Assembly (NCBI GenBank): GCA_027484145.1
Contig: JAIXUH010000013.1
Location: 558,001 to 622,000, forward strand
DNA length: 64,000 bases
Direction: 5' to 3'
From: Rhodobacter sp.
GTDB lineage: Bacteria; Pseudomonadota; Alphaproteobacteria; Rhodobacterales; Rhodobacteraceae
Part shown: positions 1-64,000 of the stretch, one piece after another
Position numbering within the stretch: the stretch's first letter is position 1
Layout: every line of letters starts with the position of its first letter
Program-made: the position numbers and the translations under genes
Notes under the pieces: model-generated
The model's database searches: none
What the model saw: only the letters and a program-made list of their open reading frames with translations
Told to the model about the DNA's origin: nothing

Positions 1-1
1 T

Positions 2-940
2 ATCCCGACGGGGATCGACCATGGCACCGTGACCGTGATCGCCGATGGTCGTCCGCATGAAGTGACGACATTTCGCCGCGACGTGCAGACCGACGGGCGC
101 CACGCCGTGGTGGCTTTCTCGACAGATATTGCCGAAGATGCCTCCCGCCGCGATTTCACGATGAATGCCCTTTATGCGGATCGCTTGGGGCGGGTGGTTG
201 ACCCGCTATCAGGTCTTCCCGACCTTCTGGCGCGGCGGGTGCGTTTTGTGGGCGATGCAGAGGCGCGCATCCGGGAAGATTACCTTCGCATCCTGCGGTT
301 CTTTCGGTTCCATGCCTATTATGGTGATCCGGAACAGGGCATTGATGATGAAGGTCTGGCTGCATGTGCCGCCAATCTGGCGGGTTTGGGGGCGCTTTCG
401 GCGGAACGAGTGGGGGCGGAATTTCGCAAACTTCTGAATGCGCCCGATCCGGCCCCGGCGGTTTGGTCGATGGCTGCGGCGGGTGTTCTGGCCCTTGTCC
501 TGCCGGGAAGCGATCTGCAGGCACTCGCCCCTTTGGTTCATCTTGAGGCTTCCACGCCGCCCCGCTGGCAACGCCGCCTTGCCGTCATTGGCGGGGATCA
601 AGTGGCCAGTCGCCTCCGGCTGTCACGCGCGGAAAGCAACGAAATCAGCCTTGTTCGTGACGCCATCGCCTCGGCACTGACGCCTGCCGCGCTGGGGTTT
701 CTGCATGGCGAGCAGATCGCGCAGGATGCCATTCTGGCGCGTGCAGCCGTGTTTGGGGTGACGCCCCCTGAAAACTGGCGAACCGATGTGCGGCGGGGGG
801 CCGAAGCAATATGCCCGGTGACGGCATCAGACCTGATGCCGGGATTGCAGGGCCCTTCCCTTGGGTTGCGTCTGAAAGAGATCGAAGCTGCGTGGCTGGC
901 CAGTGATCTGATGCTTTCGCGGGATGAACTTTTGGCGTAG
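2..940 (+). CDS. CCA tRNA nucleotidyltransferase (5' end missing)
   Basis: Adds or repairs the 3' CCA of tRNAs. The gene is cut by the left edge: the frame is open from base 2, and the first visible residues (IPTGIDHGTVTV) already belong to the nucleotidyltransferase core, so roughly 70-90 N-terminal residues lie outside. The RRDFT.N motif and the following RVRFVGDAEARIREDYLR segment are the head-domain and RNA-binding signatures of the class II CCA-adding/poly(A) polymerase superfamily. The rest is the helical neck and body. A GTG at 29 is an internal codon, not the start. CCA addition rather than poly(A) polymerase activity is inferred from length and from the usual alphaproteobacterial annotation. 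The next gene starts 47 bases downstream on the same strand. Confidence 0.9.
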   Translation: MPTGIDHGTVTVIADGRPHEVTTFRRDVQTDGRHAVVAFSTDIAEDASRRDFTMNALYADRLGRVVDPLSGLPDLLARRVRFVGDAEARIREDYLRILRFFRFHAYYGDPEQGIDDEGLAACAANLAGLGALSAERVGAEFRKLLNAPDPAPAVWSMAAAGVLALVLPGSDLQALAPLVHLEASTPPRWQRRLAVIGGDQVASRLRLSRAESNEISLVRDAIASALTPAALGFLHGEQIAQDAILARAAVFGVTPPENWRTDVRRGAEAICPVTASDLMPGLQGPSLGLRLKEIEAAWLASDLMLSRDELLA

Positions 941-987
941 CGGTTTCCCTTTGCTTGCTTTGGGTTTATATCCTGCAGGCATCCCGC

Positions 988-2859
988 ATGAGGCGCTCAG
1001 CCGTGTTTTCCTTTTTCGAAGGCCTCGTCGACCCCTATGGTCCTTACGAGCAGACCGATACGCCGCCGCGGCGGCTTTGGCCGTTTCTGCAGCAATACAT
1101 CCGCCCATTCCGGCGGGTGTTTGCGGCGACGGCTTGCCTTTCGGTGCTTTCGGCCTTCGCTGACGTTGCGCTGATCTGGTATGTCGGGCGGTTGGTTGAC
1201 CTTTTGGCGCAGACCGGCCCTGCCGAGGTATGGGCCAACTATGGCACGGAAATCATTGGCGTTGCGCTGGCCGTGCTGATCCTGCGCCCGATTCTGTTGG
1301 TGGCAAACGTGGCCTTGCTGCACAACACGATCCTGCCCAACTTTGGCACGATGATCCGTTGGCGTGCCCATGCCCATGTGATCCGCCAGCCTGTCGGCTG
1401 GTTCGAGTCTGATTTCGCGGGCCGAATCTCGAACCGCATCATGCAGACCCCGCCCGCTGCAGGCGATGCAGTGTTCCAGACCTTTGACGCCATGGCCTTT
1501 GCCAGTGTGACGGTGGTCGGTGCCGGAATCATGCTGGCGGAGGCTGACCCAAGGCTTTTGCTGCCATTGGTGATCTGGTTCGTGCTGTATGCCGCCTTGG
1601 TGCGGTGGACAGTGCAGCGGGCTGGGCCTGCATCAAAGGCCAGCTCGGATGCGCGGTCTGCCGTGACGGGCCGGGTGGTGGATGCCTATACAAACATCCA
1701 TTCGGTAAAGCTGTTCGCCCAGAACGATATCGAGATGGCCTATGCCAAGGAATCGATCGAGCTTGCGCGCGAGACGTTCAAGCAAGAAATGCGGATCGTC
1801 ACCAAGATGGATCTGGCTTTGACCATCCTGAACGGGTTCCTGATTGTTTCGGTCACCGGCTGGGCCTTGCTGCTGTGGTATCAGGGGGCGGCAACCGTGG
1901 GCACTGTGGCGGCGGAATCGGCGCTGGTGCTGCGGCTGAACAACATGACCTACTGGATCATGTGGGCCTTTACCTCGCTCGTGCAGGCGCTTGGCGTGGT
2001 GCAAGAGGGGATGGAAACCATTACCCACCCGATTGAACTGGTGGATGTCAAGAATGCGCCTGACTTGAGCTTTTCGAGGGGCCTGATCGAGATCGACGGG
2101 ATCAGCCATCACTACGGGCGCGGATCCGGTGGTTTGCAGGGCCTGAGCCTGACGGTGCAACCGGGCGAAAAAATCGGCGTGGTCGGGCGGTCGGGTGCCG
2201 GGAAATCGACCCTCGTCAAGCTGATGCTGCGGTTTTATGACTGTGAGCAGGGCCGTATCCTGATTGACGGTCAAGATATCGCGGGCGTCACCCAAGACAG
2301 CCTGCGCCGCCAGATTGGTATGGTTCAGCAGGATTCGTCGCTGCTGCATCGCTCGGTCCGCGAAAACATCTTGTATGGCAAAACGAATGCAACCGAGGCG
2401 CAGATGATTGCCGCCGCCAAGCAGGCCGAGGCGCATGATTTCATCCTGACGCTGGAAGATCCGCAGGGACGCCGCGGCTATGACGCGCATGTCGGCGAAC
2501 GGGGGGTCAAACTCTCGGGCGGCCAGCGGCAGCGCGTAGCTTTGGCGCGGGTAATCCTCAAGGATGCGCCGATCCTGATTCTGGACGAAGCGACCAGCGC
2601 GCTGGACAGTGAGGCCGAGGCGGCGATTCAAGAGGCACTGTACGGCGTGATGGCGGGCAAAACGGTGATCGCCATCGCGCACCGGCTGTCCACCATCGCG
2701 GCGATGGACCGGATCGTGGTGCTGGATGCCGGACATATTGCCGAACAGGGCACGCACGCCGAACTGCTGGCACGCGGCGGTCTTTACGCCCGGTTCTGGG
2801 CACGACAATCGGGCGGCTTCATCGGTATCGACGCCGATGCCAATGAGGCTGCCGAATGA
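988..2859 (+). CDS. ABC half-exporter 1 of 3 (TMD-NBD fusion)
   Basis: A 623-residue type I (B-family) half-transporter: an N-terminal membrane domain of about six segments (about residues 30-330) fused to an ATPase. Visible ATPase motifs are Walker A GRSGAGKST (about 400-408), LSGGQ (about 509-513), Walker B ending in D533-E534, and the H-loop histidine at about 565. All look intact. I chose the ATG at 988; an upstream in-frame TTG (955) lies very close to the end of the preceding gene and adds residues unlike the family. The stop overlaps the next start (ATGA), so the three ABC genes are probably translationally coupled. The substrate is unknown: the sequence resembles lipid or multidrug exporters generally, with no peptidase or other accessory domain. 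Confidence 0.93.
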   Translation: MRRSAVFSFFEGLVDPYGPYEQTDTPPRRLWPFLQQYIRPFRRVFAATACLSVLSAFADVALIWYVGRLVDLLAQTGPAEVWANYGTEIIGVALAVLILRPILLVANVALLHNTILPNFGTMIRWRAHAHVIRQPVGWFESDFAGRISNRIMQTPPAAGDAVFQTFDAMAFASVTVVGAGIMLAEADPRLLLPLVIWFVLYAALVRWTVQRAGPASKASSDARSAVTGRVVDAYTNIHSVKLFAQNDIEMAYAKESIELARETFKQEMRIVTKMDLALTILNGFLIVSVTGWALLLWYQGAATVGTVAAESALVLRLNNMTYWIMWAFTSLVQALGVVQEGMETITHPIELVDVKNAPDLSFSRGLIEIDGISHHYGRGSGGLQGLSLTVQPGEKIGVVGRSGAGKSTLVKLMLRFYDCEQGRILIDGQDIAGVTQDSLRRQIGMVQQDSSLLHRSVRENILYGKTNATEAQMIAAAKQAEAHDFILTLEDPQGRRGYDAHVGERGVKLSGGQRQRVALARVILKDAPILILDEATSALDSEAEAAIQEALYGVMAGKTVIAIAHRLSTIAAMDRIVVLDAGHIAEQGTHAELLARGGLYARFWARQSGGFIGIDADANEAAE

Positions 2860-4706
2860 GAGCTTGGGTTGAACGGTTCGTCAGGCTGATTGATCCGTTT
2901 CAACCCGCCAAGGGACCACCACCGCAAAAGCTGTTTGGCTTTGCGCGCTGGGCGCTTGCGGGGGCAGAGCGCGGGATCGGTGTTACTTTGTGCGTCACGG
3001 TGATGGCGGGGCTGGCTGAAATGGCCGCCGCGTGGTTCACTGGTTGGGTGCTGGACGCCAGCGCAGGCGCGGTTGAGGCCGGGGCGTTCTTCATCACCTT
3101 CTGGCCGATCATTCTGGGCGGCATCCTGTTTTTCCTTGTCATCCGGCCCATCATCTTTGCGGCCGATGCCGGTGTGACGTCGATCCTGCTGGGGCCGCAT
3201 CTATCTCCGCTGATCCTCAGCCGCATCAACCGCCATACTTTGGGTCAGTCGATGCGGTTCTTCGAGAATGATTTCGCGGGCCGCATCAGTCAAAAGGCCA
3301 TGCAGACCTCGCGGGCGCTGACGGACGTGGTCATCGAATTCTCGGATGTCGTGGTCTATGCGCTGGCCATGTTCGCGGGAGCTTTGGTGCTGATGGCAGG
3401 CGTCGATGCCCGACTGCTGCTGATTTTTGTGATCTGGGGCGTACTTTATGCCTTTGCCCTGCGCTGGTTCATTCCGCGTGTTCAGGTGCGCTCGGCTGCG
3501 CGGGCCGGCGCGCGCACGGTGGTAACGGGGCAGATCGTTGATACCTTGTCGAACATGGCAACGGTCAAGTTGTTCGCCCATGCCGAGGAAGAGGACAGCG
3601 CCACCCGCAATGCGCTGGAACGGTTCCGGGTCAAGGCGCTGGAATTTGGGATGATGTCGGCCTCGTTCCGGCTGGTGCTGACCATGCTGGGCGGTGTGCT
3701 GCCGCTTCTGTCCATTCTGGGCAGCCTTTACCTCTGGTCAAAGGGGCAGGCGACGCCGGGCGATATCGCGATGGCTGCCATGGTGGCCACCCGGCTTAGC
3801 CAGATCACCAACCGTCTTGGCGCGGCGGCTGTCTCCATCTTCTCCAACATCGGCGAAATCGAAGATGGCGTAAAAACGCTGACCCCCGCCCACGAAATTG
3901 CGGACCGCGCGGATGCCGCCACGTCCTTGGCCGGACGGGGCGAGGTGCGTTTTGAACAGGTGCGCTTTGGCTATGGAAGTGCCCTTGCCGCGCTTGACGG
4001 TTTTGATCTGACGGTTCGTCCGGGTGAAAAGGTGGCCTTGGTGGGGGCATCAGGGGCTGGAAAGTCCACGGCCGTGGCGCTGCTGTTGCGGCTTTACGAT
4101 GTGGAGCAGGGCCGCATCTGGCTTGATGGGGTTGATGTGCGCGACATCGCCCAAGCCACTTTGCGGCGCAGCATTGCCGTCGTCCGGCAGGAAACCGCGA
4201 TGTTCAACCGATCAGCGCGCGACAACATTCGTTACGGTCGGCCCGGGGCCACGGATGCCGAAATCGAAGAGGCCGCGCGCCGCGCTTCGGCGCATGATTT
4301 CATCCTTGATCTGCGCGATCATCGCGGGCGCACCGGATATGACGCGCGTCTGGGTGAACGGGGGGTGAAGCTTTCGGGCGGGCAGCGCCAACGCATCGCC
4401 CTTGCACGGGCCATCCTGAAAGATGCTCCCGTTCTGGTGCTGGACGAGGCGACAAGCGCACTGGACAGCGAGGTGGAGGCACAGATTCAGGCAGCACTTG
4501 ATACCGTGATGCAGGGCAAGACCGTGATTGCCATTGCGCACCGCCTGTCGACCATCGCGGCGATGGATCGGATTGTGGTGCTGGACGCAGGCCGGATTGT
4601 CGAGCAGGGAACCCATGACCAGCTTTTGGCGTTGAAGGGAAGTTATGCCCGCTTCTGGACCCGTCAGTCAGGTGGCTTCGCCGGGCAAAGGGAGGCGGCG
4701 GAATGA
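2856..4706 (+). CDS. ABC half-exporter 2 of 3 (TMD-NBD fusion)
   Basis: The second of three homologous half-transporters, 616 residues with the same membrane-then-ATPase layout. Walker A GASGAGKST lies at about 397-405, LSGGQ at about 506-510, the Walker B aspartate/glutamate at about 530-531 and the H-loop histidine at about 562. No catalytic residue is missing, so this is not obviously a degenerate partner. It starts in a 4-base ATGA overlap with copy 1 and ends in another with copy 3. The first ~25 residues (RFVRLIDPFQPAKG...PPQKL) resemble the same region of copies 1 and 3, which supports origin by tandem duplication. Half-transporters act as dimers; whether these pair with each other or with themselves cannot be read from sequence. 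Confidence 0.93.
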   Translation: MRAWVERFVRLIDPFQPAKGPPPQKLFGFARWALAGAERGIGVTLCVTVMAGLAEMAAAWFTGWVLDASAGAVEAGAFFITFWPIILGGILFFLVIRPIIFAADAGVTSILLGPHLSPLILSRINRHTLGQSMRFFENDFAGRISQKAMQTSRALTDVVIEFSDVVVYALAMFAGALVLMAGVDARLLLIFVIWGVLYAFALRWFIPRVQVRSAARAGARTVVTGQIVDTLSNMATVKLFAHAEEEDSATRNALERFRVKALEFGMMSASFRLVLTMLGGVLPLLSILGSLYLWSKGQATPGDIAMAAMVATRLSQITNRLGAAAVSIFSNIGEIEDGVKTLTPAHEIADRADAATSLAGRGEVRFEQVRFGYGSALAALDGFDLTVRPGEKVALVGASGAGKSTAVALLLRLYDVEQGRIWLDGVDVRDIAQATLRRSIAVVRQETAMFNRSARDNIRYGRPGATDAEIEEAARRASAHDFILDLRDHRGRTGYDARLGERGVKLSGGQRQRIALARAILKDAPVLVLDEATSALDSEVEAQIQAALDTVMQGKTVIAIAHRLSTIAAMDRIVVLDAGRIVEQGTHDQLLALKGSYARFWTRQSGGFAGQREAAE

Positions 4707-6553
4707 CGGTACTGTTGCGGCTTGGCAATGCGATCGACGCGTTTCGTCCGGCTGATGGAGAACCTCCGCAAAAGCTGGGCGCCTTTATGCATTGGTGCCT
4801 TGCCGGTTCGTGGCCCATGTTGTGGCTGGCCGGGGTGCTTTCCGCCATCACCGGCGCGACCGAGGTTGTCAGTGCGCTGATTCTTGGCTGGGTGATCGAT
4901 GCCGCCGCTGCCTCGGGGCCGACAGCGTTTTTCAGCCAGCACTGGCAGTTGATGGTGTGGTTCTTGGTGTTCTACCTGGTCCTGCGCCCACTGTCGTTTG
5001 CTGTGTCCGCGGCATCAAACTCCATCATTGTAGGGCCGAATGTGATGCCCTTGGTGCTGTCGCGCCTGCACCGCTGGACGCTTGGGCAAGCGGTGACATT
5101 CTTTGACAACGATTTCGCCGGTCGCATTGCGCAAAAGCAGATGCAGGCCGCGCGTGCAGTGACGGATGTTGCGACCGAAGTGATCAACACCGTGTTCTTT
5201 GCCTTGGCCAGTGTGATCGGATCGGTGCTGTTCCTGATGGCGATTGACTGGCGCGTGGCGGCGGCACTCGCGGTCTGGCTGGTGGCCTATGTTGGGCTGA
5301 TCAAGTTTTTCATGCCGCGCATCCGCGTCAACTCGGCCGCACGCGCCAGTTCGCGTGCCATGGTGTCGGGGCAGGTCGTCGATACGATCACAAACATCAA
5401 GACAGTCAAGCTGTTTGCCCATGCTGCGTTCGAAGACCGCGTCGCGCTCAAGGCGATGGAGGTGTTTCGCGCCCGCTCGCTTGAATTTGGCGTGATCTCG
5501 ACATGGTTCCGTCTGTCATTGATGACCTTGGCTGGGGTGCTGCCGGTGTTGCTGATCGGCGGCACGGTGCTGTTGTGGCAGCAGGGGCAGGCCACCGCCG
5601 GCACCATCGTGGCGGCGGGTGCCATTGCGATGCGGATCGCGCAGATGTCGGGCTGGGTCAGCTTTACGCTGATGAACATTTATACAAGCGTGGGCGAGGT
5701 TGAAGACGGGATGCGCACCCTTTCCGCCCCCCATCAGCTTGCTGATGCGCCCGATGCTGTTGAACTGCCAAAAGTGGCGGGCGAGATCCGGTTCGAAGGC
5801 GCAACCTTCGCCTATGGCCGCCGTCGTGGCGGGGTGGTTGATCTGAACCTGACCATTCGCGCGGGCGAAAAACTGGGCATTGTCGGCGCTTCTGGTGCGG
5901 GGAAATCGACCCTCGTGTCGCTGCTTTTACGGCTCTATGACCCGGAAAAGGGCCGCGTGCTGGTGGATGGCCTTGATCTGCGCCATGTCACGCAAGAAAG
6001 CCTGCGCCGCCAGATCGGCATGGTCACGCAGGAAACGGCCATGTTCAACCGCAGCGCGCGCGACAACATCGCCTATGGCAAACCGGACGCAACCGAGGCG
6101 GAGATTATCGCCGCGGCCGAGTCGGCCGAGGCACATGGTTTCATCAGCCAGATGGCCGATCACAACGGCCGCACCGGCTATGATGCGTTTCTGGGGGAAA
6201 GGGGCGTGAAACTGTCGGGCGGGCAGCGTCAGCGCATCGCCTTGGCCCGCGCCTTTGTCAAGGATGCGCCCATTCTGGTGCTGGATGAGGCGACATCTGC
6301 CCTTGATTCCGAGGTCGAGGCCAGCATCCAAAGCGCGCTGGATCGGGTGATGCAGGGCAAGACGGTGCTGGCCATTGCGCACCGCCTGTCGACCATTGCC
6401 GCGATGGACCGGATCGTTGTGCTTGACGATGGTCGCATTGTCGAAGAAGGCACACATGACGCCTTGCTGGCACAAGGTGGCCTTTATGCCCGCTACTGGA
6501 ACCGCCAGTCCGGAGGGTTCATCGGCGCAGACGAAAAGGAAGCGGCAGAGTGA
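4703..6553 (+). CDS. ABC half-exporter 3 of 3 (TMD-NBD fusion)
   Basis: The third coupled half-exporter, 616 residues. Walker A GASGAGKST is at about 395-403, LSGGQ at about 504-508, Walker B D528-E529 and the H-loop histidine at about 560. Copies 2 and 3 look closer to each other than to copy 1: they share Q-loop context with QETAMFNRSARDN, where copy 1 has QDSSLLHRSVREN. The C-terminal tail RQSGGF is common to all three. The stop overlaps the start of the next gene (GTGA), so the rRNA methyltransferase is probably in the same transcript, although no functional link between an exporter and that enzyme is evident. Confidence 0.93.
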   Translation: MTVLLRLGNAIDAFRPADGEPPQKLGAFMHWCLAGSWPMLWLAGVLSAITGATEVVSALILGWVIDAAAASGPTAFFSQHWQLMVWFLVFYLVLRPLSFAVSAASNSIIVGPNVMPLVLSRLHRWTLGQAVTFFDNDFAGRIAQKQMQAARAVTDVATEVINTVFFALASVIGSVLFLMAIDWRVAAALAVWLVAYVGLIKFFMPRIRVNSAARASSRAMVSGQVVDTITNIKTVKLFAHAAFEDRVALKAMEVFRARSLEFGVISTWFRLSLMTLAGVLPVLLIGGTVLLWQQGQATAGTIVAAGAIAMRIAQMSGWVSFTLMNIYTSVGEVEDGMRTLSAPHQLADAPDAVELPKVAGEIRFEGATFAYGRRRGGVVDLNLTIRAGEKLGIVGASGAGKSTLVSLLLRLYDPEKGRVLVDGLDLRHVTQESLRRQIGMVTQETAMFNRSARDNIAYGKPDATEAEIIAAAESAEAHGFISQMADHNGRTGYDAFLGERGVKLSGGQRQRIALARAFVKDAPILVLDEATSALDSEVEASIQSALDRVMQGKTVLAIAHRLSTIAAMDRIVVLDDGRIVEEGTHDALLAQGGLYARYWNRQSGGFIGADEKEAAE

Positions 6554-7773
6554 AGTTGACAATTGAACGACTGGGTCATCTTGGCGATGCCATCGCGCAA
6601 GGCCAGGACGGGCAGATTTTCGTCAGCGCCATGCTGCCGGGCGAAGAGGTCGAGGGCGATCTGGTTGGCGACAGGCTGGTCAATGCCCGCATCCTTTCGC
6701 CCAGTGCCACCCGCGTCAAACCGCCGTGCAGCCATGCCCGCACCTGTGGTGGCTGCATGATGCAGCACGCCAACGATGCTTTTGTGGCCAACTGGAAAAC
6801 CGGGATCGTGGAAAGTGCCTTGGCGGGTCAGGGCTTGACCGCGCCGATGCGGCCCATCCTAACCTCGCCCCCACAATCCCGCCGCAGGGCCACCCTGACA
6901 GGGCGGCGCACCAAAGGCGGAGCGATGGTTGGCTTTCACGCCCGCGGGTCTGATGTGCTGGTGGCGATTCCGAACTGCCAGTTGCTGCACCCCGATCTGA
7001 TGGCCGTGATGCCGGGGCTGGAGGCTTTGGTGCAGATTGGCGGATCGCGCACGCAGGAATTGGCGCTGACCGTCACTCGGTCAGGCGGTGGCGCCGATGT
7101 GTCAGTGGCTGGCGGCAAACCCTTGGATGGCGCCCTTCGGCTCGACCTTGCCCGCGCGGTCGAGGCGCATGGTCTGGCCCGGCTGACATGGGATGGCGAA
7201 ACGGTCGCTCTGCGGTCGCAACCCACGCAACGAATGGGTCGCGCGGTTGTCACTCCGCCCCCCGGTGCCTTCCTTCAGGCCACCGAACACGGCGAAGCGG
7301 CCCTGTTGACCGCCGTGCAAGAGGCGCTTGGCCCGCAAAAGCGCATCGTCGATCTGTTTTCCGGGGCGGGAACCTTTGCCCTGCCCTTGGCCGAACGGGC
7401 CGAGGTGCATGCCATAGAAAACGATGCCCCGATGGTGGCCGCATTGGAAAAAGCGGCGCGTCAGGCCGAGGGTCTGCGTCGCGTGACGGTCGAGGCGCGC
7501 GATCTGTTCCGCCGCCCGCTGGAGCCGGATGAATTCAAGGGCGTCACCGGCGTCGTGATCGACCCGCCCCGTGCCGGCGCCGAGGCTCAGATTGACCGTC
7601 TGGCCGCAACCAGGGTGCCGCTGATCGCCATGGTGTCGTGCAACCCGGTGACATTTGCCCGCGACGCCAAGGTGTTGGTGCAAGCAGGATACAGCCTTGA
7701 TTGGGTGCAGCCGGTGGATCAATTCCGTTGGTCATCGCATGTTGAACTGGTGTCGCGCTTTTCGCGGACCTGA
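6550..7773 (+). CDS. TrmA/RumA-family RNA m5U methyltransferase
   Basis: A SAM-dependent 5-methyluridine RNA methyltransferase of 407 residues, most like the 23S rRNA enzymes (RlmC/RlmD group). The N-terminus has a TRAM-like beta-barrel (about 1-50). Cys60, Cys66 and Cys69 (C-x5-C-x2-C), with a further Cys near 145, fit the [4Fe-4S] ligands of this family. The C-terminal Rossmann domain has the SAM motif VDLFSGAGTFALPLA and the catalytic loop SCNPVTFARD with nucleophile Cys364. Translation starts at a GTG within a GTGA overlap with ABC copy 3. The exact target uridine cannot be assigned from sequence. Confidence 0.88.
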   Translation: MKLTIERLGHLGDAIAQGQDGQIFVSAMLPGEEVEGDLVGDRLVNARILSPSATRVKPPCSHARTCGGCMMQHANDAFVANWKTGIVESALAGQGLTAPMRPILTSPPQSRRRATLTGRRTKGGAMVGFHARGSDVLVAIPNCQLLHPDLMAVMPGLEALVQIGGSRTQELALTVTRSGGGADVSVAGGKPLDGALRLDLARAVEAHGLARLTWDGETVALRSQPTQRMGRAVVTPPPGAFLQATEHGEAALLTAVQEALGPQKRIVDLFSGAGTFALPLAERAEVHAIENDAPMVAALEKAARQAEGLRRVTVEARDLFRRPLEPDEFKGVTGVVIDPPRAGAEAQIDRLAATRVPLIAMVSCNPVTFARDAKVLVQAGYSLDWVQPVDQFRWSSHVELVSRFSRT

Positions 7774-7848
7774 CAGATGACAAATCCGTGATGGCCCGTG
7801 CGTCATCAAGGCCCGCAAGGCCGCTAGGCATGCCGCGTGATTTTCGCT

Positions 7849-8376
7849 ATGGCACAGAAAAAGAAATCAGGCGGGACGTGCGGTATGTGGCTTATCAGGG
7901 TGCTGGCGATCATTGTGATTGCCTTTGGGCTTTCGGCCTGCGGTTCCAAGTTCAAAACCTATAACGGGCCAAAGGTCACCTCGGTGCAGGTGCACAAGGC
8001 CGACCGCAAAATGTATCTGCTGCACAATGACCGCGTGCTGAAAACCTATGACATCGCGCTGGGTTTTGCGCCCGAGGGTCACAAGCAGTTTGAGGGCGAC
8101 GGGAAAACCCCGGAAGGCACCTATTTCATCAACCGGCGCAACCCGAACTCTGAATTTCACCTGTCGCTGGGCATTTCCTATCCGAACAATGCCGACCGCG
8201 CCTTTGCAGCAGCACAGGGGAAGTCACCCGGCGGCGATATCTTCATTCACGGCTGGTCAGACCGAAAGGTCGGTCGGCGTGACTGGACGGCCGGTTGTAT
8301 CGCGGTCAAGGACCGTGAGATCGAGACGGTCTATGCCATGATCAAGGACGGCACCGTCATTCACATCATGCCCTGA
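7849..8376 (+). CDS. L,D-transpeptidase (YkuD) lipoprotein
   Basis: A predicted periplasmic lipoprotein with an L,D-transpeptidase catalytic domain; such enzymes make 3-3 peptidoglycan cross-links or attach proteins to peptidoglycan. The N-terminus has lysines, a hydrophobic stretch and a lipobox ending FGLSAC (Cys31). The YkuD active site is visible as IFIHGWS (His134) and WTAGC (Cys150). I prefer the ATG at 7849, which gives a compact signal peptide of 30 residues; an in-frame GTG at 7837 is possible. At 175 residues it is short, essentially the catalytic domain alone. Another YkuD gene lies at 9092, with a CAP-domain gene on the opposite strand between them. Confidence 0.88.
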   Translation: MAQKKKSGGTCGMWLIRVLAIIVIAFGLSACGSKFKTYNGPKVTSVQVHKADRKMYLLHNDRVLKTYDIALGFAPEGHKQFEGDGKTPEGTYFINRRNPNSEFHLSLGISYPNNADRAFAAAQGKSPGGDIFIHGWSDRKVGRRDWTAGCIAVKDREIETVYAMIKDGTVIHIMP

Positions 8377-8400
8377 GGCAGCGGTCCGGCGCAGGCGGCA

Positions 8401-8913
8401 TCAGCCGCCGGTGACCACAGTCCACCAGATCTTGCCATTGGGTTCCTGAAACCACGCAAAGCCAAGCTCGCGTGCAGCGGGATCAAGGATGATCGCCCGC
8501 GTATCGGCCTGCTTCATCCATGCTGCCAGTGTGACAAGCTCTGTCTCATAGGTTTCGGAAATCAGCTCACCCAACAGGCGGCCGGTATAGCCGATCCGCT
8601 GCACACGGACCAAGGGCGACGATCCGTCTGACCCAAAGTGCCAAGGGCGGTTTTGCACCGACATATCGCGCGAGTGGGCGGCGGCGGCGGCATTCAATGT
8701 GGCATTAAAGGCCAGCGGCTGCGCGGCCTGCGCCCGCCGCAGGGCATTGACCGAGTCCAGCAGACGGAACGAAACTTCGTTCTCGGTGCCCGGCCGGATG
8801 CGATAGACTTGCGGCAGCGGTTGTCCGTCCGCCCCGACTTGCACACGTCCGGTCGGCGCACAGGCAGCAAGAATCCCCATCGCGCCCAGTGCAAGCGCCA
8901 TACGTCTGTTCAT
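8401..8913 (-). CDS. CAP-domain (SCP/PR-1-like) lipoprotein
   Basis: A 170-residue exported protein with a CAP/SCP fold. The ATG at 8913 gives a signal peptide with lipobox GILAAC; longer in-frame extensions upstream run through the divergent promoter region and look non-coding. CAP signatures visible are AAAAHSRDM, RPWHFGSDG and GELISE, the last being the conserved segment around the putative ligand cavity. Bacterial CAP proteins have no agreed enzymatic role; some bind sterol-like or envelope ligands. It converges tail to tail with the YkuD gene at 7849 (24-base gap) and diverges from the YkuD gene at 9092, which suggests an envelope role. Confidence 0.85.
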   Translation of the reverse strand: MNRRMALALGAMGILAACAPTGRVQVGADGQPLPQVYRIRPGTENEVSFRLLDSVNALRRAQAAQPLAFNATLNAAAAAHSRDMSVQNRPWHFGSDGSSPLVRVQRIGYTGRLLGELISETYETELVTLAAWMKQADTRAIILDPAARELGFAWFQEPNGKIWWTVVTGG

Positions 8914-9029
8914 TGTATTTTCCGTCCGAAAGGGCGCCACTGGCGCATGAGTCTGTGGCTGTTTAGCGAAACGGGGCTGGCAATTCAAACCCAACTCTGC
9001 GTGACAGTGCCCGGTGACGCCAGTTTGAT

Positions 9030-9058
9030 TTGCGGGTTCCTGCCTGCAGGAGTATGAG
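9030..9058 (+). promoter_or_regulatory. Possible sigma-70-type promoter for the second L,D-transpeptidase
   Basis: TTGCGG, 17 bases, TATGAG, ending 33 bases before the ATG at 9092 in the divergent interval with the CAP gene. The match is reasonable but unremarkable for GC-rich DNA. Confidence 0.35.
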
Positions 9059-9091
9059 GCACCCAAAGAAGATAACGTCAGGAGAGCATGG

Positions 9092-9697
9092 ATGAGCGCT
9101 GACAACCGCAATCATCTGAACCGTCGCCTGTTTCTGGGCGCGGCAGCAGCAGGAATCGGGGCAGGGTTTGCCCCCGCCTTTGCACAGGATGCAACCACCG
9201 AAAGCGAAGGCAGCGTGGCCGGGGGTGGCGTGCGTAACAACATCTCCAGCTTCAGGATGCTGAACTGGCAGGATTATTTCGAGAATACCCGCAAAGGTGC
9301 CGTGCTGGTGGACATCACGTCGCGCGCGCTTCATTACTGGTCCGAAGACCAGTCGGTCTATCGGCTTTATCCCACTTCGGTGCCGCTGTCCGAGGATCTG
9401 ACCCGCCGTGGCCGGACCGAGGTGGTGCAGAAGGTCGTCGCTCCCAGCTGGCGGCCGACGCCCGCCATGAAAGAGCGCAATCCAGAATGGCCGGACGTGG
9501 TTGAAGGCGGGGCGCCTGATAACCCATTGGGAACGCACGCACTTTACCTGTCATGGACCTATTACCGGATTCACGGCACCCATGACACGCGCAAGATCGG
9601 CCGCCGATCTTCAAATGGCTGCGTCGGTCTCTACAATGAGCATATTCAGGAACTCTTTGGCTTCACTCAAGTTGGAACGCAGGTGTTGCTAATTTGA
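9092..9697 (+). CDS. L,D-transpeptidase (YkuD) with Tat-type signal
   Basis: A 201-residue periplasmic YkuD-family protein. The N-terminus carries a twin-arginine motif (NRRLFLG, Arg11-Arg12) followed by an Ala/Gly-rich hydrophobic stretch ending PAFAQ, so Tat export and signal-peptidase I cleavage near residue 32 are likely. The active-site region is HGTHD (His161) and SSNGC (Cys177), the standard YkuD His and nucleophilic Cys. The ATG at 9092 follows AGGAGAGC; an overlapping ATG at 9088 opens only a four-codon frame. Unlike the lipoprotein form at 7849, this one appears soluble. Use of Tat rather than Sec would mean export after folding, which is inference only. Confidence 0.88.
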   Translation: MSADNRNHLNRRLFLGAAAAGIGAGFAPAFAQDATTESEGSVAGGGVRNNISSFRMLNWQDYFENTRKGAVLVDITSRALHYWSEDQSVYRLYPTSVPLSEDLTRRGRTEVVQKVVAPSWRPTPAMKERNPEWPDVVEGGAPDNPLGTHALYLSWTYYRIHGTHDTRKIGRRSSNGCVGLYNEHIQELFGFTQVGTQVLLI

Positions 9698-9785
9698 CGA
9701 CATGCCAGCGAAGCGCGTGTTTTGGCGATGTCCCAAGTTGCAAATCGCGCGTCAAGCTGGTTATGAAGGACTACGAGGTACAGTC

Positions 9786-9814
9786 TTGGGTGCATGCCGT
9801 CGCCTCTGCAATAT
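9786..9814 (+). promoter_or_regulatory. Candidate promoter of the 59-residue secreted protein
   Basis: TTGGGT, 17 bases, CAATAT, followed 29 bases later by the ATG at 9844, which has a good TGGAGG Shine-Dalgarno. The interval has no other gene and the downstream gene has its own terminator, so an independent transcript is likely. Confidence 0.45.
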
Positions 9815-9843
9815 ACGGCGGTATGCGATAACTGGAGGTTATT

Positions 9844-10023
9844 ATGAAGAAACTTGCGCTCGCTGCCGCTCTGACGGTCGCCGCTTCCACCGCTTTCGCT
9901 GGTGGCATGGCAGAACCCGTCATGGAACCGGAAGTCGTTGAAGCTGCGACGTCGTCGTCGGCTGGCGGCATCATTGTTCCGCTGCTGCTCCTGCTGGTCA
10001 TTGCCGCAGCTGCTGCAAACTGA
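9844..10023 (+). CDS. Small secreted protein, 59 residues, SSSAG architecture
   Basis: Function unknown. The product has a clean signal peptide (MKKLALAAALTVAASTAFA), an acidic proline-containing segment (EPVMEPEVVEA), the motif SSSAGG, then a C-terminal hydrophobic helix ending AAAAAN. The start has a TGGAGG ribosome-binding site seven bases upstream, and a strong terminator follows 24 bases after the stop, so this is a real monocistronic gene despite its size. The layout closely matches the 77-residue protein at 20173, which sits beside yjbF/yjbH-like genes and resembles YjbE/GfcA. I infer a small envelope or secreted protein of the same type. Neighbours (YkuD protein, ferrochelatase) do not explain it. 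Confidence 0.82.
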   Translation: MKKLALAAALTVAASTAFAGGMAEPVMEPEVVEAATSSSAGGIIVPLLLLLVIAAAAAN

Positions 10024-10046
10024 TCTTCGGATCAAGTTCAGGAAAG

Positions 10047-10073
10047 GGCGGTAGGGCAACCTGCCGCCTTTTT
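10047..10073 (+). terminator. Rho-independent terminator after the 59-residue gene
   Basis: A 9-bp stem (GGCGGTAGG with CCTGCCGCC, one G-U pair) with a GCAA tetraloop, followed by five T. Confidence 0.9.
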
Positions 10074-10126
10074 CTATTTGATTGACGCGAAGGGGCTGCC
10101 GCGAAACCGTGCGCGGCCAACTGCGT

Positions 10127-11230
10127 CTAGCGCAGCCAGCCTGCCAGATTTTCCTCGATCACGGCCAAAAGGGCGGTCACATGGGCCGCATCATCGTTCA
10201 GGCAGGGAATGTAGGTAAAGGTTTCACCGCCTGCATGTTCAAAGGCCTCGCGTATCTCGCCGTTGATTTCTTCCAGTGTTTCAATGCAGTCCGCCGAAAA
10301 GGCTGGCGCAATCACCGCGATGTTCTTCTTGCCCTGCTTGGCCAGTTCGGCCACATGCTCAACGGTATAGGGCTTCAGCCATTCTTCCGGGCCAAAGACC
10401 GACTGGAAGGTGGTGTTGATCGCCGACTTTTCCCAGCCCAGACGTTCACGCAAAAGGCGCGAGGTTTTCTGGCACTGGCAATGATAGGGGTCGCCTTCCA
10501 TCAGATAGCGTTTGGGCATGCCGTGATAGCTTGCCACCAGCACATCAGGCTTTTGCTCCAGCCCCGCATAGGCCGCCTCGACCGACTGGGCCAAGGCTTC
10601 GATATAGAGCGGGTGGTCAAAGTATTCCGGCGCCGTGCGGATGGCAGGCTGGCGCTTTTCCTTCATCATGGCGCGAAAGAACTGATCGTTCGCCGTGGCC
10701 GAAGTGGCACCCGCGTAATGGGGATATAGCGGAAAGAACAGGATTTTTTCGCATCCGGCCTCGACCATCGCCCGCACCTTCGAATCGGTCGACGGGTTGC
10801 CATAGCGCATGCAGAAATCAACCATGATCTCGTCGCCATGCCTTGCCGCGATGCCTTCGGCAATCTTGCGGGTCTGGTTCTTGGTGATCGTCAGAAGCGG
10901 GCTTTCGTTCAGATCATGGTTCCAGATCAGCTTGTAGTTCGCGCCGCTGCTGAAAGGCCGCTTGGTCAGGATGACCAGTTGCAACAGGGGTTGCCACAGC
11001 CAGCTTGAGTAATCGACAACCCGCTTGTCCGACAAAAACTCGTTCAGATAGCGCCGCATCGACCAATAGTCATAGTTGTCGGGCGTGCCGAGGTTGGCCA
11101 ACAAGACGCCGATCTTGGCTTTGCGGACGGGTGGGTGGTCAACCGACGCATGGGCCAAACGCCCCGTGCCCGGTGCGATCATGGTCGCAGTCGCGGCGGC
11201 ACTGGTCGGAGTCGACTTGGCATCAAGCAT
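10127..11230 (-). CDS. hemH: Ferrochelatase
   Basis: Inserts Fe2+ into protoporphyrin IX, the last step of protoheme synthesis, at the inner face of the cytoplasmic membrane. The 367-residue product has the family start KIGVLLANLGTPD, the signature SYHGMPKRY with the catalytic histidine, and a C-terminal SADCIETLEEI segment with the conserved glutamates. The first ~38 residues are a low-complexity extension; an internal Met17 is an alternative start, but the ATG at 11230 is the first codon of the frame. A CQC pair in DPYHCQCQK and other cysteines could be cluster ligands, as reported for some ferrochelatases, but this is not certain. The methyltransferase-like gene upstream is on the same strand, 59 bases away. 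Confidence 0.95.
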   Translation of the reverse strand: MLDAKSTPTSAAATATMIAPGTGRLAHASVDHPPVRKAKIGVLLANLGTPDNYDYWSMRRYLNEFLSDKRVVDYSSWLWQPLLQLVILTKRPFSSGANYKLIWNHDLNESPLLTITKNQTRKIAEGIAARHGDEIMVDFCMRYGNPSTDSKVRAMVEAGCEKILFFPLYPHYAGATSATANDQFFRAMMKEKRQPAIRTAPEYFDHPLYIEALAQSVEAAYAGLEQKPDVLVASYHGMPKRYLMEGDPYHCQCQKTSRLLRERLGWEKSAINTTFQSVFGPEEWLKPYTVEHVAELAKQGKKNIAVIAPAFSADCIETLEEINGEIREAFEHAGGETFTYIPCLNDDAAHVTALLAVIEENLAGWLR

Positions 11231-11289
11231 CGCAGGGGTTCCCTCGTACGCAAAAGAATATGCGGGACATATAGGCTAACGCGGCGGGG

Positions 11290-12120
11290 TCAACCTTCCC
11301 TTGGCACACGGGGCAGCGGCATTTCGGTCGTCTGCAGCGCATCGGCGAGTCTTTGGGCAGCAGAACCGGGCCGTAGCGGCTTTTGTTGGCTGTCATGCGG
11401 GGCCCAGCCCGTCAGGCAGATGATCTCGAAGGTGGCGGTAATGCGCTCTTCGGCATCGGCAAAGCGCTGCTGATACAGGGACGCCGCTTGCAGGAAGATC
11501 TGCCGCTGCGTCGGGCGGCGCAGTCGGCCATGCAGCGCGTTGCCTTCGCCCATAGCGCGCAGGTCATGCATCAGATGCAGCGCATCCCTGTAGCGCACGG
11601 TCTTGGTAAAGCTGTCGGCGACGGGCAGGGAAAATCCGGCCCGCTGCAACAAACCGCCCAGATCACGGATCTCGCCCATCGGCACCACACGGGGCGACAG
11701 GCCGCCGGTCACGGCAGCCTCCGCCTCGGCCAGACAAGCGCGCAGTTCGTGCAGGGTCTGCCCACCGAACATGAAGCCCAGAAACAGCCCGTCGGGCACC
11801 AGCGCGTGCCGGCATTGCACCAGTTGGCCCACAGGATCATTCGCCCAGTGCAGGCCCAACGCATGAATCACCAGATCTTGCTGGCCTGGCTCAAGACCCA
11901 GCATGTCATCATCTGCGACACGGGTGCCGAAATCGGGCCAAAGATCGGGAAACGGCGTGACAACGGCCGTGCGCGTAAACGCCCTGTTAACCTCGTTCAG
12001 TCTTTCCTTGGCTTCGTCGGCCACTTCCTCATGCAGGAAAAAAGCCGTGGCACGGGCACGGTTGCGCGACAGGGCGGCGCGGTCGGTCAAAAGGGGTGGC
12101 GTCTGCATGGCGCGGAACAT
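11290..12120 (-). CDS. SAM-methyltransferase-like protein (BioC/NDUFAF5-type), motif I not visible
   Basis: 276 residues. The family resemblance comes from the segment DLVIHALGLHWANDPVGQL, the post-motif ALVPDGLFLGFMFGG and GGLSPRVVPMGEIRDLGGLL, all typical of the BioC/NDUFAF5-like group. The usual motif I (hydrophobic-D-x-G-x-G) expected near residues 50-60 is absent: the corresponding stretch reads AVVTPFPDLWPDF. It may be a non-classical or inactive methyltransferase-fold protein. Start candidates are ATG at 12120 and ATG at 12108; both leave less than 25 bases to the divergent comF start. The 3' end lies 59 bases before hemH on the same strand. Confidence 0.75.
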   Translation of the reverse strand: MFRAMQTPPLLTDRAALSRNRARATAFFLHEEVADEAKERLNEVNRAFTRTAVVTPFPDLWPDFGTRVADDDMLGLEPGQQDLVIHALGLHWANDPVGQLVQCRHALVPDGLFLGFMFGGQTLHELRACLAEAEAAVTGGLSPRVVPMGEIRDLGGLLQRAGFSLPVADSFTKTVRYRDALHLMHDLRAMGEGNALHGRLRRPTQRQIFLQAASLYQQRFADAEERITATFEIICLTGWAPHDSQQKPLRPGSAAQRLADALQTTEMPLPRVPREG

Positions 12121-12129
12121 GAGGGTGAC

Positions 12130-12855
12130 ATGCCGGGATTGCAAGCCGCGTTGCACATGATCTATCCGCCCCAGTGCATTGCCTGCGATGCCATGGTGAC
12201 ATCGGATTTCGGCTTGTGCGGCGTGTGTTGGCGCGAAACGCCGTTCATCACCGGGCTGGTCTGCGATCTGTGCGGAACACCGTTGCCGGGCACTGATCCG
12301 GACCACGCTGTGCACTGTGACGATTGCCTGCGTGTGGCGCGGCCATGGTCGCGCGGCCGTGCGGCAATGCTGTATCAGGATCGCGCGCGCGACATGGTTC
12401 TGGCGCTGAAACACGCTGACCGGCTTGATCTCGCGCGCCCGGCGGCAGGCTGGCTGTTTCGGGCCGCGCAGCCCATCTTTCAGCCCAAAATGCTGGTCGC
12501 CCCGGTACCGTTGCATTGGCGCAGGCTGTTCAAGCGCCGCTACAACCAATCTGCGCTTCTGTCGGCCCAACTGGCCCGGCTGGCTGGGCTTGATCACTGC
12601 CCTGACCTTCTGCAACGGCACCGGTCCACCGGCAGCCAAGAGGGGCGCAATCGTGATGAGCGTTTCCGCAACATGAGTGACTCGATGCGACTGCACCGCA
12701 AACATGCACCCTTGGCCGAAGGGCGACATATTCTGCTGGTGGATGATGTGATGACATCGGGTGCTACCTTTGCGGCGGCGGCCGAGGCGTGTCTTGCCGG
12801 AGGGGCGGGTCAGATTTCCATTCTGGCCCTGACGCGCGTTGCGAAGGATTCCTAA
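12130..12855 (+). CDS. ComF family phosphoribosyltransferase-like protein
   Basis: A 241-residue ComF-type protein, linked in other bacteria to DNA uptake or DNA-processing functions. It has the N-terminal zinc-finger region with paired cysteines (Cys16/19, Cys30/33, Cys45/48, Cys63/66), the APVPLHWRRLFKRRYNQS segment and the PRPP-binding loop ILLVDDVMTSGAT near the C-terminus. The frame is open far upstream, but that part is antisense to the methyltransferase-like gene; the ATG at 12130, just before the first Cys-rich motif, matches the family start. It diverges from that gene by about 10-20 bases, so each promoter must lie inside the other gene. Confidence 0.88.
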   Translation: MPGLQAALHMIYPPQCIACDAMVTSDFGLCGVCWRETPFITGLVCDLCGTPLPGTDPDHAVHCDDCLRVARPWSRGRAAMLYQDRARDMVLALKHADRLDLARPAAGWLFRAAQPIFQPKMLVAPVPLHWRRLFKRRYNQSALLSAQLARLAGLDHCPDLLQRHRSTGSQEGRNRDERFRNMSDSMRLHRKHAPLAEGRHILLVDDVMTSGATFAAAAEACLAGGAGQISILALTRVAKDS

Positions 12856-12900
12856 ATGCCTATAGTCCCGCGCAAGCTGCGGGATGACAGGACAAGGCCC

Positions 12901-13158
12901 ATGAAAACCGTTGAAATCTATACCACGCCCTATTGCCCCTATTGCATTGCCGCCAAACGGCTGCTGACCAAAAAGGGCGCGGCCTTTCACGAGATTGACG
13001 TCAGCCGAGACCCTGCCTTGCGGCAGGCGATGACCCAGCGTGCCAATGGCCTGCGAACCGTGCCGCAAATCTTCATCGGCGGCACCCATGTTGGGGGCTG
13101 TGATGATCTGCACGCGTTGGATTATGACCACGCGCTTGATCCGATGCTGGCTGACTGA
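12901..13158 (+). CDS. grxC: Glutaredoxin 3
   Basis: A dithiol glutaredoxin of 85 residues, a glutathione-dependent reductase of protein disulfides and mixed disulfides. The CPYC active site (Cys12, Cys15), the TVPQIFIGG cis-proline and glutathione-binding loop, and the GGCDDLHAL motif are all present. The ATG at 12901 gives the standard length; the frame is open a little further upstream but that adds non-family residues. The last base of its TGA stop is the first base of the next ATG, so expression is probably coupled to the nitrilase-family gene. Confidence 0.94.
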   Translation: MKTVEIYTTPYCPYCIAAKRLLTKKGAAFHEIDVSRDPALRQAMTQRANGLRTVPQIFIGGTHVGGCDDLHALDYDHALDPMLAD

Positions 13159-13988
13159 TGCGCGTTGGTCTGGTTCAGTTGTCGGTCAGCGACGACCCGG
13201 CTGCGAACCTGCCGCAAACGATTGCGCATGTCAGACAGGCAGCGGCAGGTGGGGCCGGGTTTGTCCTGACGCCGGAATGCAGCAATGCTTTGTCCTCCAG
13301 CCGCGACCATCAGCGCCGGGTGTTTCGGGCCGAGGCGGATGATGCCACGCTTGCTGCCCTTCGGGATGAGGCAGCACGGGCTGGCATCTGGCTGCTGATC
13401 GGCTCGCTTGGTGTGCTGACGGATGATCCAGATGGCCGCTTTGCCAACCGTTCGTTCCTGATCGGCCCAGATGGCGCGGTGCGCGCGCGATATGACAAGA
13501 TCCACATGTTTGACGTCAACGTGTCAGAGACGGAGGTCTACCGCGAGTCGGCCGGTTATCGCCCCGGGGACCAGGCGGTTCTGGCGCAGACCGACTTTGG
13601 CATGGTGGGCATGACGGTGTGCTATGACGTCAGGTTTGCCTACCTCTACCGACGCCTTGCGCAGGCTGGCGCACAGATCCTGACGGTTCCGGCGGCCTTT
13701 AACCACATCACCGGACAGGCGCACTGGGAGGTGCTGTTGCGCGCCCGCGCGATTGAGACCGGGTGCTTTGTGCTGGCCCCGGCGCAGACCGGCTTTCACC
13801 CCGAACAGCATGGCAAGGGTCGGCGGACCCATGGCCATTCGCTGGTGATCGGCCCATGGGGCGAGGTGATCGCCAATGCGGGCAGCGAACCGGGCGTGAT
13901 CTTTGCCGATCTTGATCTGGACGAGGTCAGCCGAGCGCGCGGCCGCGTGCCGTCATTGCAGCATGACCGGGGGTTCACCGGGCCATGA
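13158..13988 (+). CDS. Carbon-nitrogen hydrolase (nitrilase superfamily, Nit-like)
   Basis: A 276-residue member of the nitrilase/amidase superfamily. The Glu-Lys-Cys triad is Glu40 (TPECSNAL), Lys114 (RYDKIHMFDV) and Cys155 (MTVCYDVRF). The overall sequence is closest to the Nit1/Nit2 branch, whose characterised members are omega-amidases or hydrolyse deaminated glutathione. That last activity would fit the coupling to a glutaredoxin, but the substrate here is inference. The ATG overlaps the glutaredoxin stop by one base and the stop overlaps the MarR gene (ATGA), giving a tight grx-nit-marR unit. Confidence 0.88.
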   Translation: MRVGLVQLSVSDDPAANLPQTIAHVRQAAAGGAGFVLTPECSNALSSSRDHQRRVFRAEADDATLAALRDEAARAGIWLLIGSLGVLTDDPDGRFANRSFLIGPDGAVRARYDKIHMFDVNVSETEVYRESAGYRPGDQAVLAQTDFGMVGMTVCYDVRFAYLYRRLAQAGAQILTVPAAFNHITGQAHWEVLLRARAIETGCFVLAPAQTGFHPEQHGKGRRTHGHSLVIGPWGEVIANAGSEPGVIFADLDLDEVSRARGRVPSLQHDRGFTGP

Positions 13989-14434
13989 CAGACAAGGAAC
14001 GGATCGAAGAGATTGCCGTGGCTTTGTTTGGCGAGTTGTTCATGGCGGATCAGCTTGCCCGCAACCGGATTTCCAAGGTGCTGCCCAAGGGGATGGAACT
14101 GTCGCACTTTGGTGTGCTGAACCATCTGGCCCGCATCAACGAAGAGCGGACCCCGGCCCAACTGGCCCGCTCGTTCCATGTGACGCGGGGGGCCATGACG
14201 AATACACTGGCCAAGCTGGAATGGGCAGGCCATGTGCATATCCGCCCCGATTGGGATGATGCCCGCCGCAAATTCGTGGCGATCAGCCCGGCTGGGCGCG
14301 CGGCACGGGATGCGGCGGTTCAGTCCGTGGCCCCGCTGATCGGCGAAGTTGTCCAGCAATTGGGGGCCGAACGCGTGCGTGCTGTTCTGCCCGTCCTGCG
14401 CGAAATGCGGACGCGGCTGGAAGATGATGCCTGA
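13985..14434 (+). CDS. MarR family transcriptional regulator
   Basis: A 149-residue winged-helix regulator. It has the helix-turn-helix segment (TPAQLARSFHVTRGAMTNTLAKLE) followed by the wing (VHIRPDWDDARRKFVAISPAG) and a C-terminal dimerisation helix. It begins in an ATGA overlap with the nitrilase-family gene, so it may act on this small operon or on a distant target. There is no obvious operator here, because the upstream genes leave no intergenic space. The sugar transferase starts 24 bases downstream. Confidence 0.88.
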   Translation: MTDKERIEEIAVALFGELFMADQLARNRISKVLPKGMELSHFGVLNHLARINEERTPAQLARSFHVTRGAMTNTLAKLEWAGHVHIRPDWDDARRKFVAISPAGRAARDAAVQSVAPLIGEVVQQLGAERVRAVLPVLREMRTRLEDDA

Positions 14435-14458
14435 TCGGTCCCGCAAGGGTGGCCCGCG

Positions 14459-15079
14459 ATGACGCCCTCCAAGCGCCTGTTTGATATCGCCTTGGCGTTG
14501 GTCCTCGGGGTGCTGCTGGTGGTTCCCTTTGCCGTTTTGCTAGTGGCGCTGCTGGTGGTGCAGGGCAGGCCAATCTTTTACGTCTCCGAACGCATGCATG
14601 CGCCGGGTGTGCCCTTTCACCTGTGGAAACTGCGCACCATGCGTGTGGTGGCCGTCGATTCCGGCGTGTCGGGCGGCGACAAGGCAGACCGGGTCACCCC
14701 GATTGGACGGTTCTTGCGCAAGTATCGGCTGGATGAGGTTCCCCAGCTTTGGAACATCCTGCGCGGCGACATGAGCTTTGTGGGCCCCCGCCCGCCATTG
14801 CGAACCTATGTCGAGCGTTTTCCAGACCTTTACGCACAGGTCTTGCGGTCGCGGCCCGGCGTGACGGGTTTGGCGACGATCCATTTTCATCGCCATGAGG
14901 CCTATATCCTGCGGCCCTGCAAAACCGCCGAGGACACGGATCAGGCCTATGCCCGCCGCTGTGTGCCGCGCAAGGCGACGCTGGACCTGATTTATCAGCG
15001 CCAGCAAAGCCTTTGCTTTGATATTCAACTGTTGTTCGAAACCATCAGTAGTGTTCTTCCGGCCCGAAAGCGGCGGTAA
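14459..15079 (+). CDS. Bacterial sugar transferase (undecaprenyl-phosphate sugar-1-phosphate transferase type)
   Basis: A small (206-residue) polyprenyl-phosphate hexose-1-phosphate transferase, which starts glycan assembly by moving a sugar phosphate from a nucleotide sugar onto undecaprenyl phosphate. It has one N-terminal hydrophobic hairpin (about 12-36), then the family motifs FHLWKLRTM, TPIGRFLRKYRLDEVPQLWNIL and the catalytic stretch GDMSFVGPRP, with a later RPGVTGLA. The short length places it with the PglC-like monotopic catalytic-domain-only group. It precedes the FlaA1/CapD-type dehydratase and the Yjb-like genes on the same strand, consistent with exopolysaccharide synthesis. Confidence 0.92.
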   Translation: MTPSKRLFDIALALVLGVLLVVPFAVLLVALLVVQGRPIFYVSERMHAPGVPFHLWKLRTMRVVAVDSGVSGGDKADRVTPIGRFLRKYRLDEVPQLWNILRGDMSFVGPRPPLRTYVERFPDLYAQVLRSRPGVTGLATIHFHRHEAYILRPCKTAEDTDQAYARRCVPRKATLDLIYQRQQSLCFDIQLLFETISSVLPARKRR

Positions 15080-15184
15080 AGGTTGTCAAGGCTGGGGATC
15101 GCCGCTAGTGATGGTTGTAGGGTATATTTGCCGTGACATGCTGCACCGTGTTGCGGCCGGATTTGGAAAAGAGGCCAAGTTAAA

Positions 15185-17101
15185 TTGGCAAACAGAATGT
15201 CCGGCCTTTTGCTGAACATCGTGGGAAGACTCTCACGCTATCAGAAACAGTCGATTCTGTTGATGGTCGATGTGGCGCTGTCCCAGATCGCCTTGATCGT
15301 CGCCTATCTGTTCATATTCCCCTCGGCAGCGCTGTCGGCCTTGCTGCAAATGGCGGCACCCGGACTGCTGACCGTTGCCGTGATCACGGCGGTCGGATCG
15401 CTCGCCCTAGAGATTCCGAAGATCAAGCTGAAGGCCTATGAGGCGCTGGGCGCGATCAAGACCAGTGCGCTGGCCGTCATGGCCGCAATCGGCCTTTTGG
15501 TGCTTCGGGCAACGCTGGGCCAGTCCCTGCCCATTTCGGGGATCCTGCTGTTCGTCTTGATCTTTATTGTCGAGATGATCATCGCCCGCTTTGTTATGCT
15601 GAACCTGCTGCTGGCCATTCTGCGTCTGGGCAAGATCCGCCGCAACGTGGTGATCTATGGCGCGGGCAATACCGGAACGCAGCTTGCCTCGGCCTTGAAG
15701 TCGCACGAAAGCATCCGCGTCGTGGCCTTTATCGACGACAGCGAAAAAGTGCAGGGCATGACCGTTCTGGGTGTGATGGTCTACCCGCCGTCGCAGCTGG
15801 ACCGCATCGTTACGAAGTATGATGTCGAGCGCGTTCTTCTGGCCATGCCATCCACGCCCGCCGCACGGCAGGCCGCCATCGTGCGCGACATCGTGGCCAA
15901 GGGTCTGGATGTGCATTCGCTGCCGTCGTTTGCCCAGTTGATCGGCACCGCAACCTTGGTTGAGGCGCTGGAGCCTGTCGCCGCCGGGGCGTTTCTGGGC
16001 CGTGCGCCTGTGTCGAACCTGCACCCCGAAACGGATAACGCCTATCGCGGGCGCAGCGTCATGGTCACAGGGGCGGGCGGGTCTGTCGGGGCAGAGCTGT
16101 GCCGTCAGTTGCTGCGCTATCGCCCCGCAAAGCTGATCCTGTTCGAAATGAGCGAGATTGCGCTTTACACCATCGAACGTGAACTGGTGGGCCGGCCCGA
16201 GGTGCAGGGGATCGAGCTTGTGCCCGTGTTGGCCTCGGTGACCGAGGCGCGTTTCGTGCGTGCGGTGATTGCGCAGCACAGCGTTGACGTGATCCTGCAC
16301 TCGGCGGCCTACAAGCATGTGCCGCTGGTCGAAGCCAACCCGATCTCGGGCGTTGTCAACAATGTGCTGGGCACGCGCACCCTTGCCGAAGCCGCACTTG
16401 AGGCGGGGGTTTCCCGCTTTATCCTGATCTCGACCGACAAGGCTGTGCGGCCGACTAACATTATGGGTGCTTCAAAGCGCATGGCCGAGTTCGTCGTGCA
16501 GGATATGGCCCGGCGGTCCGAGCATACGGATTTTTCGATTGTGCGGTTCGGCAACGTGCTGGGCAGCTCGGGGTCGGTCGTTCCTTTGTTCAAGGAACAG
16601 ATTGCCAAGGGCGGCCCGGTAACGCTGACGCATGAAGACGTCACCCGTTACTTCATGACCATCGCTGAAGCGGCCAGTCTTGTGCTGATCGCGGGCGCTT
16701 TGTCGGTGCAGCGTGGTGCCCATGAGGGCGATCTTTTCGTGCTGGACATGGGCAAGCCGATCCGCATCCGCGATCTGGCCGAACGCATGATCAAATCGGC
16801 AGGCTTTACGGTCAAGGGCCCGGACTCTCCCGATGGGGACATCGAGATTGTCGTGATCGGTTTGCGCCCCGGTGAAAAGCTGCACGAAGAACTGCTGATC
16901 GAACCGGGCATGCTGACGACGCCGCACGAGAAAATCCTGCGTGCACAAGAGCGTGGGTTAAGCAGCATCGAAATGGCCTCTGCCCTGCGCGCCTTGCGAA
17001 GCGCCGTTGCAGTGGGTGACGCCGATGCAGCAAGGGTGGTGATTGACACCTATGTTGAAGGCTATCGCGGACCAAAGGTCAGCGCCGAGAAAAGCGCCTG
17101 A
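15185..17101 (+). CDS. Membrane-bound nucleoside-diphosphate-sugar 4,6-dehydratase (FlaA1/CapD/WbpM type)
   Basis: A 638-residue enzyme with four N-terminal transmembrane segments (about 20-125), a first Rossmann-like domain (GAGNTGTQLASAL) and a C-terminal SDR catalytic domain with NAD motif TGAGGSVG (about 295-302). The active site shows the Met-x3-Lys variant MGASK (Met427, Lys431) typical of this family in place of Tyr-x3-Lys. Homologues make UDP-4-keto-6-deoxy amino sugars for capsule, O-antigen or protein glycans. The TTG at 15185 has GAGG 10 bases upstream; an ATG at 15197 is the alternative. It follows the sugar transferase by 105 bases. Confidence 0.9.
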   Translation: MANRMSGLLLNIVGRLSRYQKQSILLMVDVALSQIALIVAYLFIFPSAALSALLQMAAPGLLTVAVITAVGSLALEIPKIKLKAYEALGAIKTSALAVMAAIGLLVLRATLGQSLPISGILLFVLIFIVEMIIARFVMLNLLLAILRLGKIRRNVVIYGAGNTGTQLASALKSHESIRVVAFIDDSEKVQGMTVLGVMVYPPSQLDRIVTKYDVERVLLAMPSTPAARQAAIVRDIVAKGLDVHSLPSFAQLIGTATLVEALEPVAAGAFLGRAPVSNLHPETDNAYRGRSVMVTGAGGSVGAELCRQLLRYRPAKLILFEMSEIALYTIERELVGRPEVQGIELVPVLASVTEARFVRAVIAQHSVDVILHSAAYKHVPLVEANPISGVVNNVLGTRTLAEAALEAGVSRFILISTDKAVRPTNIMGASKRMAEFVVQDMARRSEHTDFSIVRFGNVLGSSGSVVPLFKEQIAKGGPVTLTHEDVTRYFMTIAEAASLVLIAGALSVQRGAHEGDLFVLDMGKPIRIRDLAERMIKSAGFTVKGPDSPDGDIEIVVIGLRPGEKLHEELLIEPGMLTTPHEKILRAQERGLSSIEMASALRALRSAVAVGDADAARVVIDTYVEGYRGPKVSAEKSA

Positions 17102-17155
17102 CATTTTGAATAGTGCATCTCTGCATCAAGGCGGCCCGAAAGTGCCGGCAGGGCA

Positions 17156-17183
17156 TTGTGTCAGTGGCCCAAACCCATATTCT
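17156..17183 (+). promoter_or_regulatory. Possible promoter before the YjbH-like gene
   Basis: TTGTGT, 16 bases, TATTCT, 21 bases before the ATG at 17205 in the 103-base gap after the dehydratase gene. The spacing is slightly short; read-through from upstream is equally possible. Confidence 0.3.
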
Positions 17184-17204
17184 GGCGCCAAGCAGAGGGG
17201 CATC

Positions 17205-19430
17205 ATGAATCTGAGACGGAATATGCAGCGGGTTGCCTCATTGGTTGCCATGGGTCTGATGGCAACCGGGGCAGGCGCAGAGACACGTCCAACCCTGAAC
17301 TTCTATGGCGCAACTGGCCTGATCGACATGCCGTCGGCCGAGATGCAGCCTGATGGGCTGTTGACCATCACATCGGGGCATTTTGGCCCGGTCAGCCGCA
17401 CCACATTGTCGTTTCAGATCACCCCGCGCCTGTCGGGCAGCTTTCGCTTTCTGGGCATTCGTAACTGGAACAGGTTCTCCTCGTGCCAGCCGTCCTGTTC
17501 GTCGGCGGGCGGGATCGAAGCGTTCGAGACCTATTATGACCGCAGCTTTGACCTGCGCTATCAGATCCTCGATGAAGGCAAGTATCTGCCCGCCTTGGCG
17601 ATCGGCCTGCAGGATTTTGTCGGCACGGGCAGCATCGCCGGGGAATATCTGGTCGCGACCAAGCATGTGACGCCTGACGTCAAGGTCAGCGCGGGCCTTG
17701 GCTGGGGCAGGCTTGGGTCCTACAGCAGCATCGGCAGCCCACTTGGCGACCGCCCGAAACTGGTGATCGGCAAGGGTGGGAACTTCAACTTCGACCAGTG
17801 GTTCCGTGGCCCGGCCGCGCCCTTTGCCGGCGTGGAATGGCAGGTGAACGATGCCTGGACCGTCAAGGCCGAATATTCGTCCGACAACTATACCGAAGAG
17901 GCAGGCAATCGCCGAACCTTTGACCGTCGCAGCCCGTTCAACTTTGGCGTTGAATACCAGCGCAACGAAAACATGCGTCTTGGTGCCTACTACATGTATG
18001 GCTCCGAAGTTGGCTTTGCAGCGCACTTCATTCTGAACCCCAAGAAAAGGCCCGGCGGAGGTATCGCCACCTCGGCGCCCGACCCGATTGAGCGGCGCCC
18101 TTCGCGGCAGGCCGACCCCGAGGCATGGTCGTCTGATTGGCTGGCCCAGACGGATGCGGGCAGCATCCTTCGCACCAACCTTGCCAAGCGGTTGGAGGAT
18201 GACGGCATCCTTGTGGATGGCATCAGCTATAACGGCAGCACCGCCGTGGTGCGAATTCGCAACCCGCGGCTTGACGCCGAAGCGCAGGCGATTGGCCGCA
18301 CGGCCCGCGCAATGACGAAAGTGATGCCGGCCTCTGTGGAGCAGTTCGAGATTGTGCCCGTGGTCAACGGCATGCCGGTCTCGCGCGTTGTGATCCGGCG
18401 CTCTGACCTTGAGGCGCTGGAATTTGACCCGCAAGGCGCGGAAAAGCTGCTGGAAAGGGTAAGCATCGTCTCGGCCCCTGCCACGATGCGCGACGGCTTT
18501 AATGATCCGGACGCGTTCCCCAAATTCACATGGTCGGTCGGGCCCTATGCGCGGCTGCGGCTGTTTGACCAGAATGCCCCGTTCAAGGCCGGTGTCGGCC
18601 TGCGGGCAAATGCCAAGTATGAGGTTGCGCCGGGCCTGATTCTTTCGGGTTCGGTCACAAAGCTTCTTGCCGGCAATCTGGATGACCGGCCACCGATTCC
18701 GGGCCGCAAGTTGCAGCCCGTTCGTTCAGCGAACTACTTCTACGACAGCCTTGGCGACCCCGCGCTTGAAACGCTTGCCCTCGCCTACTACCGCAAGCTG
18801 GGGCCAGAGGTGTATGGCCGCATCTCCCTTGGCTATCTGGAGCGGATGTTCGGCGGCGTTTCGACCGAACTGCTGTGGATGCCAACGAATCGCCGTTGGG
18901 CCATTGGGGCCGAAGTGAACTATGTGGCGCAACGGTCGCCTGATCAGAAGTTCGGCTTCACGCTTCCGGCCGAGATGTATGACACTGATGCCTGCGGCCT
19001 TGCCGGGCAAAGTGCCTGTGCCTCGCCGTCGTCTTACCGTGTTCTGACGGGGCATGTCAGCGGCTACTATCGCTTCAACAATGGCTTTCACGCGCAGGTG
19101 GATGTCGGCCGTTATCTGGCGGGTGACATCGGCGCAACGCTGTCAGTTAAGCGCGAGTTCGAGAATGGCTGGAAGGTCGGTGCCTTTGTGACCAAGACCA
19201 ACGTGTCGGCCGCCGATTTTGGCAGCGGTTCGTTCGACAAGGGCATTACCATCGAGATTCCTTTCGCCGCGTTGACGGGCAAACCAAGCCGGCAGCAGCG
19301 TTCAAGCGTGCTGCGGCCATTTGGGCGTGACGGCGGGCAGCGACTGGAGGTCGAAGGCCGCCTGTATGATACGGTCCGCGATTACCGCGAAAGCGGCTTG
19401 GATGAGCAGTGGGGACGGTTCTGGAAATGA
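17205..19430 (+). CDS. YjbH domain outer-membrane protein (exopolysaccharide export)
   Basis: A 741-residue protein with a signal peptide (cleavage near ATGAGAE) followed by the YjbH/GfcD-type opening PTLNFYGATGLIDMPSAEM. The rest is beta-rich with aromatic-terminated strands and many Gly/Tyr/Asn turns, as in outer-membrane beta-barrels. YjbH-family proteins in enterobacteria belong to yjbEFGH/gfc operons involved in exopolysaccharide secretion. The start at 17205 has AGAGGGG upstream; longer in-frame extensions overlap the end of the dehydratase gene. The stop overlaps the YjbF-like gene (ATGA). The precise transport role is inferred from the family. Confidence 0.88.
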   Translation: MNLRRNMQRVASLVAMGLMATGAGAETRPTLNFYGATGLIDMPSAEMQPDGLLTITSGHFGPVSRTTLSFQITPRLSGSFRFLGIRNWNRFSSCQPSCSSAGGIEAFETYYDRSFDLRYQILDEGKYLPALAIGLQDFVGTGSIAGEYLVATKHVTPDVKVSAGLGWGRLGSYSSIGSPLGDRPKLVIGKGGNFNFDQWFRGPAAPFAGVEWQVNDAWTVKAEYSSDNYTEEAGNRRTFDRRSPFNFGVEYQRNENMRLGAYYMYGSEVGFAAHFILNPKKRPGGGIATSAPDPIERRPSRQADPEAWSSDWLAQTDAGSILRTNLAKRLEDDGILVDGISYNGSTAVVRIRNPRLDAEAQAIGRTARAMTKVMPASVEQFEIVPVVNGMPVSRVVIRRSDLEALEFDPQGAEKLLERVSIVSAPATMRDGFNDPDAFPKFTWSVGPYARLRLFDQNAPFKAGVGLRANAKYEVAPGLILSGSVTKLLAGNLDDRPPIPGRKLQPVRSANYFYDSLGDPALETLALAYYRKLGPEVYGRISLGYLERMFGGVSTELLWMPTNRRWAIGAEVNYVAQRSPDQKFGFTLPAEMYDTDACGLAGQSACASPSSYRVLTGHVSGYYRFNNGFHAQVDVGRYLAGDIGATLSVKREFENGWKVGAFVTKTNVSAADFGSGSFDKGITIEIPFAALTGKPSRQQRSSVLRPFGRDGGQRLEVEGRLYDTVRDYRESGLDEQWGRFWK

Positions 19431-20095
19431 TGCGCCCTCTTGCACTGGCGTTTGCCGCCACCCTGACCGTCGCGGCCTGTGGCAATGATCCGGAGTCCTT
19501 TGTCGGCGCACGGGTGTTGCAGTCCTCTCTGGCGGAACAGACCAAGGGTCTGACCAAACGTAAGGCGGCGGCACCGGCCCCTGTACAGGTGACGCGCGCA
19601 GCCCTTGCCACGGTTGAGACGCCTGTCATCCTGATGACGGTTGAATCACGTGGCCAACATGCGCTGATCGCTGAGGTTGCCGATAACCTTGGCGTGCAAA
19701 CATGGTCGACCGTCGATGATGTGACCGTTTCTATGAAGAATGGTGTCGTCGTTGCAACACGTGGTTTTGGTGCCGACCTGATGGCGGCATCGGTTCCAAA
19801 CCCGGCCGTCTTGCAAAGTGCCGCAAAATCCTATGGCAGAATCCATACGTATCTCGATGGCACAGACCGCGCGGTGCAGATGAACTTTACCTGCAACGTG
19901 ACCAACCTAGGCGCGCAAGCCATTGAAGTTGTTGAAATTGTGTATCAGACACGCCATGTTTCCGAAACCTGCACGGGCAACGGGATCGAATTTACGAACG
20001 AATACTGGCTTGATGGATCGGCTCATATCCGCAAGTCGCGCCAACTGGTCAGTCAGGATGCCGGATATTTGGTCATCGAAGACCTTCGTCGCTGA
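19427..20095 (+). CDS. YjbF/GfcB-like lipoprotein
   Basis: 222 residues with a lipoprotein signal (LTVAAC lipobox at about residue 21), then a beta-rich periplasmic domain matching the YjbF/GfcB group (TVDDVTVSMKNGVVVATRGFG). In E. coli, yjbF and gfcB are partners of yjbH/gfcD in exopolysaccharide or group 4 capsule operons. Here the gene is translationally coupled to the YjbH-like gene by an ATGA overlap; a second ATG follows three bases later. The small YjbE-like gene is 77 bases downstream. A YjbG/GfcC homologue is not present in this window. Confidence 0.82.
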   Translation: MMRPLALAFAATLTVAACGNDPESFVGARVLQSSLAEQTKGLTKRKAAAPAPVQVTRAALATVETPVILMTVESRGQHALIAEVADNLGVQTWSTVDDVTVSMKNGVVVATRGFGADLMAASVPNPAVLQSAAKSYGRIHTYLDGTDRAVQMNFTCNVTNLGAQAIEVVEIVYQTRHVSETCTGNGIEFTNEYWLDGSAHIRKSRQLVSQDAGYLVIEDLRR

Positions 20096-20172
20096 TCGAG
20101 TCCAGTTTTGCTTTTCCTTCGGCAACCTTTGTGCTAATCAGAACTCAATCGTCTATTGAACGGAGAATGGAA

Positions 20173-20406
20173 ATGTCCCGCATTACTGCTTTTGTCGCGG
20201 CCCTCGCACTGGTTTCGTCGGTTTCGGCAGCTTCCGCCGGTGGCCCGCTCGAAATTGAAGATGAAGATCCGGTTATCGTTGTGAAGCAAGCTTCGTCGTC
20301 CTCGGCTGGCCTGCTGGGCGGTGCCGGTGGTGCTGGTGCTGTTGCTGCCGCCGTTCTGGTTGGCGCTCTGGTTTTGGCCGCTGCCAACTCGTCGGGCAGC
20401 CACTAA
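20173..20406 (+). CDS. Small secreted Ser/Gly/Ala-rich protein (YjbE/GfcA-like)
   Basis: A 77-residue product: signal peptide to ASAASAGG, an acidic segment (LEIEDEDPVIVV), SSSSAG, a Gly/Ala-rich hydrophobic stretch and the tail AAANSSGSH. Size, composition and position beside yjbF/yjbH-like genes match the YjbE/GfcA type of small exported protein of unknown function. Of two in-frame ATGs I chose 20173: GGAG lies 7 bases upstream of it, whereas it is only one base from the ATG at 20167. A terminator follows 25 bases after the stop. The architecture is shared with the 59-residue protein at 9844. Confidence 0.82.
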   Translation: MSRITAFVAALALVSSVSAASAGGPLEIEDEDPVIVVKQASSSSAGLLGGAGGAGAVAAAVLVGALVLAAANSSGSH

Positions 20407-20431
20407 AGATCGCTCATCCGAGCAAGGTGCA

Positions 20432-20453
20432 GGCCCGCGTTTGCGGGCCTTTT
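20432..20453 (+). terminator. Rho-independent terminator of the Yjb-like cluster
   Basis: A perfect 7-bp GC stem (GGCCCGC with GCGGGCC), loop GTTT, then TTTTCCTTTTT. Confidence 0.9.
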
Positions 20454-20491
20454 CCTTTTTCGTGATGTGATCCCTGGCCCGGCGCTTCTGG

Positions 20492-20521
20492 CTTGCATCT
20501 TGGTGCAAGGGGGTCTATATT
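20492..20521 (+). promoter_or_regulatory. Promoter with overlapping dyad upstream of the RNA candidate and rimP
   Basis: TTGCAT (20493-20498), 17 bases, TATATT (20516-20521): a close sigma-70-type match. A perfect inverted repeat CTTGCA-N6-TGCAAG (20492-20509) overlaps the -35 element and spacer, a position where a bound regulator could block polymerase. It is the strongest promoter match I noticed by eye in the window. Confidence 0.65.
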
Positions 20522-20527
20522 GATGCC

Positions 20528-20594
20528 ACAGCGGTTCCGGGGTCCACACCCGGAACTACCGAGGAAAGCACACGGGCCGCTCGGCCCGTTTTTT
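20528..20594 (+). ncRNA. Candidate small RNA or terminated leader upstream of rimP
   Basis: The region between a good promoter (ends 20521) and an intrinsic terminator (20572-20594) has no convincing coding frame but folds into two hairpins. The first pairs GTTCCGGG (20534-20541) with CCCGGAAC (20549-20556) around a seven-base loop, and can extend by a CGG/CCG pairing outside a small bulge. The second is the terminator. A transcript of about 65-70 bases is predicted. It could be a free-standing sRNA, or a leader whose terminator is sometimes read through into rimP-nusA-infB. It does not look like a tRNA, although E. coli has a tRNA-fMet gene at this place in the operon. Confidence 0.5.
20572..20594 (+). 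terminator. Rho-independent terminator or attenuator 25 bases before rimP
   Basis: A perfect 7-bp stem ACGGGCC with GGCCCGT, loop GCTC, then six T and a further T-rich stretch. Confidence 0.85.
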
Positions 20595-20618
20595 GTTTTT
20601 GGAAACGCACGACACCCG

Positions 20619-21221
20619 ATGACCGATCTGATCGCCAAAACCGCCATTGACCGCCGGCTTGCCGGAATCGTCAGCCCCGTTATCGAAGGGCTGGGGTTCG
20701 AGTTGGTGCGCATCCGCCTGATGGGCGGCAAACTGCGGATCTTGCAGATCATGGCAGACCGTCCCGAGGGCGGGATTGAGGTTGAAGATTGCGCCACGAT
20801 TTCCACCGCCGTCTCGGCCGTGCTGGATGTCGAGGATCCGATTGAAGAAAACTACACACTCGAAGTCTCTTCCCCCGGGATTGACCGGCCGCTGACACGG
20901 CTGAAGGACTTTGAGATCTGGAAAGGCTGGGAAGCCCGGATTGAGACGACCGAACTGATCGATGGCCGCCGCCGCTTCAAGGGTGCGCTTGCCGGGGTCG
21001 AAGAGGAAGAGATCCTGATCCAGATCGAGGAAAGCGGCGAAGAGGTGACGATTGGCCTGCGATTCGACTGGCTGTCGGACGCCAAGCTGATTCTGACCGA
21101 TGAACTGATCGCCGAGATGCTGCGCCAGAAAAAGGCCAGCGGCACCTTTGACGAATCGAAGTTTGACGAAATTGACCAAACCGACGGTGACGAAGACGCC
21201 GCCGAAGAAACCAAACACTGA
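20619..21221 (+). CDS. rimP: Ribosome maturation factor RimP
   Basis: A 200-residue 30S assembly factor. The family core is clear: [14 protein letters not shown], a [19 protein letters not shown] segment and [19 protein letters not shown], followed by the SH3-like C-terminal domain and an acidic tail. The ATG at 20619 gives the family N-terminus; the frame is open upstream through the terminator and RNA candidate, which I regard as non-coding. It is the first gene of the conserved rimP-nusA-ylxR-infB operon; nusA starts 18 bases after the stop. A strong terminator directly upstream suggests expression depends on read-through or on another promoter. Confidence 0.95.
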
Positions 21222-21239
21222 AAGCCTGGGAGTTGACCG

Positions 21240-22850
21240 ATGGCGATTACCTCTGCCAACCAGCTTGAACTTCTCCAGACCGCCGAGGCTGTCGCCCGCG
21301 AGAAGATGATTGACCCGGATCTGGTGATCCAGGCCATGGAAGAGACGTTGGCCCGGGCCGCAAAGTCGCGCTATGGCTCCGAGCTTGATATCCGCGTCAA
21401 GATCGACCGCAAGACGGGCCGCGCCACCTTTGCGCGCATCCGCACCGTTGTTGAAGATGAGGCGCTTGAAAACCACCATGCGCAACTGACCGTCAAGCAG
21501 GCGAAAAGCTACCTTGCCGATCCGCAGATTGGCGACGAAGTGATTGACGAAGTGCCGCCCGTCGACTTGGGCCGTATCGCCGCCCAGTCGGGCAAACAGG
21601 TGCTGCTCCAGCGCGTGCGCGAGGCCGAGCGTGACCGCCAGTTCGAAGAATTCAAGGACCGCAAGGGCAGCATCATCAACGGTGTGGTCAAGCGCGAGGA
21701 ATACGGCAACGTCATCGTCGATATCGGCCGTGGCGAAGGCATCCTGCGCCGCAACGAAAAGATCGGCCGCGAAGCCTATCGCATCGGCGACCGCATCCGC
21801 GCCTATATCAAGGACGTGCGCCGCGAAGCCCGTGGCCCGCAGGTCTTCCTGTCGCGGACCGACCCGCAGTTCATGGCGGAACTGTTCAAGATGGAAGTGC
21901 CGGAAATCTATGATGGCATCATCGAGATCAAGGCCGTGGCCCGTGACCCCGGTTCGCGCGCCAAGATCGCCGTGATCAGCTACGACAACTCCATCGACCC
22001 GGTCGGGGCCTGCGTTGGTATGCGCGGCAGCCGTGTGCAGGCCGTGGTGAACGAGTTGCAGGGCGAAAAGATCGACATCATTCCGTGGAATCAGGATCAG
22101 GCAACGTTCCTTGTGAACGCGCTGCAGCCGGCCGAAGTGTCCAAGGTCGTGATCGACGAAGAGATCGGCAAGATCGAAGTCGTCGTGCCCGATGAACAAC
22201 TGTCGCTGGCCATTGGCCGCCGTGGTCAGAACGTGCGTCTGGCAAGCCAACTGACCGGCCTCGATATCGACATCATGACCGAGGCCGAAGAATCGGCCCG
22301 TCGTCAGGCCGAATTCGCCGAACGCACCAAGCTGTTCATGGACACGCTGGATGTGGACGAGATGATGGCGCAGCTTCTGGTGTCCGAAGGGTTCACCAAC
22401 CTTGAAGAAGTGGCCTATGTCGAAGTGGACGAACTTCTGTCCATCGACGGTTTCGACGAAGGCACGGCCGCCGAACTTCAGGCCCGCGCCCGCGACTTCC
22501 TGGAAGAGCAGGCCCGCAAAGCGCTGGAAAACGCCCGTGCGATGGGTGTCGAGGAAAGCCTGATCAACTTCGAAGGTCTGACCCCGCAAATGCTGGAGGC
22601 GTTGGCCAAGGACGGCATCAAGACGCTGGAAGACTTTGCCACCTGCGCCGACTGGGAATTGGCCGGCGGCTGGACGACGGAAAATGGCCAGCGCAAAAAG
22701 GATGAAGGCATCCTCGAGAAATTCGAGATGAGCCTTGAGGAAGCGCAAACCCTTGTGATGACGGCCCGCGTGATGCTGGGTTGGGTGGACCCGACCGAGT
22801 TGGAAACCCCGGCCGAAGAAGTGGCCGATGACGAGGAGGCCGAGGCCTGA
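21240..22850 (+). CDS. nusA: Transcription termination/antitermination factor NusA
   Basis: An RNA-polymerase-associated factor for pausing, termination and rRNA antitermination. The 536 residues run in the standard order: N-terminal polymerase-binding domain (about 1-125), S1 domain (NGVVKREEYGNVIVDIGRGEG), KH1/KH2 (including VGMRGSRVQAVVNEL and AIGRRGQNVRLA), then two helix-hairpin-helix-type repeats and an acidic tail. This C-terminal extension is usual in proteobacteria. The start has GGGAG eight bases upstream. A perfect 8-bp inverted repeat spans its stop codon, and the ylxR-like gene begins 23 bases later. Confidence 0.97.
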   Translation: MAITSANQLELLQTAEAVAREKMIDPDLVIQAMEETLARAAKSRYGSELDIRVKIDRKTGRATFARIRTVVEDEALENHHAQLTVKQAKSYLADPQIGDEVIDEVPPVDLGRIAAQSGKQVLLQRVREAERDRQFEEFKDRKGSIINGVVKREEYGNVIVDIGRGEGILRRNEKIGREAYRIGDRIRAYIKDVRREARGPQVFLSRTDPQFMAELFKMEVPEIYDGIIEIKAVARDPGSRAKIAVISYDNSIDPVGACVGMRGSRVQAVVNELQGEKIDIIPWNQDQATFLVNALQPAEVSKVVIDEEIGKIEVVVPDEQLSLAIGRRGQNVRLASQLTGLDIDIMTEAEESARRQAEFAERTKLFMDTLDVDEMMAQLLVSEGFTNLEEVAYVEVDELLSIDGFDEGTAAELQARARDFLEEQARKALENARAMGVEESLINFEGLTPQMLEALAKDGIKTLEDFATCADWELAGGWTTENGQRKKDEGILEKFEMSLEEAQTLVMTARVMLGWVDPTELETPAEEVADDEEAEA

Positions 22851-22862
22851 TCGCAGGCCTCG
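22841..22862 (+). other. Inverted repeat across the nusA stop codon
   Basis: CGAGGCCT (22841-22848), six-base spacer GATCGC, AGGCCTCG (22855-22862), a perfect 8-bp dyad with no U-tract. In mRNA it would fold around the nusA stop, just upstream of the TTG start at 22874, and could modulate coupling or processing. No function is known. Confidence 0.5.
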
Positions 22863-22873
22863 GGGACAACGCG

Positions 22874-23518
22874 TTGACGCGCGGCGGCCGGGAAAAGACA
22901 CGCGACGAACCGGAACGCAAATGCATCGTTTCCGGGGAAAGCCAGCCCAAGGCTGGGCTGGTGCGTTTTGTCGTGGGCCCGGATGACATGATGGTGCCCG
23001 ATATCCTTGGCCGGTTGCCCGGACGTGGCATCTATGTCGAAGCTGACCGCGACGCGCTGGAAAAGGCCGCCAAGAAGGGCCTGTTTTCCCGTGCGGCGCG
23101 GCAACCCGTCAAGGTGCCCGAAGGGCTTGCCGATCTGGTGCAAGAGCTCTTGGCGCGGCGGGTGGTTGACCTTATCTCGATGTCGCGCAAGGCAGGCTCT
23201 GCCGTCTGCGGATACGAAAAGGTAAAGGAATGGCTGATCAAGGGGCAAGCCAGCCTGTTGATTCAGGCAAGTGACGGGTCGGAACGTGGGCGCGAAAAGC
23301 TGCGCGCGCCAAAGGGGCCAGAATCCCTGATTTCCTGCCTGACAGCCGGGGAATTGGGTTTGGCATTCGGACGCGAACGTGCCATACACGCCGCGCTTGC
23401 GGCTGGTGGACTCAACGACCGTGTTGTAGAGGAAGCGGCAAGGCTTGCGGGTTTGCGCGGGGCAAACGGCAAGCAGGTCGGCGAAATTATCGCCGGGAAG
23501 GATACGAAGGACGCATGA
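22874..23518 (+). CDS. YlxR/L7Ae-type RNA-binding protein
   Basis: 214 residues combining an N-terminal YlxR (DUF448) domain ([20 protein letters not shown] ... LPGRGIYV) with a C-terminal L7Ae-like domain ([19 protein letters not shown]). In Firmicutes these are two genes, ylxR and ylxQ, in the same nusA-infB operon; the fused form is common in Alphaproteobacteria. The start is a TTG; no ATG or GTG lies between it and the nusA stop, and YlxR similarity begins within about 15 residues. The stop overlaps infB by ATGA. Its role is probably RNA or ribosome related, inferred from operon and fold. Confidence 0.88.
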
Positions 23519-26133
23519 GCGATACAGACGGCAAGAAACCCCTCGGTTTGGGTGGCGCACCCCGTTCAGGACAGGTGAAGCAAAGCTTCAGCCATGGCCG
23601 GACGAAAAGCGTCGTGGTCGAGACGAAACGCAAGCGCGTTGTTGTGCCGACAAAGCCGGGCGCTGCCGGAGCCGCCGGGGCTGGCGGGGGATCGACCTCG
23701 CTTGGCGATCCGTCGAAACGTCCTGCGGGCATCTCTGATGCCGAGATGGAGCGCCGCCTTGCGGCGTTGCGCGCCGCCAAGGCACGCGAGGCCGAAGATA
23801 ATGAACGCCGGGCGATCGAAGATCGTCAGCGCGAAGAAGACCGTCAACGCCGCCGCGACGAGATCGAGGCAAAGGAACGCGAAGAGCGTGCCCGTGACGA
23901 AGCAAAGCGCCTGAAGATCGAAGAGGAAGAGCGCGCCGCCCGTGCCGAGGCCGAGGCAAAGATTGCCGCCGCCGCTGCCCGCAAGGCCGACGTTCTGGGC
24001 ACGCGCCCACGTTCGGCGCAGCCTGCTGCCCCAGAACCAAAGGCGGCCGAGCCTGCGCAGACCAATGCCGCACCGACCACTTCCCGTGCGCCTGCCAACC
24101 AGCAGACCACGGATGACGTCAATCGCAATGCGCCGGTGGGGGCCAAGCCGCCGCTTAGCCAGCGCAAGACCGACCGTGAGCGTGAAGAGCGTGAGCGTGA
24201 CCGCAACGCCAAGAACGCCAAGGGCGAAGATGGCCGCCGCGTTGGCAAGCTGACTCTGTCTGCCGCGCTGGATGGTGAAGGTGGGCGGACTCGCAGCCTT
24301 GCCGCGATGAAGCGCAAGCAGGAAAAGGCCCGTCAAAAGGCGATGGGCTTTGGCAACAAGCCCGAAAAGCAGGTGCGCGATGTGCAGCTGCCCGAAACCA
24401 TCGTGGTCAGCGAACTGGCCAACCGCATGGCGGAACGCGCGGCTGACGTGGTGAAATCGCTCATGAAAATGGGCATGATGGTCACCATGAACGAGGCGAT
24501 TGATGCCGATACCGCCGAACTGGTGATCGAGGAATTTGGCCACAAAGCGGTGCGCGTCACCGATGCCGACGTGGAACAGGCCATCGACACGGTTCAGGAC
24601 CGGAGCGAAGACCTTGAAGTGCGCCCGCCGATCGTCACGATCATGGGCCACGTCGACCACGGCAAGACCTCGCTGCTGGACGCGATCCGCAAGGCGAATG
24701 TGGTGTCTGGCGAAGCCGGTGGCATCACCCAGCACATTGGCGCCTATCAGGTGACCACGCCGAACGGCTCGCTTGTCAGCTTCCTTGATACGCCCGGCCA
24801 CGCGGCCTTTACCAGCATGCGTGCCCGTGGTGCCCAGGTGACGGATATCGTGATTCTTGTGGTTGCGGCAGATGACGCCGTGATGCCGCAGACGATCGAG
24901 GCCATCGCCCATGCCAAGGCCGCCAAGGTTCCGATGATTGTTGCCATCAACAAGATGGACAAGCACGGTGCCGACGCGACCAAGGTTCGCACAGACCTGT
25001 TGCAGCACGAAATCGTTGTCGAAGCGATGTCGGGCGATGTGCAGGATGTCGAGGTTTCGGCAAAAACCGGCAAGGGTCTGGACCAGCTTCTGGAAGCCAT
25101 CGCCTTGCAGGCCGAAATTCTTGAATTGCGCGCCAACCCGCGGCGGTCTGCCGTTGGTGCGGTGATCGAAGCCAAGCTTGACGTGGGTCGCGGCCCCGTG
25201 GCGACCGTTCTGGTTCAGAACGGCACCCTGCGCAAAGGCGATATCTTTGTTGTCGGCGAACAGTGGGGCAAGGTGCGCGCCCTGATCAACGACAAGGGTG
25301 AAACCGTGCTTGAAGCGGGGCCGTCGGTTCCGGTCGAAGTGCTTGGCTTGTCGGGCACGCCGTCGGCTGGCGATACGCTGAACGTGGTCGAAACCGAAGC
25401 GCAGGCGCGCGAGATTGCCGATTACCGTGAAAAAGCCGCGAAAGACAAACGCGCGGCGGCGGGTGCAGCCACGACGCTGGAACAGCTCATGGCGAAGGCC
25501 AAGGCGGACCAGTCGGTGGCCGAGCTTCCGGTTCTTGTGAAGGCTGACGTGCAGGGTTCTGCCGAAGCTATCGTTCAGGCCCTTGAAAAGGTTGGTAACG
25601 ACGAGGTGCGCGTCCGCGTCCTGTCCTATGGTGTGGGTGCTATCACCGATACCGACGTCAGCCTCGCCGAGGCAAGTCACGCGCCGATCATCGGCTTCAA
25701 CGTGCGTGCCAACGCATCGGCGCGGAATTCGGCGCACCAAAAGGGTGTTGAGATCCGGTACTACTCGATCATCTATGATCTGGTGGATGACATCAAAGCC
25801 GCCGCCTCAGGCCTGCTGAAGGCCGAAGTGCGCGAAACCTTCATCGGTTACGCGCAGATCAAGGAAGTGTTCAAGGTGACGGGTGTTGGCATGGTTGCCG
25901 GCTGCCTTGTGACCGAAGGCGTGGCGCGTCGTTCGGCAGGCGTTCGCTTGCTGCGTGACAACGTGGTGATCCATGAAGGCACGCTGAAGACGCTGAAACG
26001 CTTCAAGGACGAGGTGAAGGAAGTCATCTCTGGCCAGGAATGCGGTATGGCCTTTGAACGCTACGAAGACATCCGCCAAGGCGATGTCATCGAGATTTTC
26101 GAACGGGAAGAGATCCAGCGCACGCTGGCCTGA
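23515..26133 (+). CDS. infB: Translation initiation factor IF-2
   Basis: The GTPase that delivers initiator tRNA to the 30S subunit. The 872-residue protein has a long, charged, low-complexity N-terminal region rich in Glu/Arg/Ala (about 70-270, probably helical). The IF2N-type domain follows, then the G domain (GHVDHGKTS from about 378, [12 protein letters not shown]), and domains II-IV ending in a standard C-terminus. It begins in an ATGA overlap with the YlxR-like gene. A very strong, apparently bidirectional terminator follows 14 bases after the stop, so this ends the operon; rbfA and truB, often next in other bacteria, are not here. Confidence 0.98.
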
Positions 26134-26147
26134 CCTTGAGTCTCAAA

Positions 26148-26185
26148 GACGAAAAAGCCGGGGTGTGGTCCCCGGCTTTTTCGTC
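26148..26185. terminator. Bidirectional terminator between infB and the 46-residue gene
   Basis: A perfect 16-bp inverted repeat (GACGAAAAAGCCGGGG with its complement) around a TGTGGT loop. Both strands carry a run of five T in the distal arm, so it can serve infB on the plus strand and the small gene ending at 26215 on the minus strand. Confidence 0.92.
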
Positions 26186-26214
26186 TCTTCCCCATGGATC
26201 ATGCAATCTAAGGG

Positions 26215-26355
26215 TCAAGAAGCCCTTGCGCGTGCAACGGGATATCCGGTGAACAAACGCTCGTCCACCTTCACCACAACCTTGCCGTCATCCAGCGTCT
26301 TCACGAACAGACCCTGAATCGATACGCAACTTCCTACCGTGATCGTCCTCAGCAT
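26215..26355 (-). CDS. Small protein of 46 residues, unrecognised
   Basis: I do not recognise this gene. It encodes MLRTITVGSCVSIQGLFVKT, then a short LDDGKVVVKVDERLFTGYPV stretch and a basic tail. Alternating hydrophobic residues and two glycine turns suggest a small beta-sheet or barrel protein; there is no signal peptide. Coding is supported by GGGGG 7-8 bases upstream of the ATG, third-position GC bias like the neighbours, an AT-rich promoter-like region upstream, and a terminator 29 bases after the stop. It lies 111 bases downstream of mutT on the same strand, so it is probably transcribed separately. Confidence 0.65.
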   Translation of the reverse strand: MLRTITVGSCVSIQGLFVKTLDDGKVVVKVDERLFTGYPVARARAS

Positions 26356-26385
26356 TTGCCAACCCCCATTAGCTCCGCACTGTTA

Positions 26386-26413
26386 GAATTAGACATAAAA
26401 GATTAGAAAACAA
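26386..26413 (-). promoter_or_regulatory. Possible promoter in an AT-rich island upstream of the 46-residue gene
   Basis: On the minus strand TTGTTT (26413-26408), 16 bases, TAATTC (26391-26386). The interval 26380-26445 is strikingly AT-rich compared with its surroundings, so several alternative hexamers exist and the exact site is uncertain. Confidence 0.35.
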
Positions 26414-26466
26414 TTTAAGAAATGCGAAATGCCCCAAATTTTCCGCAGTTTGAGAACAATGTTGAC

Positions 26467-26865
26467 CTAAAGCCACTCGCGCAGCACGGGAATCAGGGGC
26501 AGATCGGCGGGGGGCATGGGGTATTCGCGCAGATTTTCAGCACGAACCCAGGCCAGATTCTGGCCCTCGCGCCCGTGGACGACACCGTCCCATTTCCGGC
26601 ACGCGAACAATGGCATCAACAGGTGGAATGATTCGTAGCTGTGGCTGGCAAAGGTCAGCGGGGCCAGACAGCTTTGCCATGTGTCGATGCCAAGTTCTTC
26701 CTTCAGCTCGCGGATCAGGGCTGCTTCGGGCGTCTCGCCAGGCTCGACCTTGCCGCCCGGAAACTCCCACAGCCCGGCCAAGGATTTTCCCTCGGGGCGC
26801 TGCGCCAGCAGAACGCGGCCGTCGCGATCAATCAGCGCAACGGCCGAAACAAGGACGATTTTCAC
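26467..26865 (-). CDS. mutT: Nudix hydrolase, MutT-type (8-oxo-dGTP diphosphatase)
   Basis: Removes oxidised dGTP from the nucleotide pool, preventing A:T to C:G transversions. The 132-residue protein has a complete Nudix box: Gly38, Glu44, Arg52-Glu53, Glu56-Glu57, Gly59 (within GGKVEPGETPEAALIRELKE). The N-terminal VSAVALIDRDGRVLLAQRP and WEFPGGK match MutT proper rather than general Nudix enzymes. It overlaps the stop of argJ by four bases, a pairing common in alphaproteobacteria. The 8-oxo-dGTP assignment follows the family; biochemically close Nudix enzymes differ in substrate. Confidence 0.92.
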   Translation of the reverse strand: MKIVLVSAVALIDRDGRVLLAQRPEGKSLAGLWEFPGGKVEPGETPEAALIRELKEELGIDTWQSCLAPLTFASHSYESFHLLMPLFACRKWDGVVHGREGQNLAWVRAENLREYPMPPADLPLIPVLREWL

Positions 26866-28211
26866 GAACGGTAATCCGCGTTAATTTCGATGTAGCGGTT
26901 GGTCAGATCGCAGGTCCAGACCGTGCGCGCGGCGCGGCCAAGCCCCATGTCCACCCGGATCAGGATTTCCTCTTGCTGGAAATGCGCGGCGCCATCCTCC
27001 TCGCGGTAGGCCGGGTTGCGCCAGCCATTCTTGGCCACCACAACATCGCCAAAGCGAATGGTCAGCAGGTCACGGTCAGCCACGGCGCCCGATTTGCCGA
27101 TGGCCGCCACAATCCGCCCCCAGTTCGGGTCTTGCCCCGCAAGGGCGGTTTTCACCAGCGGCGAATTGGCAATGGCAAAGGCGGCTTTGGCGGCGTCAGT
27201 CTCGCTGGCAGCCCCCGTCACGCGGATCTCGACCAGTTTCGTCGCCCCTTCGCCATCACGGATGACCTGCAGCGCCAGATCATGCATCACGGCTTTCAGC
27301 GCCGCCTCAAAGGCCTTGGCCACCGGCCCCTTGACCTCGGCCGCTTCACTCTGGCCCGTCGCGGCCAACAACAGTGTGTCCGAGGTTGAGGTATCGCTGT
27401 CCACAGTGATCGAGTTGAAAGTCGGCCCGACATTGCGCGACAGCATCTTTTGCAGCGCCGTGGGCGAGATTTTGGCGTCCGTGAACAGATAGACCAGCAT
27501 TGTTGCCATATCCGGGGCAATCATCCCCGACCCTTTGGCGATGCCGGCAATCTGGATCACTCCGCCGTCACCCTGAACCTGCGCCGTCGCACCCTTGGGA
27601 AAGGTGTCGGTCGTCATCATGGCATGGGCGGCCATTTCGATGCCGTCCAGCGCCAACCCCGACACCAGTTCGGGAATCTTGGCGGTGATCCGGACATGGG
27701 GCAAAGGCTCGCCAATCACCCCGGTGGATGAGGAAAAGACCCGCGACGCCGGAATGCCCAGTGCGGTTGCCACGCCACCCGTCACGGCGGCAACCGCCTC
27801 ATCCCCGACCTTGCCGGTAAAGGCGTTGGAATTGCCCGAATTCACGATGATGGCCGCCCCCGCGCCCGCAGGCACCTTGGTGGCCAGTTTTGCCTGACAG
27901 TCGCGCACGCAGCCCGACCGCGTGGATGATGTGGTGAACACGCCCGCCATTGCCGTGCCCGGCGCAAGGCGGATCAGCATCACATCCTTGCGGTTCAGAT
28001 ACTTCACGCCAGCCTCGGCGGCCGAAAACTCGACCCCGCGGATGATGGGAAGTTTGGGGAAGCCATCCTTTGGCGCAAGCGGAGAGACGATCTTGGCCTT
28101 CTTGGCCGCAGGTGCCGCAGCTTCAAGTATCGATGGTGCCGCAGAGGCTTTCAGCGCCTTCACCTTTTTCTTCAGCGATTTCGCTTCGGCTTTCCAATCC
28201 GTCTTTGCCAT
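26862..28211 (-). CDS. argJ: Bifunctional glutamate N-acetyltransferase / amino-acid acetyltransferase
   Basis: Recycles the acetyl group in cyclic arginine biosynthesis, moving it from N-acetylornithine to glutamate. The 449-residue precursor self-cleaves before the nucleophile Thr237 in the conserved DMATML motif; the oxyanion-forming SSTGVIG lies at about 160-167 and NSGNSNAFTG at 124-133. The first ~45 residues are a Lys/Ala-rich extension absent from many ArgJ proteins; homology begins at about SPLAP. The start at 28211 is the first ATG after the parvulin stop, 15 bases away. The gene is followed by mutT with a four-base overlap. Confidence 0.95.
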   Translation of the reverse strand: MAKTDWKAEAKSLKKKVKALKASAAPSILEAAAPAAKKAKIVSPLAPKDGFPKLPIIRGVEFSAAEAGVKYLNRKDVMLIRLAPGTAMAGVFTTSSTRSGCVRDCQAKLATKVPAGAGAAIIVNSGNSNAFTGKVGDEAVAAVTGGVATALGIPASRVFSSSTGVIGEPLPHVRITAKIPELVSGLALDGIEMAAHAMMTTDTFPKGATAQVQGDGGVIQIAGIAKGSGMIAPDMATMLVYLFTDAKISPTALQKMLSRNVGPTFNSITVDSDTSTSDTLLLAATGQSEAAEVKGPVAKAFEAALKAVMHDLALQVIRDGEGATKLVEIRVTGAASETDAAKAAFAIANSPLVKTALAGQDPNWGRIVAAIGKSGAVADRDLLTIRFGDVVVAKNGWRNPAYREEDGAAHFQQEEILIRVDMGLGRAARTVWTCDLTNRYIEINADYRS

Positions 28212-28226
28212 GGCTTCCCCCCTGAC

Positions 28227-29072
28227 TTATTTGTCCAGCAGCGTTGCATCACGCAGCAGGGCGGGGTCAAGCCCTTCGCCGGGGCGGGCAATCGTTGCCT
28301 TGTCGGTCAGGCCCTTGATATGCGCCTCAACTGCCGTCCGCTCGATCTCGGCAGCCAGTTCATCGCGCACTTCGTCCAGTGTCGGGGCAGCGGCGGCGCG
28401 GGTTTCCTTCAGCAGGATCAGGTGAAAGCCGAAGTCCGATTTGACCGGGCCCGCCACTTTGCCAATCTCGGCACCCACAACGGCCTCTTCGAACGGCTTG
28501 ACCATCATGCCAAGGCCGAACCATCCCAGATCGCCACCATTGGCGCCTGATCCGGTATCGGTCGAGTTGGCCTTGGCCAGTTCGGCAAAATCGGCCCCAC
28601 CATCCAGCTGCGCCTTCAGCTCATTCGCCTTTTCCTCGGTTTCCACCAGAATATGCGCTGCGTTGTATTCCTTGCCCGGATCGGCGGCCTTGTATTTCGC
28701 GTCATAGGCTGCTTGCAGCGCCGCATCGGTGACGGCCCCTTGCACAACGGCCTGCAGCGCCACACCCGAGACATAGCCGCGGCGATCATTCTCGATCGAC
28801 AGCATGTCGCGCTTTTTCAGCGTGCCAGCTGATTGTTCCAGCGTGGTTTGCTGGATCAGCTGGTCCAGAATACCCTTGAACAACACGTCATCGGGCAGGG
28901 CCTGATACTGCTGCGGCAGGCTTTCGCGCAGAACGATCATGTGGCCAAGGGTAATGTCAGTGCCGTTCACCGTGGCCACAACCGTGTCGGCGGTGGTGTC
29001 TTGTGCCAGTGCCGGGGCGGCAAAACCCCCCAAAATGGCAAGACAGGCCAAAAACCTTGCGTGTTTCATCAT
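28227..29072 (-). CDS. Periplasmic parvulin-type peptidyl-prolyl isomerase
   Basis: A 281-residue exported foldase. A Sec signal peptide (MMKHARFLACLAILGGFAAPALA) precedes a SurA/PrsA-like N-terminal helical region and a parvulin domain with AAHILVETEEKA, GGDLGWFG and FGFHLILL. Such proteins help fold outer-membrane or secreted proteins. The start at 29072 (or the adjacent ATG at 29069) has AGGAGGG 7 bases upstream; a longer in-frame extension overlaps the divergent secA leader and is not credible. It diverges from secA across 184 bases and leads an operon with argJ and mutT. Confidence 0.92.
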   Translation of the reverse strand: MMKHARFLACLAILGGFAAPALAQDTTADTVVATVNGTDITLGHMIVLRESLPQQYQALPDDVLFKGILDQLIQQTTLEQSAGTLKKRDMLSIENDRRGYVSGVALQAVVQGAVTDAALQAAYDAKYKAADPGKEYNAAHILVETEEKANELKAQLDGGADFAELAKANSTDTGSGANGGDLGWFGLGMMVKPFEEAVVGAEIGKVAGPVKSDFGFHLILLKETRAAAAPTLDEVRDELAAEIERTAVEAHIKGLTDKATIARPGEGLDPALLRDATLLDK

Positions 29073-29256
29073 ATTCACACCCTCCTGATCGGGCTGCGAC
29101 CCCGCCAATCGTTGACTATGGCGGGCCTCTCCCTTAAATCGCGGGGGTCGCGTGCGACGGGGCCGGCCGGCCTTCTTGGGCTTTCTATGGAAGGCGTTGG
29201 GGGCGGGCAAGGCCCATGCCTCACACGATCATGTCAGGAATACCCACGGAGAGAAC

Positions 29257-31977
29257 ATGCTGGGTCTTGGTACGCTTGCGCGAAAGGTCTTTGGCACGCC
29301 AAATGACCGCAAGGTCAAATCGGTTCGTCCGCTGGTCGCACAGATCAACGCGTTGGAACCGGAGTTCGCCGCCCTCAGCGACGAAGGCCTGAAGCAGAAA
29401 ACAGAGGCGCTGGCAAAGCGGGCACAGTCGGGTGAAAGCCTTGATGCGCTTTTGCCCGAGGCCTTCGCCAATTGCCGCGAAGGTGCCAAGCGGGCCCTTG
29501 GCCTGCGCGCCTTTGACGTGCAGCTGAAAGGCGGCATCTTCCTGCATCAGGGCAACATCGCCGAGATGAAAACGGGCGAGGGCAAGACCCTGATGGCCAC
29601 CTTCCCCGCCTATCTGAATGCTCTGGCGGGCAAGGGCGTGCATATCGTCACGGTCAACGACTATCTGGCCAAGCGCGATGCCGAGTGGATGAGCAAGGTC
29701 TATGGCGCCCTTGGCCTGACCACGGGTGTTGTCTACCCCTATCAGGCAGACGCCGAGAAAAAGGCGGCCTATCGCTGCGACATCACCTATGCCACCAACA
29801 ATGAACTGGGCTTTGACTACCTTCGCGACAACATGAAGGGCAGCATCGAAGACATGTCGCAGCGCGGCCACTTCTTCGCCATCGTCGATGAAGTCGACTC
29901 GATCCTTGTCGACGAGGCCCGCACCCCGCTGATCATTTCCGGCCCGTCGCAAGACCGGTCCGAGCTTTACAAGCAGGTTGATCTGTTGATCCCCAACCTG
30001 ACGGCCGAGCATTTCAAGCTGGACGAAAAAACCCGCAACGTGACCTACACGGAAGAGGGCAACGAACTCATCGAAGGGTTGCTGCGTGAGAATGGGATCC
30101 TGCCCGAAGGGCAGAATCTGTATGATCCTGAATCGACCACCATCGTGCACCATGTCACGCAGGCCCTGCGCGCGCACAAGCTGTTCAACAAGGATCAGCA
30201 ATACATCGTGCGCGACGGCGAGGTGATGCTGATCGACGAATTCACCGGCCGCATGATGCGTGGCCGCCGCCTGTCTGATGGTCTGCATCAGGCGATTGAG
30301 GCCAAGGAGAACGTGGCGATCCAGCCCGAAAACGTGACCCTCGCCTCGGTCACCTTCCAGAACTACTTCCGGCTTTATGACAAGCTGGCTGGCATGACCG
30401 GCACCGCCGCGACCGAAGCCGAAGAATTCATGGAAATCTACAAGCTGGGCGTGGTCGAAGTGCCGACCAACCGCCCGATCGCCCGTAAGGACGAACATGA
30501 CCAAGTCTATCGCACCGCGCGCGAGAAATACGAAGGCGTCGTGAAATCCATCAAGGAGGCCCATGAAAAGGGTCAGCCGATCCTTGTTGGTACCACGTCC
30601 ATCGAGAAATCCGAATTCCTGTCTGGGCTTCTCAAGGAAGCTGGCGTTCCGCACAACGTGTTGAACGCCCGTCAGCACGAACAGGAAGCACAGATCGTGG
30701 CCGATGCTGGCCGCTTCGGGGCTGTGACCATCGCCACCAACATGGCAGGTCGCGGCACCGACATTCAGCTTGGCGGCAACATCGAAATGCAGGTCATGGC
30801 CGCCATTGCCGCTGACCCGCATCTGAACCCCGATGCAGTGCGTGCCAAGATCGAATCCGAACATGCCGAAGAAAAGGCCAAGGTTCTGGCGGCTGGGGGC
30901 CTGTTCGTTCTGGGCACCGAACGCCACGAATCCCGCCGCATCGACAACCAGTTGCGCGGCCGTTCGGGCCGTCAGGGTGACCCCGGCCGTTCATCGTTCT
31001 TCCTGTCGCTGGAAGATGACCTGATGCGCATCTTCGGGTCGGAAAAGCTGGATGCTGTGCTGTCCAAGCTGGGCATGAAGGAAGGTGAGGCGATTGTTCA
31101 CCCATGGGTCAACAAATCGCTGGAACGCGCGCAGGCCAAGGTCGAAGGCCGCAACTTCGACATCCGCAAGCAATTGCTGAAGTTCGACGATGTGATGAAC
31201 GATCAGCGCAAGGCGATCTTTGGTCAGCGGCTTGAAATCATGCAGGCCGAAGACGTGGCCGAAATCGCCACCGACATGCGCGTTCAGGTGATCGACGATC
31301 TGGTCGATTCCTTCATGCCGCCAAAATCCTATCCCGATGCGTGGGATGTGGAAGGGCTGACCGCAGCGGTCAAGGAACGTCTGAACCTTGACGTGAACCT
31401 TGCCGAATGGGCGGCCGAAGAAGGCGTTGATCAAGACGGCATCAAGGAACGGCTGGAAGAGGCAACGGCCAAGCAGATGGCCGAAAAGACCGCAGCTTTT
31501 GGCGAAGATACCATGCGGTCCATCGAAAAGCAGGTTCTGCTGCAATCCATCGATGGCAAATGGCGCGAGCACCTGTTGCGGCTTGAACATCTTCGGTCTG
31601 TCGTCGGTTTCCGTGGTTACGCGCAGCGCGACCCGCTGAACGAGTACAAGACCGAAAGCTTCACGCTGTTCGAATCGATGCTGAACTCGTTGCGGCAAGA
31701 GGTGTCCCAGAAACTCGGGATGATCCGTCCGCTGTCCGAGGCCGAGCAGCAAGCGATGATGGCGCAACTTGTTGCCCAGCAACGTGCAGCGGCCCCTGCC
31801 ACTGCCGATGCGCCCGCGCCTGTGTCAGAGCCTGCCATGGCTGGCGATGCAGCACCCACTCGTCTTGCCGGCTTTGATGACTCTGATCCGTCGACATGGG
31901 GAAATCCCGCGCGCAACGATCTGTGCCCCTGCGGATCGGGCGAAAAGTTCAAGCATTGCCACGGCAAGCTTGCCTGA
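29257..31977 (+). CDS. secA: Protein translocase ATPase SecA
   Basis: The motor ATPase of the Sec pathway, working with SecYEG. The 906 residues contain Walker A MKTGEGKT (104-111), the DEAD-like [11 protein letters not shown] (about 211), the preprotein cross-linking region, the second nucleotide-binding fold ([23 protein letters not shown]) and the helical scaffold. The C-terminus ends in an Ala/Pro-rich linker and the zinc-binding SEC-C motif [13 protein letters not shown], which binds SecB and lipids. The ATG at 29257 follows GGAGAG and gives the family N-terminus; upstream in-frame codons overlap the divergent parvulin gene's leader. A 10-bp dyad follows the stop. Confidence 0.98.
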
Positions 31978-31983
31978 TCAGGC

Positions 31984-32008
31984 TTGGGGCGAACACAATT
32001 CGCCCCAA
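31984..32008 (+). terminator. Dyad after secA, possible terminator without U-tract
   Basis: TTGGGGCGAA, spacer CACAA, TTCGCCCCAA: a perfect 10-bp inverted repeat six bases after the secA stop. No run of T follows, so it could be a Rho-type 3' end stabiliser rather than an intrinsic terminator. Confidence 0.5.
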
Positions 32009-32109
32009 TTCCGCCCCTAACGGCGGAAACATTCCCCGAAGCGGCCATGGAATGGCCTGCATTTCCCGTCATCCACGTTCTCAGCTTTTCTGGGGTGGTG
32101 GAGACTGCA

Positions 32110-33192
32110 ATGAATCTACAGCGCAAGTTGACATTGGTCGTGGCGACGGGTGCGGTTGCCCTTGGTGCCGGGCATGTCGTGCAAAAGAATGCCGGGACGC
32201 GCATGGCGACCGAAACGGCGGCGGTGGCCGAGCCTGCGGCGATTGCCGTATCGTCCCTCGTGCCCGTGGCGGCCGGGCCGGAAAACATGGGTCTGGCAAA
32301 GCCAGCCTTCACTCCCCCGGTTCTTCCGGCCGAGGCCGCACCGATTGTGGCAAAGGTGGTGCCTGCCGCACCACCGGTGACCCCAGCCGCGCCCGAGGCA
32401 AAGCCGGTCGCCGTGGCTGCCACGCCAAAGGTTGCGACTACGCCTGCGCCTGTGGCCCCTGTTGCGCCTGCCGCCCCGCTCAAGCAGCTTGAACTGGCCA
32501 CAACACCAGACATCGCACAAGTGGCCCGCGTTCCCGCGCCCGATTGCAGCGTGAAGCTTGACCTTGTGCCGCAAAGCAATGCGATGATCGGCGTGTCGCT
32601 GCTGGCACCCTGCAATCCTGGCGCACGGGTTGTGCTTCGACACGCAGGCCTTGCCGTCACCGGAACCACATCGGCCAGCGGCGCGCTGGCCACGGTTATC
32701 CCCGCATTGACCACCGATGCCACCGTTGATGTGGCCGTTGGCAACACCCCGGCCACGTCGGGGCAGATCACGGTGCCCGATGTGGCAAAGCTGACCCGCT
32801 TTGCCGTACAGTGGCAGGGGGCAGATGCCTTCCAGCTTCATGCCTTTGAAAATGGCGCCGCCTATGCCGACCCCGGCCATATCTCGGCCGCCTATACGGG
32901 CAAGCCGGGTGAAACGGGCATCCTGTCTGTTCTGGGCGACGCCAAAGCTGAATTGCCGCTGTTGGCCGAAGTTTACACCTTTGCCAAGTCCGGCAATGCC
33001 GAAATCGTGCTGGAAGCTGCGGTTACCAGTGCCACCTGCGGGCGCGAAATCCTTGGCGAAATGCTGGTATCCACCGCGGGCGAGGTCGAGGTGACCGATC
33101 TGTCGCTGGCAATGCCCGATTGCTCGGGCCTTGGTGACATTCTGGTATTGAAAAACCTGATGCAGGACATGACACTCGCAGCCGCAAACTAA
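32110..33192 (+). CDS. Ala/Pro-rich exported protein downstream of secA
   Basis: 360 residues, function unknown. An N-terminal hydrophobic segment (about 8-22) is followed by a long Ala/Pro/Val-rich, probably extended region (about 40-130) ending in APAAPLKQLELA, then a compact domain with cysteines (DCSVKLDL, APCNPG, SATCGREI, MPDCSGLG). This is the layout of an inner-membrane-anchored periplasmic protein with a proline-rich spacer. Similar genes next to secA in Rhodobacteraceae are sometimes labelled 'translocase', but I see no translocase motif. The ATG at 32110 was chosen because the signal anchor starts there. The substrate-binding/OmpA gene follows after 15 bases. Confidence 0.75.
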   Translation: MNLQRKLTLVVATGAVALGAGHVVQKNAGTRMATETAAVAEPAAIAVSSLVPVAAGPENMGLAKPAFTPPVLPAEAAPIVAKVVPAAPPVTPAAPEAKPVAVAATPKVATTPAPVAPVAPAAPLKQLELATTPDIAQVARVPAPDCSVKLDLVPQSNAMIGVSLLAPCNPGARVVLRHAGLAVTGTTSASGALATVIPALTTDATVDVAVGNTPATSGQITVPDVAKLTRFAVQWQGADAFQLHAFENGAAYADPGHISAAYTGKPGETGILSVLGDAKAELPLLAEVYTFAKSGNAEIVLEAAVTSATCGREILGEMLVSTAGEVEVTDLSLAMPDCSGLGDILVLKNLMQDMTLAAAN

Positions 33193-33207
33193 GGGGCGGT
33201 TCAGCGG

Positions 33208-34725
33208 GTGACAGGGGCGAAAATCTGGTGCGCGGCAGCTTTTGCCGTGCTTTTCGCCCCGTTCATGGCCGGGGCGCAAGACATTACCCTAACCGCCCGC
33301 GAGGGCGGCTTGTCTATTTCGGGCACGCTGCAAGGCTATGACGGTGAATTCTATCGCATCGACAGTTCTTACGGGATGCTGACCGTCGATGCGTCGGGGG
33401 TGCTGTGTGACGGCCCCGCCTGCCCCGATCTGACGGCCCCCAAGGCGCAGGTGCGCATCGTCGGGATGGCGGGCGTGGGCGAGGCGCTGCTGCCCGGCCT
33501 TTTCCGCGCCTTTGCCGCCACGCGCGGCCTTGCCTATGACGAGACCTTTCAGGATGGCTATTCCGCCCGCCTGCTGGATGCGGCCACCGACAAGCCCTTG
33601 GCCGAAATCCGGTTCACTGCGAACACGCCAGAAGGCGCGCGGTCCGACCTGTTGGCCGGACGGGCCGAGTTGATCCTGTCGGCGGGAACCGAGCCTGACC
33701 TTGGCTCGCGCGTGGTGGCACTGGATGCGATGCTGCCGATCGTGGCCGCCGACAACACCCTGACCGAGATTTCAACCAAGGATCTGGCGCGCATCCTTTC
33801 GGGCGAGGTGGACAATTGGGCCGAGGTGGGCGGGCCTGACATGCCGCTTGTGCTGCATGGCATGTCACCCACATCGGGCGTGCAGCGGGCGCTTGCGGGG
33901 CGGTTGGGCAAGGATGTGGCCGCGACGGTTGTGCATGATGACATCGCCGCCTTGGGCGAAGCCGTGGCCAAAGACCCTTGGGCCATAGCGGTCACGGTGC
34001 GCGCCGGGGTCGGGTCATCGCGACCCTTGCCGCTGACCGATAGCTGCGGCTTTCCCCTGCTGCCTTCGGCCCTTGCCGTCAAGGCTGAAGACTACCCACT
34101 GTCACTGCCGGTCTATCTGCTGACCCCGCGGCGGCGCCTGCCCTTGATCGTGCGCGAGTTTCTGGAGTTTCTGGCCCTGCCGCAGGCGCAGGTGGCCGTT
34201 GCTGCCGCGGGATACGTTGACCGCCAGCCCGAAGTGCAACCAATGACGTCAGATGGGCTGCGCCTGATCAACGCCATTCAGGGGGCCGGCGAGGAAACCA
34301 CGCTGGCCGATCTGAAGCGGTTGGTGAACCTGATGGACGGGGCCGACCGTCTGTCACTGACCTTTCGCTTCGAAGATGGTTCCAGCACCCTTGACGCGCC
34401 GTCGCAAGACAACCTCGCCGATCTGGCGCGGCTGATCGAAACCGATGCCTTCAAGGGGAAAACACTGCTGCTGGCCGGATTTTCCGATGGATCAGGGGCG
34501 GCAGCGGCGAACCTCGATCTAAGCCGCACCCGCGCCCAAGGGGTGCTGACCCGTCTGGCCGACCTTGCACCGGGCCTGACCGAAGCTGGCTTGCCCCGCG
34601 TCGAGGCCTTTGGCGAGGCACTGCCCATGGCCTGCGATGAAACCGGGGCCGGGCGACGGTTGAACCGACGGGTCGAGGTCTGGATCAGACCCGTGGCTAA
34701 AGATAGCCCTGCGAGCGAAAACTGA
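33208..34725 (+). CDS. PstS-like substrate-binding domain fused to an OmpA-type domain
   Basis: A 505-residue exported protein. The GTG start is preceded by AAGGGGCGG; the signal peptide ends near FMAGAQ. Residues about 70-320 resemble phosphate-type periplasmic binding proteins (DNTLTEISTKDLARILSGEV, LHGMSPTSGVQRAL). Residues about 385-500 form an OmpA C-terminal peptidoglycan-binding domain (FEDGSSTLD, DLSRTRAQGVL, NRRVEVWI). The combination would tether a ligand-sensing domain to the cell wall. It is co-directional with secA and the Ala/Pro-rich gene. Its 3' end overlaps the convergent radC gene by 29 bases. The ligand is unknown. Confidence 0.82.
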   Translation: MTGAKIWCAAAFAVLFAPFMAGAQDITLTAREGGLSISGTLQGYDGEFYRIDSSYGMLTVDASGVLCDGPACPDLTAPKAQVRIVGMAGVGEALLPGLFRAFAATRGLAYDETFQDGYSARLLDAATDKPLAEIRFTANTPEGARSDLLAGRAELILSAGTEPDLGSRVVALDAMLPIVAADNTLTEISTKDLARILSGEVDNWAEVGGPDMPLVLHGMSPTSGVQRALAGRLGKDVAATVVHDDIAALGEAVAKDPWAIAVTVRAGVGSSRPLPLTDSCGFPLLPSALAVKAEDYPLSLPVYLLTPRRRLPLIVREFLEFLALPQAQVAVAAAGYVDRQPEVQPMTSDGLRLINAIQGAGEETTLADLKRLVNLMDGADRLSLTFRFEDGSSTLDAPSQDNLADLARLIETDAFKGKTLLLAGFSDGSGAAAANLDLSRTRAQGVLTRLADLAPGLTEAGLPRVEAFGEALPMACDETGAGRRLNRRVEVWIRPVAKDSPASEN

Positions 34726-35464
34726 TCTCGCGGCTTTTGCCGATGATCAGATGGTCATGCAGGGTGATGCCAAGGGTCTGACAAGCGTCATTGATCTGAT
34801 GCGTCATGCTGATGTCTGCCTGACTGGGCGTGGGGTCACCCGACGGGTGATTGTGCACAAGGATGATGGCCGAGGCGTTGACCTCAAGCGCGCGCTTGAC
34901 CACCTCGCGCGGATAGACGGGCACATGATCCACCGTGCCCTTGGCCTGTTCTTCGTCTGCCATCAGCGTATTCTTGCGGTCAAGGAACAGCACGCGGAAC
35001 TGTTCGGTTTCGCGGTGCGCCATGGTAGTGTGGCAATAATCCAAGAGCGCATCCCATGACGACAACACCGGCCGGTTCATCACCCGCGCCCGCATCATGC
35101 GCTGTGCCACCGCCTCTTGTATCTTCAACTCGGTCACAATGGCCTCTCCCACGCCATGCACTGCCTGCAGACGGGCCGCCGATGCGGTGATCACGCGGTT
35201 CAGATCGCCAAAGGTGTCCAGCAGCAGCCGGGCAAGGGGTTTGACATCCTGACGAGGCACGGCGCGGAACAACAGCAACTCCAGCAGTTCATAGTCCGGC
35301 ATGGCATTGGCCCCACCGTCCATGAAGCGGGCGCGCAGGCGTTTGCGGTGGTCGGCGATGTAAGAGGGCAGACGTTCCGGCAAAGCCTGAGGCGCGGCTT
35401 CATCCGCGTCTTCAGGCGCGGCGAAGAGGGGCAGGGCGGAATCATGAAAGCCGGGTTTTGCCAT
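34697..35464 (-). CDS. radC: RadC family JAB-domain protein
   Basis: 255 residues with an N-terminal helix-hairpin-helix-like part (RLQAVHGVGEAIVTELKIQEA) and a C-terminal JAMM/MPN metal-binding motif, HNHPSGDPTPSQAD. The name comes from an old radiation-sensitivity allele; a direct DNA repair role is not established and the biochemical activity is unknown. The ATG at 35464 follows a weak ribosome-binding site. The upstream interval, shared with the dnaJ 3' end, holds three consecutive dyads. The 3' end overlaps the convergent OmpA-type gene by 29 bases. Confidence 0.9.
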   Translation of the reverse strand: MAKPGFHDSALPLFAAPEDADEAAPQALPERLPSYIADHRKRLRARFMDGGANAMPDYELLELLLFRAVPRQDVKPLARLLLDTFGDLNRVITASAARLQAVHGVGEAIVTELKIQEAVAQRMMRARVMNRPVLSSWDALLDYCHTTMAHRETEQFRVLFLDRKNTLMADEEQAKGTVDHVPVYPREVVKRALEVNASAIILVHNHPSGDPTPSQADISMTHQINDACQTLGITLHDHLIIGKSREISFRSQGYL

Positions 35465-35521
35465 GCCGCCAAGGGTGGCAGCACCCGGTTAGCAAAGGGT
35501 TAATCCGGCATCGCCCGTATG

Positions 35522-35548
35522 AAAAAGCCCGGACGTCACCGTCCGGGC
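35522..35548 (-). terminator. Rho-independent terminator downstream of dnaJ
   Basis: A perfect 9-bp stem (GCCCGGACG with CGTCCGGGC) around a four-base loop, followed on the minus strand by five T (plus-strand AAAAA at 35522-35526). It probably ends the dnaK-dnaJ transcript. Confidence 0.88.
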
Positions 35549-35567
35549 AAAAGTTTGGGAAACTTTT
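35549..35567. repeat. 8-bp inverted repeat between dnaJ and radC
   Basis: AAAAGTTT, GGG, AAACTTTT: a perfect dyad abutting the terminator stem. AT-rich arms with a three-base centre could be a protein-binding site or an accessory hairpin. Confidence 0.6.
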
Positions 35568-35569
35568 GG

Positions 35570-35591
35570 CAAATTCCTGTACAGGAATTTG
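35570..35591. repeat. 22-bp perfect palindrome between dnaJ and radC
   Basis: The palindrome has the half-site CAAATTCCTGT followed directly by its reverse complement, with no spacer. It lies 13 bases beyond the dnaJ stop and 106 bases upstream of the radC start. Its perfect, spacer-free symmetry is more typical of a dimeric-protein operator or restriction-type target than of a terminator. Confidence 0.7.
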
Positions 35592-35604
35592 GCGTCGCTC
35601 TGGC

Positions 35605-36762
35605 TCAGCCCTTCATGCTGTCCCAGAAGCCTTTGACTTTGGAAAAGAACGATGACCCTTCGGGGTTGTTCTCTTCGGACAGTTTTTCAAACTCGTGCAG
35701 CAGTTCCTTCTGGCGCGAGGTCAGGTTGACCGGCGTTTCAACCGCAAGTTCGATCAACATGTCGCCGACACCGCCACCGCGCAGGGCGGGCATGCCCTTG
35801 GCGCGCAGGCGCATCTGCTTGCCCGATTGCGCGCCCGCCGGAACCTTGACCCGGCTGCGACCGCCATCGATCGTCGGCACCTCGACCTCGCCGCCAAGGG
35901 CGGCGTTGATCATCGAGACGGGCACGCGGCAGAACAGATGGATGCCATCGCGCTGAAAGATCGGGTGATCCTTGACCTCGATAAAGATGTACAGATCGCC
36001 CGACGGCCCGCCACGCATGCCTGCCTCGCCTTCGCCGGCAAGGCGGATGCGCGTGCCAGTTTCTACCCCTGCCGGGATGTTCACCGACAGCGAGCGTTCC
36101 TTTTCCACGCGACCCTGCCCGGCGCAGGCCTTGCAGGGGTTCTTGATGATCTGACCCATGCCCGAACAGGTGGGGCAGGTGCGTTCCACCGTGAAAAAGC
36201 CCTGCTGGGCCCGCACCTTGCCCATGCCCGAACAGGTGGGGCAGGTCGTGGGTTCGGCCCCGCCTTCTGCGCCCGACCCGCGGCACACCTCGCAAGTGGC
36301 CGAGGTGGGCACGTTGATGGTTTTCTGAATGCCCTTGAAGGCCTCTTCAAGGCTGACTCGCAGGTTATAGCGCAGGTCAGAGCCGCGCTGCGCGCGTGAA
36401 CGGCCCTGTCCCGGCCCGCCGCGGCCCCCCATGAAATCGCCGAACAGGTCCTCGAACACGTCCGAGAACGCGCTGGCAAAATCTGCGTTGCCATAGCCCG
36501 GCTGACCCGGACGGGCACCGCCCCCGCCCATGCCACCTTCGAAGGCCGCATGGCCGAACCGGTCATAAGCGGCCTTGCGATCGGCATCCTTCAGAACGTC
36601 ATAGGCCTCGTTCACCTCTTTGAACTGGGCCTCGGCATTCGGGTTGTCAGAGTTGCGATCCGGATGAAACTCTTTGGCCTTCTGGCGGTAGGCCTTTTTC
36701 AGGTCTTCCGCAGACGCGCCTTTGGCAACACCCAGAACCTCGTAAAAATCGCGTTTTGCCAT
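35605..36762 (-). CDS. dnaJ: Chaperone DnaJ
   Basis: Hsp40 co-chaperone of DnaK, 385 residues. It has the J domain with HPD at 33-35, a Gly/Phe-rich linker ([16 protein letters not shown]), four CxxCxGxG zinc-finger repeats and the C-terminal substrate-binding domains. The second and third zinc repeats are identical (CPTCSGMG) and encoded by identical 26-base stretches (36155-36180 and 36221-36246). I chose the ATG at 36762, matching MAKRDFY of the family, over a TTG two codons earlier. It lies 75 bases downstream of dnaK on the same strand with a GC-rich hairpin between them. Confidence 0.97.
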
Positions 36763-36790
36763 GAGCAAAAACCCCCTTGCGGAACCGGAT

Positions 36791-36818
36791 GGGGGCGGCC
36801 CGTTCCCAGACCGCCCCC
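36791..36818 (-). other. GC-rich hairpin in the dnaK-dnaJ interval
   Basis: GGGGGCGG and CCGCCCCC, a perfect 8-bp dyad with a 12-base loop. On the transcribed (minus) strand no U-tract follows, so it is more likely a processing or partial-attenuation element that sets dnaJ below dnaK than a full terminator. Confidence 0.55.
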
Positions 36819-36837
36819 TTTTCCGATACCTGCGGTC

Positions 36838-38742
36838 TTACTTCCGCTTGTTTTCGCCCAGATCCTCGAAGTCGGCATCGACGATGTCCTCGTCAACATC
36901 GCGCGGTGCGTCGGGGTCGGCATTGCCTTCCGATTGGCTGGCCTTGTAGATCGCCTCGCCCAGCTTCATCGCGGCTTCGGTCAGGTTCTGGATGCCAGAG
37001 CGGATCTTGCCGGTGTCGTCGGTCTTGAGCGCATCTTCCAGCGGCTGCATCGCAAACTCGATGGCCTCCACCGTGGACGGGTCAACCTTGTCGCCATGCT
37101 CGGCCAAGGATTTCTTGGTCGAATGCAGCAGGCTTTCGCCCTGATTCTTGGTTTCCACCAACTCGCGGCGCTCTTTGTCGGCCTCGGCGTTGGCCTCGGC
37201 GTCGCGCACCATCTTTTCGATGTCCTCATCCGACAGGCCGCCCGAGGCTTGAATGGTGATGGCCTGTTCCTTGTTGGTGCCCTTGTCCTTGGCTTTCACC
37301 GACACGATGCCGTTGGCGTCGATGTCGAAGGTCACCTCGATTTGTGGCATGCCACGCGGGGCCGGCGGGATGTTTTCCAGATTGAACTGGCCCAGCATCT
37401 TGTTGTCGGCCGCCATTTCGCGCTCGCCCTGAAACACCCGGATCGTCACGGCGTTCTGGTTGTCTTCGGCGGTCGAGAAGATCTGGCTCTTCTTGGTCGG
37501 GATCGTGGTGTTACGGTCGATCAGACGGGTAAACACACCGCCAAGGGTTTCAATGCCCAACGACAGCGGAGTCACGTCCAGCAGCACCACGTCCTTGACG
37601 TCGCCCTGCAGAACGCCGGCCTGAATCGCGGCACCAGCAGCAACCACTTCGTCCGGGTTCACGCCCTTGTGGGGTTCCTTGCCGAAGAATTTGGTCACTT
37701 CTTCGATCACGCGGGGCATACGGGTCATACCGCCGACCAGAACCACTTCGTCAATGTCGCCTACGGTCAGGCCAGCGTCCTTGAGAGCGGCGGCACAGGG
37801 CTTCATCGACTTCTTGATCAGGTCATCCACCAGCGATTCCAGCTTGGCGCGAGTCATCTTGACCACAAGGTGCAGCGGCTGCCCCGTGTTGCGGTCCATG
37901 CTGATGAAGGGCTGGTTGATCTCGGTCTGGCTGGACGACGACAGTTCGATCTTGGCCTTTTCAGCGGCTTCCTTCAGGCGCTGCAGGGCCATCTTGTCCA
38001 AGGACAGGTCAACGCCGTGTTCCTTTTTGAACTCGTCGGCCAGATAGTTGACGATGCGCATGTCAAAATCTTCGCCACCCAGGAAGGTGTCGCCGTTGGT
38101 CGATTTCACTTCGAACAGGCCGTCGTCGATTTCCAGAATGGTGATGTCGAACGTACCGCCGCCAAGGTCATAGACCGCAATCGTCTTGGTCTCTTTCTTG
38201 TCGAGGCCATAGGCAAGTGCAGCCGCCGTCGGTTCGTTGATGATCCGCAGCACCTCCAGACCGGCGATCTTGCCTGCGTCCTTGGTGGCCTGACGCTGGG
38301 CGTCGTTGAAATAGGCAGGCACCGTGATGACGGCCTGTGTGACCGTCTCGCCCAGATAGGCTTCGGCGGTTTCCTTCATCTTTTGCAGGATAAAGGCGCT
38401 GACTTGGCTGGGCGAATACCGCTCGCCGCGCACTTCAACCCAAGCGTCACCGTTGCCGCCGTTGGTGATCTTGTAGGGCATGTTCTTCTGGTCTTTGACG
38501 ATGACCGGATCATCAAAGCGGCGCCCGATCAGGCGCTTGACGGCGAAAATGGTGTTCGATGCGTTCGTCACAGCCTGCCGTTTGGCGGCTTGGCCAACCA
38601 GACGTTCATTTTCCGTGAAGGCGACGATCGACGGGGTTGTGCGTGCCCCTTCCGAGTTTTCGATGACGCGTGGCTGCGACCCATCCATGATGGCAACGCA
38701 AGAGTTGGTAGTTCCAAGGTCGATACCGATGACTTTGGCCAT
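36838..38742 (-). CDS. dnaK: Chaperone DnaK (Hsp70)
   Basis: ATP-dependent chaperone, 634 residues. The N-terminal ATPase domain begins [16 protein letters not shown] and includes the [10 protein letters not shown] phosphate loop; the linker and substrate-binding beta domain follow, then the helical lid and an acidic tail ending [11 protein letters not shown], typical of proteobacterial DnaK. The ATG at 38742 is the family start; the frame is open upstream only through the promoter region. A heat-shock-like promoter lies about 120 bases upstream with a hairpin in the leader. No grpE or hrcA is adjacent. Confidence 0.98.
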
Positions 38743-38810
38743 GTTTGATCCCTTTCTACAGGCGATGGTCTTGGCGCGGGCCCGATGAGGCACCCTTGCC
38801 CATGGAGCGA

Positions 38811-38851
38811 GGGGATGTACGGCTTGGCAATAGGCCGGGTCGGACATCCCC
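38811..38851 (-). promoter_or_regulatory. Hairpin in the predicted dnaK 5' leader
   Basis: GGGGATGT (38811-38818) pairs with ACATCCCC (38844-38851), a perfect 8-bp stem enclosing a 25-base loop that can itself form a small CGGC/GCCG stem. It lies between the predicted transcription start and the dnaK ATG but does not include the ribosome-binding site, so a simple RNA thermometer is doubtful. Confidence 0.45.
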
Positions 38852-38862
38852 GATGCTGGCTG

Positions 38863-38891
38863 TATATAGGGGGGGCGCACTGGCCCTGCAA
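38863..38891 (-). promoter_or_regulatory. Predicted dnaK promoter, heat-shock-like
   Basis: On the minus strand TTGCAG (38891-38886), 17 bases, TATATA (38868-38863), with a run of C directly before the -10. A C-rich extension of the -10 (CCCCTATAT) is typical of RpoH-type promoters in proteobacteria, and dnaK is a classic RpoH target. The assignment is inference. The rest of the 333-base dnaK-alkB interval holds the leader hairpin, a G8-A-G5 run at 38903-38916 and the quadruplex motif near alkB; I see no gene in it. Confidence 0.55.
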
Positions 38892-39037
38892 CCCGCGCGA
38901 AAGGGGGGGGAGGGGGCAATTCCCACAGATTTTTGCCAGTTGGCGCAACCATGCCGCAACGCGGGGGTTCGCAGGCAAGGACCAGCGGCCCGCCCGCCCT
39001 TGATTGTCTTGTGGCCGGATCAGATTACACCCCATCC

Positions 39038-39056
39038 GGGAGGGGTGGGTGCAGGG
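39038..39056 (+). other. G-quadruplex motif in the alkB leader
   Basis: GGGAGGGGTGGGTGCAGGG: four G-tracts with loops of 1, 1 and 4 bases, on the coding strand, ending 19 bases before the alkB ATG. Short loops of this kind give stable quadruplexes in vitro in general; function here is untested. Confidence 0.6.
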
Positions 39057-39075
39057 TAAACGGGGAAGGGCAAAG

Positions 39076-39684
39076 ATGTCTGGGCCGATCGAGATGGACG
39101 GGTTCCGCCTGTGGCACGGGTATCTGGACCCGGCGCAGCAGACCCATATGGTAGACGATTTGCGCGCCGTTGTGGCGGTGGCACCGCTTTATGCCCCGGT
39201 TACGCCGGGCGGCAAACCCATGAGCGTGCGGATGACATCGGCGGGGCGTCTGGGCTGGATCACCGACAGGCAGGGCTATCGCTATGCGCCCACCCATCCG
39301 CAGGGCCAGCCTTGGCCCCCGATTCCCGGCAGCGTGCTCGCCATCTGGCGCGACCTGTGCGGCACGGAACGTGCGCCCGATTGCTGTCTTGTCAACTTCT
39401 ATGGCGAAGGCGCGAAAATGGGCCTGCATCAGGACAAGGACGAAGGTGATTTCAGCTTTCCGGTTTTGTCGATTTCATTGGGCGATTCTGCCCTGTTCCG
39501 CATGGGTGGAACGGAACGGGGCGGCCCCACGCGCAGTGTATGGCTGCATTCGGGTGATGTCATGGTCATGGGCGGGCCGGCGCGTCTGGCGTGGCACGGG
39601 GTGGATCGGGTGCGCCATGGGTCATCGACCCTGTTGCCAAAGGGCGGGCGCATCAATCTGACGTTGCGGGTGGTGGCAGTTTAG
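39076..39684 (+). CDS. alkB: AlkB, alpha-ketoglutarate-dependent DNA/RNA dealkylase
   Basis: Fe(II)/2-oxoglutarate dioxygenase that repairs 1-methyladenine and 3-methylcytosine. The 202-residue protein shows the iron ligands His118 and Asp120 (LHQDKDE) and His174 (AWHGVDR), with the oxoglutarate-binding arginine in GRINLTLR. The substrate-binding lid region (MSVRMTSAGRLGWITD) matches bacterial AlkB. The ATG at 39076 follows GGGGAAGGGCAAAG; longer in-frame codons upstream run through the quadruplex motif. The stop overlaps the convergent permease gene's stop by three bases. Confidence 0.95.
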   Translation: MSGPIEMDGFRLWHGYLDPAQQTHMVDDLRAVVAVAPLYAPVTPGGKPMSVRMTSAGRLGWITDRQGYRYAPTHPQGQPWPPIPGSVLAIWRDLCGTERAPDCCLVNFYGEGAKMGLHQDKDEGDFSFPVLSISLGDSALFRMGGTERGGPTRSVWLHSGDVMVMGGPARLAWHGVDRVRHGSSTLLPKGGRINLTLRVVAV

Positions 39685-40502
39685 CGCCGCGCCGACCAAC
39701 TGGCCGAGGCATATTTGCGCGTATAGAATTCGCCCATCAGCCCGATCACCACGCAGACCGCCGTCACGATGATCGGATACTCGATGTTGCTGTAACGCGG
39801 GTGATAATTCAGGAAGATAAATCCCCGGCCTTGGTCAATCGTGTGAAACAGCGGATTCCAGTCAAAATAGACAAGGATATGGGTCGGCATCATGTTGGCC
39901 ACGAACATCTTGCCCGACGCGATCATGTTCGTGCGCTGATACAACTGCGATACCACGCCGAACAGTTCAGGCTGCCATGGGGTTGCCGCCTTGAACACCA
40001 TGCCGATGGCGACACCCGATATCCATGACAGCAGATGCATCCCAAGGGTGCCGACAGGTTCAAAGATGGTGATCGGCTGAAACGCGGCATGATAGAAGTA
40101 GAGAACAACGCCCGCCGAAAGCGTCTGCATGTACAGCGCCCCAAGCGCCGCCGCCCCGATCGAGATGATGGGGTTCATCGGCGAATGCTTCATCATAGGC
40201 GATGTCGGGCCATCGGCGCCGATGACGGCACCCATCGCCTTGGTATGGGTCATGAACATGAACACGCCCGACATGACATACAGCAGGAAATCGCCGCGAA
40301 TGGCGTTGCCGCGCATGCCGAGCAAATCGAACATGAAAAAGAACACCGCCACCAGCATGACCGTCTGCAGGATGTTCATCAGCAGGCCGATGACCGCATT
40401 GCCATGCGACCGGCGCACGGACCGGACCGCAGCATGAAACACCAGTTCCAGCATGGACAGCGCCGTGCGGCTTGGTGTCTTTCTGACCTCGGTTCGGAAC
40501 AT
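39681..40502 (-). CDS. ABC-2 type polysaccharide export permease (KpsM-like)
   Basis: A 273-residue integral membrane protein with about six hydrophobic segments and the layout of capsule/polysaccharide ABC permeases (KpsM/Wzm type): a cytoplasmic amphipathic N-terminus (TALSMLELVFHAAVRSVRRS), a cluster of membrane helices, and the re-entrant-like end HPRYSNIEYPI. The ATPase (KpsT/Wzt) is not adjacent and is absent from the window, so the permease is an orphan here. Start at 40502; an ATG at 40544 would add 14 residues. It diverges from cysQ across 142 bases, next to a group of glycosyltransferase genes. Confidence 0.85.
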   Translation of the reverse strand: MFRTEVRKTPSRTALSMLELVFHAAVRSVRRSHGNAVIGLLMNILQTVMLVAVFFFMFDLLGMRGNAIRGDFLLYVMSGVFMFMTHTKAMGAVIGADGPTSPMMKHSPMNPIISIGAAALGALYMQTLSAGVVLYFYHAAFQPITIFEPVGTLGMHLLSWISGVAIGMVFKAATPWQPELFGVVSQLYQRTNMIASGKMFVANMMPTHILVYFDWNPLFHTIDQGRGFIFLNYHPRYSNIEYPIIVTAVCVVIGLMGEFYTRKYASASWSARR

Positions 40503-40644
40503 TCTGCCTAATTCCTCGACACGGTTGCACAGAGAACCGCCCATCTTACCGCAGGAAATCTTGCCGTTTCCTTTGCGGCAATGATAAGGCGGCACAAGGC
40601 CCAAAGGCAACCTTCGTGCCGAACATGCGGTTGATGGAGACGAA

Positions 40645-41442
40645 ATGAACTTTGATCAGCTTGTTTCAGTGATGCGGCGGCTTGCGCTCGAGGCGGGCGA
40701 CCGGATCATGCAGGTCTATAATTCGCCCGAGTTTGACGTGAAGTCGAAAAGTGATTCGAGCCCGGTGACCGAGGCGGACGAAGCCGCCGATGCCCTGATC
40801 TCGGCCGGCCTGCGGGCGGAGTTTCCCGACGTGGTTCTGATCACCGAAGAACAGGCCGCCAGCCACGCGCTGAGTGCGAAAACCTTTCTGATCGTTGATC
40901 CGCTGGATGGCACCAAGGAATTCGTGCAGCGGCGCGGCGATTTCACCGTGAACATCGCTTACGTGCAGGACGGCGTTCCTTTGCGCGGCGTGGTCTATGC
41001 CCCAGCACAGGGCCGGCTATTCTATACCGCCGCCGATGGCAGCGCCGTCGAAGAGGCCGGTCCGTTTGACAAGACCACCGTTGGCGCGCTGACCCCGATC
41101 CGTGTCGCCACGCCTGATCCTTCGGCCCTGATGGTGGTGGCGTCCAAATCGCACCGCGACGCCGCGACCGATGCCTATATCGGCAAGTATCAGGTCAAGG
41201 ACATGAAAAGCGCAGGCTCCAGCCTCAAGTTCTGCCTTGTCGCCACGGGCGAGGCCGATCTTTACCCCCGTCTTGGCCGCACGATGGAATGGGACACCGC
41301 CGCCGGCGACGCCGTTCTGCGCGGGGCGGGCGGGCATGTGGTGCGCTTTGATACCCACGAACCGCTGGCCTATGGCAAAAGCGGGTGGGACAATCCGTTC
41401 TTCATCGCTTATGCTCCGGGCATTGCCCTTGTGGCAGGCTGA
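40645..41442 (+). CDS. cysQ: 3'(2'),5'-bisphosphate nucleotidase
   Basis: Hydrolyses 3'-phosphoadenosine 5'-phosphate (PAP) to AMP, removing a product that inhibits PAPS reductase and sulfotransferases. The 265-residue protein has the inositol-monophosphatase-fold metal site: SSPVTEADE, ITEEQ (about 67-71), DPLDGTKEF (85-93) and a C-terminal WDTAAGDAVLRGAGG. DGTKEF and the length favour CysQ over inositol monophosphatase. Its position upstream of galU, three glycosyltransferases and a sulfotransferase suggests a dedicated PAP-clearing role. A GC dyad follows 21 bases after the stop. Confidence 0.92.
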   Translation: MNFDQLVSVMRRLALEAGDRIMQVYNSPEFDVKSKSDSSPVTEADEAADALISAGLRAEFPDVVLITEEQAASHALSAKTFLIVDPLDGTKEFVQRRGDFTVNIAYVQDGVPLRGVVYAPAQGRLFYTAADGSAVEEAGPFDKTTVGALTPIRVATPDPSALMVVASKSHRDAATDAYIGKYQVKDMKSAGSSLKFCLVATGEADLYPRLGRTMEWDTAAGDAVLRGAGGHVVRFDTHEPLAYGKSGWDNPFFIAYAPGIALVAG

Positions 41443-41463
41443 AAGCAGGTCTACCTGAGTCTT

Positions 41464-41484
41464 CCGGGGCGGCATCTGCCCCGG
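41464..41484 (+). terminator. GC dyad after cysQ, weak terminator candidate
   Basis: CCGGGGC, seven-base loop, GCCCCGG, with no T run after it. The rest of the 255-base cysQ-galU interval contains no gene I can support. Confidence 0.35.
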
Positions 41485-41697
41485 CCCACTGGATCAAATG
41501 ATGATGTTGGTGTTCATCCAATGGGTGAAAAGTAGCCAGATTGCCGCCAAGGCCCTGAAATCAGCGTGTTCCAAGGTCATGAAAACCGCATGTATGCCAA
41601 GAATTCATAGTTTTGCCGTTATCTTGACGATACCTTCTGATGATAAGCACGGCGCAAGCCGATCTCTAATTGCCGCAGCAGCTGCAGAGTGGACGAA

Positions 41698-42591
41698 ATG
41701 AAGCAAAAAAAGGTTTCCAAGGCAGTCTTTCCCGTGGCTGGGCTGGGAACGCGGTTCCTGCCCGCAACGAAATCGATCCCGAAGGAGATCATGACGCTGG
41801 TCGACCGCCCGCTGATCCAATACGCGATCGACGAGGCACGCGCCGCCGGGATCAAGGAATTCATCTTCGTTACCTCGCGCGGGAAATCCGCGCTTGAGGA
41901 CTATTTTGACAGCGCACCAGAACTTGAGTCTGCGCTGCGGAAATCAGGCAAGGACCACCTGCTTGATATCCTGAAAGACACCAACATGGATTCGGGCGCC
42001 ATAGCGTATGTCCGTCAGAACCGTCCGATGGGTCTGGGCCATGCGGTCTGGTGCGCGCGCCGCCTGATCGGCAACGAACCCTTCGCAGTTCTGCTGCCCG
42101 ATGACGTGATTGCCGCCGAAAAGCCCTGCCTGCAGCAAATGATCGAGGCCTATGCCGAAACCGGGGGCAACATGGTTGCCGCCATGGAAGTGTCGCCTGA
42201 CAAGGCATCGTCTTACGGCGTGCTCGACATCGGCAACGACATGGGCTCGATCGTCGAGGCGAAGGGCATGGTCGAAAAGCCGCCAAAGGGCACCGCGCCG
42301 TCAAACCTTGCCGTGATCGGCCGCTACATCCTGTCGCCCAAGGTGATGACCAACCTGAACCGCATGAAACAGGGCGCAGGCGGGGAAATCCAGCTGACCG
42401 ACGCCATTGCCGAAGAAATCGGTGACGGCAAGGTGTTCGGCTATCGCTTCCGCGGGCAGCGCTATGACTGCGGGTCAAAGGCCGGGTTCCTGCAGGCTAC
42501 CGTCGCCTTCGGTCTGGCCCGCCCGGACCTGCGCGAAGAATTTGGCGCCTATCTGAACGATATGGTCGCCTTGCAAAAAGCAGCGCAGTAA
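41698..42591 (+). CDS. galU: UTP-glucose-1-phosphate uridylyltransferase
   Basis: Makes UDP-glucose, the precursor for many surface glycans. The 297 residues show the nucleotide-binding start AVFPVAGLGTRFLPATKSIPKE, the LVDRPLIQYAIDEA motif and VEKPPKGTAPSNLAVIGRYI, all canonical for bacterial GalU. I chose the ATG at 41698; a GTG three codons earlier is possible. The first glycosyltransferase follows after only 15 bases, so galU probably feeds and is co-transcribed with that cluster. Confidence 0.96.
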   Translation: MKQKKVSKAVFPVAGLGTRFLPATKSIPKEIMTLVDRPLIQYAIDEARAAGIKEFIFVTSRGKSALEDYFDSAPELESALRKSGKDHLLDILKDTNMDSGAIAYVRQNRPMGLGHAVWCARRLIGNEPFAVLLPDDVIAAEKPCLQQMIEAYAETGGNMVAAMEVSPDKASSYGVLDIGNDMGSIVEAKGMVEKPPKGTAPSNLAVIGRYILSPKVMTNLNRMKQGAGGEIQLTDAIAEEIGDGKVFGYRFRGQRYDCGSKAGFLQATVAFGLARPDLREEFGAYLNDMVALQKAAQ

Positions 42592-42606
42592 CGCGCGCGC
42601 AACGAA

Positions 42607-43701
42607 GTGGACCCAAGGGTGGCGGGCAGGTTTTCTGGAAACGGAACAGCTGTCGCCCTTGGTGAGCCGGCACCCGCTGTGCCGCTGTACCAAAAGCTTC
42701 TGTCCGATTACGCCCTTCGCACCAAACGCCGCCGCTTACTGTGGCGGGCTTTTCGCAGCAGACACGCCCTGCATCGCGTGGCCGACCGCACCGGCACGAT
42801 CCGCAAGGGCGATGTGCTGTGCTTTGTCACCTTGCGTAACGAAGCCGTGCGCCTGCCGCATTTTCTGGACCATCATCGCAAGCTGGGCGTTGATCATTTC
42901 CTGATCGTGGACAATGGCAGCACCGATGGCAGCGCCGACCTGTTGCGATCTGCCCCCGATGTTTCCCTTTGGCACACCTCGACCAGCTACAAGGCATCGC
43001 GCTTTGGGCTGGATTGGGTGACGTGGCTGCAGATCCGCCACGGCCATGGCCATTGGTGCCTGACGCTGGATGCGGATGAACTGATGCTTTATCCGCATTA
43101 TGAAACCCGCTCGCTGCAGGCGCTGGGCGCGTGGCTTGACCAGCAGGGGCAGCGCTCCTTCGGGGCCATGATGCTGGATCTTTACCCCCAAGGGCCGCTG
43201 TCCGCTGCAGTCTGCGGCCCGGGGGATGACCCCCTGTCGGTGCTGCAATGGTTTGATCCCGGCAATTACTCAGTGATGGTGCAAAGCCGCATGCGCAACC
43301 TGTGGATTCAGGGTGGCCCCCGCGCGCGCATGTTCTTTGCGCAAGAACCGCGCCGGGCGCCCACCCTGAACAAGGTGCCTTTCGTCAAATGGGACCGTCG
43401 CTTTGCCTATGTGAATTCGACCCATGCGCTGCTGCCGCCCCCGCTGAACGAGGTCTATGACACCACGGGCGGAGAGCGGACGTCGGGCGTTTTGCTGCAC
43501 ACAAAGTTCCTGCAGATCATTCTGGACAAATCGCGCGAAGAGAAAGAGCGTCGCCAACATTTCGCCAACAGCGCGCTGTATGACCGTTACTATGATGGGG
43601 TCATGGCAGACCCGGTGCTGTATTGCGCGGCCTCGCGGCGGTTGACCGGGTGGCGTCAGCTTGAGGCGCTTGGCCTGCTGTCACGGGGGGGGTGGGTGTG
43701 A
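42607..43701 (+). CDS. Glycosyltransferase family 2-like protein, copy 1
   Basis: 364 residues with a GT-A-like catalytic half: FVTLRNEAVRLPHFL, FLIVDNGSTDGS (DNGSTDGS at 102-109) and the metal-binding LDADE (154-158). This is the layout of the Glyco_tranf_2_4 group, which includes enzymes of capsule, EPS and some eukaryotic-like GT92 relatives. No membrane segment is evident, so it is probably cytoplasmic. The GTG at 42607 is the earliest start; homology with copy 2 begins near residue 33, so a later start is possible. Its close paralogue lies 160 bases downstream. Donor and acceptor sugars are unknown. Confidence 0.85.
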   Translation: MDPRVAGRFSGNGTAVALGEPAPAVPLYQKLLSDYALRTKRRRLLWRAFRSRHALHRVADRTGTIRKGDVLCFVTLRNEAVRLPHFLDHHRKLGVDHFLIVDNGSTDGSADLLRSAPDVSLWHTSTSYKASRFGLDWVTWLQIRHGHGHWCLTLDADELMLYPHYETRSLQALGAWLDQQGQRSFGAMMLDLYPQGPLSAAVCGPGDDPLSVLQWFDPGNYSVMVQSRMRNLWIQGGPRARMFFAQEPRRAPTLNKVPFVKWDRRFAYVNSTHALLPPPLNEVYDTTGGERTSGVLLHTKFLQIILDKSREEKERRQHFANSALYDRYYDGVMADPVLYCAASRRLTGWRQLEALGLLSRGGWV

Positions 43702-43861
43702 TAGCCGGACGGATTGTTTACAAAACAGCATCACCCAGATAGGGTTTGGCATCAAAAATGCATCGGAAACCGATACTTCCGGGCGGCTGGTCAGAAAACA
43801 CATGCTTTCTTCACGATCCGCCGCCTAAAGGTTTCAAAACGGCAGGAAACAGGTCTGTAGC

Positions 43862-44872
43862 GTGGGGCTGATCAATTCTTACCGCCTTCGCTGGCAACGC
43901 AGGCGCCTTTTGGCGCGGGCGTTCCTGCATCGGCGCGACCTGACTGTGGTCGCGGACCGGATGGCATCGGTCCGCCCGCAGCCGATCCTTGCTTTTGTGA
44001 CCCTGCGCAACGAAAAGGTTCGGCTGCCGTATTTCCTGCAATACTACCGCGAACTGGGCATTGATCATTTCCTGATCGTGGACAATGCCTCGTCCGATGG
44101 GTCGCGGGAATATCTGGCCGCGCAACCCGATGTGTCGCTGTGGTCAACCACGGCCAGCTACAAGGGCAGCCGGTTTGGCATGGATTGGCTGGGCCATCTG
44201 CTGCGCCGCTATGGCCATGGCAACTGGTGCCTGACCATCGACCCGGATGAATTCTTCGTCTACCCCTTTTGCGAAACGCGCCCGATCCGCGCGCTGACAG
44301 ACTGGCTGGACACCACCGCCGTCCGCACCTTTTCGGCGCTGCTGCTGGACATGTATCCCAAGGGGCCGATCACGGGCCAACCCTACCGCGAAGGGCAAGA
44401 CCCGTTCGAAATTGCCCAGTGGTTTGACAGCGGCAACTACATGATCAGCCGCAACCCGGCCTATGGGAACCTGTGGATTCAGGGTGGCCCGCGCACGCGC
44501 ACCTTCTTTGCCGACAAGCCCAAGCTTTCGCCCGCGCTGAACAAGGTGCCGCTGGTGAAATGGCACCGCTCTTATGCCTATATCAGCTCCACCCACATGC
44601 TGCTGCCGCGCGGCCTTAATCTGGCCTATGACGAATGGGGCGGCGAAAAGGCATCGGGTGCCCTATTGCACGCCAAATTCCTTGATACCTTTGCCGCCAA
44701 GGCGGCCGAAGAGGTGTCACGTGGTGAACACTATGCCGCCAGTGCCGAATACAAGGCCTATCAGGAAGGGCTGTCCAAGCACCCCGATCTGTGGTGCAAG
44801 TGGAGCGAGAAGTATATCAACTGGCGCCAGCTGGAGATTTTGGGGCTGATGTCCAAGGGGAACTGGGCATGA
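43862..44872 (+). CDS. Glycosyltransferase family 2-like protein, copy 2
   Basis: A 336-residue paralogue of the preceding gene. It shares FVTLRNE, IDHFLIVDN, a catalytic acidic motif (DPDE at 127-130 here), NLWIQGGPR, LNKVP and a C-terminal WRQLE.LGL..KGNW. The DPDE in place of DADE and scattered differences suggest divergence in specificity after duplication rather than redundancy. The start is a GTG at 43862; upstream in the 160-base gap I see no gene. The stop overlaps the branching-type transferase start (ATGA), which ties it to the downstream genes more tightly than copy 1. Confidence 0.85.
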   Translation: MGLINSYRLRWQRRRLLARAFLHRRDLTVVADRMASVRPQPILAFVTLRNEKVRLPYFLQYYRELGIDHFLIVDNASSDGSREYLAAQPDVSLWSTTASYKGSRFGMDWLGHLLRRYGHGNWCLTIDPDEFFVYPFCETRPIRALTDWLDTTAVRTFSALLLDMYPKGPITGQPYREGQDPFEIAQWFDSGNYMISRNPAYGNLWIQGGPRTRTFFADKPKLSPALNKVPLVKWHRSYAYISSTHMLLPRGLNLAYDEWGGEKASGALLHAKFLDTFAAKAAEEVSRGEHYAASAEYKAYQEGLSKHPDLWCKWSEKYINWRQLEILGLMSKGNWA

Positions 44873-46587
44873 CCGTGGCAGGGGCGGGCGCGCGCGTCGG
44901 CTTTTTGATGCTGTGCCACACTGCACTTGACCGTGCAGCTCAGGTCGCGCGCCATTGGGCCGAACGCGGTTGCCCGGTTGTCATCCATGTTGACCGCCGT
45001 GTGGCCGCCGCACCCTATGCCAAGCTGATGGCCGACCTTGCCGATCTGCCCGATGTGCGGTTTTCGGGGCGTCATGCCTGTGAATGGGGAACCTGGGGCA
45101 TTGTCGCGGCCAGCCAGCAGGCTGCCACCATGATGCTGCGCGATTTTCCCGATGTGCGGCACGTCTATCTGGCCTCCGGCTCGTGCCTGCCGCTGCGCCC
45201 GGTCGAAGAGCTTGCCGCCTATCTGGACGAACGCCCCCGCACCGATTTCATCGAAAGTGTCACCACCGAAGATGTCGGCTGGACGGTGGGCGGCCTCAGT
45301 GTGGAACGCTTCACCCTGCGGTTCCCGTTCAGCTGGCGCAAACAGCGCGCGCTGTTCGACCTTTATGTCGAGTTGCAGCGCAAGGTGCGCTTTCGTCGCA
45401 AGATGCCCGATGGCGTTGTGCCGCATCTTGGCAGCCAGTGGTGGTGCCTGACCCGGCAAACCCTGTCGGCCATGCTGGAACACCCTGAACGTGCCCGCAT
45501 CGACCGCTATTTCCGCAAGGTCTGGATCCCCGACGAAAGCTATTTCCAGACCATGGTACGCATGGTTTCGTCCAACGTGGAAAGCCGCTCGCTGACCCTG
45601 TCCAAGTTCGACTATCAGGGCAAGCCACATATCTTTTACGATGACCACCTGCAGCTTTTGCGGCGGTCTGACTGTTTTGTTGCGCGCAAGATCTGGCCGC
45701 AGGCGGACAAGATCTATGCGGCCTTCCTGTCAGATGACCGCAGCCGTCAGGCCGTGGCCGAACCCAACCCCGGCAAGATTGACCGCCTGTTTGCCAAGGC
45801 GGTCGAGCGCCGGACAAAGGGGCGTCCGGGGCTGTATATGCAAAGTCGCTTTCCCAACGCCAACTGGGAAAACGGCCGCACCGCGGGCCCCTATTCGGTG
45901 TTTTCCGGCTTTTCCGACGTGTTCGAAAACTTCGAAATCTGGCTGTCCAAGGCCAGCGGCACGCGGGTGCATGGCCACCTTTTCGCGCCCGACCGCGTGC
46001 ATTTCGCCGGGGGCGAGCATGTCTATAACGGCGCTTTGTCCGACAGCGCCGCCTTGCGCGACTATAACCCCAAAAGCTTTCTCACCAGTCTGATCTGGAA
46101 CACGCGCGGCGAGCGGCAGTGCTTTCAGTTCGGCCCCGGCGATGACCAGACCCTGAACTGGTTCATGGCCATGGATCTGAACGCGCAGATTTCGGTCATC
46201 TCGGGCGCATGGGCGGTGCCGCTGTTCCATTCGAACCAGAATTTCAGCGACATCCGCCGCGAAGCCGCCCGCCTGCAAAAGCTTGAGCAAGAGTTTCTGA
46301 ATATCCTGCGCTCGCCCCATGCCAAGGCCCGCACGCGCATCTGGTCGCTGGCAGATTTCGTCGAAAACCCGATGGAGCCGTTGCAGACCATCATCGATGA
46401 AATCGGCCCCCGGCAGGGCCGCCGCCTGACCGAAGCGCCGCGCATGGCCGATCTGACCGGCTTTGGCCAGTTCCTGCAGAATCTGCGCAATCAGGGCATG
46501 CAGCCGGTGCTGATGGGCGATTTTCCCGTGGGCGATGACCCCAAACCCACCTCGACGCGCCGCGGGCGCCCCTATCTGGTGAAGTGA
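44869..46587 (+). CDS. Core-2/I-branching-type beta-1,6-N-acetylglucosaminyltransferase-like protein
   Basis: 572 residues. The N-terminal ~300 residues match the GT14 Core-2/I-branching fold: FLMLCHTALDRAAQVARHW, VVIHVDRR (38-44), YLASGSCLPLRP (about 100-111) and SQWWCLTR. GT14 enzymes add branching GlcNAc or xylose residues in eukaryotes; bacterial members act on surface glycans, with few characterised. The C-terminal ~270 residues (from about SRFPNANWENG) form a second conserved-looking domain I cannot assign. Start at 44869 in an ATGA overlap with copy 2; the sulfotransferase begins immediately after the stop. A branching role is inference. Confidence 0.8.
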   Translation: MTVAGAGARVGFLMLCHTALDRAAQVARHWAERGCPVVIHVDRRVAAAPYAKLMADLADLPDVRFSGRHACEWGTWGIVAASQQAATMMLRDFPDVRHVYLASGSCLPLRPVEELAAYLDERPRTDFIESVTTEDVGWTVGGLSVERFTLRFPFSWRKQRALFDLYVELQRKVRFRRKMPDGVVPHLGSQWWCLTRQTLSAMLEHPERARIDRYFRKVWIPDESYFQTMVRMVSSNVESRSLTLSKFDYQGKPHIFYDDHLQLLRRSDCFVARKIWPQADKIYAAFLSDDRSRQAVAEPNPGKIDRLFAKAVERRTKGRPGLYMQSRFPNANWENGRTAGPYSVFSGFSDVFENFEIWLSKASGTRVHGHLFAPDRVHFAGGEHVYNGALSDSAALRDYNPKSFLTSLIWNTRGERQCFQFGPGDDQTLNWFMAMDLNAQISVISGAWAVPLFHSNQNFSDIRREAARLQKLEQEFLNILRSPHAKARTRIWSLADFVENPMEPLQTIIDEIGPRQGRRLTEAPRMADLTGFGQFLQNLRNQGMQPVLMGDFPVGDDPKPTSTRRGRPYLVK

Positions 46588-47979
46588 TTGGCCCAGGCGT
46601 TTGACAGTTTCGTCATGTTTGCCGAAATGCGGACAGGCTCCAACTTTCTGGAGGCGAACCTGAACACGATGGCGGGCGTCACCTGCCATGGCGAGATGTT
46701 CAACCCGCACTTCATCGGCAAACTGAACCAGACCTCGTTTCTGGGGTTTTCTATGGCTGACCGTGCCACCGACCCGCTGGCGCTGATCCGTGCCGCGCGG
46801 ACGCAGACCACCGGGCTGGCCGGCTTTCGCTATTTTCATGACCATGACCCGCGGGTGCTGGAACCCGTTCTGGAAGACCCCGCCTGTGCCAAGATCATCC
46901 TGACCCGCAACCCGATCGAAAGCTATGTCAGCTGGAAGATCGCGCAGGAAACCGGGCAGTGGAAGCTGACCAATTCCAAAAAGCTGAAGACCGCGCAGGT
47001 GCTGTTTGATGCGGCCGAGTTCGAGGCCCATCTTGCCGGGCTGCAGGCTTTTCAGGTGCGCCTGATGCATGGCTTGCAGGTCACCGGGCAGACGGCGTTT
47101 TACATCGACTATGATGACATCAACGATCTTGATGTGCTCAATGGCCTTGCCGCCTTTCTTGGGGTGCCGCCGCTGGAGCGTCTGGATGGCAGCCTTAAGA
47201 AGCAGAACCCCGAAGAGATTTCGGAAAAGGTTCTGAACCCCGAAGAGATGGAGCGTGCCCTTTCCCGACTTGACCGCTTCAATCTGGCCCGCACCCCCAA
47301 CTTTGAACCGCGCCGCCCGCCCATGGTGCCGGCCTTTGTCGCCGCGCGCAAAGCGCCGCTGCTTTACATGCCGGTGCGGTCCAATGTGGTGCCGCGCGTG
47401 ACAGACTGGCTGGCTTCCTTTGGTGGGGCCGAAAGCGACTTTACCCAAAAGACCCTGCGCCAATGGAAACGGGCCCGGCCCGGCCACCGCAGCTTTACCG
47501 TGGTGCGCCACCCGCTAGCCCGCGCCCATGATGCCTTTGTCGACCAGATTCTGACCGGAACCTTCCACGAAATCCGCAATCAGCTGGAAAAGGTCTACAA
47601 GCTGCCCCTGCCAGCGGCGGGCAAGCATTATGGCGACAAATACGCCCATCAGGCCGGGTTTCTTGCCTTTCTCAAATGGCTGAAGCTGAACCTCTCAGGC
47701 CAGACCGGCACCCGCGTTGATGCCTGCTGGGCCAGTCAGACCGCTGTGCTGCAGGGGTTCGCCCAGTTTCAGGGGCCCGATCTGGTGCTGCGAGAGGATC
47801 GTTTGGCCGAAGGTCTGGCCTATCTTGCGGATGAGGTCGGCAAAGCCTGTCCGGCACTTGCCCCCGCCCCGCAAGACGAAATGCTCGCCACCGTCTATGA
47901 TGATGAGCTGGAGGCCGCCGCGCGTGAGGCTTATGCCCGCGATTACGTGGGCTTCGGCTTTCGGGACTGGTCGGCCTGA
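46588..47979 (+). CDS. Sulfotransferase-like protein with two tandem domains
   Basis: 463 residues. The N-terminal domain has both PAPS-binding elements of sulfotransferases: the 5'-phosphosulfate loop RTGSNF (15-20) and the 3'-phosphate segment ILTRNPIESYVSW (TRNP 106-109), as in NodH/Stf0-like carbohydrate sulfotransferases. The C-terminal half (about 255-463) resembles the Sulfotransfer_2 group at VVRHPLARAHDAF (305-317), but its loop region reads LLYMPVRSNVVPR and lacks the usual K-x-A-G-T/S pattern. It may therefore be a degenerate second domain. The TTG start follows the preceding stop directly, so translation probably depends on coupling. The acceptor glycan is unknown. Confidence 0.78.
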   Translation: MAQAFDSFVMFAEMRTGSNFLEANLNTMAGVTCHGEMFNPHFIGKLNQTSFLGFSMADRATDPLALIRAARTQTTGLAGFRYFHDHDPRVLEPVLEDPACAKIILTRNPIESYVSWKIAQETGQWKLTNSKKLKTAQVLFDAAEFEAHLAGLQAFQVRLMHGLQVTGQTAFYIDYDDINDLDVLNGLAAFLGVPPLERLDGSLKKQNPEEISEKVLNPEEMERALSRLDRFNLARTPNFEPRRPPMVPAFVAARKAPLLYMPVRSNVVPRVTDWLASFGGAESDFTQKTLRQWKRARPGHRSFTVVRHPLARAHDAFVDQILTGTFHEIRNQLEKVYKLPLPAAGKHYGDKYAHQAGFLAFLKWLKLNLSGQTGTRVDACWASQTAVLQGFAQFQGPDLVLREDRLAEGLAYLADEVGKACPALAPAPQDEMLATVYDDELEAAAREAYARDYVGFGFRDWSA

Positions 47980-47989
47980 CGGCGGCCGT

Positions 47990-48454
47990 TCAGGCCGCCT
48001 GCGTCGTGCGCGCTTCGGTCAGAATGGCGTGCAGCTTGGCCGGGTCCGTATTCGCCCGCAGCTTTGACACCACCGCCTGATCACGCATGGTGCGGCTGAC
48101 CAAAGCCAGCGCCTTCAGATGGTCCACCCCCGAATCCTTGGGCGCGAACAGCCCAAAGATCAGGTCAACAGGCTGGCGGTCCACGCTGTCATAATCCAGC
48201 GGCTTTTCCAGCCGGATGAACACGCCCACGATCCGGTCCAGATCTTCCAGCCGCGCATGGGGCAGGGCGATGCCATGGCCCACACCGGTGGGGCCAAGGC
48301 TTTCGCGTTCCTGCAGGCCGTCAATGGCCGTCGCCGATGACAGCCCATAGCTGGCCGCCACCATTTCCCCCAGTTCCTGGAAGAGGCGCTTTTTGCTTGT
48401 CAGTTGCCCGACGACACGAACGGCGCCGGGCGAGAGTAGCTTGGAAAGTTCCAT
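47990..48454 (-). CDS. ptsN: Nitrogen PTS EIIA component (EIIANtr)
   Basis: A regulatory phosphotransferase subunit of the PTS-Ntr chain, without sugar transport. The 154-residue protein has the EIIA mannitol/fructose-type fold with the phosphorylated His66 in GIALPHARL. It lies 36 bases downstream of hpf on the minus strand, as in many proteobacteria where the order is lptCAB-rpoN-hpf-ptsN. Partners npr and ptsP are not in the window. The 3' end converges with the sulfotransferase gene with a 10-base gap. Confidence 0.94.
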   Translation of the reverse strand: MELSKLLSPGAVRVVGQLTSKKRLFQELGEMVAASYGLSSATAIDGLQERESLGPTGVGHGIALPHARLEDLDRIVGVFIRLEKPLDYDSVDRQPVDLIFGLFAPKDSGVDHLKALALVSRTMRDQAVVSKLRANTDPAKLHAILTEARTTQAA

Positions 48455-48490
48455 GAACCGTCGTTTTTTCCGGGCATCCGGTGTGATGCC

Positions 48491-49066
48491 CTATTTGCTG
48501 TTGCGCGGGTCGATCCAGCCAATATTCCCGTCATCCCGACGGTAGACCACATTTACCCCGCCATGTCCTTCGTTCCGGAACACCAGCATGCGTTGGCCCG
48601 ACAGTTCCATCTGCATCACGGCCTCACCCACGGTGATCGACGGAACCTTCGATTCCATCTCGGCAATGATGACAGGTGTCAGCGTGTCAGGCTCGGCATC
48701 CTCAGAGTCCTCGGTTGGGGCGAGGATATAGGAGGAGGCTCCGCCGAATTCAACTGGTGACGTTCGGGCATGGTGGTGATTGCGGATACGGCGTTTGTAG
48801 CGCCGCAGTTGCTTGTCCATCTTCTCACGGCACGACTCAAACGCAGCATAGATTTCCGATGCATGACCCCGCGCTTGCGCGGTCAGGCCCGTCGACAGGT
48901 GAATCACCGTTTCGCAGACATATTCATGCGCGACCTTGGAAAAGACGACGACCGTTTCAGTGGGGCGCTGGGCATATTTTTCAACCACTTCGCCCAGTTC
49001 GGCCTTCACATGGGTCTGAAGGGCTTCGCCGATGTCGATCTGTTTTCCGCTGATCTGATAGCGCAT
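48491..49066 (-). CDS. hpf: Ribosome hibernation promoting factor (long form)
   Basis: Binds the 30S subunit and promotes 100S dimers in stationary phase. The 191-residue length, with the N-terminal S30AE domain (MRYQISGKQIDIGEALQTH) and a C-terminal dimerisation domain (MLVFRNEGHGGVNVVYRRDD), marks the long form that dimerises ribosomes without RMF. It follows lptB after a 237-base gap that holds no gene. On the minus strand that gap contains a perfect TTGACA (49264-49259) with only a weak -10 18 bases on, so an independent promoter is possible. Confidence 0.94.
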   Translation of the reverse strand: MRYQISGKQIDIGEALQTHVKAELGEVVEKYAQRPTETVVVFSKVAHEYVCETVIHLSTGLTAQARGHASEIYAAFESCREKMDKQLRRYKRRIRNHHHARTSPVEFGGASSYILAPTEDSEDAEPDTLTPVIIAEMESKVPSITVGEAVMQMELSGQRMLVFRNEGHGGVNVVYRRDDGNIGWIDPRNSK

Positions 49067-49303
49067 GATGTCTCCTCCGCGCGGCTTGTTGCCCCTGACG
49101 CCGCCACGCGGGCGGTGCCAGAGGGGGTCGTTGATCTGAGATGGGGTCGGCGTGACAATCCTGCAAATATGCGGGGCCGAATATCAGCCGCAGGGCAGGA
49201 AAAAGACTGGGCGGGTTTCGCACGCATCACGGGTATTTGGCGACAGTGGGGGCGCCCTTGTCAACCGAATCGTCACAATGGCATGACAGTCATTCGGACA
49301 GGG

Positions 49304-50065
49304 TCAGCTGATGCGGAAGTTCTGGCCCAGATAGACACGCCGCACGGTTTCATCGCGCACGATTTCGTCGGTCGTGCCAGTCATCAACACCTTGCCATCA
49401 TGCAAGATATAGGCGCGGTCCACGATCTCCAGCGTCTCACGCACGTTGTGGTCGGTGATCAGCACTCCGATCCCGCGCGATTTCAGGTCATGCACCAGAT
49501 GGCGGATTTCCCCCACCGCAATCGGGTCAACCCCGGCAAAGGGTTCGTCCAGCAACAGATACTTGGGGTTCGCCGCCAGACAGCGCGCAATTTCCACCCG
49601 CCGCCGTTCGCCCCCCGAAAGCGCCAGCGCGGGCGCGCGGCGCAGATGGGCGATCGAAAATTCGCCCAGCAATTCTTCCAGCCGCTCGCGCCGCTTGTGC
49701 CGGTCAGATTCGGTGATCTCCAGCACGGCAAGGATATTGTCCTCGACCGACAGACCGCGAAAGATCGACACTTCCTGCGGCAGATAACCGATCCCCAGCC
49801 GCGCGCGGCGATACATCGGCAGCGCCGTCACATCCTTGCCGTCAATCACCACCTGCCCGCCTTCGGGCGTCACAAGCCCGGCGATGGCGTAAAAGCATGT
49901 GGTCTTGCCAGATCCGTTCGGCCCCAACAGCGCCACCACCTCGCCCCGCGACAGCTTGATCGAGACATCGCGGATGACCGGGCGCTTTTTATAGCTTTTG
50001 CGCAGGCTGTTCACGACCAGCCCGGCAGACCCTTCGGTGACAGAAAGTGTGGGCGCAGGCGTCAA
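49304..50065 (-). CDS. lptB: LPS export ABC transporter ATPase LptB
   Basis: The ATPase that drives LPS extraction from the inner membrane with LptFG and LptC. The 253 residues show Walker A GPNGSGKTT (48-56), signature LSGGE (149-153), Walker B D173-E174 and the H-loop His206. GERRRVEIARCLA and GVDPIAVGEI are typical of LptB. The N-terminus has a ~14-residue extension. Its start overlaps the lptA stop by four bases, giving a coupled lptC-lptA-lptB unit; lptFG are elsewhere. Confidence 0.95.
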   Translation of the reverse strand: MTPAPTLSVTEGSAGLVVNSLRKSYKKRPVIRDVSIKLSRGEVVALLGPNGSGKTTCFYAIAGLVTPEGGQVVIDGKDVTALPMYRRARLGIGYLPQEVSIFRGLSVEDNILAVLEITESDRHKRRERLEELLGEFSIAHLRRAPALALSGGERRRVEIARCLAANPKYLLLDEPFAGVDPIAVGEIRHLVHDLKSRGIGVLITDHNVRETLEIVDRAYILHDGKVLMTGTTDEIVRDETVRRVYLGQNFRIS

Positions 50066-50559
50066 GGGGTGCCACCGGATTTACCCGGCGTGAACACGGT
50101 CTTGACGCGGCCGGTCATGGTGCCGGTGCCATCGCGCAGGTTGACGTTCAGCGTTTCGCCGGAAATCGCGGCATTCCCTTGGGTCAGCAACACGTTGCCC
50201 GTCATCACGACAAGGCCCGAGTCGATGGTATAAACCGCTTCGGCGGCTTCGGCTGCATCGGTCGGGCTGACCAGCGTCACCCCTTCGGTGGCCAGCAGCC
50301 GCGCAATACCCTGCCCGCTTTCGGCATATTCCACCCGGATGCTGCCGGCGGTCATCCGCATCTCGCCCTGCTTGACCAGCACATTGCCGGTAAACAGCGC
50401 CGATCCATCGGCCTGATCCACCGAAAGCTGATCTGCGGTCACTTCAACCGGCAGCGACGTGTCCTGTTTCAACCCGCCAAAGCGAACGCCTGCCTGCTGG
50501 GCAAGGGCCGGGCCCGCAAACAGGGCCGCAAGGATCAGGGCGCGCAGGACGTTGGACAT
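50062..50559 (-). CDS. lptA: LPS transport periplasmic protein LptA
   Basis: A periplasmic bridge protein of the Lpt machine, 165 residues. The signal peptide (LRALILAALFAGPALAQQ) is followed by an OstA-like beta-jellyroll (LPVEVTADQLSVDQADGSALFTGNVLVKQG-type repeats). I chose the ATG at 50559 because it gives a compact signal peptide; an in-frame TTG at 50589 overlaps the lptC stop (TTGA) and would add ten residues while tightening coupling. The stop overlaps lptB by four bases. Position between lptC and lptB supports the assignment. Confidence 0.9.
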   Translation of the reverse strand: MSNVLRALILAALFAGPALAQQAGVRFGGLKQDTSLPVEVTADQLSVDQADGSALFTGNVLVKQGEMRMTAGSIRVEYAESGQGIARLLATEGVTLVSPTDAAEAAEAVYTIDSGLVVMTGNVLLTQGNAAISGETLNVNLRDGTGTMTGRVKTVFTPGKSGGTP

Positions 50560-50585
50560 GACTTGCCTGTGGGTAATGGGGCGGA

Positions 50586-51191
50586 TCAATTCGCTGGTCG
50601 GTATATCAGCTTCACGGCGCCGTTGAAAACCAGAAGATAGCTTCCCTTGCGTGTGGCATCGGCGGTCAGGTGCATCGATTGCGCCGTGACCGTGCCCGCA
50701 GGCCCGCTGGCGGTGACAGGCGCACGGGTTTGCACATCGGTCGCATCCATGGCGGCAATCATCTCATCGCTTTCCACCCGCCACCCGTTCGTTGATGTCA
50801 CCACCACCCCGCCCGTCAAAACGATTTGCCGCGCCGGGCCATCCACCCGCGCGGCGGCGGCGGCAAGGTCCGTGCGCACGCCATCGGGGGTTTCCAGCGT
50901 GCCCGTCAGCGCCTTTGCGCTGCCCGATCCGTTCGAGGCAGCCTCGGGGCGTGCCTCGCTTGCGGTCAGCGTCAGCGCGGCCCCGTCATCGGTCACACCG
51001 GCATAGGTGGGTTCGGTCATGCGTGGTTCGCGCAGCCGATCTTCGATATCCACATCGGCATAGGGAATGGCGTCATCGGGGTTGATCGTGCGCGCCACCA
51101 GAAACAGCGTCGACAGAATACCCAGCGCCAGCAACGGCAGCGCGATCTTGAGCCAGCCTATCAGCCGGGTGTGTGTGTCCTGATCGGTCAT
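50586..51191 (-). CDS. lptC: LPS export system protein LptC
   Basis: A bitopic inner-membrane protein that receives LPS from LptBFG and passes it to LptA. The 201 residues comprise a short cytoplasmic N-terminus, one transmembrane helix (about 12-33, WLKIALPLLALGILSTLFLV) and a periplasmic beta domain (VYSDDG-equivalent AGVTDDGAALTLTASEA, VVVTSTNGWRVESDEM). LptC is weakly conserved; the call rests on this layout and the adjacency to lptA-lptB. The rnd gene ends 86 bases upstream on the same strand. Confidence 0.88.
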   Translation of the reverse strand: MTDQDTHTRLIGWLKIALPLLALGILSTLFLVARTINPDDAIPYADVDIEDRLREPRMTEPTYAGVTDDGAALTLTASEARPEAASNGSGSAKALTGTLETPDGVRTDLAAAAARVDGPARQIVLTGGVVVTSTNGWRVESDEMIAAMDATDVQTRAPVTASGPAGTVTAQSMHLTADATRKGSYLLVFNGAVKLIYRPAN

Positions 51192-51277
51192 GGCGCGCTG
51201 CTGCTCTTTTCCCGCAAGGCTACAGCCTTACCGGGGTTGCGCCAATGGCACGTCGCATGACGTCGGCGAGACGTCGC

Positions 51278-51892
51278 TTAGTGGTGAAAGATATCCAGCG
51301 GCTCGTCATAGCCCATCAGGTCAAGCTCGGCCCGCGTCGGCAGAAAGGCAAACAGCCGCTGGGCAAGGTCTGTGCGCCCCTCACGCTCCAGCCGCTTTTC
51401 CAACTCGGCCTTCAACGCGTGCAGATACAGCACATCCGACGCTGCATATTCTTTTTGCGCGTCCGTCAGGGTTTCCGCGCCCCAGTCGCTGGTCTGCTGC
51501 TGTTTGGACACATCCACGCCCACCAGTTCCAGCAGCAGGTATTTCAGTCCGTGCCGGTCGGTGAACGTCCGGATAAGGCGCGAGGCGATCTTGGTGCACC
51601 ACACCGGCTGAGTCGTCACGCCAAACGCCTGTTTCAGCGCGGCAATGTCGAACCGTCCGAAATGGAACAGCTTCAGCGTGGCAGGGTCAGTCAGCAGGCG
51701 TTGCAGGTTCGGGGCCGATGTCTGCCCCCGCGCGATCTGCACAAGATGCGCATCACCGTTGCCATCGCACAACTGCACCACGCACAAGCGGTCGCGGCGC
51801 GGGTCAAGGCCCATGGTTTCGGTATCAATTGCGACAACCGGGCCAAACGTCAGGCCATCGGGAAGATCGTTCTGGTGCAGATGAATCGCCAT
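51278..51892 (-). CDS. rnd: Ribonuclease D-like 3'-5' exonuclease
   Basis: 204 residues comprising only the DEDDy exonuclease domain: Exo I DTETMGL (Asp23, Glu25), a central FHFGRFDIAALK (Exo II) and YAASDVLYLH (Exo III with the catalytic Tyr and Asp). The C-terminal HRDC domains of E. coli RNase D are absent, as is usual for the short alphaproteobacterial form. RNase D trims tRNA 3' ends. The gene lies immediately downstream of tRNA-Leu on the same strand, with a hairpin between them. Start at 51892; the open frame further upstream is antisense or tRNA sequence. Confidence 0.9.
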   Translation of the reverse strand: MAIHLHQNDLPDGLTFGPVVAIDTETMGLDPRRDRLCVVQLCDGNGDAHLVQIARGQTSAPNLQRLLTDPATLKLFHFGRFDIAALKQAFGVTTQPVWCTKIASRLIRTFTDRHGLKYLLLELVGVDVSKQQQTSDWGAETLTDAQKEYAASDVLYLHALKAELEKRLEREGRTDLAQRLFAFLPTRAELDLMGYDEPLDIFHH

Positions 51893-51911
51893 GGTAACCC
51901 CCGGAAAGCCA

Positions 51912-51941
51912 AAGGGTGCGGACCTTGCGGACCGCACCCTT
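51912..51941 (-). terminator. Hairpin between tRNA-Leu and rnd
   Basis: AAGGGTGCGG and CCGCACCCTT, a perfect 10-bp stem with a 10-base loop, followed on the minus strand by a short T run (TTT). It is probably the tRNA-Leu terminator, perhaps leaky, because rnd starts 20 bases further on. Confidence 0.7.
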
Positions 51942-51947
51942 GGAAAA

Positions 51948-52032
51948 TGGTGCCCAGAAGAGGACTCGAACCTCCACGCCTTGCAGCGCTGGTACCTGAA
52001 ACCAGTGCGTCTACCAATTCCGCCATCTGGGC
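51948..52032 (-). tRNA. tRNA-Leu (anticodon CAG)
   Basis: An 85-base tRNA with an encoded CCA end. The acceptor stem pairs GCCCAGA with TCTGGGC. The D-arm region reads GGCGGAATTGGTAGACGC. The anticodon stem CTGGT/ACCAG holds loop TTCAGGT with CAG at its centre. A class II extra arm and a T arm with GGTTCGAGTCC follow. The long variable arm and GGTAGACGC are typical of tRNA-Leu. Confidence 0.96.
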
Positions 52033-52098
52033 ACGCTTCAGTGGGGCGGTGTTTAGTTGCGGCGGTCGGGGGTGTCAACAGGTGCAAAGCGCGCAAGG

Positions 52099-52206
52099 AT
52101 GAAATTTGTCGCGGGGGGTGGTGCGGCCTTTGGCCTTGCCCGCGCGGGGGCTGAAAGCTATGCAAGTGCAGTATTTGCCTTGTCGGAAAAGGGTTCGCGC
52201 GCATGA
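52099..52206 (+). CDS. Possible 35-residue leader ORF before the NDUFA9-like gene
   Basis: A short open frame from ATG 52099 whose TGA overlaps the ATG of the next gene (ATGA). The predicted peptide begins MKFVAGGGAAFGLARAG and has no recognisable family. The only ribosome-binding-like sequence (AAGG) abuts the ATG, which is too close to be efficient. It may be leader sequence only. Confidence 0.25.
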   Translation: MKFVAGGGAAFGLARAGAESYASAVFALSEKGSRA

Positions 52207-53186
52207 GCAAGCTTGTCACCATCTATGGCGGGTCGGGTTTTGTTGGCCGTTACATCGCGCGCCGCATGGCCAAGGACGGCTGGCGCGTGCGTGTGGCCGT
52301 GCGGCGGCCCAACGATGCCATCTTTGTGCGCCCCTACGGCGTGCCCGGTCAGGTCGAACCCGTGCTGTGCAACATCCGTGACGATGCGTCGGTGCGCGCG
52401 GCGCTGCGTGGCGCCGATGCCGTCATCAACTGTGTCGGCACTTTTGACCGTGGCGGACGCAACAGCTTTGACGCGGTGCACCGCGACGGGGCCGAACGCA
52501 TTGCCAAGATGGCCACTGCCGAAGGTGTGGCGCGCATGGTGCATATCTCGGCCCTTGGCGCAGATGCCGCATCGCCCAGCCTGTACGGGCAAAGCAAAGC
52601 CGAAGGCGAAGCCGCGGTACTGGCCGCCTTTCCGGGCGCGATGATTCTGCGCCCATCGATCATCTTCGGGTCCGAAGACGGGTTCTTCAACCGCTTCGCC
52701 GCCATGTCGCGCCTTGGGCCGATTCTGCCGGTGGTGGGGGCCGCGACACGGTTTCAGCCGGTTTTTGTGGAAGATGTGGCGCAAGCCGCCGTTCTGGGCG
52801 CGGAATCCGCTGCACCCGGTGTCTATGAACTGGGTGGCCCCGATGTGGCATCGTTCCGCGATCTGATGCAGCAGATGCTGGCCGTGATCCGCCGCCGCCG
52901 CATCGTGTTGAACATCCCGTTCTTTGCCGCGCGCATCATGGCCTTTGGCTTTGACATGCTGCAGGCCGTGACGCTTGGCCTTGTGAAAAACGGCATGATC
53001 ACCCGCGATCAGGTAACCAGCCTGACGGTGGACAATGTGGTATCATCAGGGGCCAAGGGCTTTGCCGATCTGGGCATCACGCCCACGTCAATGTCCTCGG
53101 TGCTGCCCGAGTATCTGTGGCGCTATCGTCCGTCGGGGCAGTACACGGCCATCAAGGAATCGGCCAAGAACCTGAAAAAGGTCTGA
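52203..53186 (+). CDS. NDUFA9-like atypical SDR (NAD(P)-binding) protein
   Basis: 327 residues with the N-terminal dinucleotide motif YGGSGFVGRYIA (GGSGFVG 9-15), then HISALGAD and SKAEGEAAV, and the RPSIIFGSEDGFFNRFA segment characteristic of the NDUFA9/39-kDa complex I-like branch of extended/atypical SDRs. In alphaproteobacteria and mitochondria this fold is linked to respiratory complex I or quinone biology; whether this gene's product binds complex I is inference. The uppP gene starts four bases after the stop, so the two are co-transcribed. Confidence 0.88.
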   Translation: MSKLVTIYGGSGFVGRYIARRMAKDGWRVRVAVRRPNDAIFVRPYGVPGQVEPVLCNIRDDASVRAALRGADAVINCVGTFDRGGRNSFDAVHRDGAERIAKMATAEGVARMVHISALGADAASPSLYGQSKAEGEAAVLAAFPGAMILRPSIIFGSEDGFFNRFAAMSRLGPILPVVGAATRFQPVFVEDVAQAAVLGAESAAPGVYELGGPDVASFRDLMQQMLAVIRRRRIVLNIPFFAARIMAFGFDMLQAVTLGLVKNGMITRDQVTSLTVDNVVSSGAKGFADLGITPTSMSSVLPEYLWRYRPSGQYTAIKESAKNLKKV

Positions 53187-53190
53187 CGCG

Positions 53191-53991
53191 GTGGAAAGCC
53201 TTGGCCTTGCCGCCCTGCTTGGTCTGCTCGAAGGGTTGACCGAGTTTCTGCCGGTGTCCTCAACCGGGCATTTGTTGCTGGCCGGGCATTTCCTTGGGTT
53301 CGAAAGCACAGGCCGCACGTTCGAGGTGGTCATCCAGCTTGGTGCCATTCTGGCGCTGTTCTCGGTCTATGCCGCCAAACTGCTGACCCTTGCCACGCAG
53401 GCGCGCCACAATGACGGCGCGCGCCGGGCTTTGATCGGTCTGCTGCTTGCCTTTCTTCCGGCGGTCGTCGTGGGCCTTGTTGCGCATGATTTCATCAAAA
53501 GCGTGCTTTTTGAAACACCCGTGCTGATTGCGGTCATGCTGATTCTGGGCGGCATCGTGCTTTTGGTGATCGACCGTTTCACCCCGCCCGCCGTTCATTT
53601 CGAGGCGACAGAACTACCGTTGCGCAAGGCGTTCCTGATCGGGGTCTGCCAATGCGTCGCCATGATCCCCGGCGTGTCACGGTCCGGCGCCACCATTGTG
53701 GGCGCGCTGATGCTGGGCGTGGAAAAGCGCGCCGCTGCCGAATTTTCGTTTCTGCTGTCGCTGCCAACCATGGGGGCAGCGGTTGCTTATGATTTGTACA
53801 AAACCCGTGATCTGCTGGATTTTGGGGCATTTTCCGAGATTGCGGTTGGCTTTGTCGTGGCCTTTGTCACGGCCTTGCTTGTGGTCAAGGCGGTCTTGGC
53901 CTTTGTGGGAAAGCACGGCTATGCGATCTTTGGCTGGTGGCGAATCATCGTCGGCACCGCCACGCTTGCGGCCCTTTGGGCAGGGTTCTAG
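53191..53991 (+). CDS. uppP: Undecaprenyl-diphosphatase UppP (BacA)
   Basis: Recycles undecaprenyl pyrophosphate to the monophosphate carrier for peptidoglycan and surface polysaccharides. The 266-residue membrane protein shows both family signatures: EGLTEFLPVSSTGH (14-27) and PGVSRSGAT, within a multi-helix layout of about eight hydrophobic segments. The start is a GTG four bases after the NDUFA9-like stop; the family sequence begins at once, so no earlier start is needed. A small dyad (53990-54011) overlaps the stop. Confidence 0.95.
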   Translation: MESLGLAALLGLLEGLTEFLPVSSTGHLLLAGHFLGFESTGRTFEVVIQLGAILALFSVYAAKLLTLATQARHNDGARRALIGLLLAFLPAVVVGLVAHDFIKSVLFETPVLIAVMLILGGIVLLVIDRFTPPAVHFEATELPLRKAFLIGVCQCVAMIPGVSRSGATIVGALMLGVEKRAAAEFSFLLSLPTMGAAVAYDLYKTRDLLDFGAFSEIAVGFVVAFVTALLVVKAVLAFVGKHGYAIFGWWRIIVGTATLAALWAGF

Positions 53992-54011
53992 CACGATAGG
54001 TATCGCGTGCT
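53990..54011 (+). other. Small imperfect dyad at the uppP stop
   Basis: AGCAC...GTGCT with an inner GATA/TATC pairing; no T run follows. It is a weak 3'-end structure at best. The remaining interval to gltD (GTG at 54152) is AT-rich around 54030-54100 and presumably holds the gltD promoter, but I cannot place convincing hexamers. Confidence 0.3.
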
Positions 54012-54151
54012 GACCTAATATCGCAAGAAAACTTGGCTCAATCCGATACAGCGGCGAAAAAACTGCAAAATAGGGCAATAAGACTGACTTTTATTCCCGT
54101 TTGACTGGGGGTAAGAAGGCGCACCCGAAATTGGTTATGGGAGGCGCAGCC

Positions 54152-55588
54152 GTGGCCACGCAAAAGATGCTGAAGTTCGTGACAGTCTCGAAAGAGACGC
54201 CGGAAAAGCGCCCCGCGACGCTTCGCAATCAGGATTTCCATGAGATTTATCGGGAGTTTGCCGCCGAAAAGGCTGCTGAACAGGCCGGGCGTTGCAGCCA
54301 GTGTGGCGTGCCCTATTGCCAAAGCCATTGCCCGCTGCACAACAACATTCCCGATTGGCTGCGCCTGACTGCCGAGGGGCGTCTGGAAGAAGCCTATGAG
54401 CTGAGCCAGGCCACCAACACCTTCCCCGAGATCTGCGGCCGCATCTGCCCGCAAGACCGCCTGTGCGAAGGCAACTGCGTCATCGAACAATCGGGCCACG
54501 GCACCGTCACCATCGGCTCGGTCGAAAAGTACATCACCGACATGGCGTGGGAAAACGGCTGGGTCAAACCGATCCGCCCCGCACAGGAACGCGGCGAAAG
54601 CGTCGGCATCATCGGGGCCGGTCCGGGTGGCCTTGCCGCTGCTGACGTGTTGCGCCGCAAGGGCTATCAGGTCACGATCTATGATCGCTATGACCGCGCC
54701 GGTGGCCTGCTGACCTATGGCATTCCGGGGTTCAAGCTTGAAAAGCCCGTCGTCATGCAGCGCATCGAACAGCTGGAAACCGCGGGCGTTACCCTTGTGC
54801 TGAACTGCACCGTTGGCGTTGACATCAGCTTTGACGCGATCCGCGGCCAGCATGATGCCGTGCTGATCGCCACAGGCGTCTACAAGGCCCGCGATATCGA
54901 AGCGCCGGGTGTCGGCGCACAGGGAATCGTGCGCGCGCTGGATTATCTGACCGCTTCGAACCGCAAAAGCTTTGGTGATGATGTGGCGGCCTTTGACTCG
55001 GGCGAGCTGAACGCCGCAGGCAAGCGTGTGGTGGTCATCGGTGGCGGCGATACCGCCATGGATTGCGTGCGCACCGCCGTCCGCCAAGGCGCAACCTCGG
55101 TCAAATGCCTCTATCGCCGCGACAAGGCCAATATGCCCGGCTCGCAGCGTGAAGTGCAGAACGCCGAGGAAGAGGGTGTCGATTTCGTCTGGCTGACCGC
55201 CCCCAAGGGCTTTACCGGCGGCACAGTTGTGGATGGCGTCATGGTGCAGCGTATGCGCCTTGGTGCGCCCGATGCCACGGGCCGCCAGACGCCTGAACTG
55301 ATCGAAGGGGCCGATTACATCGAACCCGCCGATCTGGTGGTGCAGGCCCTAGGCTTTGAACCCGAGGCGATTCCAACACTCTGGGGCGTGCCGGAACTGG
55401 CCGTCACCCGCTGGGGCACCATCAAGGCCGATTTCCGCACCCATGCCACCAGCCTGCCCGGTGTCTATGCCGCAGGTGACATCGTGCGCGGTGCGTCTCT
55501 GGTCGTCTGGGCCATACGGGACGGGCGCGAAGCAGCCGATGCCATCATGGCCTACCTGAAACAGGCCGAGGTCGTCGCCGCCGAATGA
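54152..55588 (+). CDS. gltD: Glutamate synthase (NADPH) small subunit
   Basis: The FAD-containing subunit that passes electrons from NADPH to the large subunit in the GOGAT reaction. The 478 residues start with a cysteine-rich [4Fe-4S]-type region (RCSQCGVPYCQSHCP and EICGRICPQDRLCEGNC), then the FAD motif IIGAGPGGLAAADVLRRKGY and the NADPH motif VVVIGGGDTAMD. The GTG at 54152 follows GGGAGG by seven bases and gives the family start ATQKMLKFV; earlier in-frame TTG and ATG codons lack support. gltB lies downstream beyond two other genes and a compound hairpin. Confidence 0.95.
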   Translation: MATQKMLKFVTVSKETPEKRPATLRNQDFHEIYREFAAEKAAEQAGRCSQCGVPYCQSHCPLHNNIPDWLRLTAEGRLEEAYELSQATNTFPEICGRICPQDRLCEGNCVIEQSGHGTVTIGSVEKYITDMAWENGWVKPIRPAQERGESVGIIGAGPGGLAAADVLRRKGYQVTIYDRYDRAGGLLTYGIPGFKLEKPVVMQRIEQLETAGVTLVLNCTVGVDISFDAIRGQHDAVLIATGVYKARDIEAPGVGAQGIVRALDYLTASNRKSFGDDVAAFDSGELNAAGKRVVVIGGGDTAMDCVRTAVRQGATSVKCLYRRDKANMPGSQREVQNAEEEGVDFVWLTAPKGFTGGTVVDGVMVQRMRLGAPDATGRQTPELIEGADYIEPADLVVQALGFEPEAIPTLWGVPELAVTRWGTIKADFRTHATSLPGVYAAGDIVRGASLVVWAIRDGREAADAIMAYLKQAEVVAAE

Positions 55589-55599
55589 TAAGTTCCGTG

Positions 55600-55647
55600 C
55601 ACCCGCACAGCGCAGGCCCCATTGATGCGGGGCCGTCGCTGCGGGTG
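55600..55647 (+). other. Compound hairpin between gltD and the secreted-protein gene
   Basis: The outer stem pairs CACCCGC (55600-55606) with GCGGGTG (55641-55647) and continues, past a two-base bulge, with AGCG/CGCT. The inner stem pairs GGCCCC (55615-55620) with GGGGCC (55629-55634) around ATTGATGC. No U-tract follows. It could stabilise or process the mRNA, or attenuate expression of the downstream genes. Confidence 0.6.
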
Positions 55648-55699
55648 ACGTCTGAAGCAACAGGTCAGCAACGCTGACTTTACAGAAGGGAAGGCAGAC

Positions 55700-56416
55700 A
55701 TGCGCGGATCAACCTTGGCCATTCTTCTGCTGGCGGCATCCCCTGCCTATGCCGGGTCTTTCACCCCACCCGAAGGCTGCACCACATTCATGACCGTGCA
55801 GGCCCGTGCCTGCCGTGTCTCCAACTACTACAAATGCACTGCAGATGTGCCGGGCGACCAGTGGCGCGCCGATTTTGACCAGCAAGGCCCCTTCTTCCTC
55901 AGCCGCATCAACTCCGAGGCGGAATGGGTGGAAAGCTTTGATCTGGGCGATGTCGCCGTGCGCCAGACGCTGAACCCTGCCCCGGCAGATCCGGCGTCGT
56001 TCTCTGAACTGCTGTCATCGGGCACCGATACCTTCGAATTTGGCCTGACCCGCGACAATGGCGAGGTAAGCCGCGTGAACGGATTTGACCGTCTGACCGG
56101 CAAGACTGTTACCATTGACGGCATCACGCTGAAGCAAACCGAATTCGAGTTCACAGAGACAGACCCTGCCGGCACCATCCTGCGCCAAAGCAACGGGAAC
56201 GAATACATCAGCCCCGATATGCGCCTGTTCTTTTCCGGCCCGTCGCAATGGAATGGCGGCGACGGAGAGTTCCTGCCCATGGACGGCAGCCCCGTGCAGT
56301 TCATCTTCCCCGGCGAACCCGGTTTCGCCAGCACCGAACCCCTGTTCGACTGTGATGCGCTGATGTCTGAATTGAGTGGCGAAGCGAGCGTGATACTAGC
56401 GTCGGTGCGACAATGA
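55700..56416 (+). CDS. Secreted protein of unknown function between gltD and gltB
   Basis: I do not recognise this family. 238 residues with a short signal peptide (LAILLLAASPAYA) and a predicted periplasmic domain. It has an N-terminal run of cysteines (EGCTTFMTVQARACRVSNYYKC) and one near the end (LFDCDALM), which could form disulfides. The middle is beta-rich (VTIDGITLKQTEFEFTETD, GNEYISPDMRLFF). The start has GAAGGGAAGG upstream. The stop overlaps the GFA-family gene (ATGA), which in turn overlaps gltB, so it is part of the glutamate synthase operon by structure even though no functional link is apparent. Confidence 0.8.
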   Translation: MRGSTLAILLLAASPAYAGSFTPPEGCTTFMTVQARACRVSNYYKCTADVPGDQWRADFDQQGPFFLSRINSEAEWVESFDLGDVAVRQTLNPAPADPASFSELLSSGTDTFEFGLTRDNGEVSRVNGFDRLTGKTVTIDGITLKQTEFEFTETDPAGTILRQSNGNEYISPDMRLFFSGPSQWNGGDGEFLPMDGSPVQFIFPGEPGFASTEPLFDCDALMSELSGEASVILASVRQ

Positions 56417-56840
56417 CAATTGCACTTGAAGGCCAGTGCCTGTGCGGCGCGGTTAAGGTGCAGGTCGAAGGCGCGCATGACCCGCGCCCCGGCGCTTGCC
56501 ACTGCCGCATGTGCCAGCGCTGGTCGGGCGGGCTTTTCCTGTGCTTTGAGGCCGACGCAGACGGTGTGGCCGTGACAGGGCCCGTAACGCGCTACGCCTC
56601 GTCCAGCTTTGCCGAACGCGCATTCTGCACAGTATGCGGAAGCCACCTGTGGATGCGCGATACCGACGACAAGACGTACGAACTGATGCCGGGCCTTTTC
56701 GATGCCGCGCGCAATTGGCCTTTGCGGTCCGAGATCTACGTTGACAGGGCTATGGCCTCTGTCCGGCTGGCTGGCGATCACCACCGCGCCACGCAGGCCG
56801 AATATGAACAAAAGAACCAACACGTTGCAGGAGATGCGCC

Positions 56841-56844
<4 letters not shown>
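56413..56844 (+). CDS. GFA/CENP-V family zinc protein
   Basis: A 143-residue member of the glutathione-dependent formaldehyde-activating (GFA)/CENP-V fold. Zinc ligands are visible as GQCLCGAVKVQ (Cys9, Cys11), ACHCRMCQRW (Cys29, Cys31, Cys34) and FCTVCGSHLW. Despite the family name, most members have no proven formaldehyde activity. It is coupled by ATGA overlaps both to the secreted-protein gene upstream and to gltB downstream. The reason for its place in the GOGAT operon is unknown. Confidence 0.87.
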
Positions 56845-61376
<4,532 letters not shown>

Positions 61377-61401
61377 GGTGGCACCAGACGGCATCACCCA
61401 C

Positions 61402-61436
61402 AGGCACTCCGGTTCAACAGGCCGGGGTGCCTTTGT
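61402..61436 (+). terminator. Terminator after gltB
   Basis: An 11-bp stem (AGGCACTCCGG with CCGGGGTGCCT, one G-U pair), nine-base loop, then TTTG. The T tract is short but position and stem are good. Confidence 0.75.
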
Positions 61437-61606
61437 TATCTGCGGCACTTTCTGGTGCGCCAGGCGGATCGGGCTGCCAGAATGACCGTTTTTGCGCCAT
61501 CTTGTTGCGCCAAAGTCAGATCACACGACTGTTGCATGCAAGATGGTTTGCCGTTTTCCGCCAAGTGATAAAGATGGCGCTTGGGGCCGGATGTGGCCTG
61601 AACCTT

Positions 61607-61636
61607 TTGCCCTGTCGTCTATACCGTCGTGATAAT
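61607..61636 (+). promoter_or_regulatory. Candidate promoter of the second sulfotransferase gene
   Basis: TTGCCC, 18 bases, GATAAT, 24 bases before the ATG at 61661, which has GAGAGG upstream. It lies in the 284-base interval after gltB; the rest of that interval (61437-61600) shows nothing I can name. Confidence 0.45.
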
Positions 61637-61660
61637 GCGAAAGACTATTGAGAGGCGCCG

Positions 61661-62353
61661 ATGATCATTTCCCACAAGTATAAATTCATCTTCATCAAAA
61701 CGCGCAAAACCGCCGGAACCAGCATCGAAACCTTTCTGTCGCCACTGTGTGGCGAAGAAGATGTTCTGACGCCGATTTTCCCGCCAGAGCCGGGTCATGT
61801 GGCGCGTAACCACATGGGCCTTTACAACCCGCTGCCCCCCTTGCTGCGCCCGCCCATGCCGGGCCTGCACCATTCGGTCAGTTGGGTGGCCAAGAACCTG
61901 TTGCGCCGGCAAAAGTTCTTCAACCACATCGCCGGAATTGATGTGCGTGACCGCCTGCCGCGCCGCATCTGGAATTCATACTTCAAGTTCTGCGTCGAAC
62001 GGCATCCGTTTGAAAAGACACGCTCGTTCTATGCCATGGTAAAGGAACGTCAGGCGGCAGCGTCTGCCGACATCCTGTTCAATCAGGACACGTTGCCGAG
62101 TGACTGGCACAAATATGCCGATCCAAAGGGCAATATCATCGTGGACAAGGTGCTGCGCTACGAAGACCTGAATGCCGAACTGGCCGGGGTGTTCCAAACG
62201 CTTGGCGTGCCCTTCGGCGATGGTCTGAAGCAGCGGGCCAAGGGTGGATTGCGGCCGTCCGGTCAGCGGCTGGAGTTCTCGTCGGCGCAAAAGGCCGCCA
62301 TCATGGACGTGTTCCGCCACGAGATGGCAACCTTCGGATATACGCCAGACTGA
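61661..62353 (+). CDS. Sulfotransferase family 2-type protein
   Basis: A 230-residue protein with the PAPS-binding loop KTRKTAGTSIE (RKTAGTS at 15-21) and the 3'-phosphate segment CVERHPFEKTRSFY (RHP at 114-116), both intact. The sequence resembles the Sulfotransfer_2 group, which acts on carbohydrates such as chondroitin or heparan in animals and on surface glycans in bacteria. No signal peptide or membrane helix is evident. It stands alone between the gltB terminator and mtgA and appears to have its own promoter. The RHP segment resembles that of the C-terminal half of the 46588 gene. Confidence 0.85.
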   Translation: MIISHKYKFIFIKTRKTAGTSIETFLSPLCGEEDVLTPIFPPEPGHVARNHMGLYNPLPPLLRPPMPGLHHSVSWVAKNLLRRQKFFNHIAGIDVRDRLPRRIWNSYFKFCVERHPFEKTRSFYAMVKERQAAASADILFNQDTLPSDWHKYADPKGNIIVDKVLRYEDLNAELAGVFQTLGVPFGDGLKQRAKGGLRPSGQRLEFSSAQKAAIMDVFRHEMATFGYTPD

Positions 62354-62408
62354 CCTTGCCCCAGCGGTCGGCTTGACCACGGGGCCCAGTTGGGGCCTAA
62401 GCTGCGCT

Positions 62409-63155
62409 ATGGTTGCGACACCCAAGAAATCCCGCAAGGCCAAAGAGCCAGAGCCCGCCGTCATCGAACCGCCACCGCCGGTGCCGGTTCGTCGGCGCGT
62501 GCTGCGGTGGGTGCTGCGCGGCCTTTTGGGTGTGGTGGCCTTCTATGCCTTGCTGGTGGTGCTGTTTTCCTTCCTGAACCCGCCCACCAACATGTACCAG
62601 TTCAGCGAATCTGTCCGCCTTGGCTCGGTGGAGCGTGACTGGGTTGATTGGGACGAGATTGCCCCTGTCATGGCGCGGTCGGTCGTCGCCGCCGAAGATG
62701 CCAACTATTGCCTGCACTGGGGCTTTGACATGGCCGCCATCCGCGCTGCCGTCGCCGAAGGCAGTAACCGCGGCGCTTCGACCCTCAGCCAGCAGGTGGT
62801 CAAGAACGTGTTCCTGTGGCACGGCCGGTCATGGCTGCGCAAGGCGATGGAGGGGGTGCTGACCCCTGCGGTCGAACTGGTCTGGTCCAAGCAGCGCATA
62901 CTGGAGGTCTACATGAACATCGCCGAATTTGATGAGGGCGTGTTTGGTGTGCAGGCCGCAGCGCAGCACCATTTCGGCATCGACGCCCGCGATCTGTCCG
63001 CCACCCAGGCGGCCCGTCTGGCCGCAGTTCTGCCTGACCCAAAGGGGCGGTCCGCCTCAAAACCCTCAGACTTTGTCCGCCGCCGCACGCGCTCCATCAT
63101 CTCGGGCGCCGAAACCATCGCCGCAGACGGGCGCGCCGCCTGTTTCGAAGGCTGA
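62409..63155 (+). CDS. mtgA: Monofunctional peptidoglycan transglycosylase
   Basis: A GT51 enzyme that polymerises lipid II into glycan strands. The 248 residues comprise a Pro-rich cytoplasmic N-terminus, one membrane anchor (about 31-55) and the glycosyltransferase domain: catalytic Glu96 in VVAAEDANYCLHWGFD, GASTLSQQ (about 122-129) and the second motif RILEVYMNIAEF. In the first motif the usual EDxxF has Tyr in place of Phe. The start at 62409 is the ATG nearest the family N-terminus; upstream in-frame codons overlap the sulfotransferase gene. Confidence 0.92.
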   Translation: MVATPKKSRKAKEPEPAVIEPPPPVPVRRRVLRWVLRGLLGVVAFYALLVVLFSFLNPPTNMYQFSESVRLGSVERDWVDWDEIAPVMARSVVAAEDANYCLHWGFDMAAIRAAVAEGSNRGASTLSQQVVKNVFLWHGRSWLRKAMEGVLTPAVELVWSKQRILEVYMNIAEFDEGVFGVQAAAQHHFGIDARDLSATQAARLAAVLPDPKGRSASKPSDFVRRRTRSIISGAETIAADGRAACFEG

Positions 63156-63269
63156 TCCCGCGCCCAAAACCCGGATACAACCGGCGCGATATGGCAAAGA
63201 CCGGGGGAAGCCGATTGATCCCAGCGGCGCAGGGGGCTATCAGGGGCTTGGCCAAATCACGAGTATTGC

Positions 63270-63935
63270 ATGATCCGCCTGTATCACTTCCCGCTTTCCC
63301 CGTTTTGTCGCAAGGTTCGCCTGACTCTGGCGGAAAAGAAGCTTGAGGTTGAGCTGGTCGAAGAACGCTATTGGGAACCCACCCCCGATTTTCTCCGCCG
63401 CAATCCGGCGGGCAAGGTGCCGATCCTGAAGATGGATCAAAAGACGCTCAGCGAAAGTCAGGCGATCTGCGAATATCTGGACGAAACCTTTCCCACCCCG
63501 CCCCTGATGCCGCGCGACCCCGAAGTGCGCTATGAAGTGCGCCGCATCTGCGCGTGGTTCGATGACAAGTTCCATGAGGATGTCACCTCAAAACTGCTCT
63601 ACGAACGGGTGAACAAGAAGGTCATGAAACTGGGCTACCCGGATTCCAAGAATGTGAAATTCGGGGCGGGCCGCATCAAGTTTCATATCGATTACATGGC
63701 GTGGCTGTTGGATCAGCGCCGCTGGCTGGCGGGCGATACCATGACGCTGGCCGACTTCACGGCCGCCGCGCACCTGTCCTGCCTTGATTACATCTCGGAT
63801 GTGGACTGGAACCGTTCCGCCACGGTCAAGGACTGGTACGCCAAGATCAAATCGCGCCCCAGTTTTCGCACCCTTCTGGCCGATCAGGTGCCGGGCTTTC
63901 CGCCACCTGCGCATTACGCCGACCTCGATTTCTGA
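63270..63935 (+). CDS. Glutathione S-transferase family protein
   Basis: 221 residues with an N-terminal thioredoxin-like domain (YHFPLSPFCRKVRLTLAEKK), a conserved NPAGKVPIL cis-proline loop and SESQAICEYLDE (the glutathione-binding Glu-Ser pair region), then an all-helical C-terminal domain (DTMTLADFTAAAHLSCLDYI). The cysteine in SPFCRK suggests a Cys- or Ser-type catalytic residue as in beta/omega-like GSTs; the substrate is unknown. The gene lies 114 bases after mtgA; that gap shows no other feature. Confidence 0.9.
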   Translation: MIRLYHFPLSPFCRKVRLTLAEKKLEVELVEERYWEPTPDFLRRNPAGKVPILKMDQKTLSESQAICEYLDETFPTPPLMPRDPEVRYEVRRICAWFDDKFHEDVTSKLLYERVNKKVMKLGYPDSKNVKFGAGRIKFHIDYMAWLLDQRRWLAGDTMTLADFTAAAHLSCLDYISDVDWNRSATVKDWYAKIKSRPSFRTLLADQVPGFPPPAHYADLDF

Positions 63936-63944
63936 TCCGTCCGC

Positions 63945-64000
63945 TCAGGCCCGCTTTGGCAGGCTGGCAATGTTCAGCGTGGCCAGAACGCGCGCCTCGA
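63945..64000 (-). CDS. 3' end of an unidentified minus-strand gene
   Basis: A minus-strand frame enters from the right edge and ends at TGA (63947-63945). The visible tail reads EARVLATLNIASLPKRA. Codon composition fits coding and it is convergent with the GST gene, but 17 residues are too few to name a family. Confidence 0.5.
   Translation of the reverse strand, partial: EARVLATLNIASLPKRA

Follow-up and report, generated by a model that had tools for sequence, protein, structure and literature searches.

The window, a stretch of 64,000 nucleotides from a Rhodobacter sp. genome, carries an ABC transporter gene on the minus strand next to a row of plus-strand genes for nucleotide metabolism, glycosyl transfer and predicted sulfation. 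The permease (39681–40505, minus strand; the open reading frame spans 39681–40610, and the later start at 40505 was adopted) is named a KpsM/VexB-type polysaccharide exporter permease from its co-occurrence pattern and from weak NCBIfam matches to VexB (35.6 bits, cut-off 297) and KpsM (32.9 bits, cut-off 300), both far below the cut-offs; it has no match in Pfam. On the plus strand, cysQ for a 3'(2'),5'-bisphosphate nucleotidase (40645–41442; TIGR01331, 257.5 bits, cut-off 228.8) and galU for a UTP-glucose-1-phosphate uridylyltransferase (41689–42591; TIGR01099, 333.3 bits, cut-off 326.8) are separated by a gap (41443–41688) in which both the kdsB and the GT2 gene (GT2x) of many relatives are absent. 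Two PF13704 glycosyltransferases with a mutual identity of 54%, GTa (42607–43701, plus strand) and GTb (43862–44872, plus strand), are followed by a GT14 enzyme fused to DUF5927 (44869–46587, plus strand; open reading frame 44791–46587, with the start at 44869 adopted, hence the overlap with GTb) and by the two-domain sulfotransferase ST1 (46588–47979, plus strand; PF03567, with likeness to NodH/Stf0). The gaps downstream of galU measure 15, 160, -4 and 0 nt, so that the gene set and spacing given in the original prediction are confirmed by the open reading frame coordinates and family matches.

The GT14 domain occupies approximately residues 1–300 of the 572-residue fusion protein and combines a PF02485 match (61.3 bits) with a GT-A fold like that of C2GnT and XylT1 (vs. 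XylT1, 2.5e-9 by profile and 2.1e-15 by fold), which places it in family GT14. Its W-I-P-D-E motif (residues 219–223), which we take to be catalytic, is invariant in 55/55 rows. The C-terminal DUF5927 (approximately residues 273–572; PF19349, 538.9 bits) had not been named in the original prediction. In a 385-genome sample of the class, the full-length fusion was found in five same-family genomes (own included) and in 0/380 others, seven of which have partial matches only, to the GT14 domain. DUF5927 perhaps represents a degenerate sulfotransferase-like fold, its likeness to the ST1 N-domain having been assessed by profile comparison with controls. Against this reading count the score of only 29.1 (E 0.0048) against the full ST1 alignment and a Pfam search at E ≤10 that returned only DUF5927 itself. 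None of the best 50 of 1921 Foldseek rows was recognisably for DUF5927 alone, no P-loop motif was seen in it by eye, and no paper on this domain was found in the CC-licensed PMC literature.

ST1 barely exceeds the PF03567 cut-off (22.8 vs. 22 bits), and consists of a NodH/Stf0-like N-domain and a degenerate Sulfotransfer_2-like C-domain. Its family profile matches 9vki, annotated "LPS sulfotransferase NodH", over residues 7–154 (1.4e-14), and its structure model matches Stf0 (1.6e-4). In the N-domain, M14-R-T-G-S-N19, R107 and S115 are invariant in 61/61 rows and align with 9vki; we take them to be the 5'-PSB loop and the 3'-PB motif of the Stf0/NodH-like family, to which ST1 is thus assigned. 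In the C-domain, the usual position of the P-loop lysine, a motif to which we ascribe a presumed functional role here, holds arginine in 31/61 rows, lysine in 12/61 and other residues in the rest.

Conservation of the block in Rhodobacteraceae

An ST1 match was found in 279 of the 292 genomes sampled from the order, representing 106/112 genera; one of these matches is weak (G198, 6e-10). KpsM, CysQ, GTb and GT14 occur together in 100/109 fetched loci, GTb in 109/109, and the spacing is tight as well (GTb–GT14 gap ≤50 nt in 107/109 loci; GT14–ST1 gap ≤50 nt in 103/105; ST1 adjoining GT14 in 78/80 named relatives kept). Because the order recurs across genera, the grouping exceeds chance. Thus, the block is not local but common to most sampled members of one family, the Rhodobacteraceae, an environmentally common group. 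ST1 is nevertheless dispensable, since it is cleanly absent from 4/109 loci that keep the remaining block, and galU is absent from 4/101 loci. The co-occurrence check across relatives that the original prediction had proposed gave a positive result for KpsM, the glycosyltransferases, GT14 and the sulfotransferase, and the conserved gene order supports its proposal that the group builds and sulfates a surface polysaccharide. Capsules of bacteria normally vary from strain to strain, their polymer genes being among the most variable, and a capsule conserved across most of a family would therefore be unusual.

Variability is found between cysQ and the glycosyltransferases, where kdsB is present in 71/101 loci and GT2x in 57/101 (the window locus, which has neither, is one of the 101; slot and order counts come from fragments of at most ~20 kb, mostly one per genus). 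The slot has two states, GTa or GT2x, with both types in only 1/101 loci; it holds GTa in the window, and we infer that it has switched 15–25 times.

cysQ and kdsB are housekeeping genes. CysQ was found in 35/35 genomes, including 10/10 locus-negative ones, and kdsB in 33/33 tested, again including all 10 negatives, with one main match each (three genomes have short extra matches, one with a stop, G283; the own copy lies outside the window locus, at G000:C3:306206). All 10 genomes lacking the block keep a close CysQ (identity 51–81%), whose gene adjoins kdsB in 8/10, and APS kinase is present in 35/35 genomes tested. Since every one of the 10 block-lacking genomes has retained cysQ, kdsB and APS kinase, the earlier view of cysQ as the PAP scavenger of this group is unsupported. 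A dedicated PAP phosphatase role for CysQ was rejected on the lack of joint loss with the sulfotransferase, and KdsB as a KpsU-type capsule marker and APS kinase as a pathway marker were likewise rejected by their presence in all genomes tested.

Dispersed export and priming genes and a predicted sulfated capsule

Rather than forming a single contiguous cluster as in textbook capsules, the kps genes are scattered: the window locus lies on contig C38, KpsS-KpsD-KpsC on C22 (L150) and KpsT-KpsE on C23 (L170). The permease is therefore not the orphan it had been taken for. KpsM–KpsT, KpsE and the OPX protein KpsD, a KpsD/VexA-like outer-membrane protein (PF02563), correspond to an ABC-dependent (group 2/3) transporter, although all Kps-type names are based on scores under the NCBIfam equivalog cut-offs. 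Both KpsS and KpsC are predicted beta-Kdo transferases by PF05159 (165.4 and 226.1 bits); against NCBIfam, KpsS reaches 224.4 bits for NF050054 (cut-off 600) and KpsC has no match at all. KpsS-KpsD-KpsC are consecutive in 17/17 locus-positive loci fetched, and KpsT-KpsE stand together in 10/10 (own included in both). A second locus encodes a GT14-DUF5928 protein beside a Sulfotransfer_2 protein, and in L176 KpsT-KpsE adjoin this pair.

The distribution of these genes largely follows that of the block. The window-type KpsM is present in 30/30 locus-positive vs. 0/10 locus-negative genomes (Fisher 1e-9, a value that ignores relatedness), and the second sulfotransferase in 28/29 positives but in none of the 10 negatives, among which only G075 shows short fragments of it. 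PF05159 proteins of the KpsS/KpsC type occur in 57/57 positives; among the 10 negatives, four have none, three only weak matches and three strong ones, including a KpsC in G110 whose identity to the own copy (48%) nearly reaches the 49–67% of the positives. KpsE was found in 21/21 positives, with four strong and two weak matches in the 10 negatives. Losses or gains are thus largely shared by KpsM, GT14-DUF5927, KpsS/KpsC and the second sulfotransferase, and less so by KpsE; about three losses are clearly independent, as only G060, G075 and G094 have ST1-bearing relatives in the same genus. The KpsM and PF05159 counts support the earlier suggestion that the permease may export the product.

Gene content, order, co-occurrence, folds and conserved motifs were computed directly, and together they make it likely that the locus provides the assembly and tailoring steps of a capsule system of the ABC-transporter type, with predicted PAPS-dependent sulfation and with genes dispersed over at least three places, which is present in most of the Rhodobacteraceae. 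From these data we infer substrates, linkages, sulfation, product location and the joint working of the dispersed Kps parts as follows. KpsS and KpsC would prime a lipid with beta-Kdo, and GTa, as the slot enzyme, and GTb would lengthen the chain from UDP-sugars supplied partly via GalU. The xylosyltransferase/C2GnT-like GT14-DUF5927 may attach a core or branch sugar, and ST1 would move sulfate from PAPS onto the glycan in the cytoplasm before export by the window KpsM, KpsT-KpsE and the KpsD/VexA-like outer-membrane protein. The second locus probably contributes further sulfated decoration, and CysQ would remove PAP cell-wide, not for the capsule pathway alone.

We consider it unlikely that the enzymes instead modify LPS (core or O-antigen). 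The annotation of 9vki, the closest solved relative of ST1, LptB/A/C downstream of the block in many loci and kdsB inside it would fit such a role, but kdsB is not tied to the block, as it is present in all genomes tested with or without it, the block is kept in loci where the lpt neighbours were not found, and it co-occurs with KpsM and mostly with KpsS/KpsC. Even less probable is a neighbourhood of separate pathways held together by ancestral synteny only, as the conservation of dnaK/dnaJ, alkB, ptsN, hpf and lpt genes around the block and the housekeeping nature of cysQ and kdsB might suggest: in 29 of the 100 loci with KpsM, CysQ, GTb and GT14 the usual flanking genes (DnaK/DnaJ or PtsN/HPF/LptB) were not found at one or both ends of the fragment, the block genes overlap or abut, and the block is absent jointly with genes elsewhere in the genome. 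We regard it as very improbable that ST1 and the sulfotransferase-like domains have a purely structural or regulatory role, binding PAPS or sugar but sulfating nothing, since the often substituted lysine position of the C-domain and the missing P-loop motif of DUF5927 are set against invariant N-domain motifs aligned with NodH.

Implications and comparison with known capsules

If a conserved predicted sulfated capsule holds true for ~106/112 sampled genera of the order, surface chemistry in this group would be far more uniform than supposed. It would offer one target for studies of phage, gene transfer agent (GTA), algal and protist contact and could yield new sulfotransferases and GT14 enzymes, and DUF5927 and DUF5928 would gain a first functional context. 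Brimacombe and colleagues reportedly described a capsular receptor for RcGTA in 2013. TIGR02217, which we assume to be a GTA-type gene family, is found in 32/35 ST1-positive (5/35 of them assigned on ST1 alone) and 8/10 negative genomes; GTA presence therefore does not follow the capsule, and these counts show no association of the two. It is a speculative and rather improbable extension that the whole family shares one sulfated proteoglycan-like glycan, made by a xylosyltransferase-like GT14 fused to a sulfotransferase-like domain and with one repeatedly switched slot, that possibly serves as GTA receptor, the slot types being exchange groups. RcGTA head fibres bind the R. capsulatus capsule, according to the accessible part of PMC7296036.

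Among the matches listed from the CC-licensed PMC literature (titles and abstract starts), none describes the locus, and the accessible part of PMC5542703 mentions neither Rhodobacter nor "sulfated". In the original prediction no characterised system with exactly this set was known, and none was found here either, but Cobetia marina KMM 1449 comes close. Sulfated capsules with kps genes are already known from this organism, whose sulfated capsule structure has been determined. The genes assigned to that group III-type capsule comprise, as here, kpsETMD for ABC export, kpsSC, cysQ, a sulfotransferase gene and genes for PAPS (cysN/C, cysD); they belong to a cluster of ~70 genes that also includes those for dTDP-Rha and GDP-Man (PMC11766843, accessible part, which does not mention GT14 or DUF5927). 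In contrast, the present system is scattered, conserved family-wide and equipped with GT14-DUF5927 and PF13704 enzymes. In Vibrio sp. KMM 8419, too, a sulfated capsule is exported by an ABC system and accompanied by genes for UDP-Glc and sulfotransferase, but kpsC is absent there, and the authors propose an undecaprenyl-phosphate route (PMC11641403, accessible part), whereas the present system has proteins of both the KpsS and the KpsC type.

At the level of single proteins, the locus GT14 has a GT-A fold and sequence profile in common with human xylosyltransferase 1 and mouse C2GnT-L (GT14), with DUF5927 in place of XylT1's own C-terminal region. The ST1 N-domain has the fold and PAPS-type motifs of Stf0/NodH sulfotransferases, from which ST1 differs by its second, degenerate domain. 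The outer-membrane, permease and ATPase parts have VexA, VexB and VexC of the Vi exporter VexABCD as their best NCBIfam matches, and the KpsE-like part matches VexD too, all far below the equivalog cut-offs, while KpsS/KpsC-type proteins are present here. These priming and export protein families are those of group 2 capsules with KpsS/KpsC priming, whose polymer genes vary by serotype (PMC11666461, accessible part, and general knowledge); here, by contrast, different genera keep the same genes for building the polymer, apart from the one slot with its two states.

Gene content and conservation of the locus

The seven genes and the gaps of the original prediction were all recovered by an ORF check at 39681..47979 of the window: a KpsM-type permease gene on the minus strand and, on the plus strand, cysQ, galU, two glycosyltransferase genes (GTa and GTb), a GT14 gene and a gene for a two-domain sulfotransferase (ST1). 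In a family search of the window proteins, CysQ and GalU passed curated profile cut-offs, both glycosyltransferases encoded after galU belonged to PF13704 (mutual identity 54%), and DUF5927 was placed by Pfam at the C-terminal end of the GT14 protein. The permease had no match in the Pfam search and matched the VexB/KpsM families weakly. An ORF for an AlkB-like 2OG-Fe(II) oxygenase (39004-39684, +) is convergent with the permease gene (4-nt overlap) and often kept there in relatives.

The locus is a real and widely conserved system, and the co-occurrence of its genes is well supported. Among 292 genomes drawn from the order, with every genome in the window's own family, 279 matched ST1, representing 106 of 112 genera (the G198 match was weak, 6e-10). 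Titles of named relatives identify this family as Rhodobacteraceae. Within a class-wide sample of 385 genomes, full-length GT14-DUF5927 was found in five of the same family (own genome included), with partial GT14-domain matches in seven others and none in 373. Of 44 genomes, from genera absent from the ST1 screen listing or without ST1, 36 had a GT14 match, which was partial or a remnant in two (G174, G075).

A neighbourhood comparison across relatives, as the original prediction had suggested, covered 109 loci (mostly one per genus) and bore out the grouping, with KpsM, CysQ, GTb and GT14 grouped in 100. Six of the remaining nine fragments (L042, L055, L071, L082, L097, and L121) reach a contig end, and in G231 KpsM lies on a different contig. 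In 29 of the 100 four-gene loci, one or both of the usual flanks (DnaK/DnaJ, PtsN/HPF/LptB) went undetected within the fragment (upstream 18, downstream 5, both 6); two of these loci (L057, L139) include <1.5 kb of upstream sequence. Gaps of ≤50 nt separate GTb from GT14 in 107/109 loci and GT14 from ST1 in 103/105. ST1 is missing in four of the 109 loci (L118, L119, L141, and L149); in these, PtsN begins 3-36 nt downstream of GT14 and the remaining block genes are retained. A scan of named genomes confirmed at least 592 stretches, and among the 80 best of these ST1 adjoined GT14 in 78 (exceptions L200 and L201); titles among these 80 include Pseudotabrizicola, Gemmobacter, Rhodobacter, Roseovarius, Paracoccus, MAGs, and one Sphingomonadales.

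A variable glycosyltransferase slot and the role of cysQ

Variability is found between cysQ and GT14, scored in the 101 loci with CysQ inside the fragment. This slot holds an alternative GT2 gene (GT2x, ~410 aa, PF13641/PF00535) plus one PF13704 gene in 56 loci, two PF13704 genes without GT2x in 44, and GT2x plus two PF13704 genes in one (Fisher 5e-28 for exclusion, relatedness ignored). KdsB is present in 71 of these loci, and GalU is missing from four. On a GT14 FastTree (109 rows) the slot type changes 25 times, against 27 to 40 in 200 shuffles, and at least 15 times once branches with <95 support are collapsed. Recombination could make the GT14 tree deviate from the species tree; whether or not it does so, the slot cassettes seem to have been exchanged.

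The proposal that cysQ serves as the block's own PAP scavenger was not supported. Ten genomes lack both ST1 and a full GT14 (G085, G110, G141, G156, G174, G232, G060, G075, G094, and G227; hereafter negatives). A close CysQ occurs in 35/35 genomes, all ten negatives included, and the CysQ-KdsB adjacency is retained in eight of the ten, so cysQ is a housekeeping gene located here. KdsB (33/33) and APS kinase (35/35) are likewise present throughout. CysQ may still clear PAP made by ST1.

Predicted sulfation and a second GT14-sulfotransferase locus

The predicted GT14 model (pLDDT 87, pTM 0.63) best matches XylT1, then C2GnT-L, and the ST1 model (pLDDT 91, pTM 0.56) best matches Stf0, with TPST, NDST, and 3-OST among the others at modest E-values (1e-4 to 1e-2); owing to the low pTM, the relative placement of domains is uncertain in both. 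DUF5927 aligned to the ST1 N-domain with an hhalign score of 33.3 (probability 34%, E 4e-4), compared with ≤22.1 for 14 other families, 19.0 for the reversed control, and ≤26.0 for 60 column shuffles. Its score with the whole ST1 alignment was lower, at 29.1. A Pfam search for DUF5927 relatives (E up to 10) returned nothing beyond DUF5927 itself. From these profile comparisons, DUF5927 likely has a sulfotransferase-like fold. Sulfation is a likely predicted function of the system as a whole.

A second locus on the genome's own contig C22 (C22:390000-405000; L151:5243-8804) encodes a GT14-DUF5928 protein and an adjoining Sulfotransfer_2 protein (Pfam families) beside an acyltransferase-3 gene. 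This second sulfotransferase is present in 28 of 29 locus-positive genomes (missing from G198) and, by match positions, adjoins the second GT14 in all 28; in G133 this applies to one of two pieces (C1:3684833 and C1:3708415), which lie ~23 kb apart on opposite strands. In L176 it adjoins KpsT-KpsE. None of the ten negatives has it, apart from fragments in G075, where short remnants of GT14-DUF5927 (C1:4333490-4333639) and the second sulfotransferase (C1:180294-180537) suggest that both loci are decaying together.

The window also encodes another Sulfotransfer_2-like protein (61661-62353, +; 21.3 bits, cut-off 22), downstream of a 1511-aa ORF (56841-61376) judged by eye to be a putative glutamate synthase. 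A separate polysaccharide set (14459-20095, +) comprises a PF02397 bacterial sugar transferase, a PF02719 Polysacc_synt_2 dehydratase, and YjbH and YjbF/GfcB-like proteins.

Kps export genes and known capsules

The predicted export role of the system is well supported. The genome encodes KpsS, a KpsD/VexA-like protein, and KpsC consecutively on contig C22 (L150), and KpsT and KpsE on contig C23 (L170); these orders recur in 17/17 and 10/10 locus-positive loci fetched, respectively (own included). Window-type KpsM is found in 30/30 positives (identity ≥42%) and 0/10 negatives; in four of the negatives, the only permeases matched are remote (21-26% identity). PF05159 (KpsS/KpsC) occurs in 57/57 positives, with four negatives having no match, three a weak, and three a strong one. 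In an identity comparison that took in G141 and G110, KpsS was 34% and 36% (over 153 residues) identical to the own copy, respectively, vs. 49-83% in positives, and the G110 KpsC was 48% identical, close to the 49-67% of positives. KpsE is present in 21/21 positives and tracks the locus less well, because four negatives match strongly and two weakly (four none).

The R. capsulatus capsule is bound by RcGTA, according to PMC7296036, and KpsS/KpsC chemistry and transition transferases are treated in PMC11666461. Sulfated capsules involving kps genes are already known from Cobetia and Vibrio, as described in PMC11766843 and PMC11641403.
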